From Closterium sp. NIES-65 (Eukaryota; Streptophyta; Zygnematophyceae; Desmidiales; Closteriaceae): a stretch of DNA of 64,000 bases. Shown piece by piece: positions 1 to 64,000 of the stretch. The stretch lies in assembly GCA_948144175.1 (NCBI GenBank), contig CANXME010002654.1, forward strand, positions 1-64,000, written 5' to 3'. The translations under genes and the position numbers were made by a program. The notes under the pieces are model-generated. The model ran no database searches, was not told the DNA's origin, and saw nothing but the letters and a program-made list of their open reading frames with translations. How positions within the stretch are numbered: position 1 is the stretch's first letter; each line of letters opens with the position of its first letter.

Positions 1-2430
1 TTCACGACCAGCCTCGCCTTCTCATGCTAGACGGTGTCGTCGATGCAGTACTTCGTCGTCATTCACCACCGGGTTCTTCATGATAATCACCCTCGGCGCC
101 CGTTCGGAATAGCTCCCACGTGCGCCATGTTGATGCGGCTGGGATCTCTTCCTCCATGGCGGCCTTACGGCCTGGCCCTTCCAGCTCGACAGCGCCTCCT
201 TCACCGTATCGTAGAAATATCCCAGCGGTGCTCGGGATCTGCGTGCATATCAAGGTCCAGCTCTGGCAGGTCCTCATTGTCCTCAGCGTCGTCATACGCC
301 AGATCGTCATCGTCCACGTCGTACACCGGCGTCCTCTCCATCATCACTGGCGTCGCTGCCATCAGCATCTGCTTGCACCACGGCCGACACCTCTGCGGAC
401 TTCTCCCCTGTAGTCAGCTCCCCGGCCGACTTCCGGTCGCCGACTGCTCCCTTGGTCGGCTTCGATGCTGCCTGCACCCCTGTGGGCTGCTGCCCTGCCA
501 ATGACGCCGACTTCACCACTGTTGTCTTTACCTCGGACTGCTCTTCTCCTGCTGGCGTCGACTTCAGCCTCACGTTGACTTCCTAGACGTCACGTCGGCC
601 ACCGGCGATGCGCTTGGCCAGCGCCACAGGCGATGCCTCAATTCTCCCCTCATCGCCGGAGGCCGACACGGAGTCAGCCCACGCAGGTCGGCCATCAGGG
701 GAGGAGCAGGAGGGGAAGGGGAGGGGGTCATCCTTGACGTCCTCAAGAGCAGGATCACAGACCTTGGCGAGTAGAGGGAGTGTCGCCGTCGAGGTGTCCG
801 TCCCGACGCCGGCTCGTGCTCTGACTTCTACACCTCTAGTGACATGTCCTTGTAAAACCCCACGTCCGACGTGGTGACCACCCTGTTGTCAACAATGTTG
901 AGGAGCTCCCAGCCCTTGCTCTCCTCTGACACGCCGAGGTGAAGGCCCACCTGGCCTTCGGCTTTAGCTCTCCACGTCGCTGCTACTCGGGGACGAGGAA
1001 CTGCGCCATGCAGCTCCACACTCGTGCCAGCGACAAGTCGGGCTTCTTCCCAGTCAGCAGCAGGTATGGCGTCGTCCCTGGCAACACCGTCGACCTCTCC
1101 AGGCAGTTGCGGACCCAGACGGCCTGCCGCAGAGCGAGGTGCCACTAGCATCATCCATGTGCAGCACGCCCATGTGCAGCAGCATCATCAACACCAACTC
1201 CACCACCGTTCTCATCTTTCGCTCCGCCATGCCGTTCTGCTGCGAGGTGTACAGGCAGGTCAGGTCGTGAACGATCCCCTTTCCGTTCACGAAGTCGGTG
1301 AACTGCTTCCAAAGGAACTCCCCTCCTCAATCAGAGCGCGGCATCAACACCGATTTCTTTGTGTGTCGCTCAGCCACCGCCAGCCATTGCACAAACTCCT
1401 GCAGCGCATCCGACTTCTTGGCGACCGGCCTCACCCACATATAGCGGATCTTGCAATCGTTCAGCAATAAGAAGTACAGGCTGCTATCCTTGGCAGCCAC
1501 TCGGAATGGCCCGCATAGGTCGATGTGCACAGCGGCCAGCACGTCGTCAGCGTCGGAGCCTTGGTCGGGGAAGGTGTGTTGTGTCAGCTTCCCGCCGATG
1601 CACGAGATACACGGCGAGTCGGCGCCCAACGCCGACTTGAGGTCTAGCCCAGTGGCGATCTCGTGCTTCACCGAGCTTCGTATGGTGTCCATGCATACAT
1701 GCGCAAGCCTCGCGTGCAGCCTGTCCGCGGTCGACTTTGTCGCCGAGACTATCGCCCACAGGGCCACGACCTCCGTGGTTGGCGATGTCGATTTCGTCGA
1801 GCAGGGGCGCAGGTCAGTGCAAAGGACTCGGCTGGTGTAGGACACCCGACCAAGGACGGCCCACCGCCGAGACGAGCAACATCTCGTTGCCGTCCTCCTG
1901 CAGTTTCACGCCGTTCTCCTTCAGCTAGTCGGCCGAAAACAGGTTCGCTCGCACGCCCGGGACGTAGAGCACGTCAGGGATAAGGACCTGCTTCCGGCCT
2001 CCCCTTGCAGAACGACAGTGCCGCAGCCCTGGACGTCCTGTAGCGCCCATTGAAGTCGCACACGTGCTTGATGTCGCCGCTCGGCTACAAGTTGACGAAG
2101 ACCTCCTTCGTCCCCATCAGGTGATGCCAACAGCCGCTGTCGAGCAGGACTACTGCCGGGTTCCCCTGCACAGCTGCCGCCATCGCCTGGAAGTCCTCGC
2201 TGGCTTCCGGCGCCAACAAGACTGTCGGCTCCACGACCCCGACCAGCGAGCACGACGCCTCCTTGCTGTCTCGCCCCTTGCCGCCAGCAAAAGAGTCGGC
2301 GTCCTTTGTCGAGGTCGACTTGGTCGACTGCTTCTCCTTACGAGGCTTGATTCTGTTCACAGGAATGGAGTGTTGGGCCCGCCCTCGCTTGGGCAACGAC
2401 GACGACTTGTTCGGATGTACAGGAGTAGCA
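1..2430 (-). mobile_element. Copia-A: Copia-type retroelement remnant, protease to integrase
   Basis: Read on the minus strand, the parts come in Copia order. A retroviral-type protease segment with LLDSGCWHHLMG lies near 2,090-2,400. A GAG-pre-integrase segment (LHARLAHV, then CISCIGGKLTQHTF) and the start of the integrase core (HIDLCGPF) lie at 1,327-1,845. The integrase motif YTSQQNGMAERK lies at 1,054-1,290. An acidic linker that normally precedes the reverse transcriptase lies at about 22-573. The reverse transcriptase would be beyond the left edge. The copy is a fossil with several breaks. No LTR was found for it inside the window. Confidence 0.8.
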
Positions 2431-2439
2431 GCCGACCGT

Positions 2440-3210
2440 TCACAGTGGGAGAGCTGCTCGACAGACTTTGTCGAGCTGCAGGGGACCGCTGTGGTGTTGC
2501 TGTCGACCAGGAAGCTTGACAGCTGAAACTAACTGGTCTGGGCGACAGTGGGACGTCGACCAGGACCTACAGCTCGACCAGGACGTCTCCGAAGCATCCC
2601 GTCGACCTGCCGTTCGAGCTGGAGGTCTCCGGAGCATCCCGTCGACCTACAGTTCGACCGGGAGGTCGACTGAGGAGTCCGTCGACCTGACAAGTGAGCA
2701 GAAGTCGACGAGGGGAGCTCGGCGACAACCGCTGACGGTTCTGGTCGACGGAAGGGGTCCGTCGACCAGGGGGGTAGCTCGACGGGAGTTGTGGTCGACC
2801 ATAGGGACCTGGGGGTCGACCAGAAGCAGTGGTGGTCGACCGGAAGCACCTGGTGGTCGTCCGGGTCGACCGGGCAACCTACTCGACGAGTTCTGCGGAG
2901 GCACGCGAACGTCGTCGAGGTCGCGATGGCGAAGGCGACTGCCGGCTGGTATCCAGAAGTCGATGTGGCTCGTCAGGCGCAGACAACAGCCGACAGATGC
3001 CCAACGAGGCAAGTCGGGCCAATTGTCTGCGCGCACCTGCGAGCGTGCGCACTGCTGTGTTCTACGGGGCAACGCTGGACAGCCGCTCCGCTGCAGCGTT
3101 GGCACGCCGTCGACCTGCTCTGTTGGCAGGTTGCCTTTCCGCAGTGCTGGCGCGGCCCCTCTACGCAACGCTGGCAGGCGGTCGACGAGCTGTGCTAGCG
3201 GTCGACCAGG
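2440..3210. repeat. GTCGAC-rich segment
   Basis: The palindromic hexamer gtcgac occurs at least 16 times by eye here, usually inside ggtcgacc or cgtcgacc. It lies between Copia-A (minus) and Copia-B (plus), where the gag of Copia-A would be expected. The overlapping open frames on both strands look like a consequence of the motif's symmetry, not genes. Confidence 0.6.
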
Positions 3211-3302
3211 CTAGCTGCAGGGTTGCTACGTGCCGGATGTAGTCATTCTGACATTGCTTGTTCAATCAGTTCTGTAATTTCGACTTTGGCTAGTGAAAAC
3301 TC

Positions 3303-3995
3303 TTGCCGATTTCTCCCGTGAATGTGCAAGCACTAAGGAACCAAGCAAAGCTAGGATCACCTCTAGTAGTTCGTGCCAACCCCCATAGTCTAGCTCACTA
3401 CCGTTGTAGAGTGACTCCCCGCAATAACTTTGCTGAGTGGTCCTTCAGAATGGAGAACGTATTTGACCACTATGACCTGCTGGAGGTGATGGAAGGAACA
3501 GAGAAGTGCCCCGAAAACGACCCGGAGAAGAGCCCGTTGGTGCGGAAGAGCGCACAAGGCTACCTCCTACTTGGGCAAGCGTTGGGGAGCAGCCAGATAC
3601 GTCACACCAAGCCATTCCAGGTGTGCAGGCCAACCCGATGGCGGTGCTGCTCGACAGCAGGTGCTCCCACCACCTGATGGGGACGAAGTCGGTCTTCGTC
3701 GACATGGGGCCGAGCTATGGGGTGAAGTACGTGCGTGGGTTCAACGGGGCATTGCAGCCTTTCGAGGGTCGCGGAACCGTCGCTTTGCAAGGGGAGGCCG
3801 GGAAGCAGGTCCTCATCTCCGACGTGCTCTATGTTCCGGGCGTACAGGCGAACCTGTTGTTAGCTGGCCAACTGAAGGAGAGCGGAGTGCAGCTACAGGC
3901 GACGGCGACGAGATGCTGCTCATCGCTACAACGGGGCGCCCCTCCCCTGCCCATGGCGCCCACCAGGTGTTGGACAAGGAGGTCGGCTACTGCCA
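3303..3995 (+). mobile_element. Copia-B: gag start and protease fragment of a Copia element
   Basis: The plus strand has a Copia gag-like N-terminal stretch (WSFRMENVFDHYDLLEVMEG) at 3,430-3,500. A protease-type segment with VLLDSRCSHHLMGTKSVFVD and the downstream ISDVLYVPGVQANLL lies at about 3,630-3,880. It is clearly related to the protease of Copia-A but in the opposite orientation, so the two remnants stand head to head. It ends at the CT-rich minisatellite and is a short, broken fossil. Confidence 0.75.
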
Positions 3996-4004
3996 GGCTT
4001 GTTC

Positions 4005-4420
4005 CCCTTGCCCTCTCCGCCTCCCCTTGCCCTATCCGCCTCCCCTTGCCCTCTCCGCCTCCCTTGCCCTCTCCGCCTCCCTTGCCCTCTCCGCCTCCCC
4101 TTGCCGTCTCCGCCTCCCTTGCCCTCTCCGCCTCCCTTTGCTCTCTCCGCCTCCCTTGCCCTCTCCGCCTCCCTTTGCCTCTGCCTCCCCTCTCCCTCTC
4201 CGCCTCCCTTTGCCCTCTCCGCCTCCCCTTGCCCTCTCCGCCTCCCTTTGCCCTCTCCGCCTCCCCTTGCCCTCTCCGCCTCCCTTTGCCCTCTCCGCCT
4301 CCCCTTGCCCTCTCTGCCTCCCCTTGCCCTCTCCGCCTCTCCTTGACCTCTCCGCCTCCCCTTGCCCTCTCCCCCTCCCCTTGCCCTCTCCCCCCCTTTG
4401 CCCTCGCTCCCTCCCCTTGT
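4005..4420. repeat. CT-rich minisatellite, 18/19-bp unit
   Basis: About 22 units of the type cttgccctctccgcctccc alternate between 18 and 19 bp. Because unit length varies, long Leu/Pro/Ser-rich frames open on the plus strand and Arg/Gly/Glu-rich frames on the minus strand. None resembles a protein family. Confidence 0.9.
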
Positions 4421-4439
4421 GTGCATCCCATGCCCTCTT

Positions 4440-4625
4440 GTGCACACACGGTGTGAGTGTGGAAGCTAACACCCCAGGCAAGTGCATGCATGGCATGGCA
4501 CGCAGTGTGGAAGCTAACACCCCAAGCTAACACCCCAGGCAGGTGGGTCCACGCTCTAGCTGTAGAGACCTACGGCTACCCGTTGCCTGGGGTGTTAGCT
4601 TACCTTACAGTTGTGTAGCTTACCT
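4440..4625. other. Short unassigned segment with repeated gtgtggaagctaacacccca
   Basis: The phrase gtgtggaagctaacacccca occurs twice (near 4,456 and 4,505), with partial copies after it. No coding feature is recognised. Confidence 0.5.
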
Positions 4626-4690
4626 CAGCAGTGTGTATCACCGTGTGTGCATCACCGTGTGTGCATCACCGTGCGTGCATCATCGTGCGT
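4625..4690. repeat. Five copies of a 14-bp minisatellite, left edge of Gypsy-A
   Basis: Units of gtgtgcatcaccgt end directly at the first repeat block of Gypsy-A. The same unit forms the large array that begins right after the element at 12,678. This suggests the element was inserted into, or carries, this array. Confidence 0.7.
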
Positions 4691-4871
4691 GCTCTCGGAA
4701 ATCTCTTGGCTCCCCTGCCTCTCTGTTACCCACTCTGCCATGCTCGTCTTGCTCTGTTGCTCTGCAGTGCTCCTGTCTGTTCTGGACACGGTGCTTGATG
4801 CTTTCTCTGCCCCTCTTCTGGCTCATGCTTGCCTTGCCTCCTTGTTCGGGGCTCTGCTTGATCCAGCATGG

Positions 4872-5516
4872 CATCCAGAAAACCTCACTAACCCATCTAG
4901 GCCGACTAGCTGGCTCCTGCTATTCTTGATTCTACCCGTGTTGGTTTAAAAGGATTACATTGAGAAAAAGCAGGAAACATACAACGAAGCACCTAGCACT
5001 AGGGCTCAGTAGCTCTATGTACAAGATGAGATTGACTGCCCTAGCCTAGTGCTTCAGCGGAAAGGGACAGACAGAGATCATGCGTGAGCGAGGCTCGGGC
5101 TTCCCGAGTCGTATGTACAAGCCGCTGGCGGTTTGGGGCTGCATGTGGTTTGGCACCAGAAACTGTGCCAGCTGCCCGGTTTTCTCGCATGTGCACTTGC
5201 AGCCCTCGCCACTGTCGGCCGTGCTGCTCGTATCCTCGTTAGCAGCGCTCGCCCTGCCACAGCACAGAATAGCATTCATACAAAGAAAACACGCAAACCC
5301 CCCCCCAAAACCCTCTCCCGACATTCACTTGCTCAAGGCTCGTCCTCGCTATGGTACAAAAATATGTACACCGCAGCCCGTTCGTGTGCTGCTCCTTGTT
5401 CCGCTTACACTTGCCCCAATGAAACCCATCTCACTGATTTGTCATGCACACGCCTTATGCCACAGCTGCTGTCTCGGCATAATGTTGCCCTCCATGGTCT
5501 ACATAATACCGCCGAC
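4872..5516 (-). repeat. Gypsy-A terminal repeat block Y, left copy
   Basis: It begins cagaaaacctcactaaccc and ends near ctacataatacc. It is nearly identical to 12,031-12,677. Together with block X it probably forms the 3' LTR of Gypsy-A. The precise LTR ends are uncertain because X and the 14-bp array lie differently at the two ends. Confidence 0.75.
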
Positions 5517-5519
5517 AGC

Positions 5520-5698
5520 TGTCGGAAATCTCTTGCTCCCCCTGCCTCTCTGTTACCCACTCTGCCATGCTCATCTTGCTCTGTTGCTCATGCATGCTCC
5601 TGTCTGTTCTGGACACGGTGCCTGATGCTTTCTCTGCCCCTCTTCTGGCTCATGCTTGCCTTGCCTCCTTGTTCGGGCTCTGCTTGATCCAGCATGGC
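5520..5698 (-). repeat. Block X, second copy, adjoining the Gypsy-A coding region
   Basis: About 180 bp from tcggaaatctcttg to gatccagcatggc; it repeats 4,690-4,868. Read on the minus strand it starts with TG directly after a purine-rich tract, as the start of a 3' LTR would. Confidence 0.65.
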
Positions 5699-5724
5699 CA
5701 CTCACTTGCCCCCTTTGGAGCTGG

Positions 5725-7000
5725 CTACGGCTCCTGCATGCCCAGCTCCAGACTTCCGAGCTCCTGGTGCGAGCTCGGGCGGTGTTCGTGGCATGATCCC
5801 TGACACCGTCGCCCTTGCTGATTCTCCAGCACTACGACTCCAGACTCCTTGGCTTCCACCACCTTCCACCGTTCTTCGCTCAGACCGCGGTCCAGGACAG
5901 TCTGCCGCGCCGTGCGATGATACACCTCTTGCCCCTGCTGCAACTGCTCTACCCCCGGGCGTGCGTTGTCCCCCAACCGCTCCTGGTACCTGTGTGCATC
6001 GCGCAGCTGTGCCACGTGGAGATTTTCCATGGCCGATGGCAGGAGTGCCCGCAGATAGTCCCCTCGCACCTTCGCCAGAGCGGCCCACAGCTCGGGTGCA
6101 CCTGCTGTCACGACGTCAGTGAGCACCCTTGGAGCTCCCACTGGCAGTATGGGCTCCCGCCCATACAACAGGTAATAGGGGGAGGCGTCTCGTAGTGCCG
6201 CTTGCTTGCTGAAACGGTACCCAGCCGCCACCCAGTGCAGATCCTCGTCCCATGTGCGCCGGTGGGGCCTCCCCATATGCCCTCAGGCCGCGCTTGAGGG
6301 TCTGCACCATCCGTTTGGTGAGCCCGTCAGCCTGAGGATGGTAAGCGGGAGGTCCTGCGATTCGTGATCCCAATTGCGGTCAAGGCTCTGTCGATTCTCC
6401 GCGGAACTCTGTGCCTTGATCGGTGAGCACCTCCCAACATGCTCCCATCCGAGTGAGGACCTGCTCTGTGAACGCCTCTGTCACCAGGGCCGCGCTCTTA
6501 CTGCTGAGGGCCCGTACCTCCACCCACTTGCTGACGTGCTCGATCATTACCAGTATGTACTTCTTGCCACGGCGGCTCAAGGGTAGCTCCCCCGCCATGT
6601 CGAGGGACCATCTGTATCCTAGTCCGCGGATGGGTAGGGATTGCAGCTGCTGCTGGCTGCGCTCCAGCTTGGGCTCGGTTGCGGTCACAAGCCTCACACT
6701 GCCCCACATGCTCCCGAATCTTGCCGCGCCATGCCTGCCCACCACCACCCTGTGTTGACCAGCTGGGTAGTCCTGATATGCCCGAAGTGGCCCAACTGCT
6801 GATGCACCTCGGCGAATGATGCCCTCAGCGCTCTGCTGGCGGCGGAACTAGCTTCCATCCCTCCCTCGTTCTCAGCTGGACCTGCCCCGCGTACCACCTG
6901 TAGTGCTGCCCTTCGTGCTCGTGCTCTTTCTGAGGCTGGTTCTTCCGCTTTGGTCTCCCCTCTGAGCCACCTGAGCGTCTCCTCGTCCAGCCAGATGTCT
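5725..7000 (-). mobile_element. Gypsy-A integrase region
   Basis: Minus-strand segments give, in order, a zinc-binding-like stretch (VHQQLGHFGHIRTTQLV), the catalytic core start (YRWSLDMAGELPLSRRGKKY), DQGTEF, and YHPQADGLTKRMVQTLKRGL. A C-terminal part follows with YYLLYGREPILP and WKVVEAKESGVVVLENQ. These are the usual landmarks of a Gypsy integrase, which would join element DNA to the host chromosome. The region is broken in places. Confidence 0.8.
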
Positions 7001-7049
7001 GGCGCCCCCCGCTGCTCCTCCTGGCGCTCCCCTTGCCTCTCTGCCTCTC

Positions 7050-7560
7050 TCGTCAACGCCACCAGGCTCGCCACCGGCTCTGCGGGTGGAGGGTTGCGAG
7101 ACAGCCCGTCGACGTGCTGCAGCGTACGGCCTGGCCTCTGTTTGACCACGAAGTCGGACTCCTGGAGCCTCATTGCCCATCGTGCATTCCGCCCGGTCAG
7201 GGTGTGGTTGGTCATGAGCCATAGAAGTGGCTGGTGGTCAGTAACCAGTGTGAACTCGCGTCCTTGCAGGTAGGACTCGGAAATGCGTCACTACCCACAC
7301 CGCCCGCTAGCCCCTCGCCTTTGTAAGAGCTGTAGTTTGCTTCTGCCGCGTTGCAGCTGCGGCTGGCGAACGCCACCACCCTTTCTCCTTCCTCCCTTGC
7401 TGGCAGAGCACTGCCCCCATGCCTGCGCTGCTCCAGTCCAAGTAGAGAGTGAACCTACCCTCTGGTTTCGGCAGCAGCAGCACAGGCCCTGACTTTACCG
7501 CGTCCAGCAGATCCTGTAATGCCCCTGCTCCGTTGCCCCCCATTTCCACGCCACATCTTC
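7050..7560 (-). mobile_element. Gypsy-A RNase H region
   Basis: The segment FTLYLDWSSAGMGAVLCQQG matches the start of Gypsy RNase H. Further on, TLTGRNARWAMRLQESDF and TLQHVDGLSRNPP match its C-terminal part, which leads to the integrase. It lies directly after the reverse transcriptase, as expected. Confidence 0.75.
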
Positions 7561-7810
7561 CCTTAGAGCTGATTAAAGCTGGCGGCCCGCTTGCTGAAGT
7601 TGGGCACGAATTTGCGGTAGTAGTTCAGAAAAGCCCAGGATGGCCCTGAGCGCCGTCCGGGCTCTCGGGCACCGCCAGCTTGTCTAGCACTGCCACCTTC
7701 GCCTGCTGGATCGTCATCTGCCCTCTGCACACCTCAAACCCGAGGTATTGCACCGTCAGTGTCCCGAACCTGCACTTTTTGGGGTGGCAGGTTAGTCCCT
7801 GCTGCTTTGA

Positions 7811-8420
7811 TCACCTCAGCACCTGCCCGACGTCCTTTACGTGCTCCTCCGCGGATGAGCTGTACACCACCACGTCATCGATATAACAGGCTGCGCAGTG
7901 CTGCAAATTCCTCAGCACCCGGTCCATGGCTTTCTCGAAGACTGCAGAGGCGTTCTTCAGGCCGAATGGCATGAAGAGCCATTCGTACAACCCATCTGGC
8001 CCGTGGAATGCGGTTTCCTTCACGTCAGCCTCCGCAATGCGTATCTGGTTAAAAGCCCTGTCGAAGATCTAGCGTGCTGAACACCAGTGCCCCCTGCAGC
8101 TTGTCAAAGATTTCTTCTGGCGTCGGCATGGGTAGCGGTTGGCCACGGTCGGTTTGTTGAGGTCTCGATAGTCTCCACACATCCGGCGCGACAGGATTCC
8201 TCCGGTGAGCTCCTTCCTTGCCGCCACCACGGTTGCGGTTGCGTACTCTCACTCTGAGGGCCTGATGAGGCCCGCCTCCAGTAGCTCACGGCACTTCTCC
8301 ATGCACACCTCCAAATCCCTCGGGCTCATCCTCGGCTTGCGCTGGTACACCGGTATCTCTTCCGTCAGCCTTATCTCCATCTCTCCTCCCTGTACTTGCC
8401 TAGCTCGAGTAGGGTGAAAG
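7811..8420 (-). mobile_element. Gypsy-A reverse transcriptase region
   Basis: Seen on the minus strand are DLEVCMEKCRELLEAGLIRPS, FSTLDLRQGF, EWLFMPFGLKNASAVFEKAM and the catalytic-box segment ACYIDDVVVYS. These are the standard blocks of a Gypsy reverse transcriptase in the right order. The region is a broken fossil. Confidence 0.85.
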
Positions 8421-8717
8421 CAAATGCCTGTCTGTTTTCTTTCAGTATCACCCTCATCTGCTCCTTCAGCTCCCCCGTGAGGCCTTCGTCCACCTCCCAG
8501 TGTACCTCTTGCTCCATCTGCCGCTCTCTCGGTGCTTCGGCTGGGATAGGGTTGTGCTCTGGTCCCCGCGCTATTTCCTTCCTGGCCGCTTCGGATGTCT
8601 CAGCCTGCGCCCTCCTGGTTGCTCCCTCCGCCGCTGGTTTCTTCTCCTGCCGTTCCTTGCTGCATCTCTTCTTCTGGTGGTTCGATCCAGCTTTCTCCTG
8701 CGAGGGCTCCTCCGCTG

Positions 8718-9943
8718 CTAGCCGCGTCTGCTGCGAGGGCTCCTCTGCTGTGGCCGCTCCATCTGAAGTTCCGACAGGATCTGCTCTGCCCTGCGCTGGC
8801 TGGCACCCACCTTCTCCTCTGTGTCACCCCCTGTGCCACCCACTTCTGCCTCCATTTCCAACTGCTTGGATGCCAAATGCATCTGAATCACATGCACCAG
8901 CCAGTGCATTGCCTCCGCATCCATTGCCCTCCCCAGGGCTTCACGCCTCGGCGTCTCTCCCACCTCTGCGGTTGCTGTTGCGTCCGGGAGAAAGCCCATC
9001 GCCAGCTCACGTTCCCTTACCGTCGGCTCCTCCCATAGATCCTTCATGCGGTCATACACCATCCCGGGCCCTGGCAGACCCTCGCTCCAGATGAATCCAT
9101 GTGCCTCTGGGCGTGCCACCAACGTAGGCCACGCTTCTCGAGGTAGCCCTGGCTCGTTACACTGGAACTGACTGGGGTGGTCCGGCTTGAGCACGGGGGC
9201 TGCCAGGCGGTGAGGTTCCAGGATGTCTTCCAGCGGGCGCGGCGCTGGCCTCTCAATTTGTATGAGCTCCCACCTCAGCTTTCCTTCCGACACCCCGTTT
9301 TGCCAATAGCGTCTCACTCGGTGTGAGTAAGATTTTTGCTGGACCGCGTCCCATGCCACCCCTGGCCCCAGTGCAGCTGCCACCACATCCTGCATGCGTC
9401 GCACTGGCTCCCTGCAGTCCGTGGAGAAGTCGGGATTCTCTAGGATGTACAGGTACTCTCCGTGCTGCTGATAGACCAGCTTCATCACCCACAGCAGCTC
9501 CAAAAACAAGGTTGACCTGGGGTCATCCAGCCCCTTGCCCTTTCCGGCTCTCGAGACCCCTTGGCATTCCCACTCGGCCACCAGAAGGTCTACTGTCCCC
9601 CATCGCTTCACATCCTCCGGAGCCACCTCCCTGATGTCGTGTGTCATATCTTCCTCAGCTTCCGCCTCCACTCCTGCCATCATTTGCGTGGGGTAGATTC
9701 CTCTCAGCCTCTTCGCGTGGTGCATGGCCATGCGCCTCACCACTGGGTCGAGTCCACGAGCACCCATTTCTTCACTCTGCACCCTGCCTTGAGCGCCGCC
9801 GCCAGTCCGGTACCGACGCCTCGGAACAATTCCACAATGGTTAGGGGCTTCTGTAGCCTCTCCAGATCCGTCATCCGTGGAGGCAGAGCGAGGGGCCTCT
9901 CTGCATTCTCTGCCTCTGCCCTTCGAGTCTCCTGCTCCAGCAC
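8718..9943 (-). mobile_element. Cytosine-5 DNA methyltransferase-like domain inside Gypsy-A
   Basis: This lies between the protease and the reverse transcriptase of Gypsy-A. An S-adenosylmethionine-binding motif I is recognisable in TIVELFRGVGTGLAAALKAG (about 9,780-9,845). A 354-codon open stretch (8,718-9,782) then gives a motif IV-like block, DLLVAEWECQGVSRAGKGKG followed by LDDPRS (residues 65-90). Next come a motif VI-like LEN (residues 114-116), a motif VIII-like SHRVRRYWQN (153-162), PTLVARPEAHGF (219-230) and RERELAMGF (256-264). This is the motif order of C5 methyltransferases. Such enzymes methylate cytosine in DNA; whether this copy ever did is not shown by sequence. Retrotransposon-borne methyltransferases are known from charophyte algae and dinoflagellates, which makes the reading plausible. 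Confidence 0.78.
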
Positions 9944-10057
9944 GTATTGCCTCCAGGACCAGTCCTCTAGTTGCTCGTCATCTCTGCCATGCGGGCTTGG
10001 AAGGCTCCTCGGGGCTCTCTTTTCACGAAGTGCACCGGCAGAGTACCCACCGGACCG

Positions 10058-10459
10058 TCATCTCGCCAGTACTGCGCACGGTATAGACACTTTCTCCTGC
10101 CAGGTGCAGATGGTGGCGCCGATACGGTACAGCAGCTCCATGCCGATGAGCAGATCGTAATCTTCTGAGGGCGAGATCCCGCAGCGCATCCGGATTCGGC
10201 ATTCGTCTTTCGATCCTGGCCGAAGGATCACTTCCACCGGCATGCGCGTGCACGGCATCCATTTCGGCTCTCCGCCTTCTGCCGTCATTACCAGTATGCC
10301 TCTCGTTATGAGCCTGTTCGGATGATCCAGCTCGAGCCTTTTGGCCAGGTCTTTCCCAAGCAGGATATGGTTTGCTCCGGTGTCGATGATGGCTTGCGCC
10401 ACAGCTAGCTCGCCCACCGTGATGCTCCCTTCTCTATGGTCAGTACCGACGGCTGACAA
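10058..10459 (-). mobile_element. Gypsy-A aspartic protease region
   Basis: The minus-strand frame contains AQAIIDTGANHILLGKDLAK, with the D-T-G active-site triad, and later DYDLLIGMELL, which matches the second conserved block of retropepsins. It sits between the zinc-knuckle gag and the methyltransferase-like domain. Its role would be cleavage of the element polyprotein. Confidence 0.8.
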
Positions 10460-11990
10460 ACCATCCTTTCCTTTGGGTGTCGTTCAGACGTCATCTCCTG
10501 CTCTGGTTCTGCCGCGTAACCCCGGAACCTTCTTATGACTCGGTCTGGCCGATCTGCGCGTCCCTGCCCATCGCTGCGGAGCCGGATCTCCTCCCTCTGT
10601 CGCGGTGCTTGCACCATCAGCACGAACTCGGCTTCGCTCCCTTCTCCCTCTTCTTCCTTCGCGAGCATAGCCGGCTCTCTCCGTGCACCGCCCTCCAGCT
10701 CTCGAATCCTTACCTGTAGCTGCTGAAGCGGATTCTCCAGAACTTCCTTGCTCCTCGGTCCTGCCGAGCCGGGCCGGCGACTGTAGCAATCCTGTGTGCG
10801 ATGCCCGCGTCTCCCGCGGTTCCCGCAGCTAGGGATTTCGGGGCAGTCTCGGCGGAGGTGTCCCTCCTCTTGGCAGTGATCGCACTTCGGTGGCCTGCTG
10901 GAGTCCCTCTGCAGATGCCCCTCCTGGCCACACCGGTGACACTTGCGCGTCTCGGTCTCGGCGCCCCCGTCCTCCTGCCGGGAATTTCCCCCGTTGAAAC
11001 GGCCGACCACGCGGGCCTGCGCCGCTCCTCCGGTTGCATCCCTCCCCTCTCCATTTCGTACAGCCGCAGACCCATCTCTTGCTTCTTGGCCAGCTCGTAC
11101 GCGTGTTCCAGTGTGGCCGCCGGTCCCATCTCGAAGACTCTCCCTCGTACTTCACTTGCCACCCTTTCGTCCAAGCTGTTTAGGAATTTCGTCACGAGCC
11201 TCCATTCGTCGCGACACTCCATGTCTGAGGCTAGCTCCCGCAGTCGGCCATAGGTTGCCAGCAAGGACTCTCCAGGCTTCTTCCGAAATTATGCGAACTC
11301 TTTCATCCGCTCAGGTGTCTGCACTGGGAAGTGTCGGCAAAGCGTCGCGAAGAACTGCGTCACCACTTCCCACGTGACCCCAGCTGCCGATTCGCTGAGC
11401 ATGCGCTCCAATTCCATGCCGTACGCCGTCTCCTCCGCTTCTCCCGTGACCGTGTTTGAAAGTCCTCAGAAAAAGTCTTCGGGCTCCAGCCCATCCTTCA
11501 TCCAGCGGTATTGCGCGTTGCGGATCTGCATCATGCAGTTCTTAAGGCTGCTTCCCACGCCCGGAGTGCCTGCAAACCGTTCCGGCACCTCGATCTTTGG
11601 CAGCGCCGCATACCGCACAGGCGGGCGCATGACCTCGGTGTTGTGATGTTCTGACAGGGAGAATCTCCTGGTCTGTCGGAGCAGCTCGCCTTCCGCACTC
11701 GTGCCTTGTGCGGCATCTCCGCTCCGCGGCGGCTCAACGGTCTCACCCACTTCTGCGAGGGGTCTACCGGACGAGCTGTGAAAGGCGTCAAGCCCCCCGG
11801 TCGGCAGGTCACTCATGCTGTGCCTCCGATGCGGCGCCGTGTACGCTTCTCTCGTCGGCGCGCCTCCAGATCCTCCTGCTTGCGTGCCGACGGTCTCTCC
11901 CACCGCGTCTCCTGCTCGCCATCCTGGAGTCGCCATCACCGGCGGATCCGGAGGCAATTCGTATCATCTTCCAGAGCGTAGCTGCATTCA
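10405..11990 (-). mobile_element. Gypsy-A gag region with zinc knuckles
   Basis: The capsid-like part includes WRLVTKFLNSLDERVASEV (about 11,150-11,220), typical of the retrotransposon gag domain. It is followed near 10,790-10,950 by zinc-knuckle segments CHRCGQEGHLQRD and CDHCQEEGHLRRDC, plus a further knuckle-like stretch. These would bind element RNA. The region is broken in places. Confidence 0.8.
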
Positions 11991-12030
11991 CCGATGCGTC
12001 CTATCTTGTGGTGAGATTTCCTTCGTCGTA

Positions 12031-12677
12031 TGTCAGAAAACCTCACTAACCCATCTAGGCCGACTAGCTGGCTCCTGGTATTCTTGATTCTACCCGTGTT
12101 GGTTTAAAAGGTTTACATTGAGAAAAAGCAGGAAACATACGACGAAGCACCTAGCACTAGGGCTCAGTAGCTCTATGTACAAGATGAGATTGACTGCCCT
12201 AGCCTAGTGCTTCAGCGGAAAGGACAGACAGAGATCATGCGTGAGCGAGGCTCGGGCTTCCCGAGTCGTATGTACAAGCCGCTGGCGGTTTGGGGCTGCA
12301 TGTGGTTTGGCACCAGAAACTGTGCCAGCTGCCCGGTTGTCTCGCATGTGCACTTGCAGCCCTCGCCACCTGTCGGCCGTGCTGCTCGTATCCTCGTTAG
12401 CAGCGCTCCGCCCTGCCACAGCACAGAACAGCATTCATACAAAGAAAACACGCAAAACCCCCCCCCAAAACCCTCTCCCGACATTCACTTGCTCAAGGCT
12501 CGTCCTCGCTATGGTACAAAATATGTACACCGCAGCCCGTTCGTCTGCTGCTCCTTGTTCCGCTTACACTTGCCCCAATGAAACTCATCTCACTGATTTG
12601 TCATGCACACGCCTTATGCCACAGCTGCTGTCTCGGCATAATGTTGCCCTCCATAGTCTACATAATACCACGACAGT
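12031..12677 (-). repeat. Gypsy-A terminal repeat block Y, right copy (5' LTR side)
   Basis: Nearly identical to 4,872-5,516. On the minus strand it lies upstream of gag. The 14-bp minisatellite starts immediately beyond its right end, where block X would be expected if the two LTRs were alike. Confidence 0.75.
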
Positions 12678-13835
12678 GCATCTCCGTGCGTGCATCCCCG
12701 TGCGTGCATCCCCGTGGGTGCATCCCCGTGCGTGCATCACCGTGTGTGCATCACCGTTTGTCCATCACCGTGTGTGCATCCCCGTGTGTGCATCACCGTG
12801 TGTGCATCCCCGTGTGTGCATCCCCGTGTGTGCATCACCGTGTGTGCATCACCGTGTGTGCATCACCGTGTATGCATCACCGTGTGTGCATCACTGTTTG
12901 TGCATAACCGTGTGTGCATCACCGTGTGTGCATCACCATGTGTGCATCACCGTGTGTGCATCCCCGTGTGTGCATCCCCGTGTGTGCATCACCGTGTGTG
13001 CATCCCCGTGTGTGCATCACCGTGTGTGCATCCCAGTGTGTGCATCACCGTGTGTGCACCCCCGTGTGTGCACCCCCGTGTGTGCACCCCCGTGTGTGCA
13101 CCCCCGTGTGTGCACGCCCGTGTGCGCATCCCCGTGTGCGCATCCCCGTGTGCGCATCCCCGTGTGCGCATCCCCGTGTGCGCATCCCCGTGTGCGCATC
13201 CCCGTGTGCGCATCCCCGTGTGCGCATCCCCGTGTGTGCATCCCCGTGTGTGCATCCCCGTGTGTGCATCCCCGTGTGTGCATCCCCGTGTGTGCATCAC
13301 CGTGTGTTTCATCACCGTGTGTGCATCCGTGTGTGCATCAGTGTGTGCATCCGTGTGTGCATCCCCGTGTGTGCATCCCCGTGTGTGCATCACCGTGTGT
13401 GCATCACCGTGTGTGCATCAACGTGTGTGCATCACCGTGTGTGCATCACCGTGTGTGCATCACTGTGTGTGCATCACCGTGTGTGCATCACCGTGTGTGC
13501 ATCACCGTGTGTGCATCACCGTGTGTGCATCATCGTGTGTGCATCATCCGTGTGTGCATCACCGTGTGTGCATCCCCGTGTGTGCATCACCGTGTGTGCA
13601 TCACCGTGTGTGCATCCCGTGTGTGCATCCCGTGTGTGCATCCCGGGTGTGCATCACCGTGTGTGCATCCCCGTGTGTGCATCACCGTGTGTGCATCCCC
13701 GTATGTGCATCCCCGTGTGTGCATCACCGTGTGTGCATCACAGTGTGTGCATCACCGTGTGTGCATCACCATGTGTGCATCCCCGTGTGTGCATCACCGT
13801 GTGTGCATCACCATGTGTGCATGCGTTTATATCAA
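12678..13835. repeat. 14-bp minisatellite, about 80 copies
   Basis: Units are gtgtgcatcaccgt or gtgtgcatccccgt, with a block of gtgcgcatccccgt variants at 13,120-13,235. The 14-bp period opens all three plus-strand frames, giving Cys/Val/His-rich translations that I regard as artefacts. It lies just upstream of the first recognisable TBC exon, so it may be intronic. Confidence 0.93.
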
Positions 13836-13865
13836 TGTGCATGTGCTTGCATATGTCATGTGCAT

Positions 13866-13970
13866 TCATGTGTGAGAATGCCTGTGAATGCCCGTGTGTG
13901 TGACTTCCCCTATGTGTGAATGCCCGTTTGTGTGAATGCCCGTTCGTGTGAATGCCCGTTCGTATGATTG
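13866..13970. repeat. Short array of a 16-bp unit
   Basis: About four units related to gtgtgaatgcccgttc follow the 14-bp array. Confidence 0.6.
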
Positions 13971-13997
13971 ACGATGTGTGCCCCTGTAGCCCCCACA

Positions 13998-14397
13998 CAC
14001 ACAGCTGCAAGTGCGCATGTACCAGCTCACCCACCTGCAGTGCGCATGTACCAGCTCACCCACCTGCAAGTGCGCATGTACCAGCTCACCCACCTGCAAG
14101 TGCGCATGTATCAGCTCACCCACCTGCAAGTGCGCATGTACCAGCTCACCCACCTGCAAGTGCGCATGTACCAGCTCACCCAGCTGCAAGTGCGCATGTA
14201 CCAGCTCACCCAGCTGCAAGTGCGCATGTACCAGCTCACCCAGCTGCAATTGCGCATGTACCAGCTCACCCAGCTGCAAGTGCGCATGTACCAGCTCACC
14301 CAGCTGCAAGTGCGCATGTACCAGCTCACCCAGCTGCAAGTGCGCATGTACCAGCTCACCCAGCTGCAAGTGCGCATGTACCAGCTCACCCACCACT
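13998..14397 (+). repeat. 30-bp in-frame minisatellite in a TBC exon, about 13 copies
   Basis: The unit tgcgcatgtaccagctcacc plus cacctgcaag encodes ten residues (VRMYQLTHLQ or TQLQ). It matches the TBC segment (M)YQL..L that precedes LPRVRAFFEHLDIKP. One early unit is 29 bp. All plus-strand frames are open, so the frame used in the mature mRNA is not certain. Confidence 0.85.
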
Positions 14398-17300
14398 CAT
14401 CCACACTCTGCCACGCGTGCGTGCCTTCTTCGAACACCTCGACATCAAACCCGTATGACACACCCAATGCCACGCTATGCCATGCCACGCTATGCCATGC
14501 CACGCTATGCCATGCCACGCTATGCCATACCACGCTATGCCATGCCACGCTATGCCATGCCCACGCTATGCCATGCCATGTTATGCCATGCCACTCTATG
14601 TCATGCCACGTTATGCCATGTGCCACACTATGCCATGCCACGCTATGCCATGCCATGTTATGCCATGCCACTCTATGTCATGCCACGTTATGCCATGTGC
14701 CACACTATGCCATGCCACGCTATGCCATGCCACGCTATGCCATGCCACTCTATGCCATGCCCTGCTATGCCATGCCACGCTATGCCATGCCATGCTATGC
14801 CATGCCACTCTATGCCATGCCACGCTATGCCATGCCATGCTATGCCATGCCACTCTATGCCATGCCACGCTATGCCATGCCACGCTATGCCATGCCACAC
14901 TATGCCATGCCACGCCATTCTATGCCACGCTATGCCATGCCAGGCTATGCCATGCCGCGGCCCACACTATGCCATGCCACGCCATGCCATGTCATGCCAT
15001 GCTATGCTAGCCGACGCCGGGCCATGCCATACCTGTTCTTCTGATGTGTCTCAGCTATTGTGTTCAATCACCATGCCTCACAACACCATGCTCTCTTCAG
15101 CTTTGACACGGCATCCCAACACTACAGCAAACCACTATTCTTTTCATCGTTGTTCCCCTCTCCCCTCACCCCATGCACTCCACCCCCCGCCACGGCCCAC
15201 CCCAACATCACCTTACCACCTCCAATCCACCCCTTCCCCTCCGCTCACTTGCTTGCCATTCTCTGCCACCTCTGTGGGCTCCAGAAACTTGCATCCCTTT
15301 TCCCCATCCAACCCGCTTCCTCCACTCTCTTGGTGTCTCTCACTCCGTCAGTGCCAATCTCGTGTCCCTGTGCTTGCCTCTATCCTCGTGTCCCTGTGCT
15401 TGCCTCTATCCTCGTGTCCCTGTGCTTGCCTCTATCCTCGTGTCCCTGTGCTTGCCTCTATCCTCGTGTCCCTGTGCTTGCCTCTATCCTCGTGTCCCTG
15501 TGCTTGCCTCTATCCTCGTGTCCCTGTGCTTGCCTCTATCCTCGTGTCCCTGTGCTTGCCTCTATCCTCGTGTCCCTGTGCTTGCCTCTATCCTCGTGTC
15601 CCTGTGCTTGCCTCTATCCTCGGGTCCCTGTGCTTGCCTCTATCCTCTTGCCTCCGTGTGCTTCCCTCACTTTCATCCACCCCCTTTCTTCCGCCCCCTT
15701 GGTGCCTCTCATCTCTCATTTCTCATCTCTCATTTCTCATCTCTCATCTCTCATTTCTCATCTCTCATCTCTCAAGTCTCATCTCTCGTCTCTCATCTCG
15801 CATCACGGCAGTGGAGCAGGCCACGCCAATTGTCTTCAAGCTCGCCATCGTTCTCCTGCAGGTATCTTCCCTCTTACCTCCTCGCACCTCGCACCTCATC
15901 CCACCTCCTACCATCTCTTGCCATGCATCTCTCACCCACTTCCCATCACCCACCTCTCCTCTCCTCCCACAAATCCCCTCATACTTCCCATTCTCCTCCC
16001 CCCGTCCCTTTCCCCTGCTCTTCCTCCCAGTTCCCCCCCCCTGTCCCCTCCCCCCGACCCCTCCCCCGGTCCCCTCCCCCTTTCAACTTCCCACATCCCC
16101 TCCCACACCAGGTGGGCCGGCGGCAGCTGCAGCAGTGCCCGGAGATGGAGCACGCCATGTGCCTACTGCGCACAACTAAAAGTGCCTCACTTCACCACCT
16201 CATACCACACAGCCCCTCTCTGTACATCATGGTACCCCACATTCCCTCAAAGTGCCTCACGAGTTTTCAAGCGTGCGAGCTGGTTGGAGATTGTAGGTCT
16301 CTTTGGCTCGTCAGATATGGAATGCTTCAAATATGCAATATGATTTTACTTTTGTATTTGAAATCGCATCCACCCATTCCACGGTCACACATGTTCTCTC
16401 CTCGCACCTCACCTCACCTCACCTCTCTCTCACGCTCTTCAGTGCCTAAGAGCCTTCCTTCAGCTCTGCCTGCACTCCTGTCTCCTGTTTGTATGTGTCC
16501 ATGCATTTCTGTGTGTGTCCATGTGCATGTTTGTGTATGTATCTGTGGTTGTGTTTTTGTTTGTGTGTGCGCGCGTGTGTGCGTGCGTATGTGTGAGTGC
16601 GTGCATGTGTCTCCTCTGACGTGCATGTGTGCATGCATGGTACCAGGCGGTGAGCGAGGAGGAGATGGAGGAGCTGGTGTGCAAGGCCGTGCGGGTGGAG
16701 CTGGTGTGCAAGGCCGTGCGGGTGGAGCTGGTGTGCAAGGCCGTGCGGGTGGAGCTGGTGTGCAAGGCCGTGCGGGTGGAGCTGGTGTGCAAGGCCGTGC
16801 GGGTGGAGCTGGTGTGCAAGGCCGTGCGGGTGGAGCTGGTGTGCAAGGCCGTGCGGGTGGAGCTGGTGTGCAAGGCCGTGCGGGTGGAGCTGGTGTGCAA
16901 GGCCGTGCGGGTGGAGCTGGTGTGCAAGGCCGTGCGGGTGGAGCTGGTGTGCAAGGCCGTGCGGGTGGAGCTGGTGTGCAAGGCCGTGCGGGTGGAGCTG
17001 GTGTGCAAGGCCGTGCGGGTGGAGCTGGTGTGCAAGGCCGTGCGGGTGGAGCTGGTGTGCAAGGCCGTGCGGGTGGAGCTGGTGTGCAAGGCCGTGCGGG
17101 TGGAGCTGGTGTGCAAGGCCGTGCGGGTGGAGCTGGTGTGCAAGGCCGTGCGGGTGGAGCTGGTGTGCAAGGCCGTGCGGGTGGAGCTGGTGTGCAAGGC
17201 CGTGCGGGTGGAGCTGGTGTGCAAGGCCGTGCGGGTGGAGCTGGTGTGCAAGGCCGTGCGGGTGGATCTTGTGTGCAAGGCCATGCGGGTGAATCTGCCC

Positions 17301-19076
17301 TTTGAGAGCCTGCTGCGACCCACTCCCCACACCGTGCTGCGACCCACTCCCCACACCGTGCTGCCTCTGCACGTGCATCGAAACACATTCACTCCCTTCC
17401 TCTCCACCTGCACTCCCTATCTCGTTTCACACCTCAGCGTGCATTACCATCGCCTCCACTCTTCCCTCCCTCTTGAACTCTCCCTAAACTTCTACATGTT
17501 TGCACCATTTCTCATATGACTCATTCCCTCCCCCTCAGATCCTCTTCCTTTTTCTTTATCTCCCTTCCCCAAACGCTCTCTCACTTTCTCATGCTGTCTC
17601 CTACCTGCCTCTCCCCGCCCCTTCCCTCCTCACCTGGTCGCCCAGAGTACGATCTGCTGGCAAGGGGAGGCGGCAGCGGCAGCAAGGGACGTGCAGGCAG
17701 CAAGGGACGTGCAGGCAGCAAGGGACGTGCAGGCAGCAAGGGACGTGCAGGCAGCAAGGGACGTGCAGGCAGCAAGGGACGTGCAGGCAGCAAGGGACGT
17801 GCAGGCAGCAGCAGAGGCGAGTGAGGCGGCAGCGCTGTCGTGAGGAGCCAACCGGCAGCAGGTGGAGGCGCGGCTCTGCCATGCCACGCTCGTGCGTGCT
17901 GCCAGGAGAGACAAAGGGATGGGGGGACGAGGGTGGGGGAGGGGGAGTCGTGTTTAGAGTCGACTCAAAACACGGCTCTGCCATGCCACGCTCGTGCCTG
18001 CTACCATGATAGGGGGGGGGAGGGGGGGGAAGAGGGGGATGGGGGGAGGGAGGAAGGGGGAGAGGGAGGGGCTGGATGAGGGAGTTTTATTGCAGTGTTG
18101 ATGCCTGTCCAGCCATTTCTTTCCATGGACAATGCAAGGACTCGCATCCTCTCCTGCTGTACGCGCATGCTCTCATACACTACATTCACCCATGCATGCA
18201 TACCCTTTCTTTCCCCTCGCTGCTCTCCTCCCCTCCCACCAAACCAAATCAATCACCACGGCAGGCCATCAAGCAAGGCGAGCGCCAGGCAGCCCACATC
18301 ACATCACAGCTGCCCTGACCGACTCCACCTCGTGCCACCGCTCGTCCTCCTCCCCTCCCGCGTGCCCACCACCACACGCTGTTACGAAGCCCCTCACTTG
18401 CTCACCCGCTACCACCATCCATGCCTCTGTCTCGCATGCTGCGTTGCACATGGGTAATGGGGTAGGAGGAGCTGCAGAGAGGAGTGATGAAGGCAGGGTC
18501 ACAGGGGACCGAAGTGAAGGATGGGTGGTGAGTGGCCGGGCTGGCGGGGACGGCTGTTTGCTGTTGAATGGTAGTGGGGCGTGGGGGCTTGAAAGCTCAA
18601 GAGTTGAGCACTTGGAGGGACGGCGGCCCTTGGAGGGCGGTGAGGGAGAGGAGAGAGCGTGTGAGGAGGAGGGAGTGTGTGAGGAGGAGGGAGTGTGTGA
18701 GGAGGAGGGAGTGTGTGAGGAGGAGGGAGTGTGTGAGGAGGACCTACCACTGGTGGACACAGTGCAGCGGTGGGAGGAGCGGGTGGCAGTGGTGGGAAGG
18801 GGAGCGGGAGGAAGGGGGGGCAGCACTGTGGAGGCGCTGAGAGCAGTGAGAGCAGCGCAGCAGGAGTGGGTGCAGGTGGGGCTGGCACTGGCACTGGCGG
18901 AGAGGCAGGTGGCCTGCCGCCTCGACATGGGATGGGAGCGTCTGCCAGCGACCCTTGAGGCGCGCTGGGAGCTGTCATGGGTGGCGGGGCGCATGAGGTG
19001 GTGGTTGTGGAGGAGGTGGGGGGCTGTGTGGGGGAGAAAGCAGCATATGGACGTGTGGCAGCATGCACCAGTATGA
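13998..19076 (+). CDS. TBC-domain (Rab GTPase-activating) protein, partial gene with several exons
   Basis: Several plus-strand segments match, in order, the second half of a TBC domain of the EVI5 kind. (1) MYQLTHL, expanded by a 30-bp repeat, then LPRVRAFFEHLDIKP with a donor (ccc|gtatga) after 14,452. (2) Exon 15,812-15,861 (cggcag|tgg to ctgcag|gtatct), encoding EQATPIVFKLAIVLLQ. (3) From 16,112 (acaccag|gtg), RRQLQQCPEMEHAMCLLR. (4) From 16,647 (taccag|gcg), AVSEEEMEELVCKAVRV, expanded by a 27-bp repeat to about 17,288. (5) From about 17,648, EYDLLAR, then an 18-bp repeat. A last long frame (about 18,300-19,076) ends in ALRAVRAAQQEWVQVGLALA and a stop. The segment that should carry LYA..WFLTLF was not found between 14,452 and 15,812. 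The 5' exons are also not seen, and the frame across the first array is uncertain. TBC proteins stimulate GTP hydrolysis by Rab GTPases at membranes. The gene may be degenerate or misassembled. Confidence 0.55.
14465..15005. repeat. 15-bp minisatellite (ctatgccatgccacg), about 36 copies
   Basis: It follows the donor after LDIKP, so it is probably intronic. Units vary (cacgctatgccatgc, cactctatgccatgc). The predicted CHATLCHA- and WHSVAWHS-type translations are artefacts of the repeat. Confidence 0.9.
15005..15350. other. Non-repetitive stretch where a TBC exon would be expected
   Basis: This lies between the 15-bp and 26-bp arrays. I searched by eye for the usual WFLT and FP...R.WD segments of a TBC domain and did not find them. 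It is pyrimidine-rich and looks intronic. Confidence 0.4.
15353..15650. repeat. 26-bp minisatellite, about 11 copies
   Basis: The unit is gtgtccctgtgcttgcctct plus atcctc. It lies in the presumed intron upstream of the TBC exon at 15,812. The 26-bp unit would not keep a reading frame. Confidence 0.9.
15712..15808. repeat. Pyrimidine repeat (tctcatctctcatt) abutting a splice acceptor
   Basis: Units of 6-7 bp and 13-14 bp (tctcat, tctcatt) run up to catcacggcag, the acceptor of the exon at 15,812. The array supplies the polypyrimidine tract. Confidence 0.75.
16660..17288 (+). repeat. 27-bp in-frame minisatellite in a TBC exon, about 22 copies
   Basis: The unit gagctggtgtgcaaggccgt plus gcgggtg encodes nine residues, ELVCKAVRV, repeated almost without change. 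It begins right after AVSEEEMEELVCKAV and ends at gccatgcgg|gtgaat, a possible donor. Each unit also contains a cgg|gtggag donor-like site. Near identity of the units indicates recent expansion or homogenisation. Confidence 0.9.
17312..17364. repeat. 24-bp duplication (ctgcgacccactccccacac plus cgtg)
   Basis: Two tandem copies lie just downstream of the 27-bp array, probably within the following intron. Confidence 0.8.
17680..17815 (+). repeat. 18-bp in-frame minisatellite, about 7-8 copies
   Basis: The unit caagggacgtgcaggcag follows the EYDLLAR segment of the TBC gene. The three plus-strand frames read GSKGRA, RQQGTC or AARDVQ repeats. The last continues as a helical Ala-rich stretch (AAAEASEAAAL), which would suit a coiled coil after a TBC domain, but I cannot decide the frame. 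Confidence 0.85.
18000..18075. repeat. Poly-G-rich tract
   Basis: Runs of eight or nine G with scattered A, in a presumed intron. Confidence 0.7.
18655..18742 (+). repeat. 18-bp in-frame minisatellite, about 5 copies
   Basis: The unit gaggaggagggagtgtgt encodes EEEGVC. It lies in the last long open frame of the presumed TBC gene and precedes DLPLVDTVQRWEERV. Confidence 0.85.
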
Positions 19077-19079
19077 TGC

Positions 19080-19695
19080 ATGGAAGAGATCATGAGTCAT
19101 GAGTTGAAATTGTCTCTCAACCATGCCTCGTGGTTGTGTCCTTGTTGAAATTGCATGACTTCACCAGGCTTGAGGCTTTGTTGTATTATTGCTGCACTGT
19201 TGTAATTCCATGTTTACAGCCACGGGTTAGGGAGGGGGGTTTGCCAATGTGCACTAATTTGGGGTATTATGGCCTGTAATTTCCACGCACATCTCGTTTT
19301 GACGAAATTGATCGGAAGTTGGTCTGGAAGTTAAAGCCCGAGTACCGCATGGTTTTTTCAAGTTCAAGATTCTTGCCCAAAAACAGGGTTACCTTACTTT
19401 GTTTGAGAGAACTCTCGCGAGTCTGGGCCAACGCCTTGCGACACTCCCTCCTGATTGGCTTTTGTGCTCAATCGCAGAACTGAACCCCTCGTTGCTCACT
19501 CTGCTACGATGTTCTCCTCTCACATACCTTGAACACCTAGTTGTACTCATAGTCTGCCTAGCTCATTGCCGTAAGTAGGAAGCGCAAGCCAGTGCGGCAA
19601 AAGCTAGAACCCATAACGGTTTTTTTTACGGCAACTCACGTCACCACACTGTCGCGCCAATAGCTAGGCAGCTCAATCCTAGTGTCACACACGAT
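19080..19695. other. Unassigned region downstream of the TBC gene
   Basis: Non-repetitive sequence of ordinary composition after the stop at 19,076. The first 150 bp may be a 3' UTR. No further coding signal was recognised. Confidence 0.4.
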
Positions 19696-19726
19696 TTATA
19701 TTTTTATATATATATATATATATATT
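19696..19726. repeat. (AT)n microsatellite
   Basis: An uninterrupted alternating at tract of about 24 bp within an AT-rich stretch. Confidence 0.85.
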
Positions 19727-20159
19727 TGGCGTTGCACGTTACTCACACGGAACTTTCGTTCTACCGTACCAACACACAAACGAGTGCCCCACGTTTCCCG
19801 CGCTTCGTCAAAGGTGCTCCCCCTCGCCACTCGCGCCTGCTTTCGTCAATCGCGCCTGCCCGGGTTAGCGTGCTTCCCCTCGTCACCCGCTCTCTCCCCG
19901 GCATCTGTCCTCTCGACCCCTCGTCGCGCGCTTTCCCCCTGTCACGCGCGTTTCCCCTCGTCACGCGCTCTCCTCCCCTCGTCCCGTGCTCAACCATTCA
20001 CTCACGCTCCAGGGTAGATCACCCGTTGAAACAGACGTCACGCGCAGCAACTCGTTGCCCCAGTTGCTCCTCTAAGCCCTCGCCTCCCGTTGTCGCCTCC
20101 GCCACCCCAATCGGACAGCGTTTTGAACCCCTCTCTGCTCCCCACCATCCTCCCCCCAG

Positions 20160-22110
20160 CTCTCTCCATTCCCCCCATCCCCTTCCCTGCTTCCCCCCAT
20201 CCCCTTCCCTGCTTCCACCCATCCCCTTCCCTGCTTCCCCCTATCCCCTTCCCTGCTTCCCCCCATCCCCTTCCCTGCTTCCACCCATCGCCTTCCCTGC
20301 TTCCCCCCATCCCCTTCCCTGCTTCTCCCCATCCCCTTCCCTGCTTCCCCCCATCCCCTTCCCTGCTTCCCCCCATCCCCTTCCCTGCTTCCACCCATCC
20401 CCTTCCCTACTTCCCCCCATCCCCTTCCCTGCTTCCCCCCATCCCCTTCCCTGCTTCCCCCCATCCCCTTCCCTGCTTCCACCCATCGCCTTCCCTGCTT
20501 CCCCCCATCCCCTTCCCTGCTTCCCCCCATCCCCTTCCCTGCTTCCCCCCATCCCCTTCCCTGCTTCCCCCCATCCCCTTCCCTGCATCCCCCCCATCCC
20601 CTTCCCTGCTTCCCCCCATCCCCTTCCCTGCTTCCACCCATCCCCTTCCCTGCTTCCACCCATCGCCTTCCCTGCTTCCCCCCATCCCCTTCCCTGCTTC
20701 CCCCCATCCCCTTCCCTGCTTCCCCCCATCCCCTTCCCTGCTTCCACCCATCGCCTTTCCTGCTTCCCCCCGTCCCCTTCCCTGCTTCTCCACATCCCCT
20801 TCCCTGCTTCCCCCCATCCCCTTCCCTGCTTCCCCCCATCCCCTTCCCTGCTTCCCCCCATCCCCTTCCCTGCTTCCCCCCATCCCCTTCCCTGCTTCCC
20901 CCCATCCCCTTCCCTGCATCCCCCCCATCCCCTTCCCTGCTCCCCCCCATCGCCTTCCATGCTTCCCCCCATCCCCTTCCCTGCATCCCCCCCATCCCCT
21001 TCCCTGCTTCCCCCCATCCCCTTCCCTGCTTCCCCCCATCCCCTTCCCTGCTTCCCCCCATCCCCTTCCCTGCATCCCCCCCATCCCCTTCCCTGCTCCC
21101 CCCCATCGCCTTCCCTGCTTCCCCCCATCCCCTTCCCTGCTTCCCCCCATCCCCTTCCCTGCTTCCCCCCATCCCCTTCCCTGCTTCCACCCATCCCCTT
21201 CCCTACTTCCCCCCATCCCCTTCCCTGCTTCCCCCCATCCCCTTCCCTGCTTCCCCCCATCCCCTTCCCTGCTTCCACCCATCGCCTTCCCTGCTTCCCC
21301 CCATCCCCTTCCCTGCTTCCCCCCATCCCCTTCCCTGCTTCCCCCCATCCCCTTCCCTGCTTCCCCCCATCCCCTTCCCTGCATCCCCCCCATCCCCTTC
21401 CCTGCTTCCCCCCATCCCCTTCCCTGCTTCCACCCATCCCCTTCCCTGCTTCCCCTCCCCCCATCCCCTTCCCTGCTTCCCCCCATCCCCTTCCCTGCTT
21501 CCACCCATCGCCTTTCCTGCTTCCCCCCGTCCCCTTCCCTGCTTCTCCACATCCCCTTCCCTGCTTCCCCCCATCCCCTTCCCTGCTTCCCCCCATCCCC
21601 TTCCCTGCACCCCCCCCATCCCCTTCCCTGCTTCCCCCCATCCCCTTCCCTGCTTCCCCCCATCCCCTTCCCTGCTTCCCCCCATCCCCTTCCCTGCATC
21701 CCCCCCATCCCCTTCCCTGCTCCCCCCCATCGCCTTCCCTGCTTCCCCCCATCCCCTTCCCTGCATCCCCCCCATCCCCTTCCCTGCTTCCCCCCATCCC
21801 CTTCCCTGCTTCCCCCCATCCCCTTCCCTGCTTCCCCCCATCCCCTTCCCTGCATCCCCCCCATCCCCTTCCCTGCTCCCCCCCATCGCCTTCCCTGCTT
21901 CCCCCCATCCCCTTCCCTGCTTCCCCCCATCCCCTTCCCTGCTTCCACCCATCCCCTTCCCTGCTTCCCCTCCCCCCATCCCCTCCCCTGCTTCCCCCCA
22001 TCCCCTTCCCTGCTTCCCCCCATCCCCTTCCCTGCTTCCCCCCATCGCCTTCCCTGCTTCCCCCCATCCCCTTCCCTGCATCCCCCCCATCCCCTGCCCT
22101 GCTACCCCAC
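20160..22110. repeat. 22-bp minisatellite of about 2 kb, with higher-order structure
   Basis: About 88 units of ccccttccctgcttcccccc plus at. Variant units (ccacccatcgcc, cccgtcccc with ctccacatcccc, gcatcccccccat) recur in the same order about 760-780 bp apart. For example, the cgcctttcc variant occurs near 20,750 and 21,510, and the ctcccccccatcgcc variant near 20,940 and 21,720. This points to duplication of large blocks. Very long Pro/Ser-rich (plus) and Gly-rich (minus) frames run through it and are not credible genes. Confidence 0.93.
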
Positions 22111-22174
22111 CCTCTGCCCTGTTCCCACCTGCCCTCCCCATCCATGCCTTTCCTGTATTGCCTTTCCCTTCCCC

Positions 22175-22645
22175 ATGTTGGAAATAAGAAGTCGCTAGAG
22201 CGCAGCGGAAGCTCTATGAATTAACGACGTCCCTACGGCGGGGCTATTGGTCACTCAGAGGTAGCTCTCCTGGCTTGCAACGTGGTGCCAAAGCAGCGGC
22301 CGAGGGTAGGCCGGACACAAGCTTGAGAATTGTGTAATATGAGCAAGGCATTACATTCTGTTATATAGCAAACGCATAGGGCAAACAGTTACCAAGGCGC
22401 AACTGTATAACAGTTGCGCTGCGTCGCTTGGGTTGCCTTGTTACAGTCGCGCTGGCGAGACTTTTCAGCTTCGGCAAGGGCGCGGTATCCTGCCGCGCCC
22501 CGCAGGTCAGTTTCGCGTACTGTAGACGATGACTCCTGCTGTCGATTCGACTCTTGAGCTGCCACGCGGGTCGCAACCGCTGTGTTCGGTTGAGGCCCGT
22601 TGACTCGCCACCAGGTTCAAATCCCTCGCTATGGCGAGCCCCTGT
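22175..22645. other. Possible LTR remnant
   Basis: The segment starts tgttggaaataagaagtcg, a common style of Copia LTR start. It contains agcgcagcggaagc and ends near ctgtaaaca. No paired copy or flanking duplication was found, so the call is tentative. A tRNA-like T-arm (ggttcaaatccc) near 22,613 has no matching acceptor stem. Confidence 0.3.
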
Positions 22646-22699
22646 AAACACACTTCGAACAGTGCACTTATAATAAAAGCATACAAACATATTCTCAAC

Positions 22700-23060
22700 A
22701 CCCCATCCCTTCTCAACCCTTCCCTTCTCAACCCTTCCCTTCCTTTTCATGCCCTCCCCTTCCCCCTCACTCCTCACCACACATGCTTTCATCATGTGCG
22801 CTTCCTTGTATCCCCTTGCCGTTGTTCCCTTGCACCTCACACCACCTAACCCATGTTCCTTCACACAATTCTTTCTGCCTGCTCCTCTCCTAATTTTCAG
22901 TGAAGCAGAGGAGCAAGCTGAGGTGCAGCTAGTCGATGCTTTACACCGAACCACCACCGGTTTTTTGCCTGTTGTATGCAAGAATGATATTGTATTACTT
23001 CTGGAGATATGCATCTCAAAGGAACACTAAGCAATTTTGTTTCTGCAGTGCAAGATATTC
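22700..23060. other. Unassigned segment with a possible small exon
   Basis: Short tandem copies of cttctcaaccc lie at about 22,690-22,740. At 22,900 an acceptor-like tcctaattttcag is followed by a frame reading EAEEQAEVQLVDALHRTTT. It could be a host exon, but I see no partner and do not assign a function. Confidence 0.25.
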
Positions 23061-23069
23061 TTCCAAGAT

Positions 23070-23195
23070 GCACGATCAGAAGGGTACATAGAGGCATAGA
23101 TGCACGATCAGAAGGGTACATAGAGGCATAGATGCACGATCAGAAGGGTACATAGAGGCATAGATGCACGATCAGAAGGGTACATAGAGGCATGT
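23070..23195. repeat. 32-bp tandem repeat, about 4 copies
   Basis: The unit gatgcacgatcagaagggta plus catagaggcata is nearly identical in all copies. Confidence 0.9.
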
Positions 23196-23359
23196 TCCCC
23201 ATACTTTCGATTGTACCTTTCTCAAGGCCTTGAAAGCAACATGAGGGGAACTGGTTTCTCTGCGAGCATGGCATGGGATGATGGACTGAGGCGAGTTGCA
23301 GTACCAGAAGAATCGTCAGTGTAGTAACTGCAATAGCCAGGGAGAGGGAGGGAATACGA

Positions 23360-24420
23360 GATGGGGAGGGGGAACAAGAAAAAAGGCAAAACTGGGGAGA
23401 TAGGGGAGATAGGGAAGAGGGGGTAGAGGGAAGCAGGGGTGAGATAAGAAAGAAGTACTGTAAGAAGAGGGAGGATAGGGAAGAGGGGAGATAGGAAGAG
23501 GGGAGATAGGAAGAGGGGGAGAGGGAAAGCTAGATATAGGAAGATAAACGAGGGGAAGAAGAGGGGGAAACGAGGGGAAACAGAGGGGGAAATCCTGGGA
23601 AGCAGAGGGGGATTCGAGGAGAAGCAGGGAGGAAAATTAGGGAAGGCAGGGGTGGATATGAGTGGAAGAAGGGGGGAAATGAGGGGAAGCAGTACGAACA
23701 GGGAAAGCAGGGATAGAAATGAGGTGAAGCAGGGGAAATGGGTGGAAGCAAGGGGACAAATGAGGAGAAGCAGGTAGGGAAATGAGGGGCAGCAGCGGGG
23801 TAAATGAGGGGAAGGAGAGGGGGGAATGAGAGAAGCAGGAGGGGAAACGATGAGAGCAGATGGGGAAACGAAGCAGAGGGGTAAATGAGTGGAAGAAGGA
23901 AGCAAAGGGGGAAATGAGGAAATGAGGGAGAGAAATGAGGGGAAGCAGGGAGGGAAATGAGGGGAAGCAGGGATGAGGGGAAGCAGGGATGAAATGAGGA
24001 GAAGCAGGGATGAGGGGAAGCAGAGATGAAATGAGGGGAAGCAGGGATGAGGGGAAGCAGGGATGAGGGGAAGCAGGGATGAGGGGAAGCAGGGATGAGG
24101 GGAAGCAGGGATGAAGGGAAGCAGAGATGAAATGAGGAGAAGCAGGGATGAAATGAGGAGAAGCAGGGATTAGGGGAAGCAAGGATGAAAATCAGGAGAA
24201 GCAGGGAGGGAAGTGAGGGGAAGCAGCGGGGGGAATGAGGGGAAGCAGCGGGGGAAATGAGTTGAAGGAGGGGGGAGAATGAGGGGAAGCACGGGGGGAA
24301 ACGATGAGAGCAGAGGGGGAAACGAGGGGAAGCAACGGGGTAAATGAGGGGAAGGAGGGGAAGCAGGGTGTTAAAATTAGGGAAATCAGGGTGGGGTGAA
24401 TAGAAGGGCAGGGAGGCGCG
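23360..24420. repeat. Purine-rich low-complexity DNA with gaggggaagcagggat repeats
   Basis: The plus strand is almost entirely purine. At 23,930-24,200 a loose 16-bp unit (gaggggaagcagggat) is evident. The long minus-strand Pro/Ser/Leu frames arise from this composition. No gene is supported. Confidence 0.75.
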
Positions 24421-24439
24421 GGCAAGGGATGGGCAGGTG

Positions 24440-24720
24440 GGAGAAGGGCAGCGGGAGTGGAGGCGCGAGGAGGGGCAGCGCGACGAGGGTGCTGGCGCGC
24501 TGATGGCAGGGGAGGCGCCGCGGCGAGGTGAGCGGAGGCGCGGTGCAGCGAGCGGAGGCGCGGCGCGGCCTGCGGAGGCGCGGCGAGACGAGCAGAGGCG
24601 CGGCGAGGTGAGCGGAGGCGCGGCGCGGCCTGCGGAGGCGCGGCGCGGCCTGCGGAGGCGCGGCGAGACGAGCGGAGGCGCGACGTGGGGAGGCTCCCGG
24701 ATACGAGGGGAGGCGTGAGG
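24440..24720. repeat. GC-rich repeat (ggaggcgcggcg type)
   Basis: Irregular units of about 12-24 bp around gcggaggcgcggcg. No coding feature is recognised. Confidence 0.7.
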
Positions 24721-24899
24721 ATGGGACAGGAGGCGCGGCGAGGGGAGACGCGACGACGGGAGACGAGGCACGAGAGGCTGCGCGACGGAAGGATGGGTGG
24801 CGCGAAGGGGGGTGGCGCGATGGGCGGGGGAACGCGACAATGGGAAGCGCGATGAGGGGAGAAGCTCGATGAGGGAAGGGGATGCGCGACTTCTTGAGC

Positions 24900-25558
24900 C
24901 ACTAAGGGAGGTGCGTGAACAGGCGTGGTGAGGTGGCTTCACTCACCCTCGCGAGCACAACGACTTTGTGTATGCGCTTGTATCGATCCTAAATTCTGCG
25001 TATTTTACGCTGCGCGGCGCTCTCTTAGTAGGTGGCGTTGTAAGTAGCAGATGCGTCGCTCTGTTTATCTATTTTCCAATAGCAGTGGTGAGGAGACTAC
25101 TCATGCAGCCACACTTTCGATGCTCGTCGTAAGAGACGCCAAGTGTGCGAAACTTTCGGTTTGGCTAGAGTGTCTCTTCGTGCGACACATTTTTCGCTTT
25201 GATTTGGTGGGATTCGCATTTTTGGTGTCCGCGAGATGTTCACTCGTTCGCGGAGGAAAGTAGTTCTCGCCAAAGGCACATAACCGAAATAGGTTTCGCA
25301 GAGCCTCATGTATAGCCTATTTCATATCCACATAACTTGAAAATTTACCATGCTGACCTCGGGCTTTAAAGCGTGCGCCATGTCAACTTCTGTACCTTGC
25401 CAACCTAACCCAGCCTAACTCTACTCATAAACTGCAAAATCATTGAACTACATGAGATCCTGGCTTCAAGCATACACCTTACGCCATACTGCTTATGAGA
25501 GAATCTTAACCTTGGCAAGCATTTGTCAGTCTAACCACATGGTAGTGAAAAAGGAATG
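24900..25558. other. Region downstream of PAS2
   Basis: Ordinary-composition DNA. The part nearest 25,558 should include the PAS2 3' UTR (minus strand). No other gene was recognised. Confidence 0.4.
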
Positions 25559-28500
25559 TTATGCAGTCTTGTCCTTCTTTCCCAGGGCCTTCTTCCTCTG
25601 CCCCATCATGTATGTGTACATGTATGGGCTCCCTGCCATGCCAGACACACTGTATGTTAGCGACAAGTAATGGACGCAGCCTTTGGGTCCCCAAGCAGAA
25701 ACTCAAGGGAATAACGATGGATTCCGACACAATTACGAGTGGGTTCGTTTCAACCGTCAGGAACAACTTGTGTGCCAAGTACAACGTACCGGGGATGTAG
25801 GTGAGGAGAATGAGGATGCAGACGAGGTAATAGTCAACGGCAAAGTTGGCCTTATTGGGCATGTCAAACGAGAACACGTGGGATGCCTGGCAGGGTGGAA
25901 GGGGGGGGGGAACAGCTCAACACTGTGATGAGTGAAACAATATGTGGTACGGTAAGGTTTGAAGTGAAGAAAAAACTGTCTAAAAAAAGGGGCTAAAAAC
26001 AGGCTAGTGGACCACATAGAACGAGCTGGTACTTTGTTTATTCCGACTGGAAGTTAGGGCTAAATACAGTTAAAACAGCCCAAGGAAAGAGTTGGCAATG
26101 AGGGAAAGAGTTGGCAATGAGGGAAAGAGTTGGCAATGAGGGAAAGAGTTGATAAGGCAAAGTGTCCCAACATGCCACGCCCCGGACACCATGCCAACAT
26201 CTGAGGTGCGGATGCAAAAACAGATGCCGAATGGAGTGAGAGCAGGAGGGCTTGGGATTGCGTATGGTGAGGGGGGGAATATACCTTGGCGGACTGAGGG
26301 GAGATACCTTGTGATGCGAGTATAGACACAGCGAAAGTGAGTGAAGATACTTTGAGGGCATAAACACAGGGAGAGTGTGTGGAGATACCGCGAGGGACAG
26401 TGCAGGGACAGTGAGTAGGAGACACATGGAGCAGGGCGAGAAAGAGAGAGAGAGCGAGGCGAACCTTGAGGTAGGGCAGCGCGAGGAGGGCGAGCCCCAC
26501 TTCACTGGTGATGCCCGACGGGTAGAGCACGTAGAACATGCTGTACCTGGTGTGCGCACGGCCATGGGCCATGAGAGACACGGTGGAGGAGGGAGAGGGG
26601 GGGAGGGGGGAAGGGGTGCACATCAGCATGGAGGAGAGTGAGGGCTGGTGCCTGAAGGGTACAGCACGTGGAACATGCTGTAGAGCACGTGGAACATGCT
26701 GTAGCTAAGGGTGAAAAACGAGTTGGGAGGTACTCGATGACTACTCGAGATTTGAACCGGGCATTCGATATTTACCCTTGGCTGTACGGGGAAGGGAGAT
26801 GGGGGGAGAGAAATGGGGTAGGGGGAAGGGAGATGGGGGGAGAGAAATGGGGTAGGGGGAAGGGAGATGGGGGGAGAGAAATGGGATAGGGGGAAGGGAG
26901 ATGGGGGGAGAGAAATGGGGTAGGGGGAAGGGAGATGAGGGGAGAGAAATGGGGTCGGGGGAAGGGAGATGGGGGGAGAGAAATGGGGTAGGGGGAAGGG
27001 AGATGGGGGGAGAGAAATGGGGTAGGGGGAAGGGAGATGGGGGGAGAGAAATAGGGTAGGGGGAAGGGAGATGGGGGGAGAGAAATGGGGTAGGGGGAAG
27101 GGAGATGGGGGGAGAGAAATGGGGTAGGGGGGAGGGAGATGGGGGGAGAGAAATAGGGTAGGGGGAAGGGAGATGGGGGGAGAGACATAGGGTAGGGGGA
27201 AGGGAGATGGGGGGAGAGAAATAGGGTAGGGGGAAGGGAGATGGGGGGAGAGAAATAGGGTAGGGGGAAGGGAGATGGGGGAAGAGGAACGGCGTAGCGG
27301 GAGATGGGGGAAGAGGAACGGCGTAGCGGGAGATGGGGGAAGATTCGAACCGGGCATTCGATTTTCACCCTTAGCTGTACCTGGTGTGCTCAGGGAGATG
27401 GGGGAAGAGGAATGGCGTAGCGGGAGATGGGGGAAGAGGAATGGCGTAGGGGGAAGGGAGATAGCGGAGGGAGAACGGGTGCACAGCAGCATGGGTTGAG
27501 TGAAGGTTGGTGGGTGCAGGGTGGCGCACAGGGGATGGGAGGGAGAGAAGCAACCATGGTGCAAGCAGGTCAGAAGGAGAAGGAAGGAATGGGGTGGGGA
27601 GTGGTGAGGGGTTGGAAGACCGAGGAAGAGAGGACTGCAGACATGATCAAGTCAAGGTGGAGGGGTGGCTGGGGAATGCGAAAACGACATGGGGTGCAAG
27701 GGGCATGGAGTGCGAGGGGTAGGGAGTGCGAGGGGTAGGGAGTGCGAGGGGTAGGGAAGGGAGTGAGAAGAGCATGGAGTGCGAGATAATGGGGGCGCAT
27801 GGGGTGCTTCGTACCTGAGCCAGAGCAGAGGCGCGGGCGTGAAGCCAAAGGCCTCCTTGACGGCGAAAAAGGAGTAGCGCACGATCTGAGAGACTCAGAC
27901 ACAGGCACACACAGCAAGCACAGCACACACAGCAAGCACAGCACACACAGCAAGCACAGCACATACAGCAAGCACAGCACGCACGGCAAGCACAGCACAC
28001 ACGGCAAGCACAGCACACACGGCAAGCACAGCACACACGGCAAGCACAGGCGCGGGGAAGGGGGAAGAAGGGCGGAAGAGTGGGAGACGTGAGGGGCGTG
28101 GGGAGGGAGAAGGAGGAGGGTAGAGCGGAGAAGGGGGAGCCCATAGCTGTGAGGCGATGCGATGCCAGTCAGGTGCTGGAGCGTATGAGGGTGGGGTGAC
28201 ATGCCCAGAGCACGTGGACAAGTTTGGGCGCAGCTGTTGGAGGTCTCGCGCCGTGCAGCAGGTATGGGAGGGGGATTGGGGGTTGTGGAGTGTGAAAGGG
28301 TGAGCCTACACTCTGGCACTCCTGCTGGCCCGTCTCGCAAATGGTAATAGCGTGCTGCCGTGTCGTGTATACCCTCCACCTACGGGCCTCCACCAAACTC
28401 GCCTCTCACCTCAGCTCACTCGCTCCTTGTCTCCTTCCTTGACTCTTTCCTGTCCTTCCCTCCCGCCCTCTCTCGCTTCATTCCTCACACGTTCACCGCA

Positions 28501-30631
28501 CGCAACCCAAACGCACCCCCCACGCACCTCCCCCCACTCCCCCCACACAACCCCCATGCAGCCCCAATGAACCCTGCGCGCACCCTGCGCGCACCCTGCG
28601 TGCACCCTGCGTGCACCCCCCGCGTACCCCCCGCGTACCCCCAGCGTGCCCCCAGCGTGCCCCCAGCGTGCCCCCAGCGCACCTCAGTGATGGACCAGCT
28701 GAGCAGCAGCGACGCCACCAGCACGTGCTCCCGCACCTGCACACGTGGCACGCAGTGGCGGTGATGGGGTGCACACGTGGCACGCAGTGGCGGTGATGGG
28801 GTGATGGTAGGGGCGGGGCACACGGAGATGGGGACACACACGAATGGGGAAAAGCGGTGATGGTGGGAAAAGGAAAAGCAGACGAGCGGCGGCACGGCAG
28901 CATAAGTGGAGGCCATGTCGTCGCAGCATAAGTGGAGGCCATGTCGTCACAGCATAAGTGGAGGCCATGTCGTCACAGGGAAAGTGGAGGCCATGTCGTC
29001 ACAGCATAAGTGGAGGCCATGTCGTCACAGCATAAGTGGAGGCCATGTCGTCACAGGGAAAGTGGCACCTCCATGGAACGCAAGCGGGTGCTTTCTAATT
29101 GTGAGAACGAAATCATTGGGAGAACGAAATCATTGGGAGAACGAAATCATTGGGAGAACGGGCGGCGGTGCAGAGTCGCGCGCCTATACGACCCTACGGT
29201 TCTCTCATCCCATCCTCGCCTCTTTCTTTCTTTCCCTTCCGTATCTTGCACGGAATGCAGGCGAGCGGCAGCCTTGTTGTGAGAGCGACCCCCTGTGGCA
29301 CATCGTTTCGCGCCAGCCAGCACCTTGGGCACTTGATTGAACAGCTGATGCGCGGTAAATAACACATGACATGAGACACATGACATGAGACACATGACAT
29401 GAGACACATGACATGAGACACATGAAAGAGCACCTTCGGCGCGGGGTAGAGCACCTGCGACGCGGGGTAGAGCACGCCCCAGACGAGGAAGAGGCGCGAC
29501 GCGATCTGCGGAAGCGTGGCGGACACGGGCGAGCGCACGATTCCTGCCGCCCGCAGCGCGCACGTGGGGGAAGGGATGGCCCGATGGGGGTGGAGAAGGG
29601 ATGGGGGGGGGGAGAAGGGGGTGAGAGAGGAAGGGAAGGGGCAGCGCGTGGGAGGCGCAACGCAAGAGGCAGGAGGTGCAGAAGAGGGACGTGAGGCAGC
29701 GATGTTGGAAGAAGGAGGGGTGGGGGCGGGGGCTAGGGACGATGAGAGGCACACATCCCAGGGGCAAATCACGTGGTACCGACTAGAGTTGCGGAAGCGA
29801 GCGTGCGATAAGAGCGCGATACGGAAACAGAGAAACGGAAACCGGGAAACTCACCGAGAATACTGTGGATGATCTGCGCGCGCCATGCCATGCCGACACA
29901 GCGGTGCGTTTTCCGCGGTGCCATGGGAGTAGGGAGAGGGACACAGGCGGTGGCAGTGCGGGGAGGAACACAGGAGCTGGCATATTAGAGGGTTGTAGAC
30001 GAGCCAAGGTTTTAATTGCGGCGAGCAACTCGCAGAGTACGGTCCTCATTGCATTCACTGGTCCACGGATCTTGTAAATCCATCATCCCAGTAGCCGCGA
30101 CTAACAACGCGGAGGTGGTAACGTCGTTAGCATGGGTTCGCTGCAATGACGTGGAGAGACGCCATACACCGGCATCTGCCGCAATGCACCTACCACCACA
30201 TTGCATCCCCATCACAATCCTCGATATAAGCCTCTGACTGACCTCCATCAGTGCAGCGGTCTGAGCGATCTGCAGCGGAAGCTCCGCCGTGGCATACACG
30301 GTCGACGGGCCGCCCGTCGCCAGCGCTTGCACCGTCAGGATCAACACGTACAGCCTGCCATGCGATGCCATGCGATGCCACGCGATGCCATGCGATGCCA
30401 TTGTATCCCCGTGCAATGTCACATGACGTCATGCGATGCAAGGTGTGAAGATACATGCATTCCGAGGTGGCTGAGTTATGTTGTGATGCGTAAGCGGATT
30501 GCATAGCTGGTAATGAGGCTGCGCGGAGGGAAGTGCCACACACCATGCGATCGCGAGGGAAGTGCCACACACCATGCGATCGCGAGGAACGCGTTGTACG
30601 GAACGAAGTAAAGTGCTTTTAGCGACGCCAT
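25559..30631 (-). CDS. PAS2: Very-long-chain 3-hydroxyacyl-CoA dehydratase (PTPLA/HACD family), 9 exons
   Basis: This ER membrane enzyme removes water from 3-hydroxyacyl-CoA, the third step of very-long-chain fatty acid elongation. Minus-strand exons are 30,573-30,631; 30,243-30,354; 29,855-29,873; 29,455-29,543; 28,683-28,736; 27,815-27,885; 26,465-26,546; 25,790-25,886; 25,559-25,632. All introns are GT-AG and phases agree. The product is 218 residues, like plant PAS2 (about 220). It starts MASLKALYFVPYNAF. Family landmarks are LQIAQTAALMEIIHSILGIV (48-66), SWSITEIVRYSFF (106-118), YVLYPSGITSEVGL (140-153) and PNKANFAVDYY (172-182). The tail is QRKKALGKKDKTA. Tyr143 and Glu150 have the seven-residue spacing of the yeast Phs1 catalytic pair. 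Several hydrophobic segments fit a multi-pass membrane protein. No break is seen. The start is the first ATG in frame with the family N-terminus. Confidence 0.93.
26094..26153. repeat. 19-bp repeat in PAS2 intron 7, about 3-4 copies
   Basis: The unit is gagttggcaatgagggaaa. Confidence 0.9.
26640..26725 (-). repeat. Partial duplicated copies of PAS2 exon 7 in intron 6
   Basis: On the minus strand a good acceptor (ttcacccttag|ctacagcatg) precedes two tandem copies of the start of exon 7, reading YSMFHVLYSMFHVLYPSG in the phase of exon 6. The copy lacks the Glu seven residues after the Tyr, so it could not replace exon 7 functionally. Confidence 0.65.
26785..27290. repeat. 34-bp minisatellite in PAS2 intron 6, about 15 copies
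   Basis: The unit is gggggaagggagatgggggg plus agagaaatggggta. It is flanked on both sides by copies of aaccgggcattcgat followed by a ccctt(a/g)gctgtac segment (near 26,756 and 27,346). Confidence 0.9.
27700..27762. repeat. 16-bp repeat just inside intron 6 of PAS2
   Basis: Three or four units of gtgcgaggggtaggga lie about 55 nt from the exon 6 donor. Confidence 0.75.
27900..28050. repeat. 18-bp minisatellite in PAS2 intron 5, about 8 copies
   Basis: The unit acacacagcaagcacagc begins about 15 nt upstream (in gene sense) of the exon 6 acceptor at 27,885. The HSKHST-type translation on the plus strand is an artefact. Confidence 0.9.
28570..28682. repeat. Short C-rich repeat next to the exon 5 donor of PAS2
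   Basis: Units of about 11 bp (ctgcgcgcacc, ccgcgtacccc, ccagcgtgccc) extend right up to the exon 5 donor at 28,683. Confidence 0.75.
28740..28802. repeat. 30-bp duplication containing the exon 5 acceptor region of PAS2
   Basis: Two tandem copies of cacacgtggcacgcagtggc plus ggtgatgggg. One abuts the acceptor (minus strand cgtgtgcag|gtgcgg). Confidence 0.8.
28912..29062. repeat. 26-bp minisatellite in PAS2 intron 4, about 6 copies
   Basis: The unit is cagcataagtggaggccatg plus tcgtca, with two cagggaaagt variants. Confidence 0.9.
29098..29162. repeat. 17-bp repeat in PAS2 intron 4, about 4 copies
   Basis: The unit is gagaacgaaatcattgg, almost unchanged. Confidence 0.9.
29362..29426. repeat. 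14-bp repeat just inside intron 4 of PAS2
   Basis: Four or five units of acatgacatgagac begin within about 10 nt of the distal exon 4 donor copy. Confidence 0.85.
29434..29475 (-). repeat. 21-bp duplication carrying the exon 4 donor of PAS2
   Basis: On the minus strand gtgctctaccccgcgtcgcag is followed by a near copy ending ccgaag and then gtgctc. The first ends at cag|gtgctc (29,455), the donor that gives the family-standard length. The second ends at aag|gtgctc (29,434), a second potential donor 21 nt away that would add seven residues in frame. Confidence 0.75.
29855..29873 (-). other. PAS2: 19-nt microexon of PAS2
   Basis: Exon 3 is only 19 nt (gcgcag|atcatcc to attctcg|gtgagt). It supplies IIHSIL plus the first base of a Gly codon. 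With exons 2 and 4 it reproduces the family segment ALxEIxHxxxGxVRSP without gap or excess, which supports the boundaries. Confidence 0.85.
30355..30403. repeat. 10-bp array abutting the exon 2 acceptor of PAS2
   Basis: About five units of gcgatgccat run up to the minus-strand acceptor atggcag|gctgtacg. Confidence 0.8.
30526..30583 (-). repeat. 29-bp duplication carrying the exon 1 donor of PAS2
   Basis: Two tandem copies of gagggaagtgccacacacca plus tgcgatcgc each contain catg|gtgtgtgg on the minus strand. The exon-proximal copy (donor after 30,573) gives the correct phase. The second copy, 29 nt further, would shift the frame. Confidence 0.8.
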
Positions 30632-31126
30632 CGCAGTCGTTAGCGTGGACTCCCAACGTGCCGAGGAAATGTTAGCTTGGAATTGCACGCTCCGCAGACG
30701 TTAGCGTGACCCGCTGTCAGCGAAAACAGGATCGCCAGGGAAAGTAGGGAGGAACAGATTACTGCTTAGGCAATGAGGAAGGCAGAGACGAGACTAGTAG
30801 TGCAGTGCTTACACGGGAAAATCTGTGACAGCACGAATCTGGCGACGGTTGCACTGAACCGCCCAGAACCGAGCTCGTCAGCCTGTCGAGGGCGGGAAGC
30901 AAGCTGACGCAGCCCCAGCCCGTGGACAGGTGTGGGGACCACCTGACACAGAAGGGGTTGCCCGCGCGCGGGAAAAATGAAGAGAAATGCATCCGCGATG
31001 CACGAAAGAAAATAGCGTCCAGCTAGGACAGAGTACAAGTATTGGGATATCATTAGCATATACATATATAAGGGCGTGCTACATATCTGAAATGTGGAAA
31101 GCTTCCAGATAACCGTTCGGAAAACA
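30632..31126. other. Region upstream of PAS2
   Basis: About 500 bp between the PAS2 start and an LTR primer-binding site. It should hold the PAS2 5' UTR and promoter. I see no clear TATA box at a convincing distance. Confidence 0.4.
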
Positions 31127-31138
31127 CTCTGATACCAA
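31127..31138 (-). promoter_or_regulatory. Primer-binding site of an LTR element
   Basis: On the minus strand tggtatcagagt lies 1-2 nt after the LTR end. It matches the initiator-tRNA-Met primer site usual in plant Copia elements. Confidence 0.7.
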
Positions 31139-31139
31139 T

Positions 31140-31798
31140 TGTTTGGACGGTCCGAGAACAGCGTCCAGACTGAGCTTCGTCCGCACACTGTTTGTGACAC
31201 CTTTTCATACCTACGACAATTAAAGTACTCACGAAATTGTATCCATTATTACGACGCTATTGCAACCTAGGTAACAGTCAAGCAACTCGCAGACTCGTAT
31301 TCGTCAGCCAGTTAAGTCCAATACCTGTTACGTCCGTCCCTTTATCGAAATGTAATTGCCCGAGCGATTTACGGTAGGAGTGAAAATTATGCAGAAAAGG
31401 TTATATCTTGTTGGAAACAATCGGTCTTAAGCGCCTCTGTCGTGTCAAAACACCAAGGCACAAGCGAAGCAAAGCATATCGAGGCACCAGCGAGTCAACC
31501 CTCGGAGGTTGAAGTAACTGTTGGAGGTTACGCGAAAGTCAAAGGTCAGCGACCTTTGACCTGACAAATACAGCGCGACAGCAAGGACACACAACTGACT
31601 CGCTACAGAGCAGTTGCCCGAGTCGTCACTGTATCGAACCGCAACAGCAACAGTAAAGTAGTTACAATCGTATCCCTTCGTATTCCTTGTACTCTTATAT
31701 ATAATCTTGTATCTCTTTGTTTTAATCAACTTACTTTGCCCTCACATACTAGCGCAAGGTGGTTCACAATCTCTTCACTAAACGCTTCCGCTATAACA
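31140..31798 (-). mobile_element. LTR of a Copia-like element, upstream of PAS2
   Basis: On the minus strand it starts tgttatagcggaagcg and ends ccgtccaaaca (TG...CA), followed by the primer site. It is about 659 bp. No coding region of the element is recognisable on the PAS2 side, so only the LTR and primer site seem to remain. Its orientation is the same as PAS2. Confidence 0.65.
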
Positions 31799-32515
31799 GT
31801 CCTACCCAGAGTTCATCCCAGGCCCCATGAAGTCAGAGAAATTTCTCTAATTTGCCTATAAAAGTCTGATTTCTCAGACTTTTTTTTTAGTGTTGTCTGT
31901 TAAATTCAGACTTTTTTTAAAGTGTTGTTGGTTAAATTCAGAGTTTTTTTTTTAAGCCAAGTCTGCAATTTCAGAGATTTTTTTGAGTGTACTCTGATAA
32001 TTCAGAATCAAATGCGTACGGACTCTGAAACTGATTCAATGTACCTTGGCACCCACACCCACGATTTGCGCTAGTACGTGTACCTGGCTGGTCAATCACG
32101 CGTAACCTGGGACCACACATCAACAGTCAAGTTTTGTGGGCGTGGCCGCCCTGCGACGCGGTTTTTCCTACGTAAACACCAGCGCACACCCTGCTGGAGC
32201 ACCGATTGGTCCTTATGGCAGCTTCTGTGTGCCATCACGGACCGGCCTTGCACCCACGATGCTGCACTAGCCACCTACGTCACAATGCTGACAGCATTGC
32301 ACTTCTGACGCGCCTCGTCGTTGTCGTGCATGCAAGGCAACCACCCATCCACCTCAACGGGTCCTCCTTGTCTTGTCTACCGTATTGCCATCACCTTTCA
32401 ACTAGGGTTTCATCCACACCCCCTAGCTGGTGTTGACTGGCCTCAGCCAGTCCCTAGTTCTGCCTCGCGAACACATTTCTTGTTCCTGCTCGGCAGGCTC
32501 TTTCTGAACCCCGCC

Positions 32516-32872
32516 ATGGCGGTGCTGGACAATCCCGGCTCCAGCGATCCCGACCCTGATTCCCAGCCTGCCTTAACAGGCTTAGACCTTCTTCTCAGTA
32601 CGTTAGAACTCGACAAGGCAGCACGCGCCACGCCCGATACGATCCCCACACAGAAAGAACCGACGGCACCGGTTATCTCACTGTCTGCCGAACCTGTGGC
32701 AGAGACACCTGCGGAACCAACAGTGGGTGCGGCCTCGCAGCATTCGCCTCTGACCACGGCGCGCACGATCTGGAAGGGATGTCTGGGGCAAGGCTATTCA
32801 CCCCCGACGAGTACCCGCTGGATCGAGGAGAGAGGAACCGTAGGTGCATGGAGTGGCTGGAGTCGCTTGTGA
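32516..32872 (+). pseudogene. hAT-1 N-terminal coding segment
   Basis: It starts MAVLDNPGSSDPDPDSQP and continues as an acidic, Pro/Thr-rich stretch of 119 codons. There is no recognisable zinc finger. It may be the first exon or a remnant of the transposase N-terminus, or unrelated sequence; homology is not evident by eye. Confidence 0.4.
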
Positions 32873-33024
32873 CCCTTTTCAAGGCCGACCAGACCGAGGA
32901 GATCCTCCCCGACAAGCCCATGTTTGTGTAGTTCTCATGTAACTATTGTAATTGGCATTGCATATATTGTGCTTCACTATATATTCACTAAGGATCGTCT
33001 ACTGTTACTCTTCCTCCCCCACCA

Positions 33025-33525
33025 GGAATCAACAAGCGTCGTGCGGAAAAGGAGCTGCGCATGTTCTCCTCGGTGCTTGCAGGAGCCACGAAGAACGAGC
33101 GCAACTTCCACGCCGGGCTCACTACCATGCTCAAGACACCCGACTGGCGGGACAACTAACCCAACCTCGTGCTTCTATGGGTGGCAGTAGCCGTACTGCC
33201 GCTGAGCACAGTGGAGTGCAAGCGGGGATTCTCCCGCCAGAACATCATCAAGTCGTGGCAGAGAGGCGCGCTGAAAGATGCACGCCTAGGAGACCTCATG
33301 TGCATGAGTCTCATGGACTACGAGCCCAAGTGGGATGAAATTGTGACCATCTGGAGGAGCTACAAGAAGCGCAAGCCCCAAAGCAACGCTCCACTCCCGC
33401 CTGCTGGAAGGCAACAGAGCAAGAAGAGTAGGGAGGTTGATGACGAGATGGAAGTGGTAGACTTAGACGCTGAGAAAGATGCAGTTGACAGTGATGATGA
33501 CGATGGATTTGCTGACTGGATGTAG
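33025..33525 (+). pseudogene. hAT-1 C-terminal dimerisation region of a transposase
   Basis: The segment LPLSTVECKRGFSRQNIIKS and the following GALKDARLGDLMCMSLMDYE match the hAT C-terminal dimerisation domain. A Lys-rich and then acidic tail (DDDDGFADWM) and a stop at about 33,525 follow. Upstream, after a possible acceptor (cccaccag|gaatc, 33,026), an in-phase stretch reads NKRRAEKELRMFSSVLAGAT. A TAA at 33,157 interrupts that frame before PNLVLLWVAVAVLPLS. The catalytic DDE region is not present. Confidence 0.7.
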
Positions 33526-33860
33526 GTAGGGTAGTTAGTTAGTTAGTTCTATTCTAACTGTGATCTTGTGAAGGCTAAGCAACATCATTAATAGTAGTAG
33601 TAGTACTAGTATGAATGTAGGCAAAGCTGTATGAGAAGTGGAGTAGGCTTGCTTCAATATGATTACTAGGGCTACAACAAGCACGATCAGACTTTTACTT
33701 GAGTGTACTCTGAAAGTTTCAGACTTTTTTTTAAACACACTCTGACGTTTCAGACTTTTTTTTTAGACAACTCTGAGGATTTCACACTAATACTGAGAGA
33801 GAGTCTGACGAATCAGACAGGCCAAAAACGAATCTGAGGGCATGGTTCATCCCTGTAAAG

Positions 33861-34061
33861 ATCTTAAGGGCTTTTCTCAGCCCAACATGGTATGAGAGAA
33901 GTCAGGGAGAATTCAACTTCTACAAAAATACCGACAACATCAACAGGCATGGCTACACAAAAATAAAGGAGCACCTCCAACGGCTCCCAGGGCACTACTC
34001 CTACTCCACCTCCTGCCTTTGGCCTACAGACAGAGGAGGGCACAATAACAAGACCCAGGGC
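33861..34061. other. Spacer between hAT-1 and Copia-C
   Basis: About 200 bp of unique-looking sequence with no recognised feature. Confidence 0.4.
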
Positions 34062-34193
34062 TGTCAGAACATTATAGCTCATGCATATTGTGTAGGCTAT
34101 AGTGGGGTAGCCCATAAGGGGTACAACCCAATTAGGGCTAGTACTTGTACACAATTCATTCATAGTTCATTCATCCTCGTTTCAGTTTTATCA
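34062..34193 (+). repeat. 5' LTR of Copia-C, with primer site following
   Basis: It shares ggctatagtggggtag and gtacttgtac with the LTR at 47,347-47,470. It begins TG and ends CA, and the primer site starts at 34,194. Confidence 0.7.
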
Positions 34194-34369
34194 TGGTATC
34201 GAGCAGGTTCCCTCGTGGGAACTGTGCCTAGGGCCCACCAAGTCGAAAGTTTTTTTTTACTGCCCGGAGCGCGCTCTGCCCGAGTCGCGCTCCCTTCTCT
34301 GACTTCGTCGAGCCGCCCTAGCGGCCAAGTCGCGCCGCCTTAGCGGCCCCTGATTCGTCGCCCTACCTG

Positions 34370-34970
34370 CGCCCCGGCCCTGTCGCCCTACCTGCGCCCC
34401 GGCCCCGTCGCCCTACCTGCGCCCCGGCCCCGTCGCCCTACCTGCGACCCCGGCCCCGTCCCCCCCCCTTACGACCCTGGCCCCGTCGCCATACCTGCGG
34501 CCCCGGCTCTAGCCCCGTCGCCCTACCTGCGCCCCGCCCCGGCCCCGTCGCCCTACCTGTGCACCGGCCTCGTCGCCCTACCGTCGACCCGGCCCCGTCG
34601 CCCTACCTACGGCCCGGCCCCGGCCCCGTCGCCCTGCCTACGGCCCGGCCCTGTCGCCCTACCTTCGACCCGGCCCCGTCGCCCAACCTACGGCCCGGCC
34701 CCGGCCCCGTCGCCCTACCTACGGCCCGGCCCCGGCCCCGTCGCCCTACCTTCGACCCGGCCCCGTCGCCCTACCTGCGCACCGACCCTGTCGCCCTACC
34801 TTCGACCCGGCCCCGTCGCCCTACCTACGGCCCCGCCCAAACCGCCTATGCAGCCGAGCCGCCCACGCCGCTCAGCAGCTCGAGCCGCCCGTTCCACCCG
34901 AGCCACCCGAGCCGCCCGAGCCGCCCGAGCCGCCCGAGCCGCCCGAGCCGCCCGAGCCGCCTGAGCAGCT
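34370..34970. repeat. C-rich leader repeats of Copia-C
   Basis: Loose 19-bp units (ccccgtcgccctacctgcg) run to about 34,850, then a 9-bp unit (gagccgccc) at 34,880-34,970. The same style of leader occurs in Copia-E (47,580-48,460). Confidence 0.8.
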
Positions 34971-35113
34971 GAGGAGCCGAGCCGCGGGTGCCGCCGAGCC
35001 GCAGTTGCTGCCGAGCCGCCCGAGCTGACCGAATCGCCCTGTCTGGTGAGCGCAGCGCCTCTGTCACTGCACTGCCCCTGCTCTACAGTTAGCGCTGCTA
35101 GTCTACTGCTGTC

Positions 35114-36482
35114 ATGGCTACCCCTAGTGTCCTCGCTTTTGACGCCGAGGGTCGAGCCATTGACTTTGACGTCTGGGTAGATGACCTGCAGCTGTTCTTA
35201 CAGTGCGATAGGGCAGACGGTCTCTCCCTCTTTGACCTCACCTCTGGTGCCTCTCCTGCTCCTGCTGCTGATGCTGACGCCACTGTTCGCTCCCAGTGGG
35301 CCACGCGCGATGCTGCAGCACGTCTTGGTGTGCGTCGCCACCTCCCTACCTCTGAGCGTGCGCACTTTAGTCAGTACAAGAGTGCTCAGACCTTGTACGA
35401 CGCTGTAGTTGCACGCTACTCCTCCCCTGCCACTGCTGCACTGAGCCGTCTCATGCTACCGTACCTCTTCCCTGACCTTGCTGCCTTTCCCACAGTCGCT
35501 GACCTCATTACGCACCTCCGCACTAGTGACACTCGCTACCGCGCTGCGCTTCCTGCTGACTTCTGCGCCAAGAACCCTTCCCCCCCATGTACATCACTCT
35601 CTACTACATAGTCACTCGCCTCCCTGACTCCCTTCGCGTAGTCAGGGACCACTTCCTCTCAGTCTGTCCCACCACTCTCACTGTTGACCTCCTCGAGAAG
35701 TCCCTCCTAGCGGCCGAGAAGAGCATAGTCGCTGTAGGGGCCTCTTGTGGTGACCCGCGCACCCCCATCTTTGAGGGGTGTTCCCCCTCCCCCCTTCTGC
35801 CCTCTATTGCCTCTGCTGCTGCGGCCGACCTCCTTGGTCTTGAGTCGGTCGGTGCGGCGTGTGCCCCTAGCGTGAGACGCCGCTCTGGCAAGTGCAAGGG
35901 GGGCAGGGGCACTCGAGGAGCGAGCGGGGGCGGTGGAGGTGGAGGTGGAGGTGGAGGCGGCGGGGGGAGTGGGGGTGGCGATGGGAGTGGAGGTGGGGGT
36001 GGAGGTGTCGGTGGCGGCGGTGGAGGCGGAGGCGGCGGCGGCGGTGGCGGTGGGAGCGGAGGTGGCGGAGGTGGTGGCGGTGGAGGAGGCGGCGGAGGCG
36101 GCGGTAGTAGCGGAGGCGGCGGAGGCGGCGGGGGTGGCGGTGGAGCTGGTCGCGGGTCTACGCAGAGGAGTGGCTCCGGTGGTGGTCCGCGCCAGCAGCA
36201 GCAGCGTGGTCGTGAGACCCTGTCCCCTCAGCAGCTCAGTGAGTGGTACACTGCACGCCAGCGGGGTGGGGGTTTTGGTCCGTGCACCTACGTCCTGCGC
36301 ACCGGCGACCGTGCGGGTGAGCAGTGTGGGGGTGCGCACCCCACCCAGCGCTGCTTTGGCCGCCTGACGGACGCGTGGCGTCACCATTTCCCGGAGGCCA
36401 CAGAGATCCCTCGCTGGGGCAAGTTGTCTTGGGCGGGAGTTGCCATCTATGATCTTGATTTTGATACTATCCTTTCAGTCCA
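35114..36482 (+). mobile_element. Copia-C gag region with a Gly-rich linker
   Basis: Gag begins MATPSVLAFDAEGRAIDFDV and shows WVDDLQLFLQCDRADGLSLF, LYDAVVARYSSPATAALSRL and, later, YIVTRLPDSLRVVRDHFLS. These are typical of the UBN2/gag-polypeptide family of Copia. A nearly pure Gly tract (35,925-36,150) precedes a Cys/His segment, CTYVLRTGDRAGEQCGGAH then PTQRC. That segment resembles a stretched zinc knuckle. Confidence 0.8.
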
Positions 36483-37850
36483 TCTCAGCCATCACAAGGC
36501 CTTAGGCACGGTGGAATCTTGAAGAAAACGCTTGGACAGAATTCTGCCAGACATTTCGCTTTTACGAAAAACGCCGTCGCGGTTAGCACACTTTGAACTA
36601 GGACGCAGCTTAACCATCAATCGAAAGATCGGGAGCAGATCTACAATAACATGGTCTCACTCGTCAAAATTGGTTGAGAATAGATGACGATTCGTCGCTT
36701 CAAAGTCGACCACCAGCTTCGATACCACTTGTTGCTTAGGATCCGGTCAATTTGAAGACTTACGACGAACTCAAATCTCAACTAAATGCAAATCTGCTCG
36801 GTAGGATTGTGCGCGGCGGTCTTGGCTACCATTAGCAAGTTGATTCACTTGATTTCATGGTCTAGGGAGTGGAACCAACTGAAAACGTATAGCTGTTGCT
36901 TTCACTAGAAAGGATGGAGGAAGAACAAACATTAGGCATAGAATGACGAGTTGGGGGGTTTCAAGAGAACCTTGTGAGGGGAAGGCTCTCCAAATGCTTG
37001 GGAAGGATGGTGGGAACCTTCCTAGCATCAAAGAAACAACCCTCATAATGAGGTCCTTGAGGTGTCACATGCAAAATCCAATCCAATTGGATTTTACCTA
37101 GGTATTGCAACATTTGCAACTCATGCTAGAAACTTCTAGCCACCCCAATCCAAAAGTCAAACTTGCCTTCCTAACCACCCAACCAAAGATCCCTTCATAG
37201 TCATGTCCCAATAATCCGCCCAATTTAGTTAATATCCCAAATCAAGATAGAATTCCCAAATCTTGGAAATCTTGTAACTTGGGCGATCTTGGTCAGAATA
37301 AGGCGATCTTGGTATCGTTGGAAAGCTCTGGATTTATCCTGCGCGATCAAGCATTTAGAATTGGAGAAAAACACAAAGGTGATAAAATCCAACAGCCATA
37401 CATAAGGATTTATGCTCATGCAAATGACGCAAGCATGAATTGCACAAGCACACAGCAGGACGATAGGATGACATGCACGCATACTGACGTGCATATAACA
37501 CATGTCAACCCTTGCATTCTCATCAGCTTCATTCCCATTTGTCGTGCCCCGCGCTGCCCCACCGTTCCCCACCGTGCCCTCCGGTGCCTTGCCACGCGCC
37601 ACCACCTGCCATCGTTTGTGCAATGCAACATGCTAAAATCCGCTCTTCTCTACTTCGTGAATGTGCATCATCCCTCGCCGCCATTCGCCTAAGCCCACCT
37701 CCATATTTCCCCGTCTCTCCTTGCTCCCCCACTCACCTCCCCTCAATCTCACCTCCTGCCCTTGTCCCTCCCCGCCTCCCCCTCGTCCACGTCTCCTGCC
37801 ACCCTGTGCCACGCTGCTGCCTCCACACTTCTGCTGTTGCTACCCTACCA
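36483..37850 (-). mobile_element. Remnant of a minus-strand LTR element
   Basis: On the minus strand a primer-like site, tggtatcgaagc (36,717-36,728), directly follows an LTR-like end reading cctaagcaaca (LTR edge at 36,730). The right end of the LTR was not determined. The short part 36,483-36,716 would be the start of the internal region. No coding domain is visible. Confidence 0.45.
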
Positions 37851-37982
37851 TGCCTACAATGCCTACCATGCCAACCATGCCCACCATGCCTACCATGCCT
37901 ACCGTGCCTACCATGCCTACCATGCCTACCGTGCCTACCGTGCCTACCATGCCTGCCATGCCTAACCATGCCTACCATGCCT
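37846..37982. repeat. 9-bp minisatellite, left half, interrupted by hAT-2
   Basis: Units of ctaccatgc or ctaccgtgc. The array resumes at 40,934 on the far side of hAT-2. Confidence 0.9.
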
Positions 37983-38289
37983 CTAGGTTGGTATAAACGT
38001 GTTTGGCGTATATACGCGTTTCGTGTATACGCCAGCATTTGCACGCTTTACATTGGAGCGTCCTGATCGAGGATACGCTTTTCTGGGCAGGAAAAAACTT
38101 TCTCGGGCAGCGTTAAAAAACCCTTCTGGGGTTGGGTCCAGATGGGTTTCGTGCAGGGTGTGTTTTTGTTTGTTTTTTTCCTTCCCCATAATATAATCAG
38201 CAATGTCATACAAAATCAGGGATGTCTCATACTGGTCTCTCCCCACTACCCACCCTCGTCTCCCCCCCCCCCCCTTCCTTCTTTGAATG

Positions 38290-40482
38290 CTACTCATACT
38301 CGTCCTCCAAGATGTCGTCGTCATCCTCCTCCTCCTCCTCTTCCTCCTCCTCCTCCTCCTCCTCCTCCTCCTCCTCCTCCTCCTCCTCCTCCTCCTCCTC
38401 CTCCTCCTCCTCCTCCTCCTCTTCCTCCTCATCCAGCACATTGTAACCTTCGAGGATGGGGGGCTTCGGCTCATTCCCACACACATCCTTGCGCGTGTGC
38501 CAGTTGTGCACAACGTTCCAGTTGTGCGCAACAAACACCAAATCCGCACACTTGGCGGACCCTAAGCGGTTCCTGTGGGCAGTGTGGACTGAGTCCCACG
38601 ATGCCCAGCCACGCTCACAGGGTGAAGCCAAGATGGGCTATGAGAGAGAATCCGGATGGTGAGGGACGCAATGCGGGGGGCATCTGTCCCGTTCCATTGC
38701 CACCGCTTCACCATGCTGTAAGTGCCCGCCTTCACCTTCTCCCTTTGTGTCACAGCCTCCGCCATCCCGAAACTCCCCTTCATGTCCAAGATATCCCTCA
38801 GCCCGTCCCCCAACTTAACCAAGTAATCACAGGCCCCATCCCTCCCCTTCCCGTCGTGGCCAACGAGAAACTGCGCATGCTGGTGAAGGAACGCTTTGAA
38901 GACGTGCGTGCATTCGGCGTCGCTTCCAAAGATGTCTTCTTCCTAGTTCGCGGGGTTGAGGATGGCGTGCATGGCCTGCCACATGCATGGCGCACGCGAG
39001 GCTCCCGTCCCACCAGTTTTTAGGATGCGGCGGATCTGTTGCTTCTCGCTATAGCACAACTGCTTCTCATCGGCATCCACGAGAGCCCCAACGTCCTCTG
39101 TGCGTTGGAGCATCACGTCGTAGATCCTGCCCATCATCCCTTTTGCCTCCCCGTCCGTCTTGCACATCGCCTCGAAAGGGAGCTCCAGCAGCTTGGTGAA
39201 AAACTCGGCTGTTTTCCACCAAGTCGAGTCGAGTACCAATGCGGCAAACTTCTCTGCAGCCACCTTGCGCGAGCGAGCAGCCCACTCCTTCCACTCGTTG
39301 CCGAGGACCATCTGCGTGAGGGTGGAGCTGAGCTGAGAGAGACGGGAGATAGCGATGTATTGGGTCCCAAAGCGGGTCCCCGCGGGTGCGGCTGCAACAC
39401 CTTCCCCTCCACCAACTTCGGGTTCTGCAAATAACCGCGCGTCCAATGATGGTTGTGGGTGAATGTACTTATCTCCGCACCACAGTCAACCACCTTTTTC
39501 GCCCACCCCATTTTCCCCACGTCCTCCATCATCAGGTCCATGACGTGGGTGGCATAAGGAACCTGCTGAATGTGGGGCCACATCTCAATCAGCTTCTGGC
39601 ACACCGATGCGTAGTTAAAATCCCCATCCATATAGAGCGCAACGATGTTCACAGGTCCCACTTTCTCCACGACGGGTTTCAGTAACCACGCGACATATCC
39701 CCCTATCTTCTCCATGTTGTAGTCCACACACTCCTTCAGGACGGCGCAAGCGTCATTCACGAGGAGGACATTTGCCTGCGGCCTGCCACACTTGTCCGTC
39801 ATCATGTCGGACGCGATGGTAACACCCGTCTTCTTCCAGCTAGCCTTGATCCCCATCACGCCGTTCTCAGTACCCTTGCGGCAAGCGAGCAGTCCGGCCC
39901 CGCCGATGTACTTGCAATGTGGGGGAATGTAGCCGTGACCGCTGCGTGCAACCAGGTGCATAGAGTTGACGAAGAGCAGATGGTCGATGAGGTTCTCTAG
40001 GAGGCGAAATGCGGCAAACATGAGCGCAAGGCCTTTGTGTGCTTCACATTTTGCCACAGCAGCGTCGCCCTCAAGGTACTCGGTCATGCGGGCCCGTTTG
40101 CCACCAGCTTTGACCGACTCTATAGCAGCCAACACCGCGCTCTCTTTCTCTTCTGTCGCAGCAGCTTGTCCCTCGTACATCTTGCGCATCGCAAGGCAAA
40201 CATCAACAGGTGCCTTTTTGCAGAGCGTCACCTCGCGGCGCTTCATCTTCTTCCATGATCTTAGGTGTTGAGCGCATCCGATGGCGGCACCTAAAAGACA
40301 CTGAAGCAGTACTTGCACTCGTACTGTTGTGCCTTGCCCTCTTCGCGCTTGATGAGACTGAAGTGCTTAAAGACGTCGTGGACTAGATCAGGAAGGTACT
40401 CCCTTGTCCCTTGTGGACGAACCATAGAACTCTCCACTGACTGAACGGAAGGCAGGGTGAGAGGCGGACTACTTGATGCCAT
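38290..40482 (-). pseudogene. hAT-2 transposase (BED finger, DUF659-like core, hAT dimerisation domain), broken
   Basis: From ATG at 40,482 (MASSSPPLTLPSVQSV), a BED-type finger follows: VFKHFSLIKREEG, YECKYC, then CAQHLRSWKK. A long middle part (39,134-40,318) has VTIASDMMTDKCGRPQANVL and IVALYMDGDFNYASVCQKLI, matching the DUF659 region of hAT transposases. Then come AAEKFAALVLDSTWWKTAEF (about 39,200-39,270) and the dimerisation segment SPCERGWASWDSVHTAHRNR (38,565-38,625). The tail is poly-Glu, from the (tcc)n tract, ending DDDDILEDEYE. The frame changes near 40,300, near 39,385 and near 38,620, and a stop lies at 38,943. Some of these could be unrecognised introns, but most likely the copy is inactive. 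A complete transposase would cut and paste the element. Confidence 0.8.
38308..38432. repeat. (TCC)n microsatellite inside hAT-2
   Basis: About 38 trinucleotides with a few ttc interruptions. It encodes the poly-Glu tail of the hAT-2 transposase on the minus strand. Confidence 0.95.
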
Positions 40483-40933
40483 CGTAATGAGGCTAGTTGT
40501 TGGTAGCGGGAGAGGGAAACCGAATAAGATGGACGTTTTGACGAGTTGATAAATAGCATGTCGAGTGGCGGGAGATTGAGCATGAATGGTTGGACTGAAT
40601 GAATGCTGTGAGTTTGAATGCGGTAATGTGTTGGGATAGAAATGTACAAACGTGCAAACGCGACTCGATGTACGTGACCATGAATGTGCGAACGTGCAAC
40701 ATGTGAAAGTGAAATCGCGACACAAGGACATGAATCTAATTTCCTGCTACCGTAGACCTCGGACATGCAATCTGACGTCGCAGTATTTCTCACCGTGCCA
40801 TTCCACATCTTTTGGTGTGTTTGAAAAAATTGGTGTGGCGTATAGTGTATTCGCTAGCGTTTCGCGTATTGCGTGTACACGCTAGCGTATGAACGCTGAA
40901 CGCTAAAGCCCCTTAGAGTACATTCCAACTTAG

Positions 40934-41045
40934 CCATGCCTACCATGCCTACCGTGCCTACCATGCCTACCGTGTCTACCATGCCTACCATGCCTACCGT
41001 GCCTACCGTGCCTACCATGCCTACCATGCCTACCATGCCTACCAG
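40934..41045. repeat. 9-bp minisatellite, right half
   Basis: Units of ctaccatgc or ctaccgtgc continue the array interrupted by hAT-2. Confidence 0.9.
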
Positions 41046-41049
41046 TCAC

Positions 41050-42398
41050 AACACTGGCTAGCAAACGCGTGACAGTAGGGTAAGCAACATGAACCTAGTA
41101 AGACTCAGGGTCCTAAACGTAAGGCAAAGAAGACGCAGGAGGAGATGGCAGCGGAACACGGTCTGGAACAGAGGAAGGACGAAGTGCCATAGCGTGTGTG
41201 CCTGGGACAGAAGGCGGATGCTCACCAGGAACACGACTACCAGTGTGACGCGCGTGAAGAGGCTAGGCAGGACGAGACGCAGGCTCACGGCGCTCTCTAA
41301 GTGAGTCTGTCTACTCAGTGTAAGGAGAAAGAGCAGGCAGTGGTGCGCCGGGCTGTAACGGGAAGCCAGTAGAAGACGGGAGGCTAAGAACCTGGCGAAG
41401 CACAGAGTCAGGCGGTGGCAAAGATGACGGTGACGGCGGAGCGAAAAACAGTCGCGGCGATGCAGTGCCACCAGCACCAGCAGCTCCAGCGCCTACAAAT
41501 AGCTCCAGAACCTCCAGCTCCAGCGCCTCCAGCAGCTCCAGAACCTCCAGCAGCAGCACCTCCAGCTCCAATGCCTCCAGCAGCAGCACCTCCAGCCCCA
41601 GCGCCTCCAGCAGCTCCAGAACCTCTAGCTCCAGCGCCTCCAGCAAAAGCACCTCCAGCTCCAGTGCCTCCAGCAGCAGCACCTCCAGCTCCAGCGCCAC
41701 CAGTAGCAGCACCCCCAGAACCGGCACATCCAGCCCAAGGGTCCCCAACTCCAGGGTCGACAGCACCAGCTCCAGGGCCTCCAGCCCCAGTACCTCCAGC
41801 AGCACCACCCCCAAAGCCGACACCTCCAGCTCCAGGAGCAGCACCAGTCCCGGCAGCTCCAGTACCTCCAGTATAAGCACCTTCAGGACCAGAGACACCA
41901 GCACTTCTAGCGCCTCCACGACAAGCAGCTCTAGCAGCACAACTCCTCAGGCGAGTACGCAATGCGAGCCACTCTCGTGCCTGCTGTGGTGAGAAAGGCC
42001 CGCGTCGGTAATCGAGACCCAGAGGAACGCCAGCAAACTCAACACCCCCCGACCCAACACCCTCCGGCTCAGCACCCGTAGGCTCCGCACTCGTAGGCTC
42101 AGCACCCCTAGGCTCGGCACCCCCTAGCACCTCACGGACACGCACCCCCAGAATCCGCAGCCGCAGGCTCAGCACCCCCAACTCCACACTCCCCAGCACC
42201 TCACGCGCAGGCTCAACACCCTCAAAAGCAGCACCCCCTGCAACACCTCCCGCAACAGCACCTGAGTCGCTAGTGACCTCTACAGGCTCAGCCAAGGGGG
42301 GCGGGAACACTTGAGACACACCTGAAGGAGCAGGACCCTAAGGCGGGAGGGAGTCGACCGGAGGGGAACCTGGAGCGAGGAAAAGCGGCGAGGGAGGG
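41050..42398 (-). mobile_element. Copia-D, left part: linker region after the integrase
   Basis: The minus strand shows SQVFPPPLAEPVEVTSDSGA, a run of GAEP-type repeats, then GPFSPQQAREWLALRTRL and a long Gly/Ala-rich repeat. This is the linker between integrase and reverse transcriptase seen also in Copia-E (51,530-52,120). The other part of the same element lies at 56,207-58,240, beyond Gypsy-B. The 5-bp duplication gaggg (42,394-42,398 and 56,207-56,211) marks the split. The reverse transcriptase is not present. It is a broken fossil. Confidence 0.75.
41500..41890. repeat. 9-bp-based repeat (cctccagca) within Copia-D
   Basis: Degenerate units such as ctccagcgcctccagcagct encode the Gly/Ala-rich linker on the minus strand. 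The plus-strand SS- and PA-rich frames are shadows. Confidence 0.8.
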
Positions 42399-42776
42399 TG
42401 TGAGGATCTAGGATCGAGCTCAGAAATGAGAGTTTGAATTGAATTGAATTGAATGATCACCTGGGTACAACACGAGGCTATATATAGGCTCGACACAAGG
42501 CCCCGTAACCAGGTGTTACGCGAAGGTTCCGCGGGTCACGAAGCGTCACGAACAGATCCTTACCGAATTAGGTAGAAGGCAATTCGGTGGCAACCGAAAA
42601 GCCAGAATTCGGTGCACGCAACCTAGCTCGGTGCTATAACTATAATAAAATATAGGAAAGCACCTAGCCTAGGAAATCAAGCAATTCATGCATGCATATA
42701 ATCATCCTATGCTAGAAATAGCATAATAAAGTAAAGGCAAGCAACCATAGCTGGCATAAGCCGTCGTACTCTCACA
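42399..42776 (-). repeat. 3' LTR of Gypsy-B
   Basis: 378 bp with inverted ends tgtgag...ctcaca. A TATA-like ctatatatagg lies at about 42,477-42,487, read in the element's direction on the minus strand. The purine tract of the internal region abuts its right edge. Confidence 0.9.
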
Positions 42777-42984
42777 CGTCCCCCCCTCAAAGCTGGGTGG
42801 CGTGAGATACACCCAGCTTGTCAAGATAGTCCTTGAGAGCACGGCGTGTATTGCCCATATCACCTTCTGCAACCCAACTGTCCTCAGTGGGGTCGTATCC
42901 CTTCCAGCGTATCAGGAACTCGAGGGTCTTGCCGCCGCGGCGCCGATGCGTGAGAACGCGCTCCACTTTGTACTCTGGTTCATC

Positions 42985-44110
42985 CTATACGAGAACCGGT
43001 GGTGGTGGCGGTATCTGCCGTCCCTGGAACTGTTGGTTGGGGTCATTGTATGGCTTCAGTAGCCGTACATGGAAAGCGTTGTGAAGCTTCCATGTATCTG
43101 GTAAGCGCAAGCGGAATGTAACTGGTGTCACCTGTGCCTCGACAAGAAAAGGACCACAGAAGCGAGGCCGGAGTTTGGATGGGAGGTGAGACGGGTTCAA
43201 GTTGCACGTGTCAAGAAGCACCTGATCTCCGACTGCTACTGAGTGATCACGTCGCTGACGATCGGCATACTGCTTCTGGGAGGTCTGCATCATGGTGAGT
43301 CGTCGCTGAGTCTTCTCCCATAGCTGCTGCATGGTCGTGACGACGTCATGTGCGGCTTGGACGTGTGGCGGTGTGGTTGGCTGCTGTGGTGTGAGTGGTT
43401 CCCGTCCGTAACACAGGAAGAAAGGAGTTTTCCCTGTGGCCGCATGTGATGCGTTGTTGTAAGTGAAATCTAGGGTCGGTAACTGTGTGTCCCAGTGGCT
43501 GACGTCGTCCTTGCAAGCTGTGCGCAGCAACTGTTCAACCACTTGATTGAGTCGCTCTGTCTGTCCGTCAGTCTGGAGGTGGTATGCTGAAGACATTGCA
43601 AGCTTTGTCCCCAACAGTCCCATGAGCTCCTTCTAGAACTTACTGGTGAATTTTGGGTCTCTGTGTGAGATGAGTGTAGCGGGGATGCCGTGGATGGTGA
43701 TGATGCAGTCGAAGAAGAGGCGAGCAGTTGCTTCAGCTGTAGCTGTGGCGTTGGTCGGTATGAAGTGACCCATTTTGGAGAACTTATCGATGACTACAAG
43801 GATGGAATCATGTCCCCGTGAGGTCGAAGGAAGTCCTGTGATGAAGTCGAGGCTAACGACCTGCCATGGCTGCTCTGGTACGGGTAGAGGCTAAAGTAAC
43901 CCTGCTTTTTTCTGCTTGCTGCTCTTCATCCGCTGGCACGTGTCGCAAGAGGTGACGAACTGCTGCACGTCTACTGCCATCCCGGGCCAGTAGTAATACT
44001 TCGCTATCTCTACTAACGTCTTGTTGCTCCCGAAATGTCCCGCATAAGGTACGTCGTGAAACTCCTCCAATAGGATCTGCCGTAGCGGGGCGTAATTCGG
44101 TACCCAAATC
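42985..44110 (-). mobile_element. Gypsy-B integrase region
   Basis: The minus strand gives AMSSAYHLQTDGQTERLNQV, the C-terminal half of the catalytic core. THAATGKTPFF-like sequence, LCYGREPLTPQQ and VGDQVLLDTCNLNPSHLPSK follow, then the GPY/F-type RPRFCGPFLVEAQVTPVTFRL. The upstream zinc-binding part lies near 43,950-44,110. No chromodomain is evident beyond DTWKLHNAFHVRLLKPY, which is the usual integrase end. Confidence 0.85.
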
Positions 44111-44115
44111 TTTCC

Positions 44116-44706
44116 TCAACCCTTCCTTACAGCTAAGTCTTTCTCCCACTGTAACAGCTTCCTGGTCTGTGCTGTAGCAATCTGTGCGTCCACGGAGTAC
44201 CCATGTTGGAAGAGAACCTTGAGCAGAGGGTTCATCCCATCGAGCTGGATGCCTGCTACATGTCCGGGGCGGCTCAACGCGTCTGCCTTGTTGTGTAGCC
44301 CGGGCTTGTAGACGATGTCGTAGTGGAAGTGAGTTTCGAGGAAGTCCACCCACCGCACCTGTCGTCGTGAGAGCGTCGGCTGCGACTTCAGGTATTTGAG
44401 ACTGCAGTGGTCAGTATAGACTGTAGTCTTCGCTCCCTCTAGGTAACACCTCCACGCCTTGAAGGCTATGACTATCGCTAAGGCTTCCTTGTCATGGATG
44501 GGGTAGTTCAGTTCTGCTCCGTGTAGCTTCTTACTGAGGTAGGCGATGGGCTGCAAACCGCGTCCGTGATCCTGCATCAGTACTGCTCCGACTGCTTGGT
44601 CACTAGTGTCTGCTTCCACCACGTAGTCTTTGTCTGGATCCGGCAAGATGAGTACTGGCGCTGTAGTCAGTGCTGTTCCATGGCTTGCTGATGAGGGGTA
44701 TCCCAT
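44116..44706 (-). mobile_element. Gypsy-B RNase H region
   Basis: This 196-codon frame includes APVLILPDPDKDYVVEADTS, AVGAVLMQDHG, LSKKLHGAELNYPIHDKEAL and the typical end FLETHFHYDIVYKPG then HNKADALSRPG. These are standard Gypsy RNase H blocks. Confidence 0.88.
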
Positions 44707-46412
44707 TTGTAGGGCGTATCCTTTTTCAGTAGGTCGGTTAGTGGCGCTGCTATCTTAGCGTACTGCGGCACGAACCTGTTGTAGTAGTTGGCGAAGCCTA
44801 GGAACTGCTGCAACTCCTTCACGTTCTCCGGTACTTTCCACTTCTTGACGGCTTTGATCTTCCGCGGGTCCACGTGTACGCCCTCGGCACTCACCATGTG
44901 CCCTAGAAAGTGCACCTTCTTCAGGGCGAAGTCGCTCTTCGACAGCTTCACGTAGAACTTGTTTTTCCGCAGGATCTCGAACACCTTCCGCAGATGCTCC
45001 ATGTGCTCCTTCATGTTCTTGGAGTAGATGAGAATGTCGTCCAGGTACACCATCACGCACTCGTCCAGCAGGGGTCGTAAGATGTGATTCATCTCCGCCT
45101 GAAACGTTGCTGGTGCGTTGCAGAGTCCGAACGGCATCACCAGGTATTCGTAGGAGCCGTATCTAGTACGGAATGCCGTCTTGTGGATCGAGTTGTCCGC
45201 CATCTTGATCTGCCTGTAACCCGACCGTAGGTCCAACTTCGAAAAGACTGTTGCACCACGCAGTTGGTCCAGTAGGTCATCTATGCGCGGTACAGGGTAT
45301 TTGTTTTTAACTATCTGTTTGTTCAGTGCACGGTAGTCGATGCACATCCGTAGACTGCCGTCTGGTTTTGGAGTGAAGAGGACTTGTGCACCGTAGGGAG
45401 AGGTGGATGGGCGGATCTGTTGTCGGTCCAGTAGATATTCTATCTGTTTCTTCATGTCTGTCAGTTCAGTCGGACTTAGTCGGTATGGTGCACGTGAGAC
45501 GGGTTTCGCACCTGGTTCCTCCACGATCTCGTGCTCGTGGGTGCGTGCTGGAGGTACGCCTGTAGGTAGGTCGTCGGGCATTATATCCTTGTACTGCTCC
45601 AAGACCTCCTTCACTGCTGCAGGTAGCTCCGAACTCGGCTTCTCCTCCTCTGCTGCTGCCATAACCAATGCTAAGTATCCTGTGTTACTCTCGTTCACAG
45701 TCCGTTCGAACCGTGCCAGTGTCGTTTCAGGAATGTTCCCTGTATCCGTCCAGCTTCGCAGCTCCACCCATTTCCCGTTGTTGTAGATGCACGCCTTCCT
45801 GTTGACCCAGTCGATCTCGGGGTTGAACCGCTTCAAGAAATCTCGCCCCAAGATGAAATCTAAGCCCTTCATGTTCGTGATCAGCAACGTCGACTTCCAC
45901 CTCAGCGCCCCTATGTGCAGCTGCAGTGATGCTTCGCCGTGGATGGGAAGTTTCGTACCGTCCACCATTGTTGCCATGAACTTGGTCTCCTCCGAAGGTT
46001 CTCCAATTTTCTCCAACGTCCTGTGGTCGCACACCGAGTGAGACGCACCACTGTCCACCATTGCCTGAAGGCGTCGCCCATTGCAGATCACCTCGAGTAG
46101 TAGTGGTTTTTGCTGCTCCGAGTAACCGTAGATGGTCTCGCTTATAGGATCGTAGGGTACGTCAAATAGATCATCCCTCGGTCCTGCGCTCGAAGCTGCT
46201 GACTCCATATCAGTTTCCAACTGAGCAGGGTTAGAAGGATTTATCCGAGGCCGATTCAGCTTCGTCTTGGCTTGGAACCTTCCCTTAAGCCTTTGCAGTT
46301 GTGCAGGCTTCTCCTGTGTGCAATGGGGAGCCTTAACACTATGCTGCGGGGAGAGAATATGAACTCCTTGGAACGCACGACCCTTTTCAACGCTCCGGAG
46401 TGGTTTGCCCAA
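44667..46412 (-). mobile_element. Gypsy-B protease and reverse transcriptase, long open frame
   Basis: The frame has 581 codons. The protease segment has [17 protein letters not shown] and, later, [15 protein letters not shown]. Reverse transcriptase blocks follow: [55 protein letters not shown], the catalytic [14 protein letters not shown], and [20 protein letters not shown]. The order and spacing are those of a complete Gypsy reverse transcriptase. This is the best preserved coding stretch of any retroelement in the window. Confidence 0.92.
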
Positions 46413-46508
46413 ATTCTCAGGTACCTGAATAATGTCTTAAGGCTTTTTCTTGGCCTTGAAATCTCCCCTGAATTTTTAAAGGCTTGAAAACCTCGAGAGG
46501 AAATATTC

Positions 46509-47346
46509 TTACTCTCGGGGGTGTTCGGCTGGAGTTTCCCGGTCGGTGCAGAGTCTTGTTTCGCGGAGCCTCCATTTGTCTTGGCGATTTCCCCTGTTTG
46601 TCGCGCCATCATGCCCTCCTTTTTTCGCCATCGTGGATGTCGCACTGTTGTTGCCCTGCAGCTCTGCTAGTACCTTCTTCAACTTCCAACACGCCAAGAG
46701 TCGATGTCCTGCTGCGCCGCAAAATTCGCACTTCTCATATTTTGTCGGCCGCTGCTTCGCGTCGATCTTGTCGAGATCCATTGGGTCGGCGGTCGTGGGT
46801 GGTGCCGATCGCTTCGTGCCAAATGATTGGTTCGGCACGTGGCGTCGTGTCTCGGGCTCACATCGCATTAGCGCATCGAATCTCTCTGCTGCACGCACCA
46901 TGTCGCGATAGTTGTTGTAGTTCGCGGCAATCACCTGTTGGCAGACTTCCATCTTTAGCCCCTCAGTATACGCTTGGATTTTTTCCCCTTCGGTCATATC
47001 GGTAATTCGGTTGAAGAGGCTCTCCATCTGCTGCGTGTACTGTGTTACACTTTCGAACTGTTTATGCCGATGACTCTGCTGCCGCGCCATGTAGCTGGAG
47101 TTGATTGGTTCGAAACGCTGAATCAAAGCTTCCCAAAACTTCATCCATGACCCCTCGCCTCGGATCTCATTGTTGTTGTAAATCCACTCGAGCGCTGGGC
47201 CTCGTAACAGTGTCGCTGCGAGCCGAATCCGCATTGCATCATGTGTCGGGGTCGTACAGCCAACGGCCTTGAAGTAAATTTCGAGAGTCGCAATGAATCG
47301 ACGAACGTCAGTGTCTCTCGCATTCGGATTGAACGTCTCCGGTAGC
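46509..47346 (-). mobile_element. Gypsy-B gag region with a zinc knuckle
   Basis: The minus strand has the retrotransposon gag block ALEWIYNNNEIRGEGSWMKF, then RFEPINSSYMARQQ and TQYTQQMESLFNRI. A single CCHC knuckle follows (CEFCGAAGHRLLAC). The 5' side ends where the Copia-E LTR begins at 47,347. Confidence 0.85.
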
Positions 47347-47470
47347 TGTCAGATTTATATGACATAGCTGTTGTAGGCTATAGTGGGGTAGCACATATGG
47401 GGTACCAGTTTCTAGGGTTTGTACTTGTACCCAACTTTCCCTTAGTCAATTCATTCTCGTTCATTTTCTC
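47347..47470 (+). repeat. 5' LTR of Copia-E
   Basis: It shares ggctatagtggggtag and other words with the Copia-C LTR at 34,062. It begins TG and ends CA. The primer site follows at 47,471. Confidence 0.75.
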
Positions 47471-47579
47471 ATGGTATCGAGCAGGTTCCCCTGTGGGAAC
47501 TGTTCCTAGGGCCCACCACCTTTTTTTCCTGCCCGGAGCGCGCTCTACTCTGCCCGAGTCGCGCTCCCCTCTTTCGACC

Positions 47580-48470
47580 CTGTCGCGCCGCCTTAGCGGC
47601 CCCGACGCGTCGCGCTTGCGGCCCCGTTGCGTCGCCCTCGCGGCCCCGTCACGTCGCGCCGCCCTAGCGGCCGCGTCGCGCCGCCCTTGCAGCCCCGATC
47701 CGCCGCCCTCGCGGCTCCGTCGCGTCGCGCCGCCCTCGCGGCCCGTTCGCGCCGCCATTGCGGGCCTTTCGTGCCGCCCTCGCGGCCTCTTCAAGCCGCC
47801 CTCGCGACCCCCCCTCCTAGCCGCCCTAGCGGCCCCGTCGCCTACCCCTACGGCCCCGGCGCCGCCCTTCCCGGCCCCGGCGCCGCCCTTCCTAGCCCCG
47901 GCGCCGCCTCTGCTGGCCCTGTCGCCTACCCTGCTGGCCCCGTCGCCTACCCTGCGGCCCCGGCGCTACCCTGCGGGGCCCCGGCGCCGCCTCTGCTGGC
48001 CCCGTCGTCTACCCTGCGGACCCGTCGCCGCCTCTGCTGGCCCAGTCGCCTACCCTGCAGCCCCGGCGCCGCCTCTGCTGGCCCCGTCGCCGCCTCTGCT
48101 GGCCCCGTCGCCTACCCTGCGGCCCCGGCGCTACCCTTCCCGGCCCCGGTGCCGCCTCTACCGGCCCCGCCGCCGTCCCCACGCGGCCCTGCCGTCACCA
48201 CCGAACCGCCGGCTCCGCCGAGCTACTGCCGAGCCGCCCGAGCCGCCTGAGCCGCCCGAGCCGCCGCGCCACCTGAGCCGCCCGAGCCGCCGGGTCGCCG
48301 AGCTGCCGAGCCGCCGTACCGCCGAGCCGCCGGGCCGGCGAATCGCCGAGCCGCAGTTGCTGCCGAGCCGCCGTACCGCCGAGTCGCCCGAGCCGCCAGA
48401 GCCGCGGAGTCGCCAAGCTGCATTTCCTGCCGAGCCGCCGAGCCGCCCGAGCCGCCCTGTCCGGTAAGAG
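47580..48470. repeat. GC-rich leader repeats of Copia-E
   Basis: Loose units such as gccgccctagcggcc, cctctgctggccccgtcgcc and gagccgcccgagccgcc. They open long Ala/Pro/Arg-rich frames with no protein similarity. Confidence 0.8.
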
Positions 48471-48531
48471 CAGCGCCTCTATCACTGCACTGCCCTTACC
48501 CTACTGTTCGCGCTGCTAGTCTACCGCTGTC

Positions 48532-49860
48532 ATGCCTACCCCTAGTGTCCTCGATTTTGACGCTGAGGGTCGGGCCGTTGACTTTGACGTCTGGGTAGAT
48601 GACCTGCAGCTTTTCCTACAGTGCGATAGGGCAGACGGTCTCTCCCTCTTTGACCTCACTTCTGGTGCCTCTCCTTCCCCTGCTGCTGATGCTGACACCA
48701 CTGATCGCTCACAGTGGGCCACACGCGATGCTGCTGCACGTCTTGCTGTGCGTCGCCACCTGCCTACCTCTGAGCGTGCGCACTTTAGCCAGTAAAAGAG
48801 TGCTCAAACCTTGTACGACGCTGTAGTTGCGCGCTACTCCTCTCCTGCCACTGCTGCACTAAGCCGCCTCATGCTATCGTACCTCTTCCCTTACCTTGCT
48901 GCCTTTCCCACAGTCACTGACCTCATTACGCACCTCCGCACTAGTGACACTCGCTACCGCGCTGCGCTTCCTGCTGACTTCTGCACCAAGAACCCCCCCC
49001 CCCCATGTACATCACCCTCTACTACATAGTCACCCGGCTCCCTGACTCTCTCCGCGTAGTCAGGGACCACTTCCTCTCAGTTTGCCCCACCACTCTCACT
49101 GTTGACCTCCTCGAGAAGGCCCTCCTAGCGGCCGAGAAGAGCATAGTCGCTGTAGGAGCCTCTCGTGGTGACCCTCGCACCCCCGTCTTTGAGGGGTGTT
49201 CCCCCTCCCCCCTTTTGCCCTCTGTTGCCTCTGCTGCTGCGGCCGACCTCGTTGGTCTCCAGTCGATCGGCGCTGCGTCTGCCCCGAGCGGGAGACGCCG
49301 CACCGGCAAGGGCAAGGGGGGCAAGGGCGCTGGAGGGGCTGGCGGGGGCGGTGGAGGTGGCGGTGGCGGCAGTGGAGGGGGTGGGGGTGGTGGTGGGAGT
49401 GGTGGCGGGGGTGGAGGTGTTGGTGGCGGCAGTGGAGGCGGAGGCGGAGGCGGCGGTGGCGGTGGGGGCGGAGGTGGCGGAGGTGGCGGCGGAGGAGGAG
49501 GCGGCGGCGGAGGAGGCGGAGCTGGTCTGGGTGGCGCTGCGCAGAGGGTCGGCTCCGGTGGTGGTCAGCGCCAGCAGCAGCAGCGCACTCGTGACATCCC
49601 CCCCCCTCAGCAGCTCCGTGAGTGGTACGCTGCACGCCAGCGGGGTGGGGGTACTGGTCCGTGCACCTACGTCCTACGCACCGGCGACCGCGCGGGTGAG
49701 CAACGCGGGGGTGCGCACTCCACCCAGCGCTGCTTTGGCCGCCTGACGGACGCTTGGCGTCACCAGTTCCCTGAGGCCACTGAGATCCCTCGCTGGGGCG
49801 AGCTATCTAGGGCGGGAGAAGCTATCTTTGACCTTGACTTTGACGCTATTCTTGCTGCCA
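48532..49860 (+). mobile_element. Copia-E gag region with a Gly-rich linker
   Basis: It begins MPTPSVLDFDAEGRAVDFDV. It shows the same UBN2-type blocks as Copia-C (WVDDLQLFLQCDRADGLSLF; LPDSLRVVRDHFLSVCPTTL), a Gly tract at 49,335-49,530, and the segment QQLREWYAARQRGGGTGPCT that leads into the Cys/His region. Confidence 0.82.
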
Positions 49861-51430
49861 TGTATACTGTGACTATTAGTGATGAGGGTGACTATTACCG
49901 GTGTTTTCCGCCCGACCCGGGCATTGAGACTGCTGCTCTAGGTACTGGTGAGGCTGCTGCTCTAGGTGCTAGCGAGGCTGTTGCTCTAGGTGCCAGAGCG
50001 TCTGCTTCCTCGGGTGCTGGTGAGGCTGCTCTCTCAGGTAACGCGTCGGCTTCGGCCTCCCACACCTTCACCCTTGACTCGGGGGCTTCTCGCTCCTTCT
50101 TTCGAGACCGCACCACACTCACGCCGCTTGGTCGGCCAGATGCAGTCTCTCTGGCAGACCCCTCTGGGGGTCCTGTCCTTGCTCACTTCTCCACTGTCCT
50201 CCCGTGTCCGGCGGCCCCCTCTGGCACCCTGTCTGGTCCTTACCTCCCCTCGTTCTCTACAAACATGGTGAGTGGTGCTGACCTACAGGATGCGGGGGTT
50301 CACCAGTTCACTCCTGCGAGTCAGCGGGTGACCCACTGCACGGACGCTCGGACAGGCCGACACCTGGCCACGTTTACACGTCGGCCGGGGTCGAGCATGT
50401 ACACACTGACCGCTGAGTCTCCTCCTGTCCCTGCGTCTAGTCAGGTAGCTGCGTCGGGTCAGGTGTTTGCTGCAGCGTCCAGGTCTGGTCCTGAGTCTGC
50501 CCCCTGCTCGTGTCGCCTCCTGTCTCACGAGACTCTCCTCTGGCACCACCGCCTTGGTCACCCCTCCCTGCTTCGTCTCCGAGGCATGGCCTCTCGTGTC
50601 CTTGTCTATGGTCTTCCCCGGTCCCTCCCTCCCCTTACCCCGGGGCCTGCCCCTTCCTGCGTCCCCTGCGTCGAGGGGCGGCAGCGTGCTGCCCCTCACT
50701 CCTCCCAGTTTCCTCCGACAGAGGCCCCACATGGACGTGTGGGGCCCAGCCCGCATCTGTGGACAGAGTCACGAGCGCTACTTCGTGCTGGTGGTTGACG
50801 ACTACTCGCGTTACACCACAGTCTTCCCCTTGCGCAGCAAGGGTGATGTCACTGAGGTGTTGATCGACTGGATCCGCGCAGCTCGTCTCCAGCTCAGGCG
50901 GCGCTTCGGCTCAGACTTTCCTGTTCTGCGTCTGCCCTCTCACAGAGGCGGAGAGTTCTCCTATTGCCTTCTGCGAGCCTAGTGTCGTGCACGAGGCATC
51001 CGCCGGACCTTCACGCTTCCGGACTCTCCACAGCAAAATGGGATAGCTGAGCGCCGCATTGGCATGGTCATGGACGTCGCCCGTACGTCCATGATGCATG
51101 CGGCTGCCCCCCATTTTCTGTGGCCGTTTGCGGTTCGGTACGCGGCGCATCAGATCAACCTTCAGCCCAGGGTCTCCATGCCGGAGACCTCCCCAGCTTT
51201 GCTGTGGACCGGGAAGGTTGGCAATGCGTCTGCGTTCTGTGTCTGGGGATCTCGGGCGTTTGTCCACGACTTGTCTGCGGACAAGCTGTCCCCTCGTGCT
51301 ACTCCTTGCGTCTTCCCTGGCTTCCCCCCTGATGCGCCTGGGTGGCAGTTCTACCGCCCCACCTCTCGCCGTGTTCAGTCCTCCCAGGATGTCACGTTTG
51401 ACAAGTCGGTCCCCTACTACCGCCTCTTCC
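49860..51430 (+). mobile_element. Copia-E protease, pre-integrase and integrase regions
   Basis: The protease segment HTFTLDSGASRSFFRD lies at about 50,062-50,110. The GAG-pre-integrase segment ETLLWHHRLGHPSLLRLRGM lies at about 50,530-50,590. Integrase blocks are RYFVLVVDDYSRYTTVFPL (50,775-50,830), then SPQQNGIAERRIGMVMDVAR (51,025-51,085), HFLWPFAVRYAAHQINLQPR and the C-terminal FVHDLSADKLSPRATPCVFP. It is a fossil with breaks. Confidence 0.85.
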
Positions 51431-51529
51431 CCTACCGCACTCCGTCCCTCCCCCCGCCACCGCTCTTCCTTGTGCCAGGTCCCCCCCCGGTAGACCCCCT
51501 CCCCCCTCAGGGTCCTGCCCCTTCAGGTG

Positions 51530-52130
51530 TGTCCCACGTAGACGCAGTCGAGCCTGTCGAGGTTGCTGGTGACTCACGTGCTGTTGAGGGTGTTGAGCCT
51601 GGGGGTGCTGACTCTGGGGGTGCTGAGCGTGTGGGTGCTACGACTAGGGGTGCTGAGCCTGGGGGTGCTACGCCTGGAGGTGCTGAGCCTGGGGGTGCGG
51701 AGCCTGAAGGAGCTGGGCCTGCTCGTGTCGCGTCTGGCGGTACTGTGCCTGGAGGTTCTCCGGGTGCTTCGTCTCGGCGGGAGCCACTCTCTCCACAGGA
51801 GCTGCGCGAGTGGTTTGCCCAACGCTGGACGAGTGCTGCTGGAGCTGAAGGTTCTTTGGCTACTGAGGGTGCTCGTGTCGCGGGTCCCGAAGGTGCTCGT
51901 ACTGGGAGTACTGGAGCTGCTGGGCCTGCGGGTACGACTAGAGCTGGAGCTGCTGAGGGTGTTGGCGCTGAGGCTACTGCTGTCGGTCCTGGAGGCGGTC
52001 CTGCTGGGGGTGCTACTGGTGCTGCTGGAGGTCCTGGAGCTACTGGAGCTGCTGGGGGTGCTGGAGCTAGAGGTGCTACTGGCATTGGTGCTACCACTGG
52101 GGGTACTGGTGCTGTCCCTCCTGTGTCTGG
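51530..52130 (+). repeat. GAEPGG-type repeat in the Copia-E linker
   Basis: Repeats of 15, 18 and 27 bp encode GGAEPGGATPGGAEPGG and later GATGAAGGPGATGAAGG. The region joins integrase and reverse transcriptase. Copia-D and Copia-F have linkers of the same style. Confidence 0.75.
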
Positions 52131-52587
52131 AGTTGCCGCGTGGCCTCGGCCGTACTTCGTTCCGCTCCTTTAGCAGGTTCTTGGTCTTCCGCCTTCTACT
52201 GGTCCTCCTCCTCCCATAGAGTGTTCACAGCCTGTCCCGTCACAGTTACAGTTACAGCCAGCCTCCCCACTGCCTGCTCCTTCTCCCTACTGGTCCTACT
52301 GGAGGTCTTGCTGAGCGTCGTGAGCCTGCGTCTCGACGTGCGTCGCCTGTCCGTCCTGCTCGCACTAGTTGTCGTGGTTCGCGTCAGCGTCCTCCTCCTA
52401 TCCCTGGCACGCACCGGATGTCTCTGCGTCTGTCCACTGCTCCTCTGCGTGCCCCTTTGCCTTCTCCTCCTGAGTCCTCTCTTCCTCCTCTTGCCGACCC
52501 GGAGCCGGACTCTCTTCGTTCTGCCAGTCCTACTGTCACGCGTCTCCTTGCTACTGTCGTCACTGAACCTTCCTTTGAGTCCACGCT

Positions 52588-53750
52588 GTGTCTGCCCTAG
52601 TTGGTGAGCTCGTCGACTTTGCTGCTCGCTGTCGTCTAGGCTACGCTGCTAGTCTTGTCGCTGAGTATGAGTCTGTCTGTCCTCCGTCCGTCGGGGGTGA
52701 GTGTGCCCTTGGCACGGACGTCCTTGAGGACAGGCAGGAGGAGTTCCGGTGTTTGGCTGCTAGTTCACCTCATCTCGTGTCCGTACTGCTTACCCCTGAG
52801 GGAGACCCGGATGTACTTGACATCCCGACTCCGCGCTCTTACGCGAAGGCGATAGAGGGTCCCTACTCCTCTCAGGGGCAAGCAGCTATGGACACAGAGA
52901 TGGCTTCCTGGAAGTCCACACGCACCTACGTTGACGAGGTTCCCCCGCCTGGGGCGAACATCGTCAGTGGCATGTGGATTTTAAGGGTGAAGCGACCGCC
53001 GGGTTCTCCGCCTATCTTCAAGGTGCGTTACGTGGCTCGTGGCTTCAGTCAGCGGCAGGGAGTTAACTACTTTCAGACCTTCTCTCCCACCCCGAAGATG
53101 ACCACTCTTCGGGTACTGCTGCACGTTGCTGCTCACCGTGACTACGAGCTGCACTCTCTTGACTTCAGCACTGCTTTCTTACAGGGCAGCCTGCACGAGG
53201 AGATCTGGCTGTGTCGCCCACCTGACTTCACTGGGACTTTTCCTCATGGCATCCAGTGGAGCCTCCGGCGGCCAGTCTACGGTCTCCGCCAGGCACCGCG
53301 TGAGTGGCACGACACACTGAGGACTACACTTGCGGCTCTTGGGTTTGCTCCCTCTACTGCCGACCTGTCACTGTTTCTGCGCAGCGACACTTCTTTGCCG
53401 CCGTTCTACATCCTCGTGTACGTCGTCAACTCGATCTTTGCCAAAGCTGACACTGCTGGACTCACCCACGTGAAGTGCGAGCTGCAGAAGAGACACACGT
53501 GCACAGACCTGGGTGAACTGCGCACCTACCTTGGCCTGCAGATCACCCGAGACAGAGCACGCCACACCATTACCCTGACTCAGTCACACATGGTGCAGCA
53601 CGTCCTACAGCGCTTCGGCTTCACGTACTCCTCGCCTCAGGCCACTTCTCTGCCTACTCGCCACTCGCTCTCAGCTCTGCCTTCGGATGAGTCCGTAGAG
53701 CCGAGTGGCCCGTACCCAGAGCTTGTTGGCTGCCTCATGTACCTGATGAC
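52588..53750 (+). mobile_element. Copia-E reverse transcriptase, part before the insertion
   Basis: Blocks are AMDTEMASWKSTRTYVDEVP, GMWILRVKRPPGS, RYVARGFSQRQGVNYFQTFS, the core HSLDFSTAFLQGSLHEEIWL, PVYGLRQAPREWHDTL, FYILVYVVNSIFA and GELRTYLGLQITRDRA. The match to Copia reverse transcriptases is strong. Coding sequence of the same element resumes beyond the insertion, after 54,848. Confidence 0.88.
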
Positions 53751-54843
53751 TGTTGGTGTAAGGGCCTAATAAACTCAAGCTATTAAGACTTTATCAAACT
53801 TAAAACCTCTCCTCGGGATCACCTCCAAGGGTCCTTGGGTGCCTGGTACAAGACCAGCCCCTATCCTCGGGTCCGAGTTTCTAGAAAGAGGGATCAAGAG
53901 GGACTTAGTCAAAACAGCAAGAGTACCTTGAACGTCGCGCAACATATTGTGAAGACCGTTGATTGGATTAAGCTGAGAATTTACTATATCGAAGCTCACT
54001 CTAAGAGCTTTAAAATAAGCCAAGTTGCCTCGCGAAAGGTTTTGCCATTACGAAGTTATGGCTCGGACAGCGTTAGCCTAGCGTTGGAGTGCTAGCGTAC
54101 TAGCGTTGACTCGGGTAGCATTCCGCCGTCGCACCGCGTAGAAAGGAAATTCCAGCAAGGAAGGAATTCGCTTGAATCAATTTCACTATTTTCAGGTACA
54201 AACAGAGAAGGAATAAATAGCTCTAGCTAGCAAGGACCTTGGGAATCAACCTGGGAACAACCAGGGATGATCCCAAATAATTCCAAGCAACAGAACCAGC
54301 CTGGCTGGACAAAATAGCAGGTGGTAGGTTGGTGAACAACCTCTGGTTATGTTTTTCCAACCTGGGAAAACAACAACCAGGTTCAGGTCCTAAAAACAGA
54401 GCCTGTTTTGTCTTTGCCCAACCAGCCAAATGCTGGTTCTGCTGGTTTCCCCTGGCCCTGTAGCATGCAGATACAGACAAACAACATCCAACCTTCACCT
54501 AAATTGTACCCCTATAGTGCCTGCCCTGCTACACTATAGTCAACCAAACAAAACAGTACAATTTCGAGTTGGATAGAACTGAATCTGCGCAATCAAGTAA
54601 GTTGAACCGCAAAGCTTCCATCTTGGGTTCCTTTGCGAGCTCGTCCTTTCTGCTTGTACTGTTCATAGCGCGTACAATGTTATGCCGAAGCGCACATTGT
54701 GCGAGTACCTGCAAATGCTTCAAGCGAAAATTGCAAAAGCAAACAAACACACGAACATACCATTCACACGCAAATGCATTCGCACACGCATACTCGTACA
54801 AACAGACAACAGGATGTCGTGCAATGTGAATTTGCACCCAACA
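53751..54843. mobile_element. Solo-LTR-like insertion within Copia-E
   Basis: The 1,093-bp segment starts tgttggtgtaagg and ends tttgcacccaaca (inverted ends tgttgg...ccaaca). It is flanked by the 5-bp duplication atgac (53,746-53,750 and 54,844-54,848). No coding domain is present. Size, TG...CA ends and the 5-bp duplication fit a solo LTR. No related copy is seen in the window. Confidence 0.82.
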
Positions 54844-54848
54844 ATGAC

Positions 54849-55500
54849 CTGCACACGACCTGACCTTGCATACCCTCTTAGCATCTTAGCACGCTATGTT
54901 GCTCCTGGGAGACACAGACCAGAGCACATGGCTGCAGCGAAGAGGGTGTTGCGCTACTTGTGCAGTACGTCGGGCATGTGGCTTGTGCTTGGAGGGCAGA
55001 GTCCAGTGGTCCTCACTGGGCACGCAGACGCTTCTTGGGCTGACGACCAGGCTACGCAGTGATCGTCACAGGGTTACACCTTCAGCCTTAGTTCCGGCTC
55101 TGTTTCGTGGCGGGCTACCCGCTCGTCCTCTGTTCTTGGCTCCAGTTGTGATGCTGAGATCTACGCCGGGGCCATGGCTGCACAGGAGCTTCGCTGGCTC
55201 ACCTACCTGTTGACTGACCTTGGAGAGCCGCCTCGTTCTCCTCCAGTGCTGTACGTAGACAACAAGGCCATGCTGGCCTTGTGTCGGGAGCAGAGACTGG
55301 AGCACAGAACGAAGCACATTGCTCTTCGCTACTTCCTTGCTCGTGAGCTACAGCAACGTGGTCAGCTGCTCCTTGCGTATGTGGCCTCAGAGGCCAACAC
55401 TGCTGATATCTTCACGAAGGCGCTTGCGCCTTGTGATCATCAGCGCTTCTGTACTCAGCTTGGTCTTGTGCCTGCCTTGCCTCACTTGCTCACCACTTGA
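54849..55500 (+). mobile_element. Copia-E RNase H region
   Basis: After the insertion the frame continues with CTRPDLAYPLSILARYVAPG, GHADASWADD, and the RNase H end VLYVDNKAMLALCREQ, HRTKHIALRYFLA-type sequence and ANTADIFTKALAP. The stop is at 55,500. These are standard Copia blocks. Confidence 0.85.
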
Positions 55501-55814
55501 CCTTGTTTGTACTGTTACATATATATATACACCTGCTCTTGCTTGTCTAGCCTTATATATATATGTAATCCTGCATGTGAACTGGCCTTGTTTGGGCGAA
55601 ATTCTCGAGGCCGTTGAGATTCGAATCAATCCGACGGTCGAAATTCCAACTTTTTCGCCACTGGACCTGAGGAGTGTTCGAAAACCGGTTTGAGGGGGAC
55701 GTTAGAAAATAGCGCGGAACTGGTTTACGCACCCGAAATCGGCGCTTTCCGTCGTCGCTTCCGCGGTTTTAAAAGCGAAGTTTAAGCGGTCGAAAAACTT
55801 CGCTTGCAAACAGG

Positions 55815-55827
55815 TTCTGATTACCAA
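55815..55827 (-). promoter_or_regulatory. Primer-like site of Gypsy-B
   Basis: Read on the minus strand, cttggtaatcagaac follows the 5' LTR end directly. It resembles the tggtatcagag primer site complementary to initiator tRNA-Met. Confidence 0.5.
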
Positions 55828-55828
55828 G

Positions 55829-56206
55829 TGTGAGGATCTAGGATCGAGCTCAGAAATGAGAGTTTGAATTGAATTGAATTGAATGATCACCTGGGTACAA
55901 CACGAGGCTATATATAGGCTCGACACAAGGCCCCGTAACCAGGTGTTACGCGAAGGTTCCGCGGGTCGCGAAGTGTCCCGAACAGATCCTTACCGAATTC
56001 GGTAGAAGGCAATTCGGTGGCAACCGAAACGCCAGAAATCGGTGCACGCAACCTAGCTCGGTGCTATAACTATAATAAAATATAGGAAAGCACCTAGCCT
56101 AGGAAATCAAGCAATTCATGCATGCATATAGTTATCCTATGCTAGAAATAGCATAATAAAGTAAAGGCAAGCAAGCATAGCTGGCATAAGCCATCGTACT
56201 CTCACA
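55829..56206 (-). repeat. 5' LTR of Gypsy-B
   Basis: The 378-bp partner of 42,399-42,776. A TATA-like ctatatatagg lies at about 55,907-55,917. The flanking gaggg at 56,207-56,211 matches that before the 3' LTR. Confidence 0.9.
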
Positions 56207-58240
56207 GAGGGAGAGGGGCAGTGCAGTAGGGGAAGAGGCGGTAGAAAAGAACCGACTCGTCAAAGGTGAGGTCCTGAGAGGCGAAGACTGCCAGCCAGGC
56301 GCGTCAGGGACAAAGCCAAGGAAGACACAGCGAATGGTGCGGGAGGAGAGCTTGTCCGCGGACGTATCGCGGACAAGGGCACGCGACGCATCGCCAACCT
56401 CCCCCGTCCAGCGCAGTGTGGGCGAGGTGTCCGGCAAGGAGACACGGGGCCAAAGGTTGAGCTGCTGCACGGCGTACGGGACCACAAACGGCCATAGAAA
56501 ATGGGGAGCCGCCACATGAATCAAGGAGGTACGAGCGACCTCCATGACTAAGCCAATGCGGCGCTCAGCAATCCCATTTTGTTGTGGTGAGCCCGGAAGC
56601 GTGAACGACTGCTCGATACCCTCCCCCTGGCAGAAGGCCCGCAAGAGGTCGGAGGTGAATTCACCACCTCTGTCAGAGTGCAGACGCAGGACTGGAAGGT
56701 CCTGGCGGAACCTGCGGCGGAGCCGGAGACGAACAACAGGGACCTCACCCTTGGTGCGCAAGGGGAAGACCGTGGAGTACCGCGAGTAGTCGTCGACAAC
56801 CAGCAGAAAGTACCGCTCACCGCCCTGTCCACGAACGCGGGCTGGGCCTCACACGTCTAGGTGGAGGGTCTGCAGAGGAGCCTCTGTCGGGGGAAACGAG
56901 GAGGAGAGAGGAGCGGCGCGCTGCCGCCCCTCGACGCAAGGAAGGCAGGGCGGCGCAGGCGAGGCAGGGAGGGGAGGGAGAGACCTTGGAAGACCAGACA
57001 CAAGGAGGCGACGGTGCATGCCACGTAGACGTGGCAGGGAGGGGTGGCCCAGGCGGTGGTGCTAGAGAAGAGTCTGGTGCGACAAGGAGCGACACTCACA
57101 AGGGGAGGCTACCTGACCTTATGCTGAAACCTGAATAGTAGCAGCTACCTGAAGAGGCGCAGTCGTCAGTGTGTAAAGACTCGACCATGGCCGTCGGGTA
57201 AACGTGGCCAGGTGGCGGCTGGTCCGAGAGCACGTACAGATCGCCACACACTGTCCTCCAGGGGTAAAGGTGTCAACCCACTGGTCCTGGAGAACTGCGT
57301 TGCTCACTAAGTTCGTAGAGAACGAGGGGAGGTGGAAGCCTGTCACTGAGCCAGACGGAACCGCCGGGCACGGAAGCACAGTGGTGGACTGTGCAAGAAC
57401 TGGGCCCCCTGAGGGGTCAGCTAGAGAGACTGCAACAGGTGCATGGAGTGGTGTGAGTGCAGTACTGTCACGGAAGAAGCAGCGGGAAGTACCTGAGTCA
57501 AGCGTGAAGGTGTGCAAGGCCTCAGGAGGCGCAGTACCTAAGGAAGCAGACTCGCTAGCACCTAAGGCAGCAGCTTCACTAGCACCTAGAGCAGCAACCT
57601 CTATACCGGGGTTGTACTGCACACACAAGTGACAGTCACTCTCAGCATCACCAGGCAAAGCGGACATGGCAGTAAGGATGGCGTCATAGTCTAATGCAAA
57701 GACAGCAACGCCCGACCTAAGCAGCTCAGGCCAGGGGGGGATCTCAGCCTCGTCGCCAAACTCTGTGCGACAGGCGTCAGTCAAATAGGCGAGGCAGCGG
57801 GACTGTGCGTAACCAGGTGTCCCACATGTCTCACCAGCTCGACGACCTGTGCGAATGACGTACGGGCAGCGACCTGGACTCGGAGACGGCCCACGCTGGT
57901 AAAGCCACTCACGAAGCTGCCGGGGCGTACGGGTCGAACGCCCCCGTAGCTGCATCTGGCCACCACCAGACACTCCGCACAAAACAGCGCCACAGTGACT
58001 GCTACTTCGGCCAGCGCGCACGCCTGCACGCCCCACCAACGCGCACGCCAACGCGCCCGCCAGCGCGTCACGCCAGCGCGCACGCCAGCGCGCACACCAG
58101 AGCGCCACGCCAGCGCACCACGCCGCCTGCTCGCCAGCCAGCGCGCCGCACCGCCCGCCAGCCAGCGCGCCGCGCCGCCCGCCTGTCCGCATGCCGCGTC
58201 GCCTGCCCACCTGCACGCCTGCGCGCTTGCCCACACGCCA
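56207..58240 (-). mobile_element. Copia-D, right part: gag end, protease and integrase
   Basis: The minus strand gives, in order, RQLREWLYQRGPSPSPGRCP with a Cys-rich stretch (57,780-57,930). A protease segment EALHTFTLDSGTSRCFFRD follows at about 57,465-57,525. The integrase has SGTFCWLSTTTR-type sequence, LRLHSDRGGEFTSDLLRAFC (about 56,640-56,700), SPQQNGIAERRIGLVMEVAR and HFLWPFVVPYAVQQLNLWPR. The Gly-tract part of gag seems replaced by Ala/Arg-rich repeats at 57,990-58,200. The copy is broken. It continues at 41,050-42,398. Confidence 0.8.
57990..58230. repeat. GC-rich repeat (cagcgcgcacgc type) at the Copia-D/Copia-F junction
   Basis: Degenerate units of about 12-16 bp (cgccagcgcgcacgccagcg) lie between minus-strand Copia-D and plus-strand Copia-F. 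Confidence 0.7.
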
Positions 58241-58319
58241 ATGACTGTCTCACCCTCCCGTGGCTGGCAGCCGCGCTCTCTCACTTTCACCCCCTATGGC
58301 GACCTCCTGAGTACTTTGC

Positions 58320-59279
58320 TTTGACCATGAGGGGAGACCGATTGACTTTAGTACGTGGCTTACGCAGGCGCAGTGCCACCTTAGGAGCCAGCGGCAGGAT
58401 GGCGTCCACGTGTTCGCACACGCGTCCGGTACTCAGACCGCCCCTCAGCAGCCTAACCCGCTGCCCACTACCCCACTGCCTACTCCTGAGCAGGAGGCCG
58501 AGTACCAGCGCCAGTTCCTCGCTCGCGATGTGTGGGATTCTTGTGACGCCGCTGCCTGCCTCGCCCTGACCGACCTTCTCCCGCCGATAGAGGCAGTCCA
58601 TTTCACTCAGGTCAAGTCTGCTGCAGATCTGTATAAGGCTATTGTTGCTCGCTACTCCACTCCCTCCTCTGCTTCACTCAGTCGCCTCCTCTTACCCTTT
58701 ATCTACCCTGACCTCGCCTCCTTTGAGAATGTCTCTGACCTCGCTACCCACCTGCGCTCCCTTGATGCTCGCTTTCGCGCTGCTTGCACTGAGGACCAGC
58801 TTGCCCTTGCCCCACCCCCTATGTGGCTCACTATTCACTGGCTAGTCACTCGCCTCCCTGACCGCCTAGCCACAGCCCGCGACGCGTTTCTTCCGAAGCA
58901 CCCCACTAAGCTTACCATTGATCTTCTTGAGACTGCTCTCTCGAAGATCGAGAGTAACCTCCTCACTGTTGACTCTGCCTCTTCCGCGCCTCCTCCTCGT
59001 CTTTTTGAGGGGTGTGCGGTACCACAGCTTCCCACCTTCTCTGCCTCACTTGCCACCCCCACGTCTTTTGCCTCTGAGGAGACGGCGGATGTTTCTGTCT
59101 ATGGCGGGCAGAAACGTGGCAAGGCTTGTAAGAGGGGCGGGAAGGGCGGCGGGGGTACTGGAGGTGGTGCGGGTAGTGGCGGTGGCGGTGGAGTAGGTGG
59201 TGGGAGTGGTGGTTGGGGTGGCTCGGGACCTGACGGCCCTCCTTTCGACGGTGGAGTTTTCACTGGTGGTGAGGGGTCC

Positions 59280-59311
<32 letters not shown>

Positions 59312-59620
59312 GTCGACTCCTCAGTAGCTGCCACCGCCAGGACAGCAGCAGCGGCAGGGACAGCAGCAGCAGCGACAGGGCCAGCATCAGCGCCCGCCAC
59401 AGCAACAGCCTCAGCAGTGGAGGTCTGCGGGTCCCCCGAGCACTGGGCGCAGTGGCGCCCCCTCCAGTCGGGGACCTTGCTCGTCCGGCCGTGACGTTGG
59501 TCCTTGTGAGTACTGGATCCTTACGGGTCCTCCTCAGGACTCGTACTGCAGCCGCCCCGACCACTCTGCTGCACGCTGCTTCAGTCGTCTCGACGACCTC
59601 TACCTCTTGCACCACGGCCC
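58320..59620 (+). mobile_element. Copia-F gag region
   Basis: It shows DHEGRPIDFSTWLTQAQCHL, ARDVWDSCDAAACLALTDLL, LYKAIVARYSTPSSASLSRL and HWLVTRLPDRLATARDAF, all typical UBN2-type gag. A shorter Gly-rich linker (59,145-59,225), a poly-Gln tract (59,280-59,315) and a Cys/His segment near 59,500-59,580 (CEYWILTGPPQDSYC, then HSAARC) follow. It is a different family from Copia-C and Copia-E. Confidence 0.82.
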
Positions 59621-61535
59621 CTCCGCTCCCCCGCCGCCACGCTGGGGGACACTTCTTGCTCGTGGTATTGCTGTTTTTGATATGACTATGGATGATGCTA
59701 GGTCATATGCCATGTATGCTGATGTTGACAATAGTGCTCTTGGATCTGTGTTCTTGCCGGTACCTAGCTTAGGATCCTTGCCTGTTGCTAGAGTAGGCGC
59801 TAGTGTAGGATCTTGTTTAGCTACTAGTACAGGTACTCCCTCGGCGGACGCCTCTCTCTCCTTCACACTGGACTCCGGAGCGTCACACTACTTCTTCCGC
59901 GACTGCACGACTCTCTCTCCGCTACCGGCGCCTGTCCCTGTAGCACTGGCCGATCCCTCTTCGGGACCAGTCTTTGCGACTCACGCCACTACACTCCCTT
60001 GCCCAGCTGCTCCTTTCGGTTCCCTGGCTGGCCTCCACATTCCTACGTTCTCTAGGAACCTGGTTGGTGTGGGCACCCTGGCGAGACAGCACGTCGGGGT
60101 CTGGGTTGAGCCTTCTGGTGACACCGCGGTCTATGTAGACGGTGACATGTACGCCCCCTTGGCCACTATACGCCAGGAGACGAGCTCCGGTCTGTACACC
60201 CTCCGCACCGACCGCCGTCAGGTTCCCCCGTCCCACCAGGTAGCCGAGTCCAGTCAGGTTGCTGTGTCATGTGTAGTTGTTGCGTCGTGCTCGTGTCGGT
60301 CGCTTGCCCACCCCTCCCTCCTCTGGCACCACCGCCTTGGTCACCCTTCCCTCCCTTGTATCCGCGCTATGTCCAGTCAACGTCTTGTCTTAGGCCTCCC
60401 CTAAGTCCTCCCGCCACTCCCGCCGTCCCCAGCTCCTCCGTGTGGTCCTTGTGTCCAGGGTCGGCTGCGCGCCACCCCTCACTCCTCCTCCCTTTGTCCG
60501 GCCACCGAGCCCTTCGAGACTCTCCATTTAGACGTCTGGGGCCCTGCTCCCCGCCTTGGCCCTGCGCGTGAGAGTTTCTTTCTGGTGGTCATTGACGACT
60601 ACTCTCGGCACACCACCGTGTTCCCTTTGGCGAAGAAGCCCGACGTGACTTCTACGCTGATCGGGTGGCTCCTCGCCACCGAGGGCACTCGCGGTCGTCG
60701 TGTCAGTTGTCTTCACTCCGACTGTGGGGGTGAGTTTCGCTCCGGCATTCTCGCTAGATTCTGTGCTGAGCAGGGCATCACCCAGTCCTGGACTCTTCCA
60801 GACTCTCCACAGCAGAATGGGGTTGCTGAGCGCCGCTTAGGCCTGGTCATTGAGATTGCTCGCACCTCCATGATCCACGCCCGCACGCCCCATTTTCTGT
60901 GGCCCTACGCGGCTCGGTACGCCGCTCACCAGCTGAACCTCTGGCCTCGCGTCTCTCGGCCAGGGGCTTCACCTACCAGTCTTTGGACAGGGTCCCCTGG
61001 TGTTGCGTCAAGGTTTAGTGTCTGGGGCTGCTTGGCTCTTTTCCGTGACACCTCTGCGGACAAGATCTCGCCTCGCTTTGTCCCCTGTGTCTTCCTTGGT
61101 TTCCCAGAGGGCTCCCCTGACTTCACCTTTTACCACCCTCCCTCCCACCGGTTCTTTGACTCTCGTGACGTCCGCTTCAACGAGTCCGTCCCCTACTACG
61201 TCCGGTACCCCTGTCGAGGTCTCCCGGTTCCCCCCCCTCCCCTCTTCCTGGCTCCAGCCCCTCCTCCTCCCGCCCCTCCTCCTCCCGCCCCTACTCCTCC
61301 GGTACCCCCCCCTGTTCCCGCTCCGTCTGGTGTGTCCCACGCTACTCCCCCCCCCTCGGTACCCCCCCAGGTCTCTCCTCATTCCCCACAGTTGTCCTCA
61401 CCGCCTCCGCAGCAGCCGTCAGCGCTTCCTTTACCGGCCACTGCGGCCTCTGAGGGTGTTGGTGCTCAAGGTGAGGGCTCTGGCGGTGCTCCCTCTGGGG
61501 GTGCTGGCGTTAGAGCTGTTCGTGCACCTACATGA
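59607..61535 (+). mobile_element. Copia-F protease and integrase regions
   Basis: The protease motif LSFTLDSGASHYFFRD lies at about 59,855-59,905. The pre-integrase segment LLWHHRLGHPSLPCIRAMSS lies near 60,320-60,380. Integrase blocks are FFLVVIDDYSRHTTVFPLAK, CLHSDCGGEFRSGILARFCA, SPQQNGVAERRLGLVIEIAR, HFLWPYAARYAAHQLNLWPR and FVPCVFLGFPEGSPDFTFYH. The 317-codon frame 60,585-61,535 is open. Confidence 0.87.
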
Positions 61536-62639
61536 GCAGCCAGTTCTGGGGGTGTTGGCGTTGGCGCTGAGCGTGCACCTGCCACAACTGCCCGTTCCGA
61601 GGGTACTGGAGCTGTTGGTGGTGCTGGAGCTGGTGGTGTTTCTGGAGTTGGAGAGTCTGGGGCTGGTGATGGTGCCACTGGAGGCACCACGACTGGGGGT
61701 GCGTGTACACCTCCTACAAGTGCTAGTCGTGCTGCCGCGGGAGGTACTCGCTCTGGGGGTGCTCAGCCGGGTACTGTCGAGGACGGAGCCGGTTCTTCTG
61801 CTGCGTCTCCTGACACCACTCCTCCTCCCCACCCCTACCCGACTCGTTACCAGGCCCTTCTTCGTCTAAAGCATGAGGAGCAGCAGCGTTTGGAGCGTAA
61901 GAGGTCGGAGGTTCAGCAGCGGGTGGAGCGTGAGAGGTTGGAGTTGCAGCGGGAGCAGCAGCAGCAGCAGAAGCAGCACCCGAAGCAGCCTGCGGCCCCT
62001 GTTTCTAGCCTTCGGGCCCTTGGTCTCCCCTCCTCTCCTCATGTGTTCGGTCCTACGTTTCCTCCTCCGGACTCAGCTCCGGCTGTGTTCCCTCGTTCTT
62101 AGTCTCCTCCGTCTCCCTCTCCTCTCGCCCACACTTGGACCTCTCGTCCCCCTCGTGCTCGTCCTTCGTCACCTGTCACTGACCTCCGTACCGTGTTGTT
62201 TCGTCCTAGTCCTCCTCGTCCTCCTCTGTCTGTTCTTCCTCGTCCTCCTGAGTCGTCCCTCACTGCTTCCCTGTCCACTCCGATCACTGACTACTACCGC
62301 ACGTACCGCCCCACACTCTCTCGTATTCTCGCCTCTCTTGTTACAGACCCTCGTGCCTCTCGTTCCTGCGTCGCGGTCCTCACTGCCGCTGTCACTGACT
62401 TTACTGCTACGCGTCGCCTTGACTACGCCACTCGAGTTGTGGCCACTCCTCCTGTCCGTCCTCTGTCCGCCGTGGGTGAGTCTGCCTTTGGCTGTGACGT
62501 CCTAGAGGACAGACAGTTTGAGCTAGAGTTCCTGGCAGCTGCTTCGCCTCATCTCTATGCCATGCTCCTCGCTCCTGAGGGAGACCCCGACGCTCCTGAC
62601 ATACCTACTCCTCGCACTTACGCTGAGGCAGTGTCAGGG

Positions 62640-64000
62640 CCTTGGGCCTCTCAGTAGAGAGCTGCCATGGACGCAGAGATGGCCTCCTACAGGTCCACAG
62701 GCACTTACGTTGACGAGGCTCCCCCTCCAGGGGCGAACATAGTTGACGGCATGTGGATCTTCAAAAGCGGCCGCCGGGATCTCCCCCAGTCTTCAATGCA
62801 CGCTACGTGGCTAAAGGGTTCAGTCAGCGTGAGGGAGTTGACTTCTTTCAGACCTTTGTGCCCACCCCGAAGATGACCACTCTTTGGGTGTTACTGCTCG
62901 TAGCAGCGCAGAGAGACTACGAGCTACACTCTCTTGACTTCTCCACTGCCTTCCTCCAGGGCAGTCTACACGAGGAGATCTGGCTGCGTCGTCCTCCAGG
63001 CTTCACTGGCTCCTTCCCGCCTGGGACCCAGTGGAACCTTAGACGACCAGTCTACGGTCTACGCCAAGCACCCCGTGAGTGGCACGACACTCTCCGCTCT
63101 ACTTTGTCTGACCTCGGGTTTGAGCCGTCTTCCGCCAACCCGTTGCTGTTTGTTCGTCATGGGCGCACACCTTTCTTTGTTCTCGTCTACGTTGACGACC
63201 TGGTTTTTGCCACAGCCGACACAGTTGCACTCGCGGAGGTGAAGTCCGAACTGCAGAAGAGACACACCTGCACTGACCTTCGGGAACTGCGCCGCTACCT
63301 TGGCCGATCTCCAGGGACAGAGCCGCTCGCACCATCACTCTGACTCAGTCACACATGGTGCAGCAGGTCCTTCAGCGGTTCGGGCTTCAGCACTCTTCTC
63401 CTACACCCACCCCTCTTGCTGTAGACCACAGAATCACTATGCCTTTTCCTGACGAGCCGTTCGAGCCCAGTGGTCCCTACGCAGAGCTGGTGGACTGCCT
63501 CATGTACCTGATGACGTGTACTCGCCCGGACCTTGCCTTCCCTCTTAGCATCCTTTCTCGCTTTGTTGCGACTGGGAGACACCGTCCTGTTCACTGGGCG
63601 GCGGCTTAGAGGGTGGCGAAGTACCTCGGCACGACATCAGACATGGGGCTTGTACTTGGAGGGACACAGCCAGTTGTACTCACCGGTCACTTCGACTCCT
63701 CCTACGCCGACGACGTTGAGACTCAGAGGTCTACGCAGGGTTACTGTTTCAGCCTGAGCTCTGGAGCTGTTTCGTGGAGGTCCACTCGGTCCTCCTCTGT
63801 TGCGACTTCTACCGCAGAGGTCGAGATCTACGCTGGAGCCCCTTGCTGCATAGGAGCTACGCTGGTTGACCTTCTTGCTCACTGACCTTGGTGAGTTCCC
63901 GAGCTCTGCACCGACCTTGTTTGCTGACAACAAAGCGATGATTCTCCTGTGTCGTGAGCCTCGACTGGAGAGCAGAGTGAAGCACATCGACGTCAGGTAC
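62640..64000 (+). mobile_element. Copia-F reverse transcriptase and RNase H, 3' part outside the window
   Basis: Blocks are AMDAEMASYRSTGTYVDEAP, ARYVAKGFSQREGVDFFQTF, HSLDFSTAFLQGSLHEEIWL, PVYGLRQAPREWHDTLRSTL and FVLVYVDDLVFATAD. Later come CTRPDLAFPLSILSRFVATG and the RNase H part GHFDSSYADD. Confidence 0.88.

Follow-up and report, generated by a model that had tools for sequence, protein, structure and literature searches.

A Ty3/Gypsy family of Closterium sp. NIES-65 with a putative Dnmt3-like methyltransferase and a Glu-Cys motif IV

Cytosine methylation is a main weapon of hosts against retrotransposons, and elements that themselves bear a methyltransferase (MTase) under selection present a paradox. 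In the relevant passages of de Mendoza et al. (2018; PMC5890265), KnitGypsy-Dnmt3 of Klebsormidium nitens encodes a Dnmt3-related MTase within the Gypsy Pol frame. The element is described there as intronless, with a Ka/Ks below 0.2, conserved key residues and DIRS-like repeats, and as less abundant than its Symbiodinium counterparts. A test of the Klebsormidium Gypsy domain in yeast yielded no methylation, a result that the authors call inconclusive. The same passages report two DNMT-bearing retrotransposons of dinoflagellates, SymbioDIRS-Dnmt3 and SymbioLINE-Dnmt, which occur in hundreds of copies under purifying selection, and treat the capture of a DNMT by Gypsy as independent of the dinoflagellate cases (PMC5890265). 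The precedents in charophytes and dinoflagellates to which the original prediction for the present locus had referred are matched by these descriptions. De Mendoza et al. are cited by a 2025 paper (PMC12344493), in a passage that names LTR Copia and DIRS elements.

The window, i.e. the whole stretch of 64,000 nucleotides analysed here (Closterium sp. NIES-65, contig CANXME010002654.1), contains a Ty3/Gypsy element of 7.8 kb on the minus strand, which runs from 12,676 to 4,876. Its features, in the reading direction of the element and with an intact relative (L017) as reference, are as follows:

12,034–12,676, minus strand: 5′ LTR in the element's reading, paired with 4,876–5,518 (repeat families D10, D12, D13, D15 and D16)
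10,408–12,032, minus strand: gag region with CCHC zinc knuckles, broken by stops and a frame change (zf-CCHC, E 1.6e-8)
10,061–10,459, minus strand: aspartic protease with IIDTGANHILLG, the Asp of DTGA lying near 10,384 (Pfam)
9,740–9,943, minus strand: N-terminal MTase portion, which includes motif I (TIVELFRGVGTG) at about 9,841–9,806 (aligns to L017 residues 717–762)
8,718–9,782, minus strand: remainder of the MTase, motifs IV to X, in another frame (PF00145, phrog_116 and DNMT3B matches)
7,274–8,578, minus strand: stop-interrupted reverse transcriptase plus the larger part of RNase H, with YIDD near 7,885–7,874 (RVT_1, tblastn)
6,144–7,272, minus strand: RNase H end followed by the integrase region, spread over three frames (tblastn to L017 residues 1579–1952)
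4,876–5,518, minus strand: 3′ LTR, paired with 12,034–12,676 (repeat comparison within the window)

The two LTRs are 97.7% identical and differ by five transitions and four transversions (K2P 0.0142). A long array of a 14-bp tandem repeat adjoins the LTR at approximately 12,676–13,600. Outside the other LTR, a 160-bp stretch (4,691–4,850) repeats positions 5,518–5,677 of the element and is followed by a short piece of the same 14-bp repeat (4,617–4,706). No target-site duplication is readable from this arrangement.

Comparison with L017 by tblastn revealed stops in gag, reverse transcriptase and integrase accompanied by several frame changes. Four stops lie in the gag stretch from 12,032 to 10,971, beyond which another frame continues to 10,423, and five interrupt the reverse transcriptase/RNase H region aligned to L017 residues 1130–1578. 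Altogether, 11 stops were counted over non-overlapping aligned stretches, some of them perhaps read past a frame change. The window copy is a pseudogene with a frame break inside the MTase domain; with so many stops and frame changes in the copy, and with an open frame in its close relative L045, sequencing error is unnecessary as the cause of this break. The protease of the window reached 25.7 bits with gag-asp_proteas (E 1.8e-5; cut-off 28.2) and 24.7 bits with Asp_protease_2 (cut-off 24.3), while a 71-aa piece of the reverse transcriptase matched RVT_1 with an E-value of 2.6e-13. The L017 residues 1579–1952 span Integrase_H2C2 and rve by Pfam; from the integrase in the window itself, a single piece was run against Pfam (6,119–6,373) and gave no match.

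Other parts of the window harbor further elements. A second Gypsy element, Gypsy-B (43,318–47,348, minus strand), has a gag with Ty3_capsid and a shared frame for protease and reverse transcriptase, but lacks an MTase; its reverse transcriptase is only distantly related to that of the MTase-bearing element. Copia-like frames on the plus strand at 48,978–53,766 and 59,328–60,401 both contain gag_pre-integrs, the former also SH3_retrovirus and RVT_2. A DUF659 protein is encoded at 39,137–40,366 on the minus strand; DUF659 is frequently linked to hAT-type transposons.

The motifs quoted in the original prediction for 8,718–9,943 were all found in place on the minus strand. Motif IV reads EWECQGVSRAG (Cys at 9,566–9,564), motif VI ILENP (Glu at 9,440–9,438) and motif VIII SHRVRRYWQN (His at about 9,323); ERELAMGF starts at about 9,014, and a motif X-like ALGRAMD is also present. 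Motif I, TIVELFRGVGTG in the window, is LFGGIGTG or a near variant in most relatives. The prediction needs one qualification: in this broken copy motif I is separated by frame from motifs IV to X. The proposed homology to C5 MTases was confirmed by profile search: the 419-aa frame at 8,718–9,977 (minus strand) matched PF00145 with 26.4 bits (E 5.9e-6; curated cut-off 22). The same frame scored 27.3 bits with TIGR00675 (dcm), under the cut-off of 100.65, and matched phage DNA-methyltransferase families (phrog_116, E 7.5e-14; another, E 8.9e-10). The remainder of the MTase (8,718–9,782) matched DNMT3B with an E-value of 0.003, and the motif I piece alone (9,740–9,943) had no Pfam match at E ≤10.

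Of 901 candidates in the host genome (874 Mb, 2,400 contigs), 123 were scored as PF00145 matches. Forty of these 123 places were read; 39 belong to the MTase-Gypsy family and one (L037) is a CMT-like host gene. From the 123 matches, twenty 10-kb stretches were picked by hand with a preference for long open frames, and eight of them displayed a single frame of 1,924–2,321 aa, a proportion which is not a genome-wide rate. All eight frames exhibit the same order by Pfam, namely zf-CCHC, aspartic protease, MTase, reverse transcriptase, RNase H and integrase zinc domain. PF00145 exceeded 22 bits in each of them. The integrase core lies within the frame in seven; the frame of L020 stops before it. 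The protease was above the curated Pfam cut-off in three (L025, L027 and L028) and weaker in five. Paired LTRs and the succession of protease, reverse transcriptase, RNase H and integrase, with the integrase last, place the family among Ty3/Gypsy LTR elements. The predicted position of the MTase between protease and reverse transcriptase was borne out, but its assignment to a pol polyprotein was too narrow: since the gag zinc knuckle is included in the same long frame in the eight intact relatives, the domain is part of Gag-Pol there. Gypsy copies of the same domain order, which the original prediction had proposed to look for, exist in these eight frames and in an element on a metagenomic contig described below.

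The MTase domain of 336 aa could be aligned nearly without gaps over 16 copies from several subfamilies, which had been selected for an open frame, and all 16 matched PF00145 at E ≤0.01. This alignment and the consistent profile match show that the MTase of the window element is not there by chance. The MTase region of the window is 97.4% identical to its closest relatives L044 and L045, the latter with an open frame, and about 76% identical to L017. Several other fetched copies contain stops inside the domain. The first 80 of 500 reverse transcriptase-motif places were set against the first 100 places with the MTase motif. An MTase motif precedes 56 of these 80 on their own strand, at a distance of no more than 4 kb; at the other 24, the MTase may be absent or its motif changed.

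LTR pairs were detected in 15 of 21 elements including the window element, and no pair was found inside the stretch for the other six. The match in L011 proved to be a tandem array and L013 is a near copy of L012; without these two, direct LTR pairs were left in the window element and 12 others. Six LTR pairs differ by a K2P distance of 0.0018–0.0054, which indicates that the family was recently active.

Moreover, the MTase of the family is under purifying selection. The median dN/dS was 0.10 over 16 pairs without stops (dS 0.05–0.8), which share sequences, come from three subfamilies and are not independent of each other. Ten pairs including a stop-bearing copy gave a value of 0.08, indicating that the stops are recent. 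For the pair L016/L024, taken from a comparison set in which dS is saturated in most pairs, dN/dS was 0.11 for the MTase and 0.13 for the reverse transcriptase, i.e. the constraint is similar.

In a tree of 23 reverse transcriptases, the 18 that accompany an MTase (17 from the same genome and L054 from the metagenomic contig) formed one clade with support of 100/100. Outside this clade were Gypsy-B, three further frames of the same metagenome-assembled genome (MAG) and one sequence on the opposite strand of L021. Gypsy-B and the three MAG frames show no MTase between protease and reverse transcriptase in the frames seen. The tree suggests that the MTase was captured once in this Gypsy lineage, within a small comparison set that leaves out L013 and L016, lacks L014 (no reverse transcriptase match) and is compatible with losses inside the clade.

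A profile of the 16 copies was compared with solved structures to place the enzyme among C5 MTases. DNMT3A, DNMT3B and DNMT3C chains scored 62–48 bits, above all others, followed by 4onj (43) and 4onq (42), which are labeled 'DNA methyltransferase' and which we take to be DRM, by DRM2 and HhaI (35 each) and by DNMT2-type enzymes (at most 23 bits); no DNMT1 appeared in the list. The family shares motifs I, IV, VI and VIII with the catalytic domains of DNMT3A/3B, its best-scoring structures. Nevertheless, these are distant enzymes, which possess Pro in motif IV where the family has Glu. Together with the selection data, these matches make it very probable that the family encodes a Dnmt3-like MTase within a Gag-Pol that is maintained by selection. 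An MTase tree, too sparse and long-branched to place the family within DNMT3, grouped the copies from the same genome together, though weakly (65/84). DNMT3A, the only DNMT3 sequence included, and one phage sequence were on long branches, and the phage sequence L053 was drawn next to the family. A direct viral or bacterial source is rejected on present evidence: the phage matches were below 30% identity (20 listed of 301 records), a single viral contig match covered residues 98–153 only, and the only match among 84,980 prokaryotic genomes is itself located on a Gypsy element. Both collections were scanned with two short family peptide patterns as seeds, by which distant relatives could be missed.

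The prokaryotic match lies on contig CADCWO010000201.1 of the MAG Synechococcales AVDCRST_MAG81 (L054 and L068). This sister element has the same order of a gag-like part, protease, MTase, reverse transcriptase–RNase H and integrase. Its MTase is 42% identical to the family over residues 17–332, ranks DNMT3 chains first among solved structures when used alone, and shares with the family an insert of about 30 residues after motifs I–II that distinguishes both from DNMT3A and five phage enzymes. In contrast to the one long frame of the eight read copies, the sister element is spread over two frames. The gag-protease-MTase frame comprises 1,081 aa and is open at its start; the MTase reached 46 bits, the protease stayed under the Pfam cut-off and zinc knuckles were recognised by eye. 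The integrase frame (L068, 2–1,636) ends in a PHD finger (PF00628, 41 bits; cut-off 24), for which Pfam listed no match in the eight long frames from the genome of the window. A frame resembling the start of gag, judged by eye, follows the integrase. As the same bin contains other Gypsy frames, we consider the contig to be of probable eukaryotic origin and to have ended up in a cyanobacterial bin. The public MAG appears in this respect as a cyanobacterial bin with probable eukaryotic retrotransposon contigs.

The most unusual point of the element is the family-wide presence of Glu instead of Pro beside the catalytic Cys. A codon-level search for AGWxCQG sites identified 687 places in the genome, 645 with Glu, none with Pro and 42 with other residues; reversed-pattern controls returned 0 for Glu, 0 for Pro and 2 for any residue. 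The 645 are motif sites and not intact elements, and they represent a lower bound, as a DNA search can miss sites. Among the fetched family places, 38 of 39 have Glu-Cys, as does the window copy, and one (L040) has Gly-Cys. Pro is found at this position in the sister element (AGWPCQG), DNMT3A, the five phage enzymes and the CMT-like host gene (GGPPCQG). A change from Pro to Glu requires at least two base changes. The original prediction had correctly noted ECQGVSRAG as motif IV-like, but overlooked the replacement and its spread through the family. Thus, the family departs from the Pro-Cys of C5 DNA methyltransferases (PF00145), which belongs to the PCQ triad of motif IV according to the section of PMC6709928 on these motifs; the same section assigns catalytic roles to the motif IV Cys and the motif VI Glu.

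C109, E151, R193 and R194, which correspond to the catalytic Cys, the motif VI Glu and two Arg of motif VIII, do not vary among the 16 aligned copies. The Arg of motif VIII also has a recognised role throughout the C5 methyltransferase family. Conservation of these residues suggests that the enzyme remains functional, perhaps with a different substrate, rather than being dead, and we regard catalytic activity of the family MTase as probable. The family-wide loss of Pro, which could impair catalysis, speaks against activity, as do departures of some subfamilies in motif VI, with ENP in the clade of the window, ENL in L019, L025 and L047, and EHL in L027 and L028; ENV also occurs in the family. 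The negative yeast result for the Klebsormidium domain, which its authors call inconclusive, counts on the same side. It is conceivable, though rather doubtful, that a Dnmt3-type enzyme of the Gypsy lineage gained a rebuilt active site with Glu for Pro, and that this site was passed on through hundreds of copies while purifying selection acted, possibly with altered chemistry or with RNA or the RNA:DNA hybrid of reverse transcription as a new substrate. It would then be the first natural exception to Pro-Cys under selection that we know of. Queries of the open-access literature, which were not worded for this residue change, showed no report of a retroelement enzyme with Glu-Cys, a weak sign that none is in print.

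The best overall explanation, to which we assign a probability of about 0.5, is that the window element is a degenerate member of a large Ty3/Gypsy family that was active until recently, in which the MTase is part of Gag-Pol and would act in cis on the element. In intact copies, the MTase would most likely be packaged together with Gag-Pol. Its targets might then be the element's own new cDNA, its RNA or the RNA:DNA hybrid, modified prior to or during integration, and the methyl mark could alter the treatment of the new copy by the host, to the benefit of the element. Cis-methylation as the main role of the enzyme is the leading, still tentative, reading. The original prediction had suggested that the element may have methylated its own or host DNA; the window copy itself is unable to produce the domain. 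Self-methylation leaves no clear trace in base composition: the CpG observed/expected ratio of the element (0.77) is within the range of six other stretches of the window (0.40–0.90), and CpG depletion was discarded as a sign because it is not special to the element. C/T differences in the 13 LTR pairs, with the tandem array L011 and the near copy L013 dropped, amounted to 12/590 in CG, 23/815 in CHG and 22/2,528 in CHH contexts (chi-square p 1.3e-4). The excess in CG and CHG hints at methylation of the host type in these two contexts and is not attributable to the enzyme of the element.

According to a less probable explanation, the MTase is no longer a catalyst and serves as a module that binds nucleic acid or chromatin, or as an auxiliary factor through which host DNMT3-type enzymes are recruited or regulated, in the manner of mammalian DNMT3L. 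A DNA-binding module had also been put forward in the original prediction. The exchange of Pro for Glu at 645 of 687 sites and the ENP, ENL or EHL sequences at motif VI of some subfamilies speak for this explanation, and purifying selection would fit a binding role as well. However, a pure binding module is disfavoured by the retention of the catalytic Cys, the motif VI Glu and the two motif VIII Arg in all 16 copies. It is more doubtful still that an active enzyme has its main targets in trans, in host DNA, competing elements or algal DNA viruses. Passages of PMC6338049 and PMC5890265 propose that the DNA methylases of transposons affect viruses or the host genome, yet we found no sequence feature pointing to such targets, and fusion within Gag-Pol would favour action inside the particle. 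Finally, passive hitch-hiking of an MTase captured by chance, for which the broken window copy and the stops in several fetched domains could be adduced, is very improbable and already disfavoured by the low dN/dS, the same order in a diverged element from another source and the open domain in 16 copies of several subfamilies, albeit selected for openness.

On the host side, the CMT-like gene L037 was assigned to its family by reading of the letters. CMTs are plant-specific and first appear in charophytes according to the portion of PMC6453930 dealing with their distribution. The host genome also gave four AUX/IAA matches (best 40.7 bits). Twenty full-length matches to rbcL of the green type were distributed over nine contigs (C40, C75, C97, C162, C265, C824, C1848, C1961 and C2174) and frequently alternate in orientation, as though plastid DNA had been assembled in many copies. 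The green-type rbcL and the CMT-like gene are in keeping with a streptophyte host.

The family adds one genome to the cases of retrotransposon DNMTs known from Klebsormidium and dinoflagellates. At least 645 loop-motif sites, young members with long frames and a sister element with an ordinary site provide a natural contrast on the role of the enzyme and on the need for Pro-Cys. In comparison with SymbioDIRS-Dnmt3 and SymbioLINE-Dnmt, which are DIRS and LINE elements, the present family is Gypsy. Like KnitGypsy-Dnmt3, it encodes within the Gypsy Pol frame a Dnmt3-related MTase on which purifying selection acts. Compared with KnitGypsy-Dnmt3 on the basis of the published description, it differs in having plain paired LTRs instead of DIRS-like repeats and in the Glu-Cys motif IV at 645 sites, whereas the key residues of the Klebsormidium element are described as conserved. 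DNMT-carrying Gypsy elements are already known from Klebsormidium; what is new here is a family with the Glu-Cys variant.
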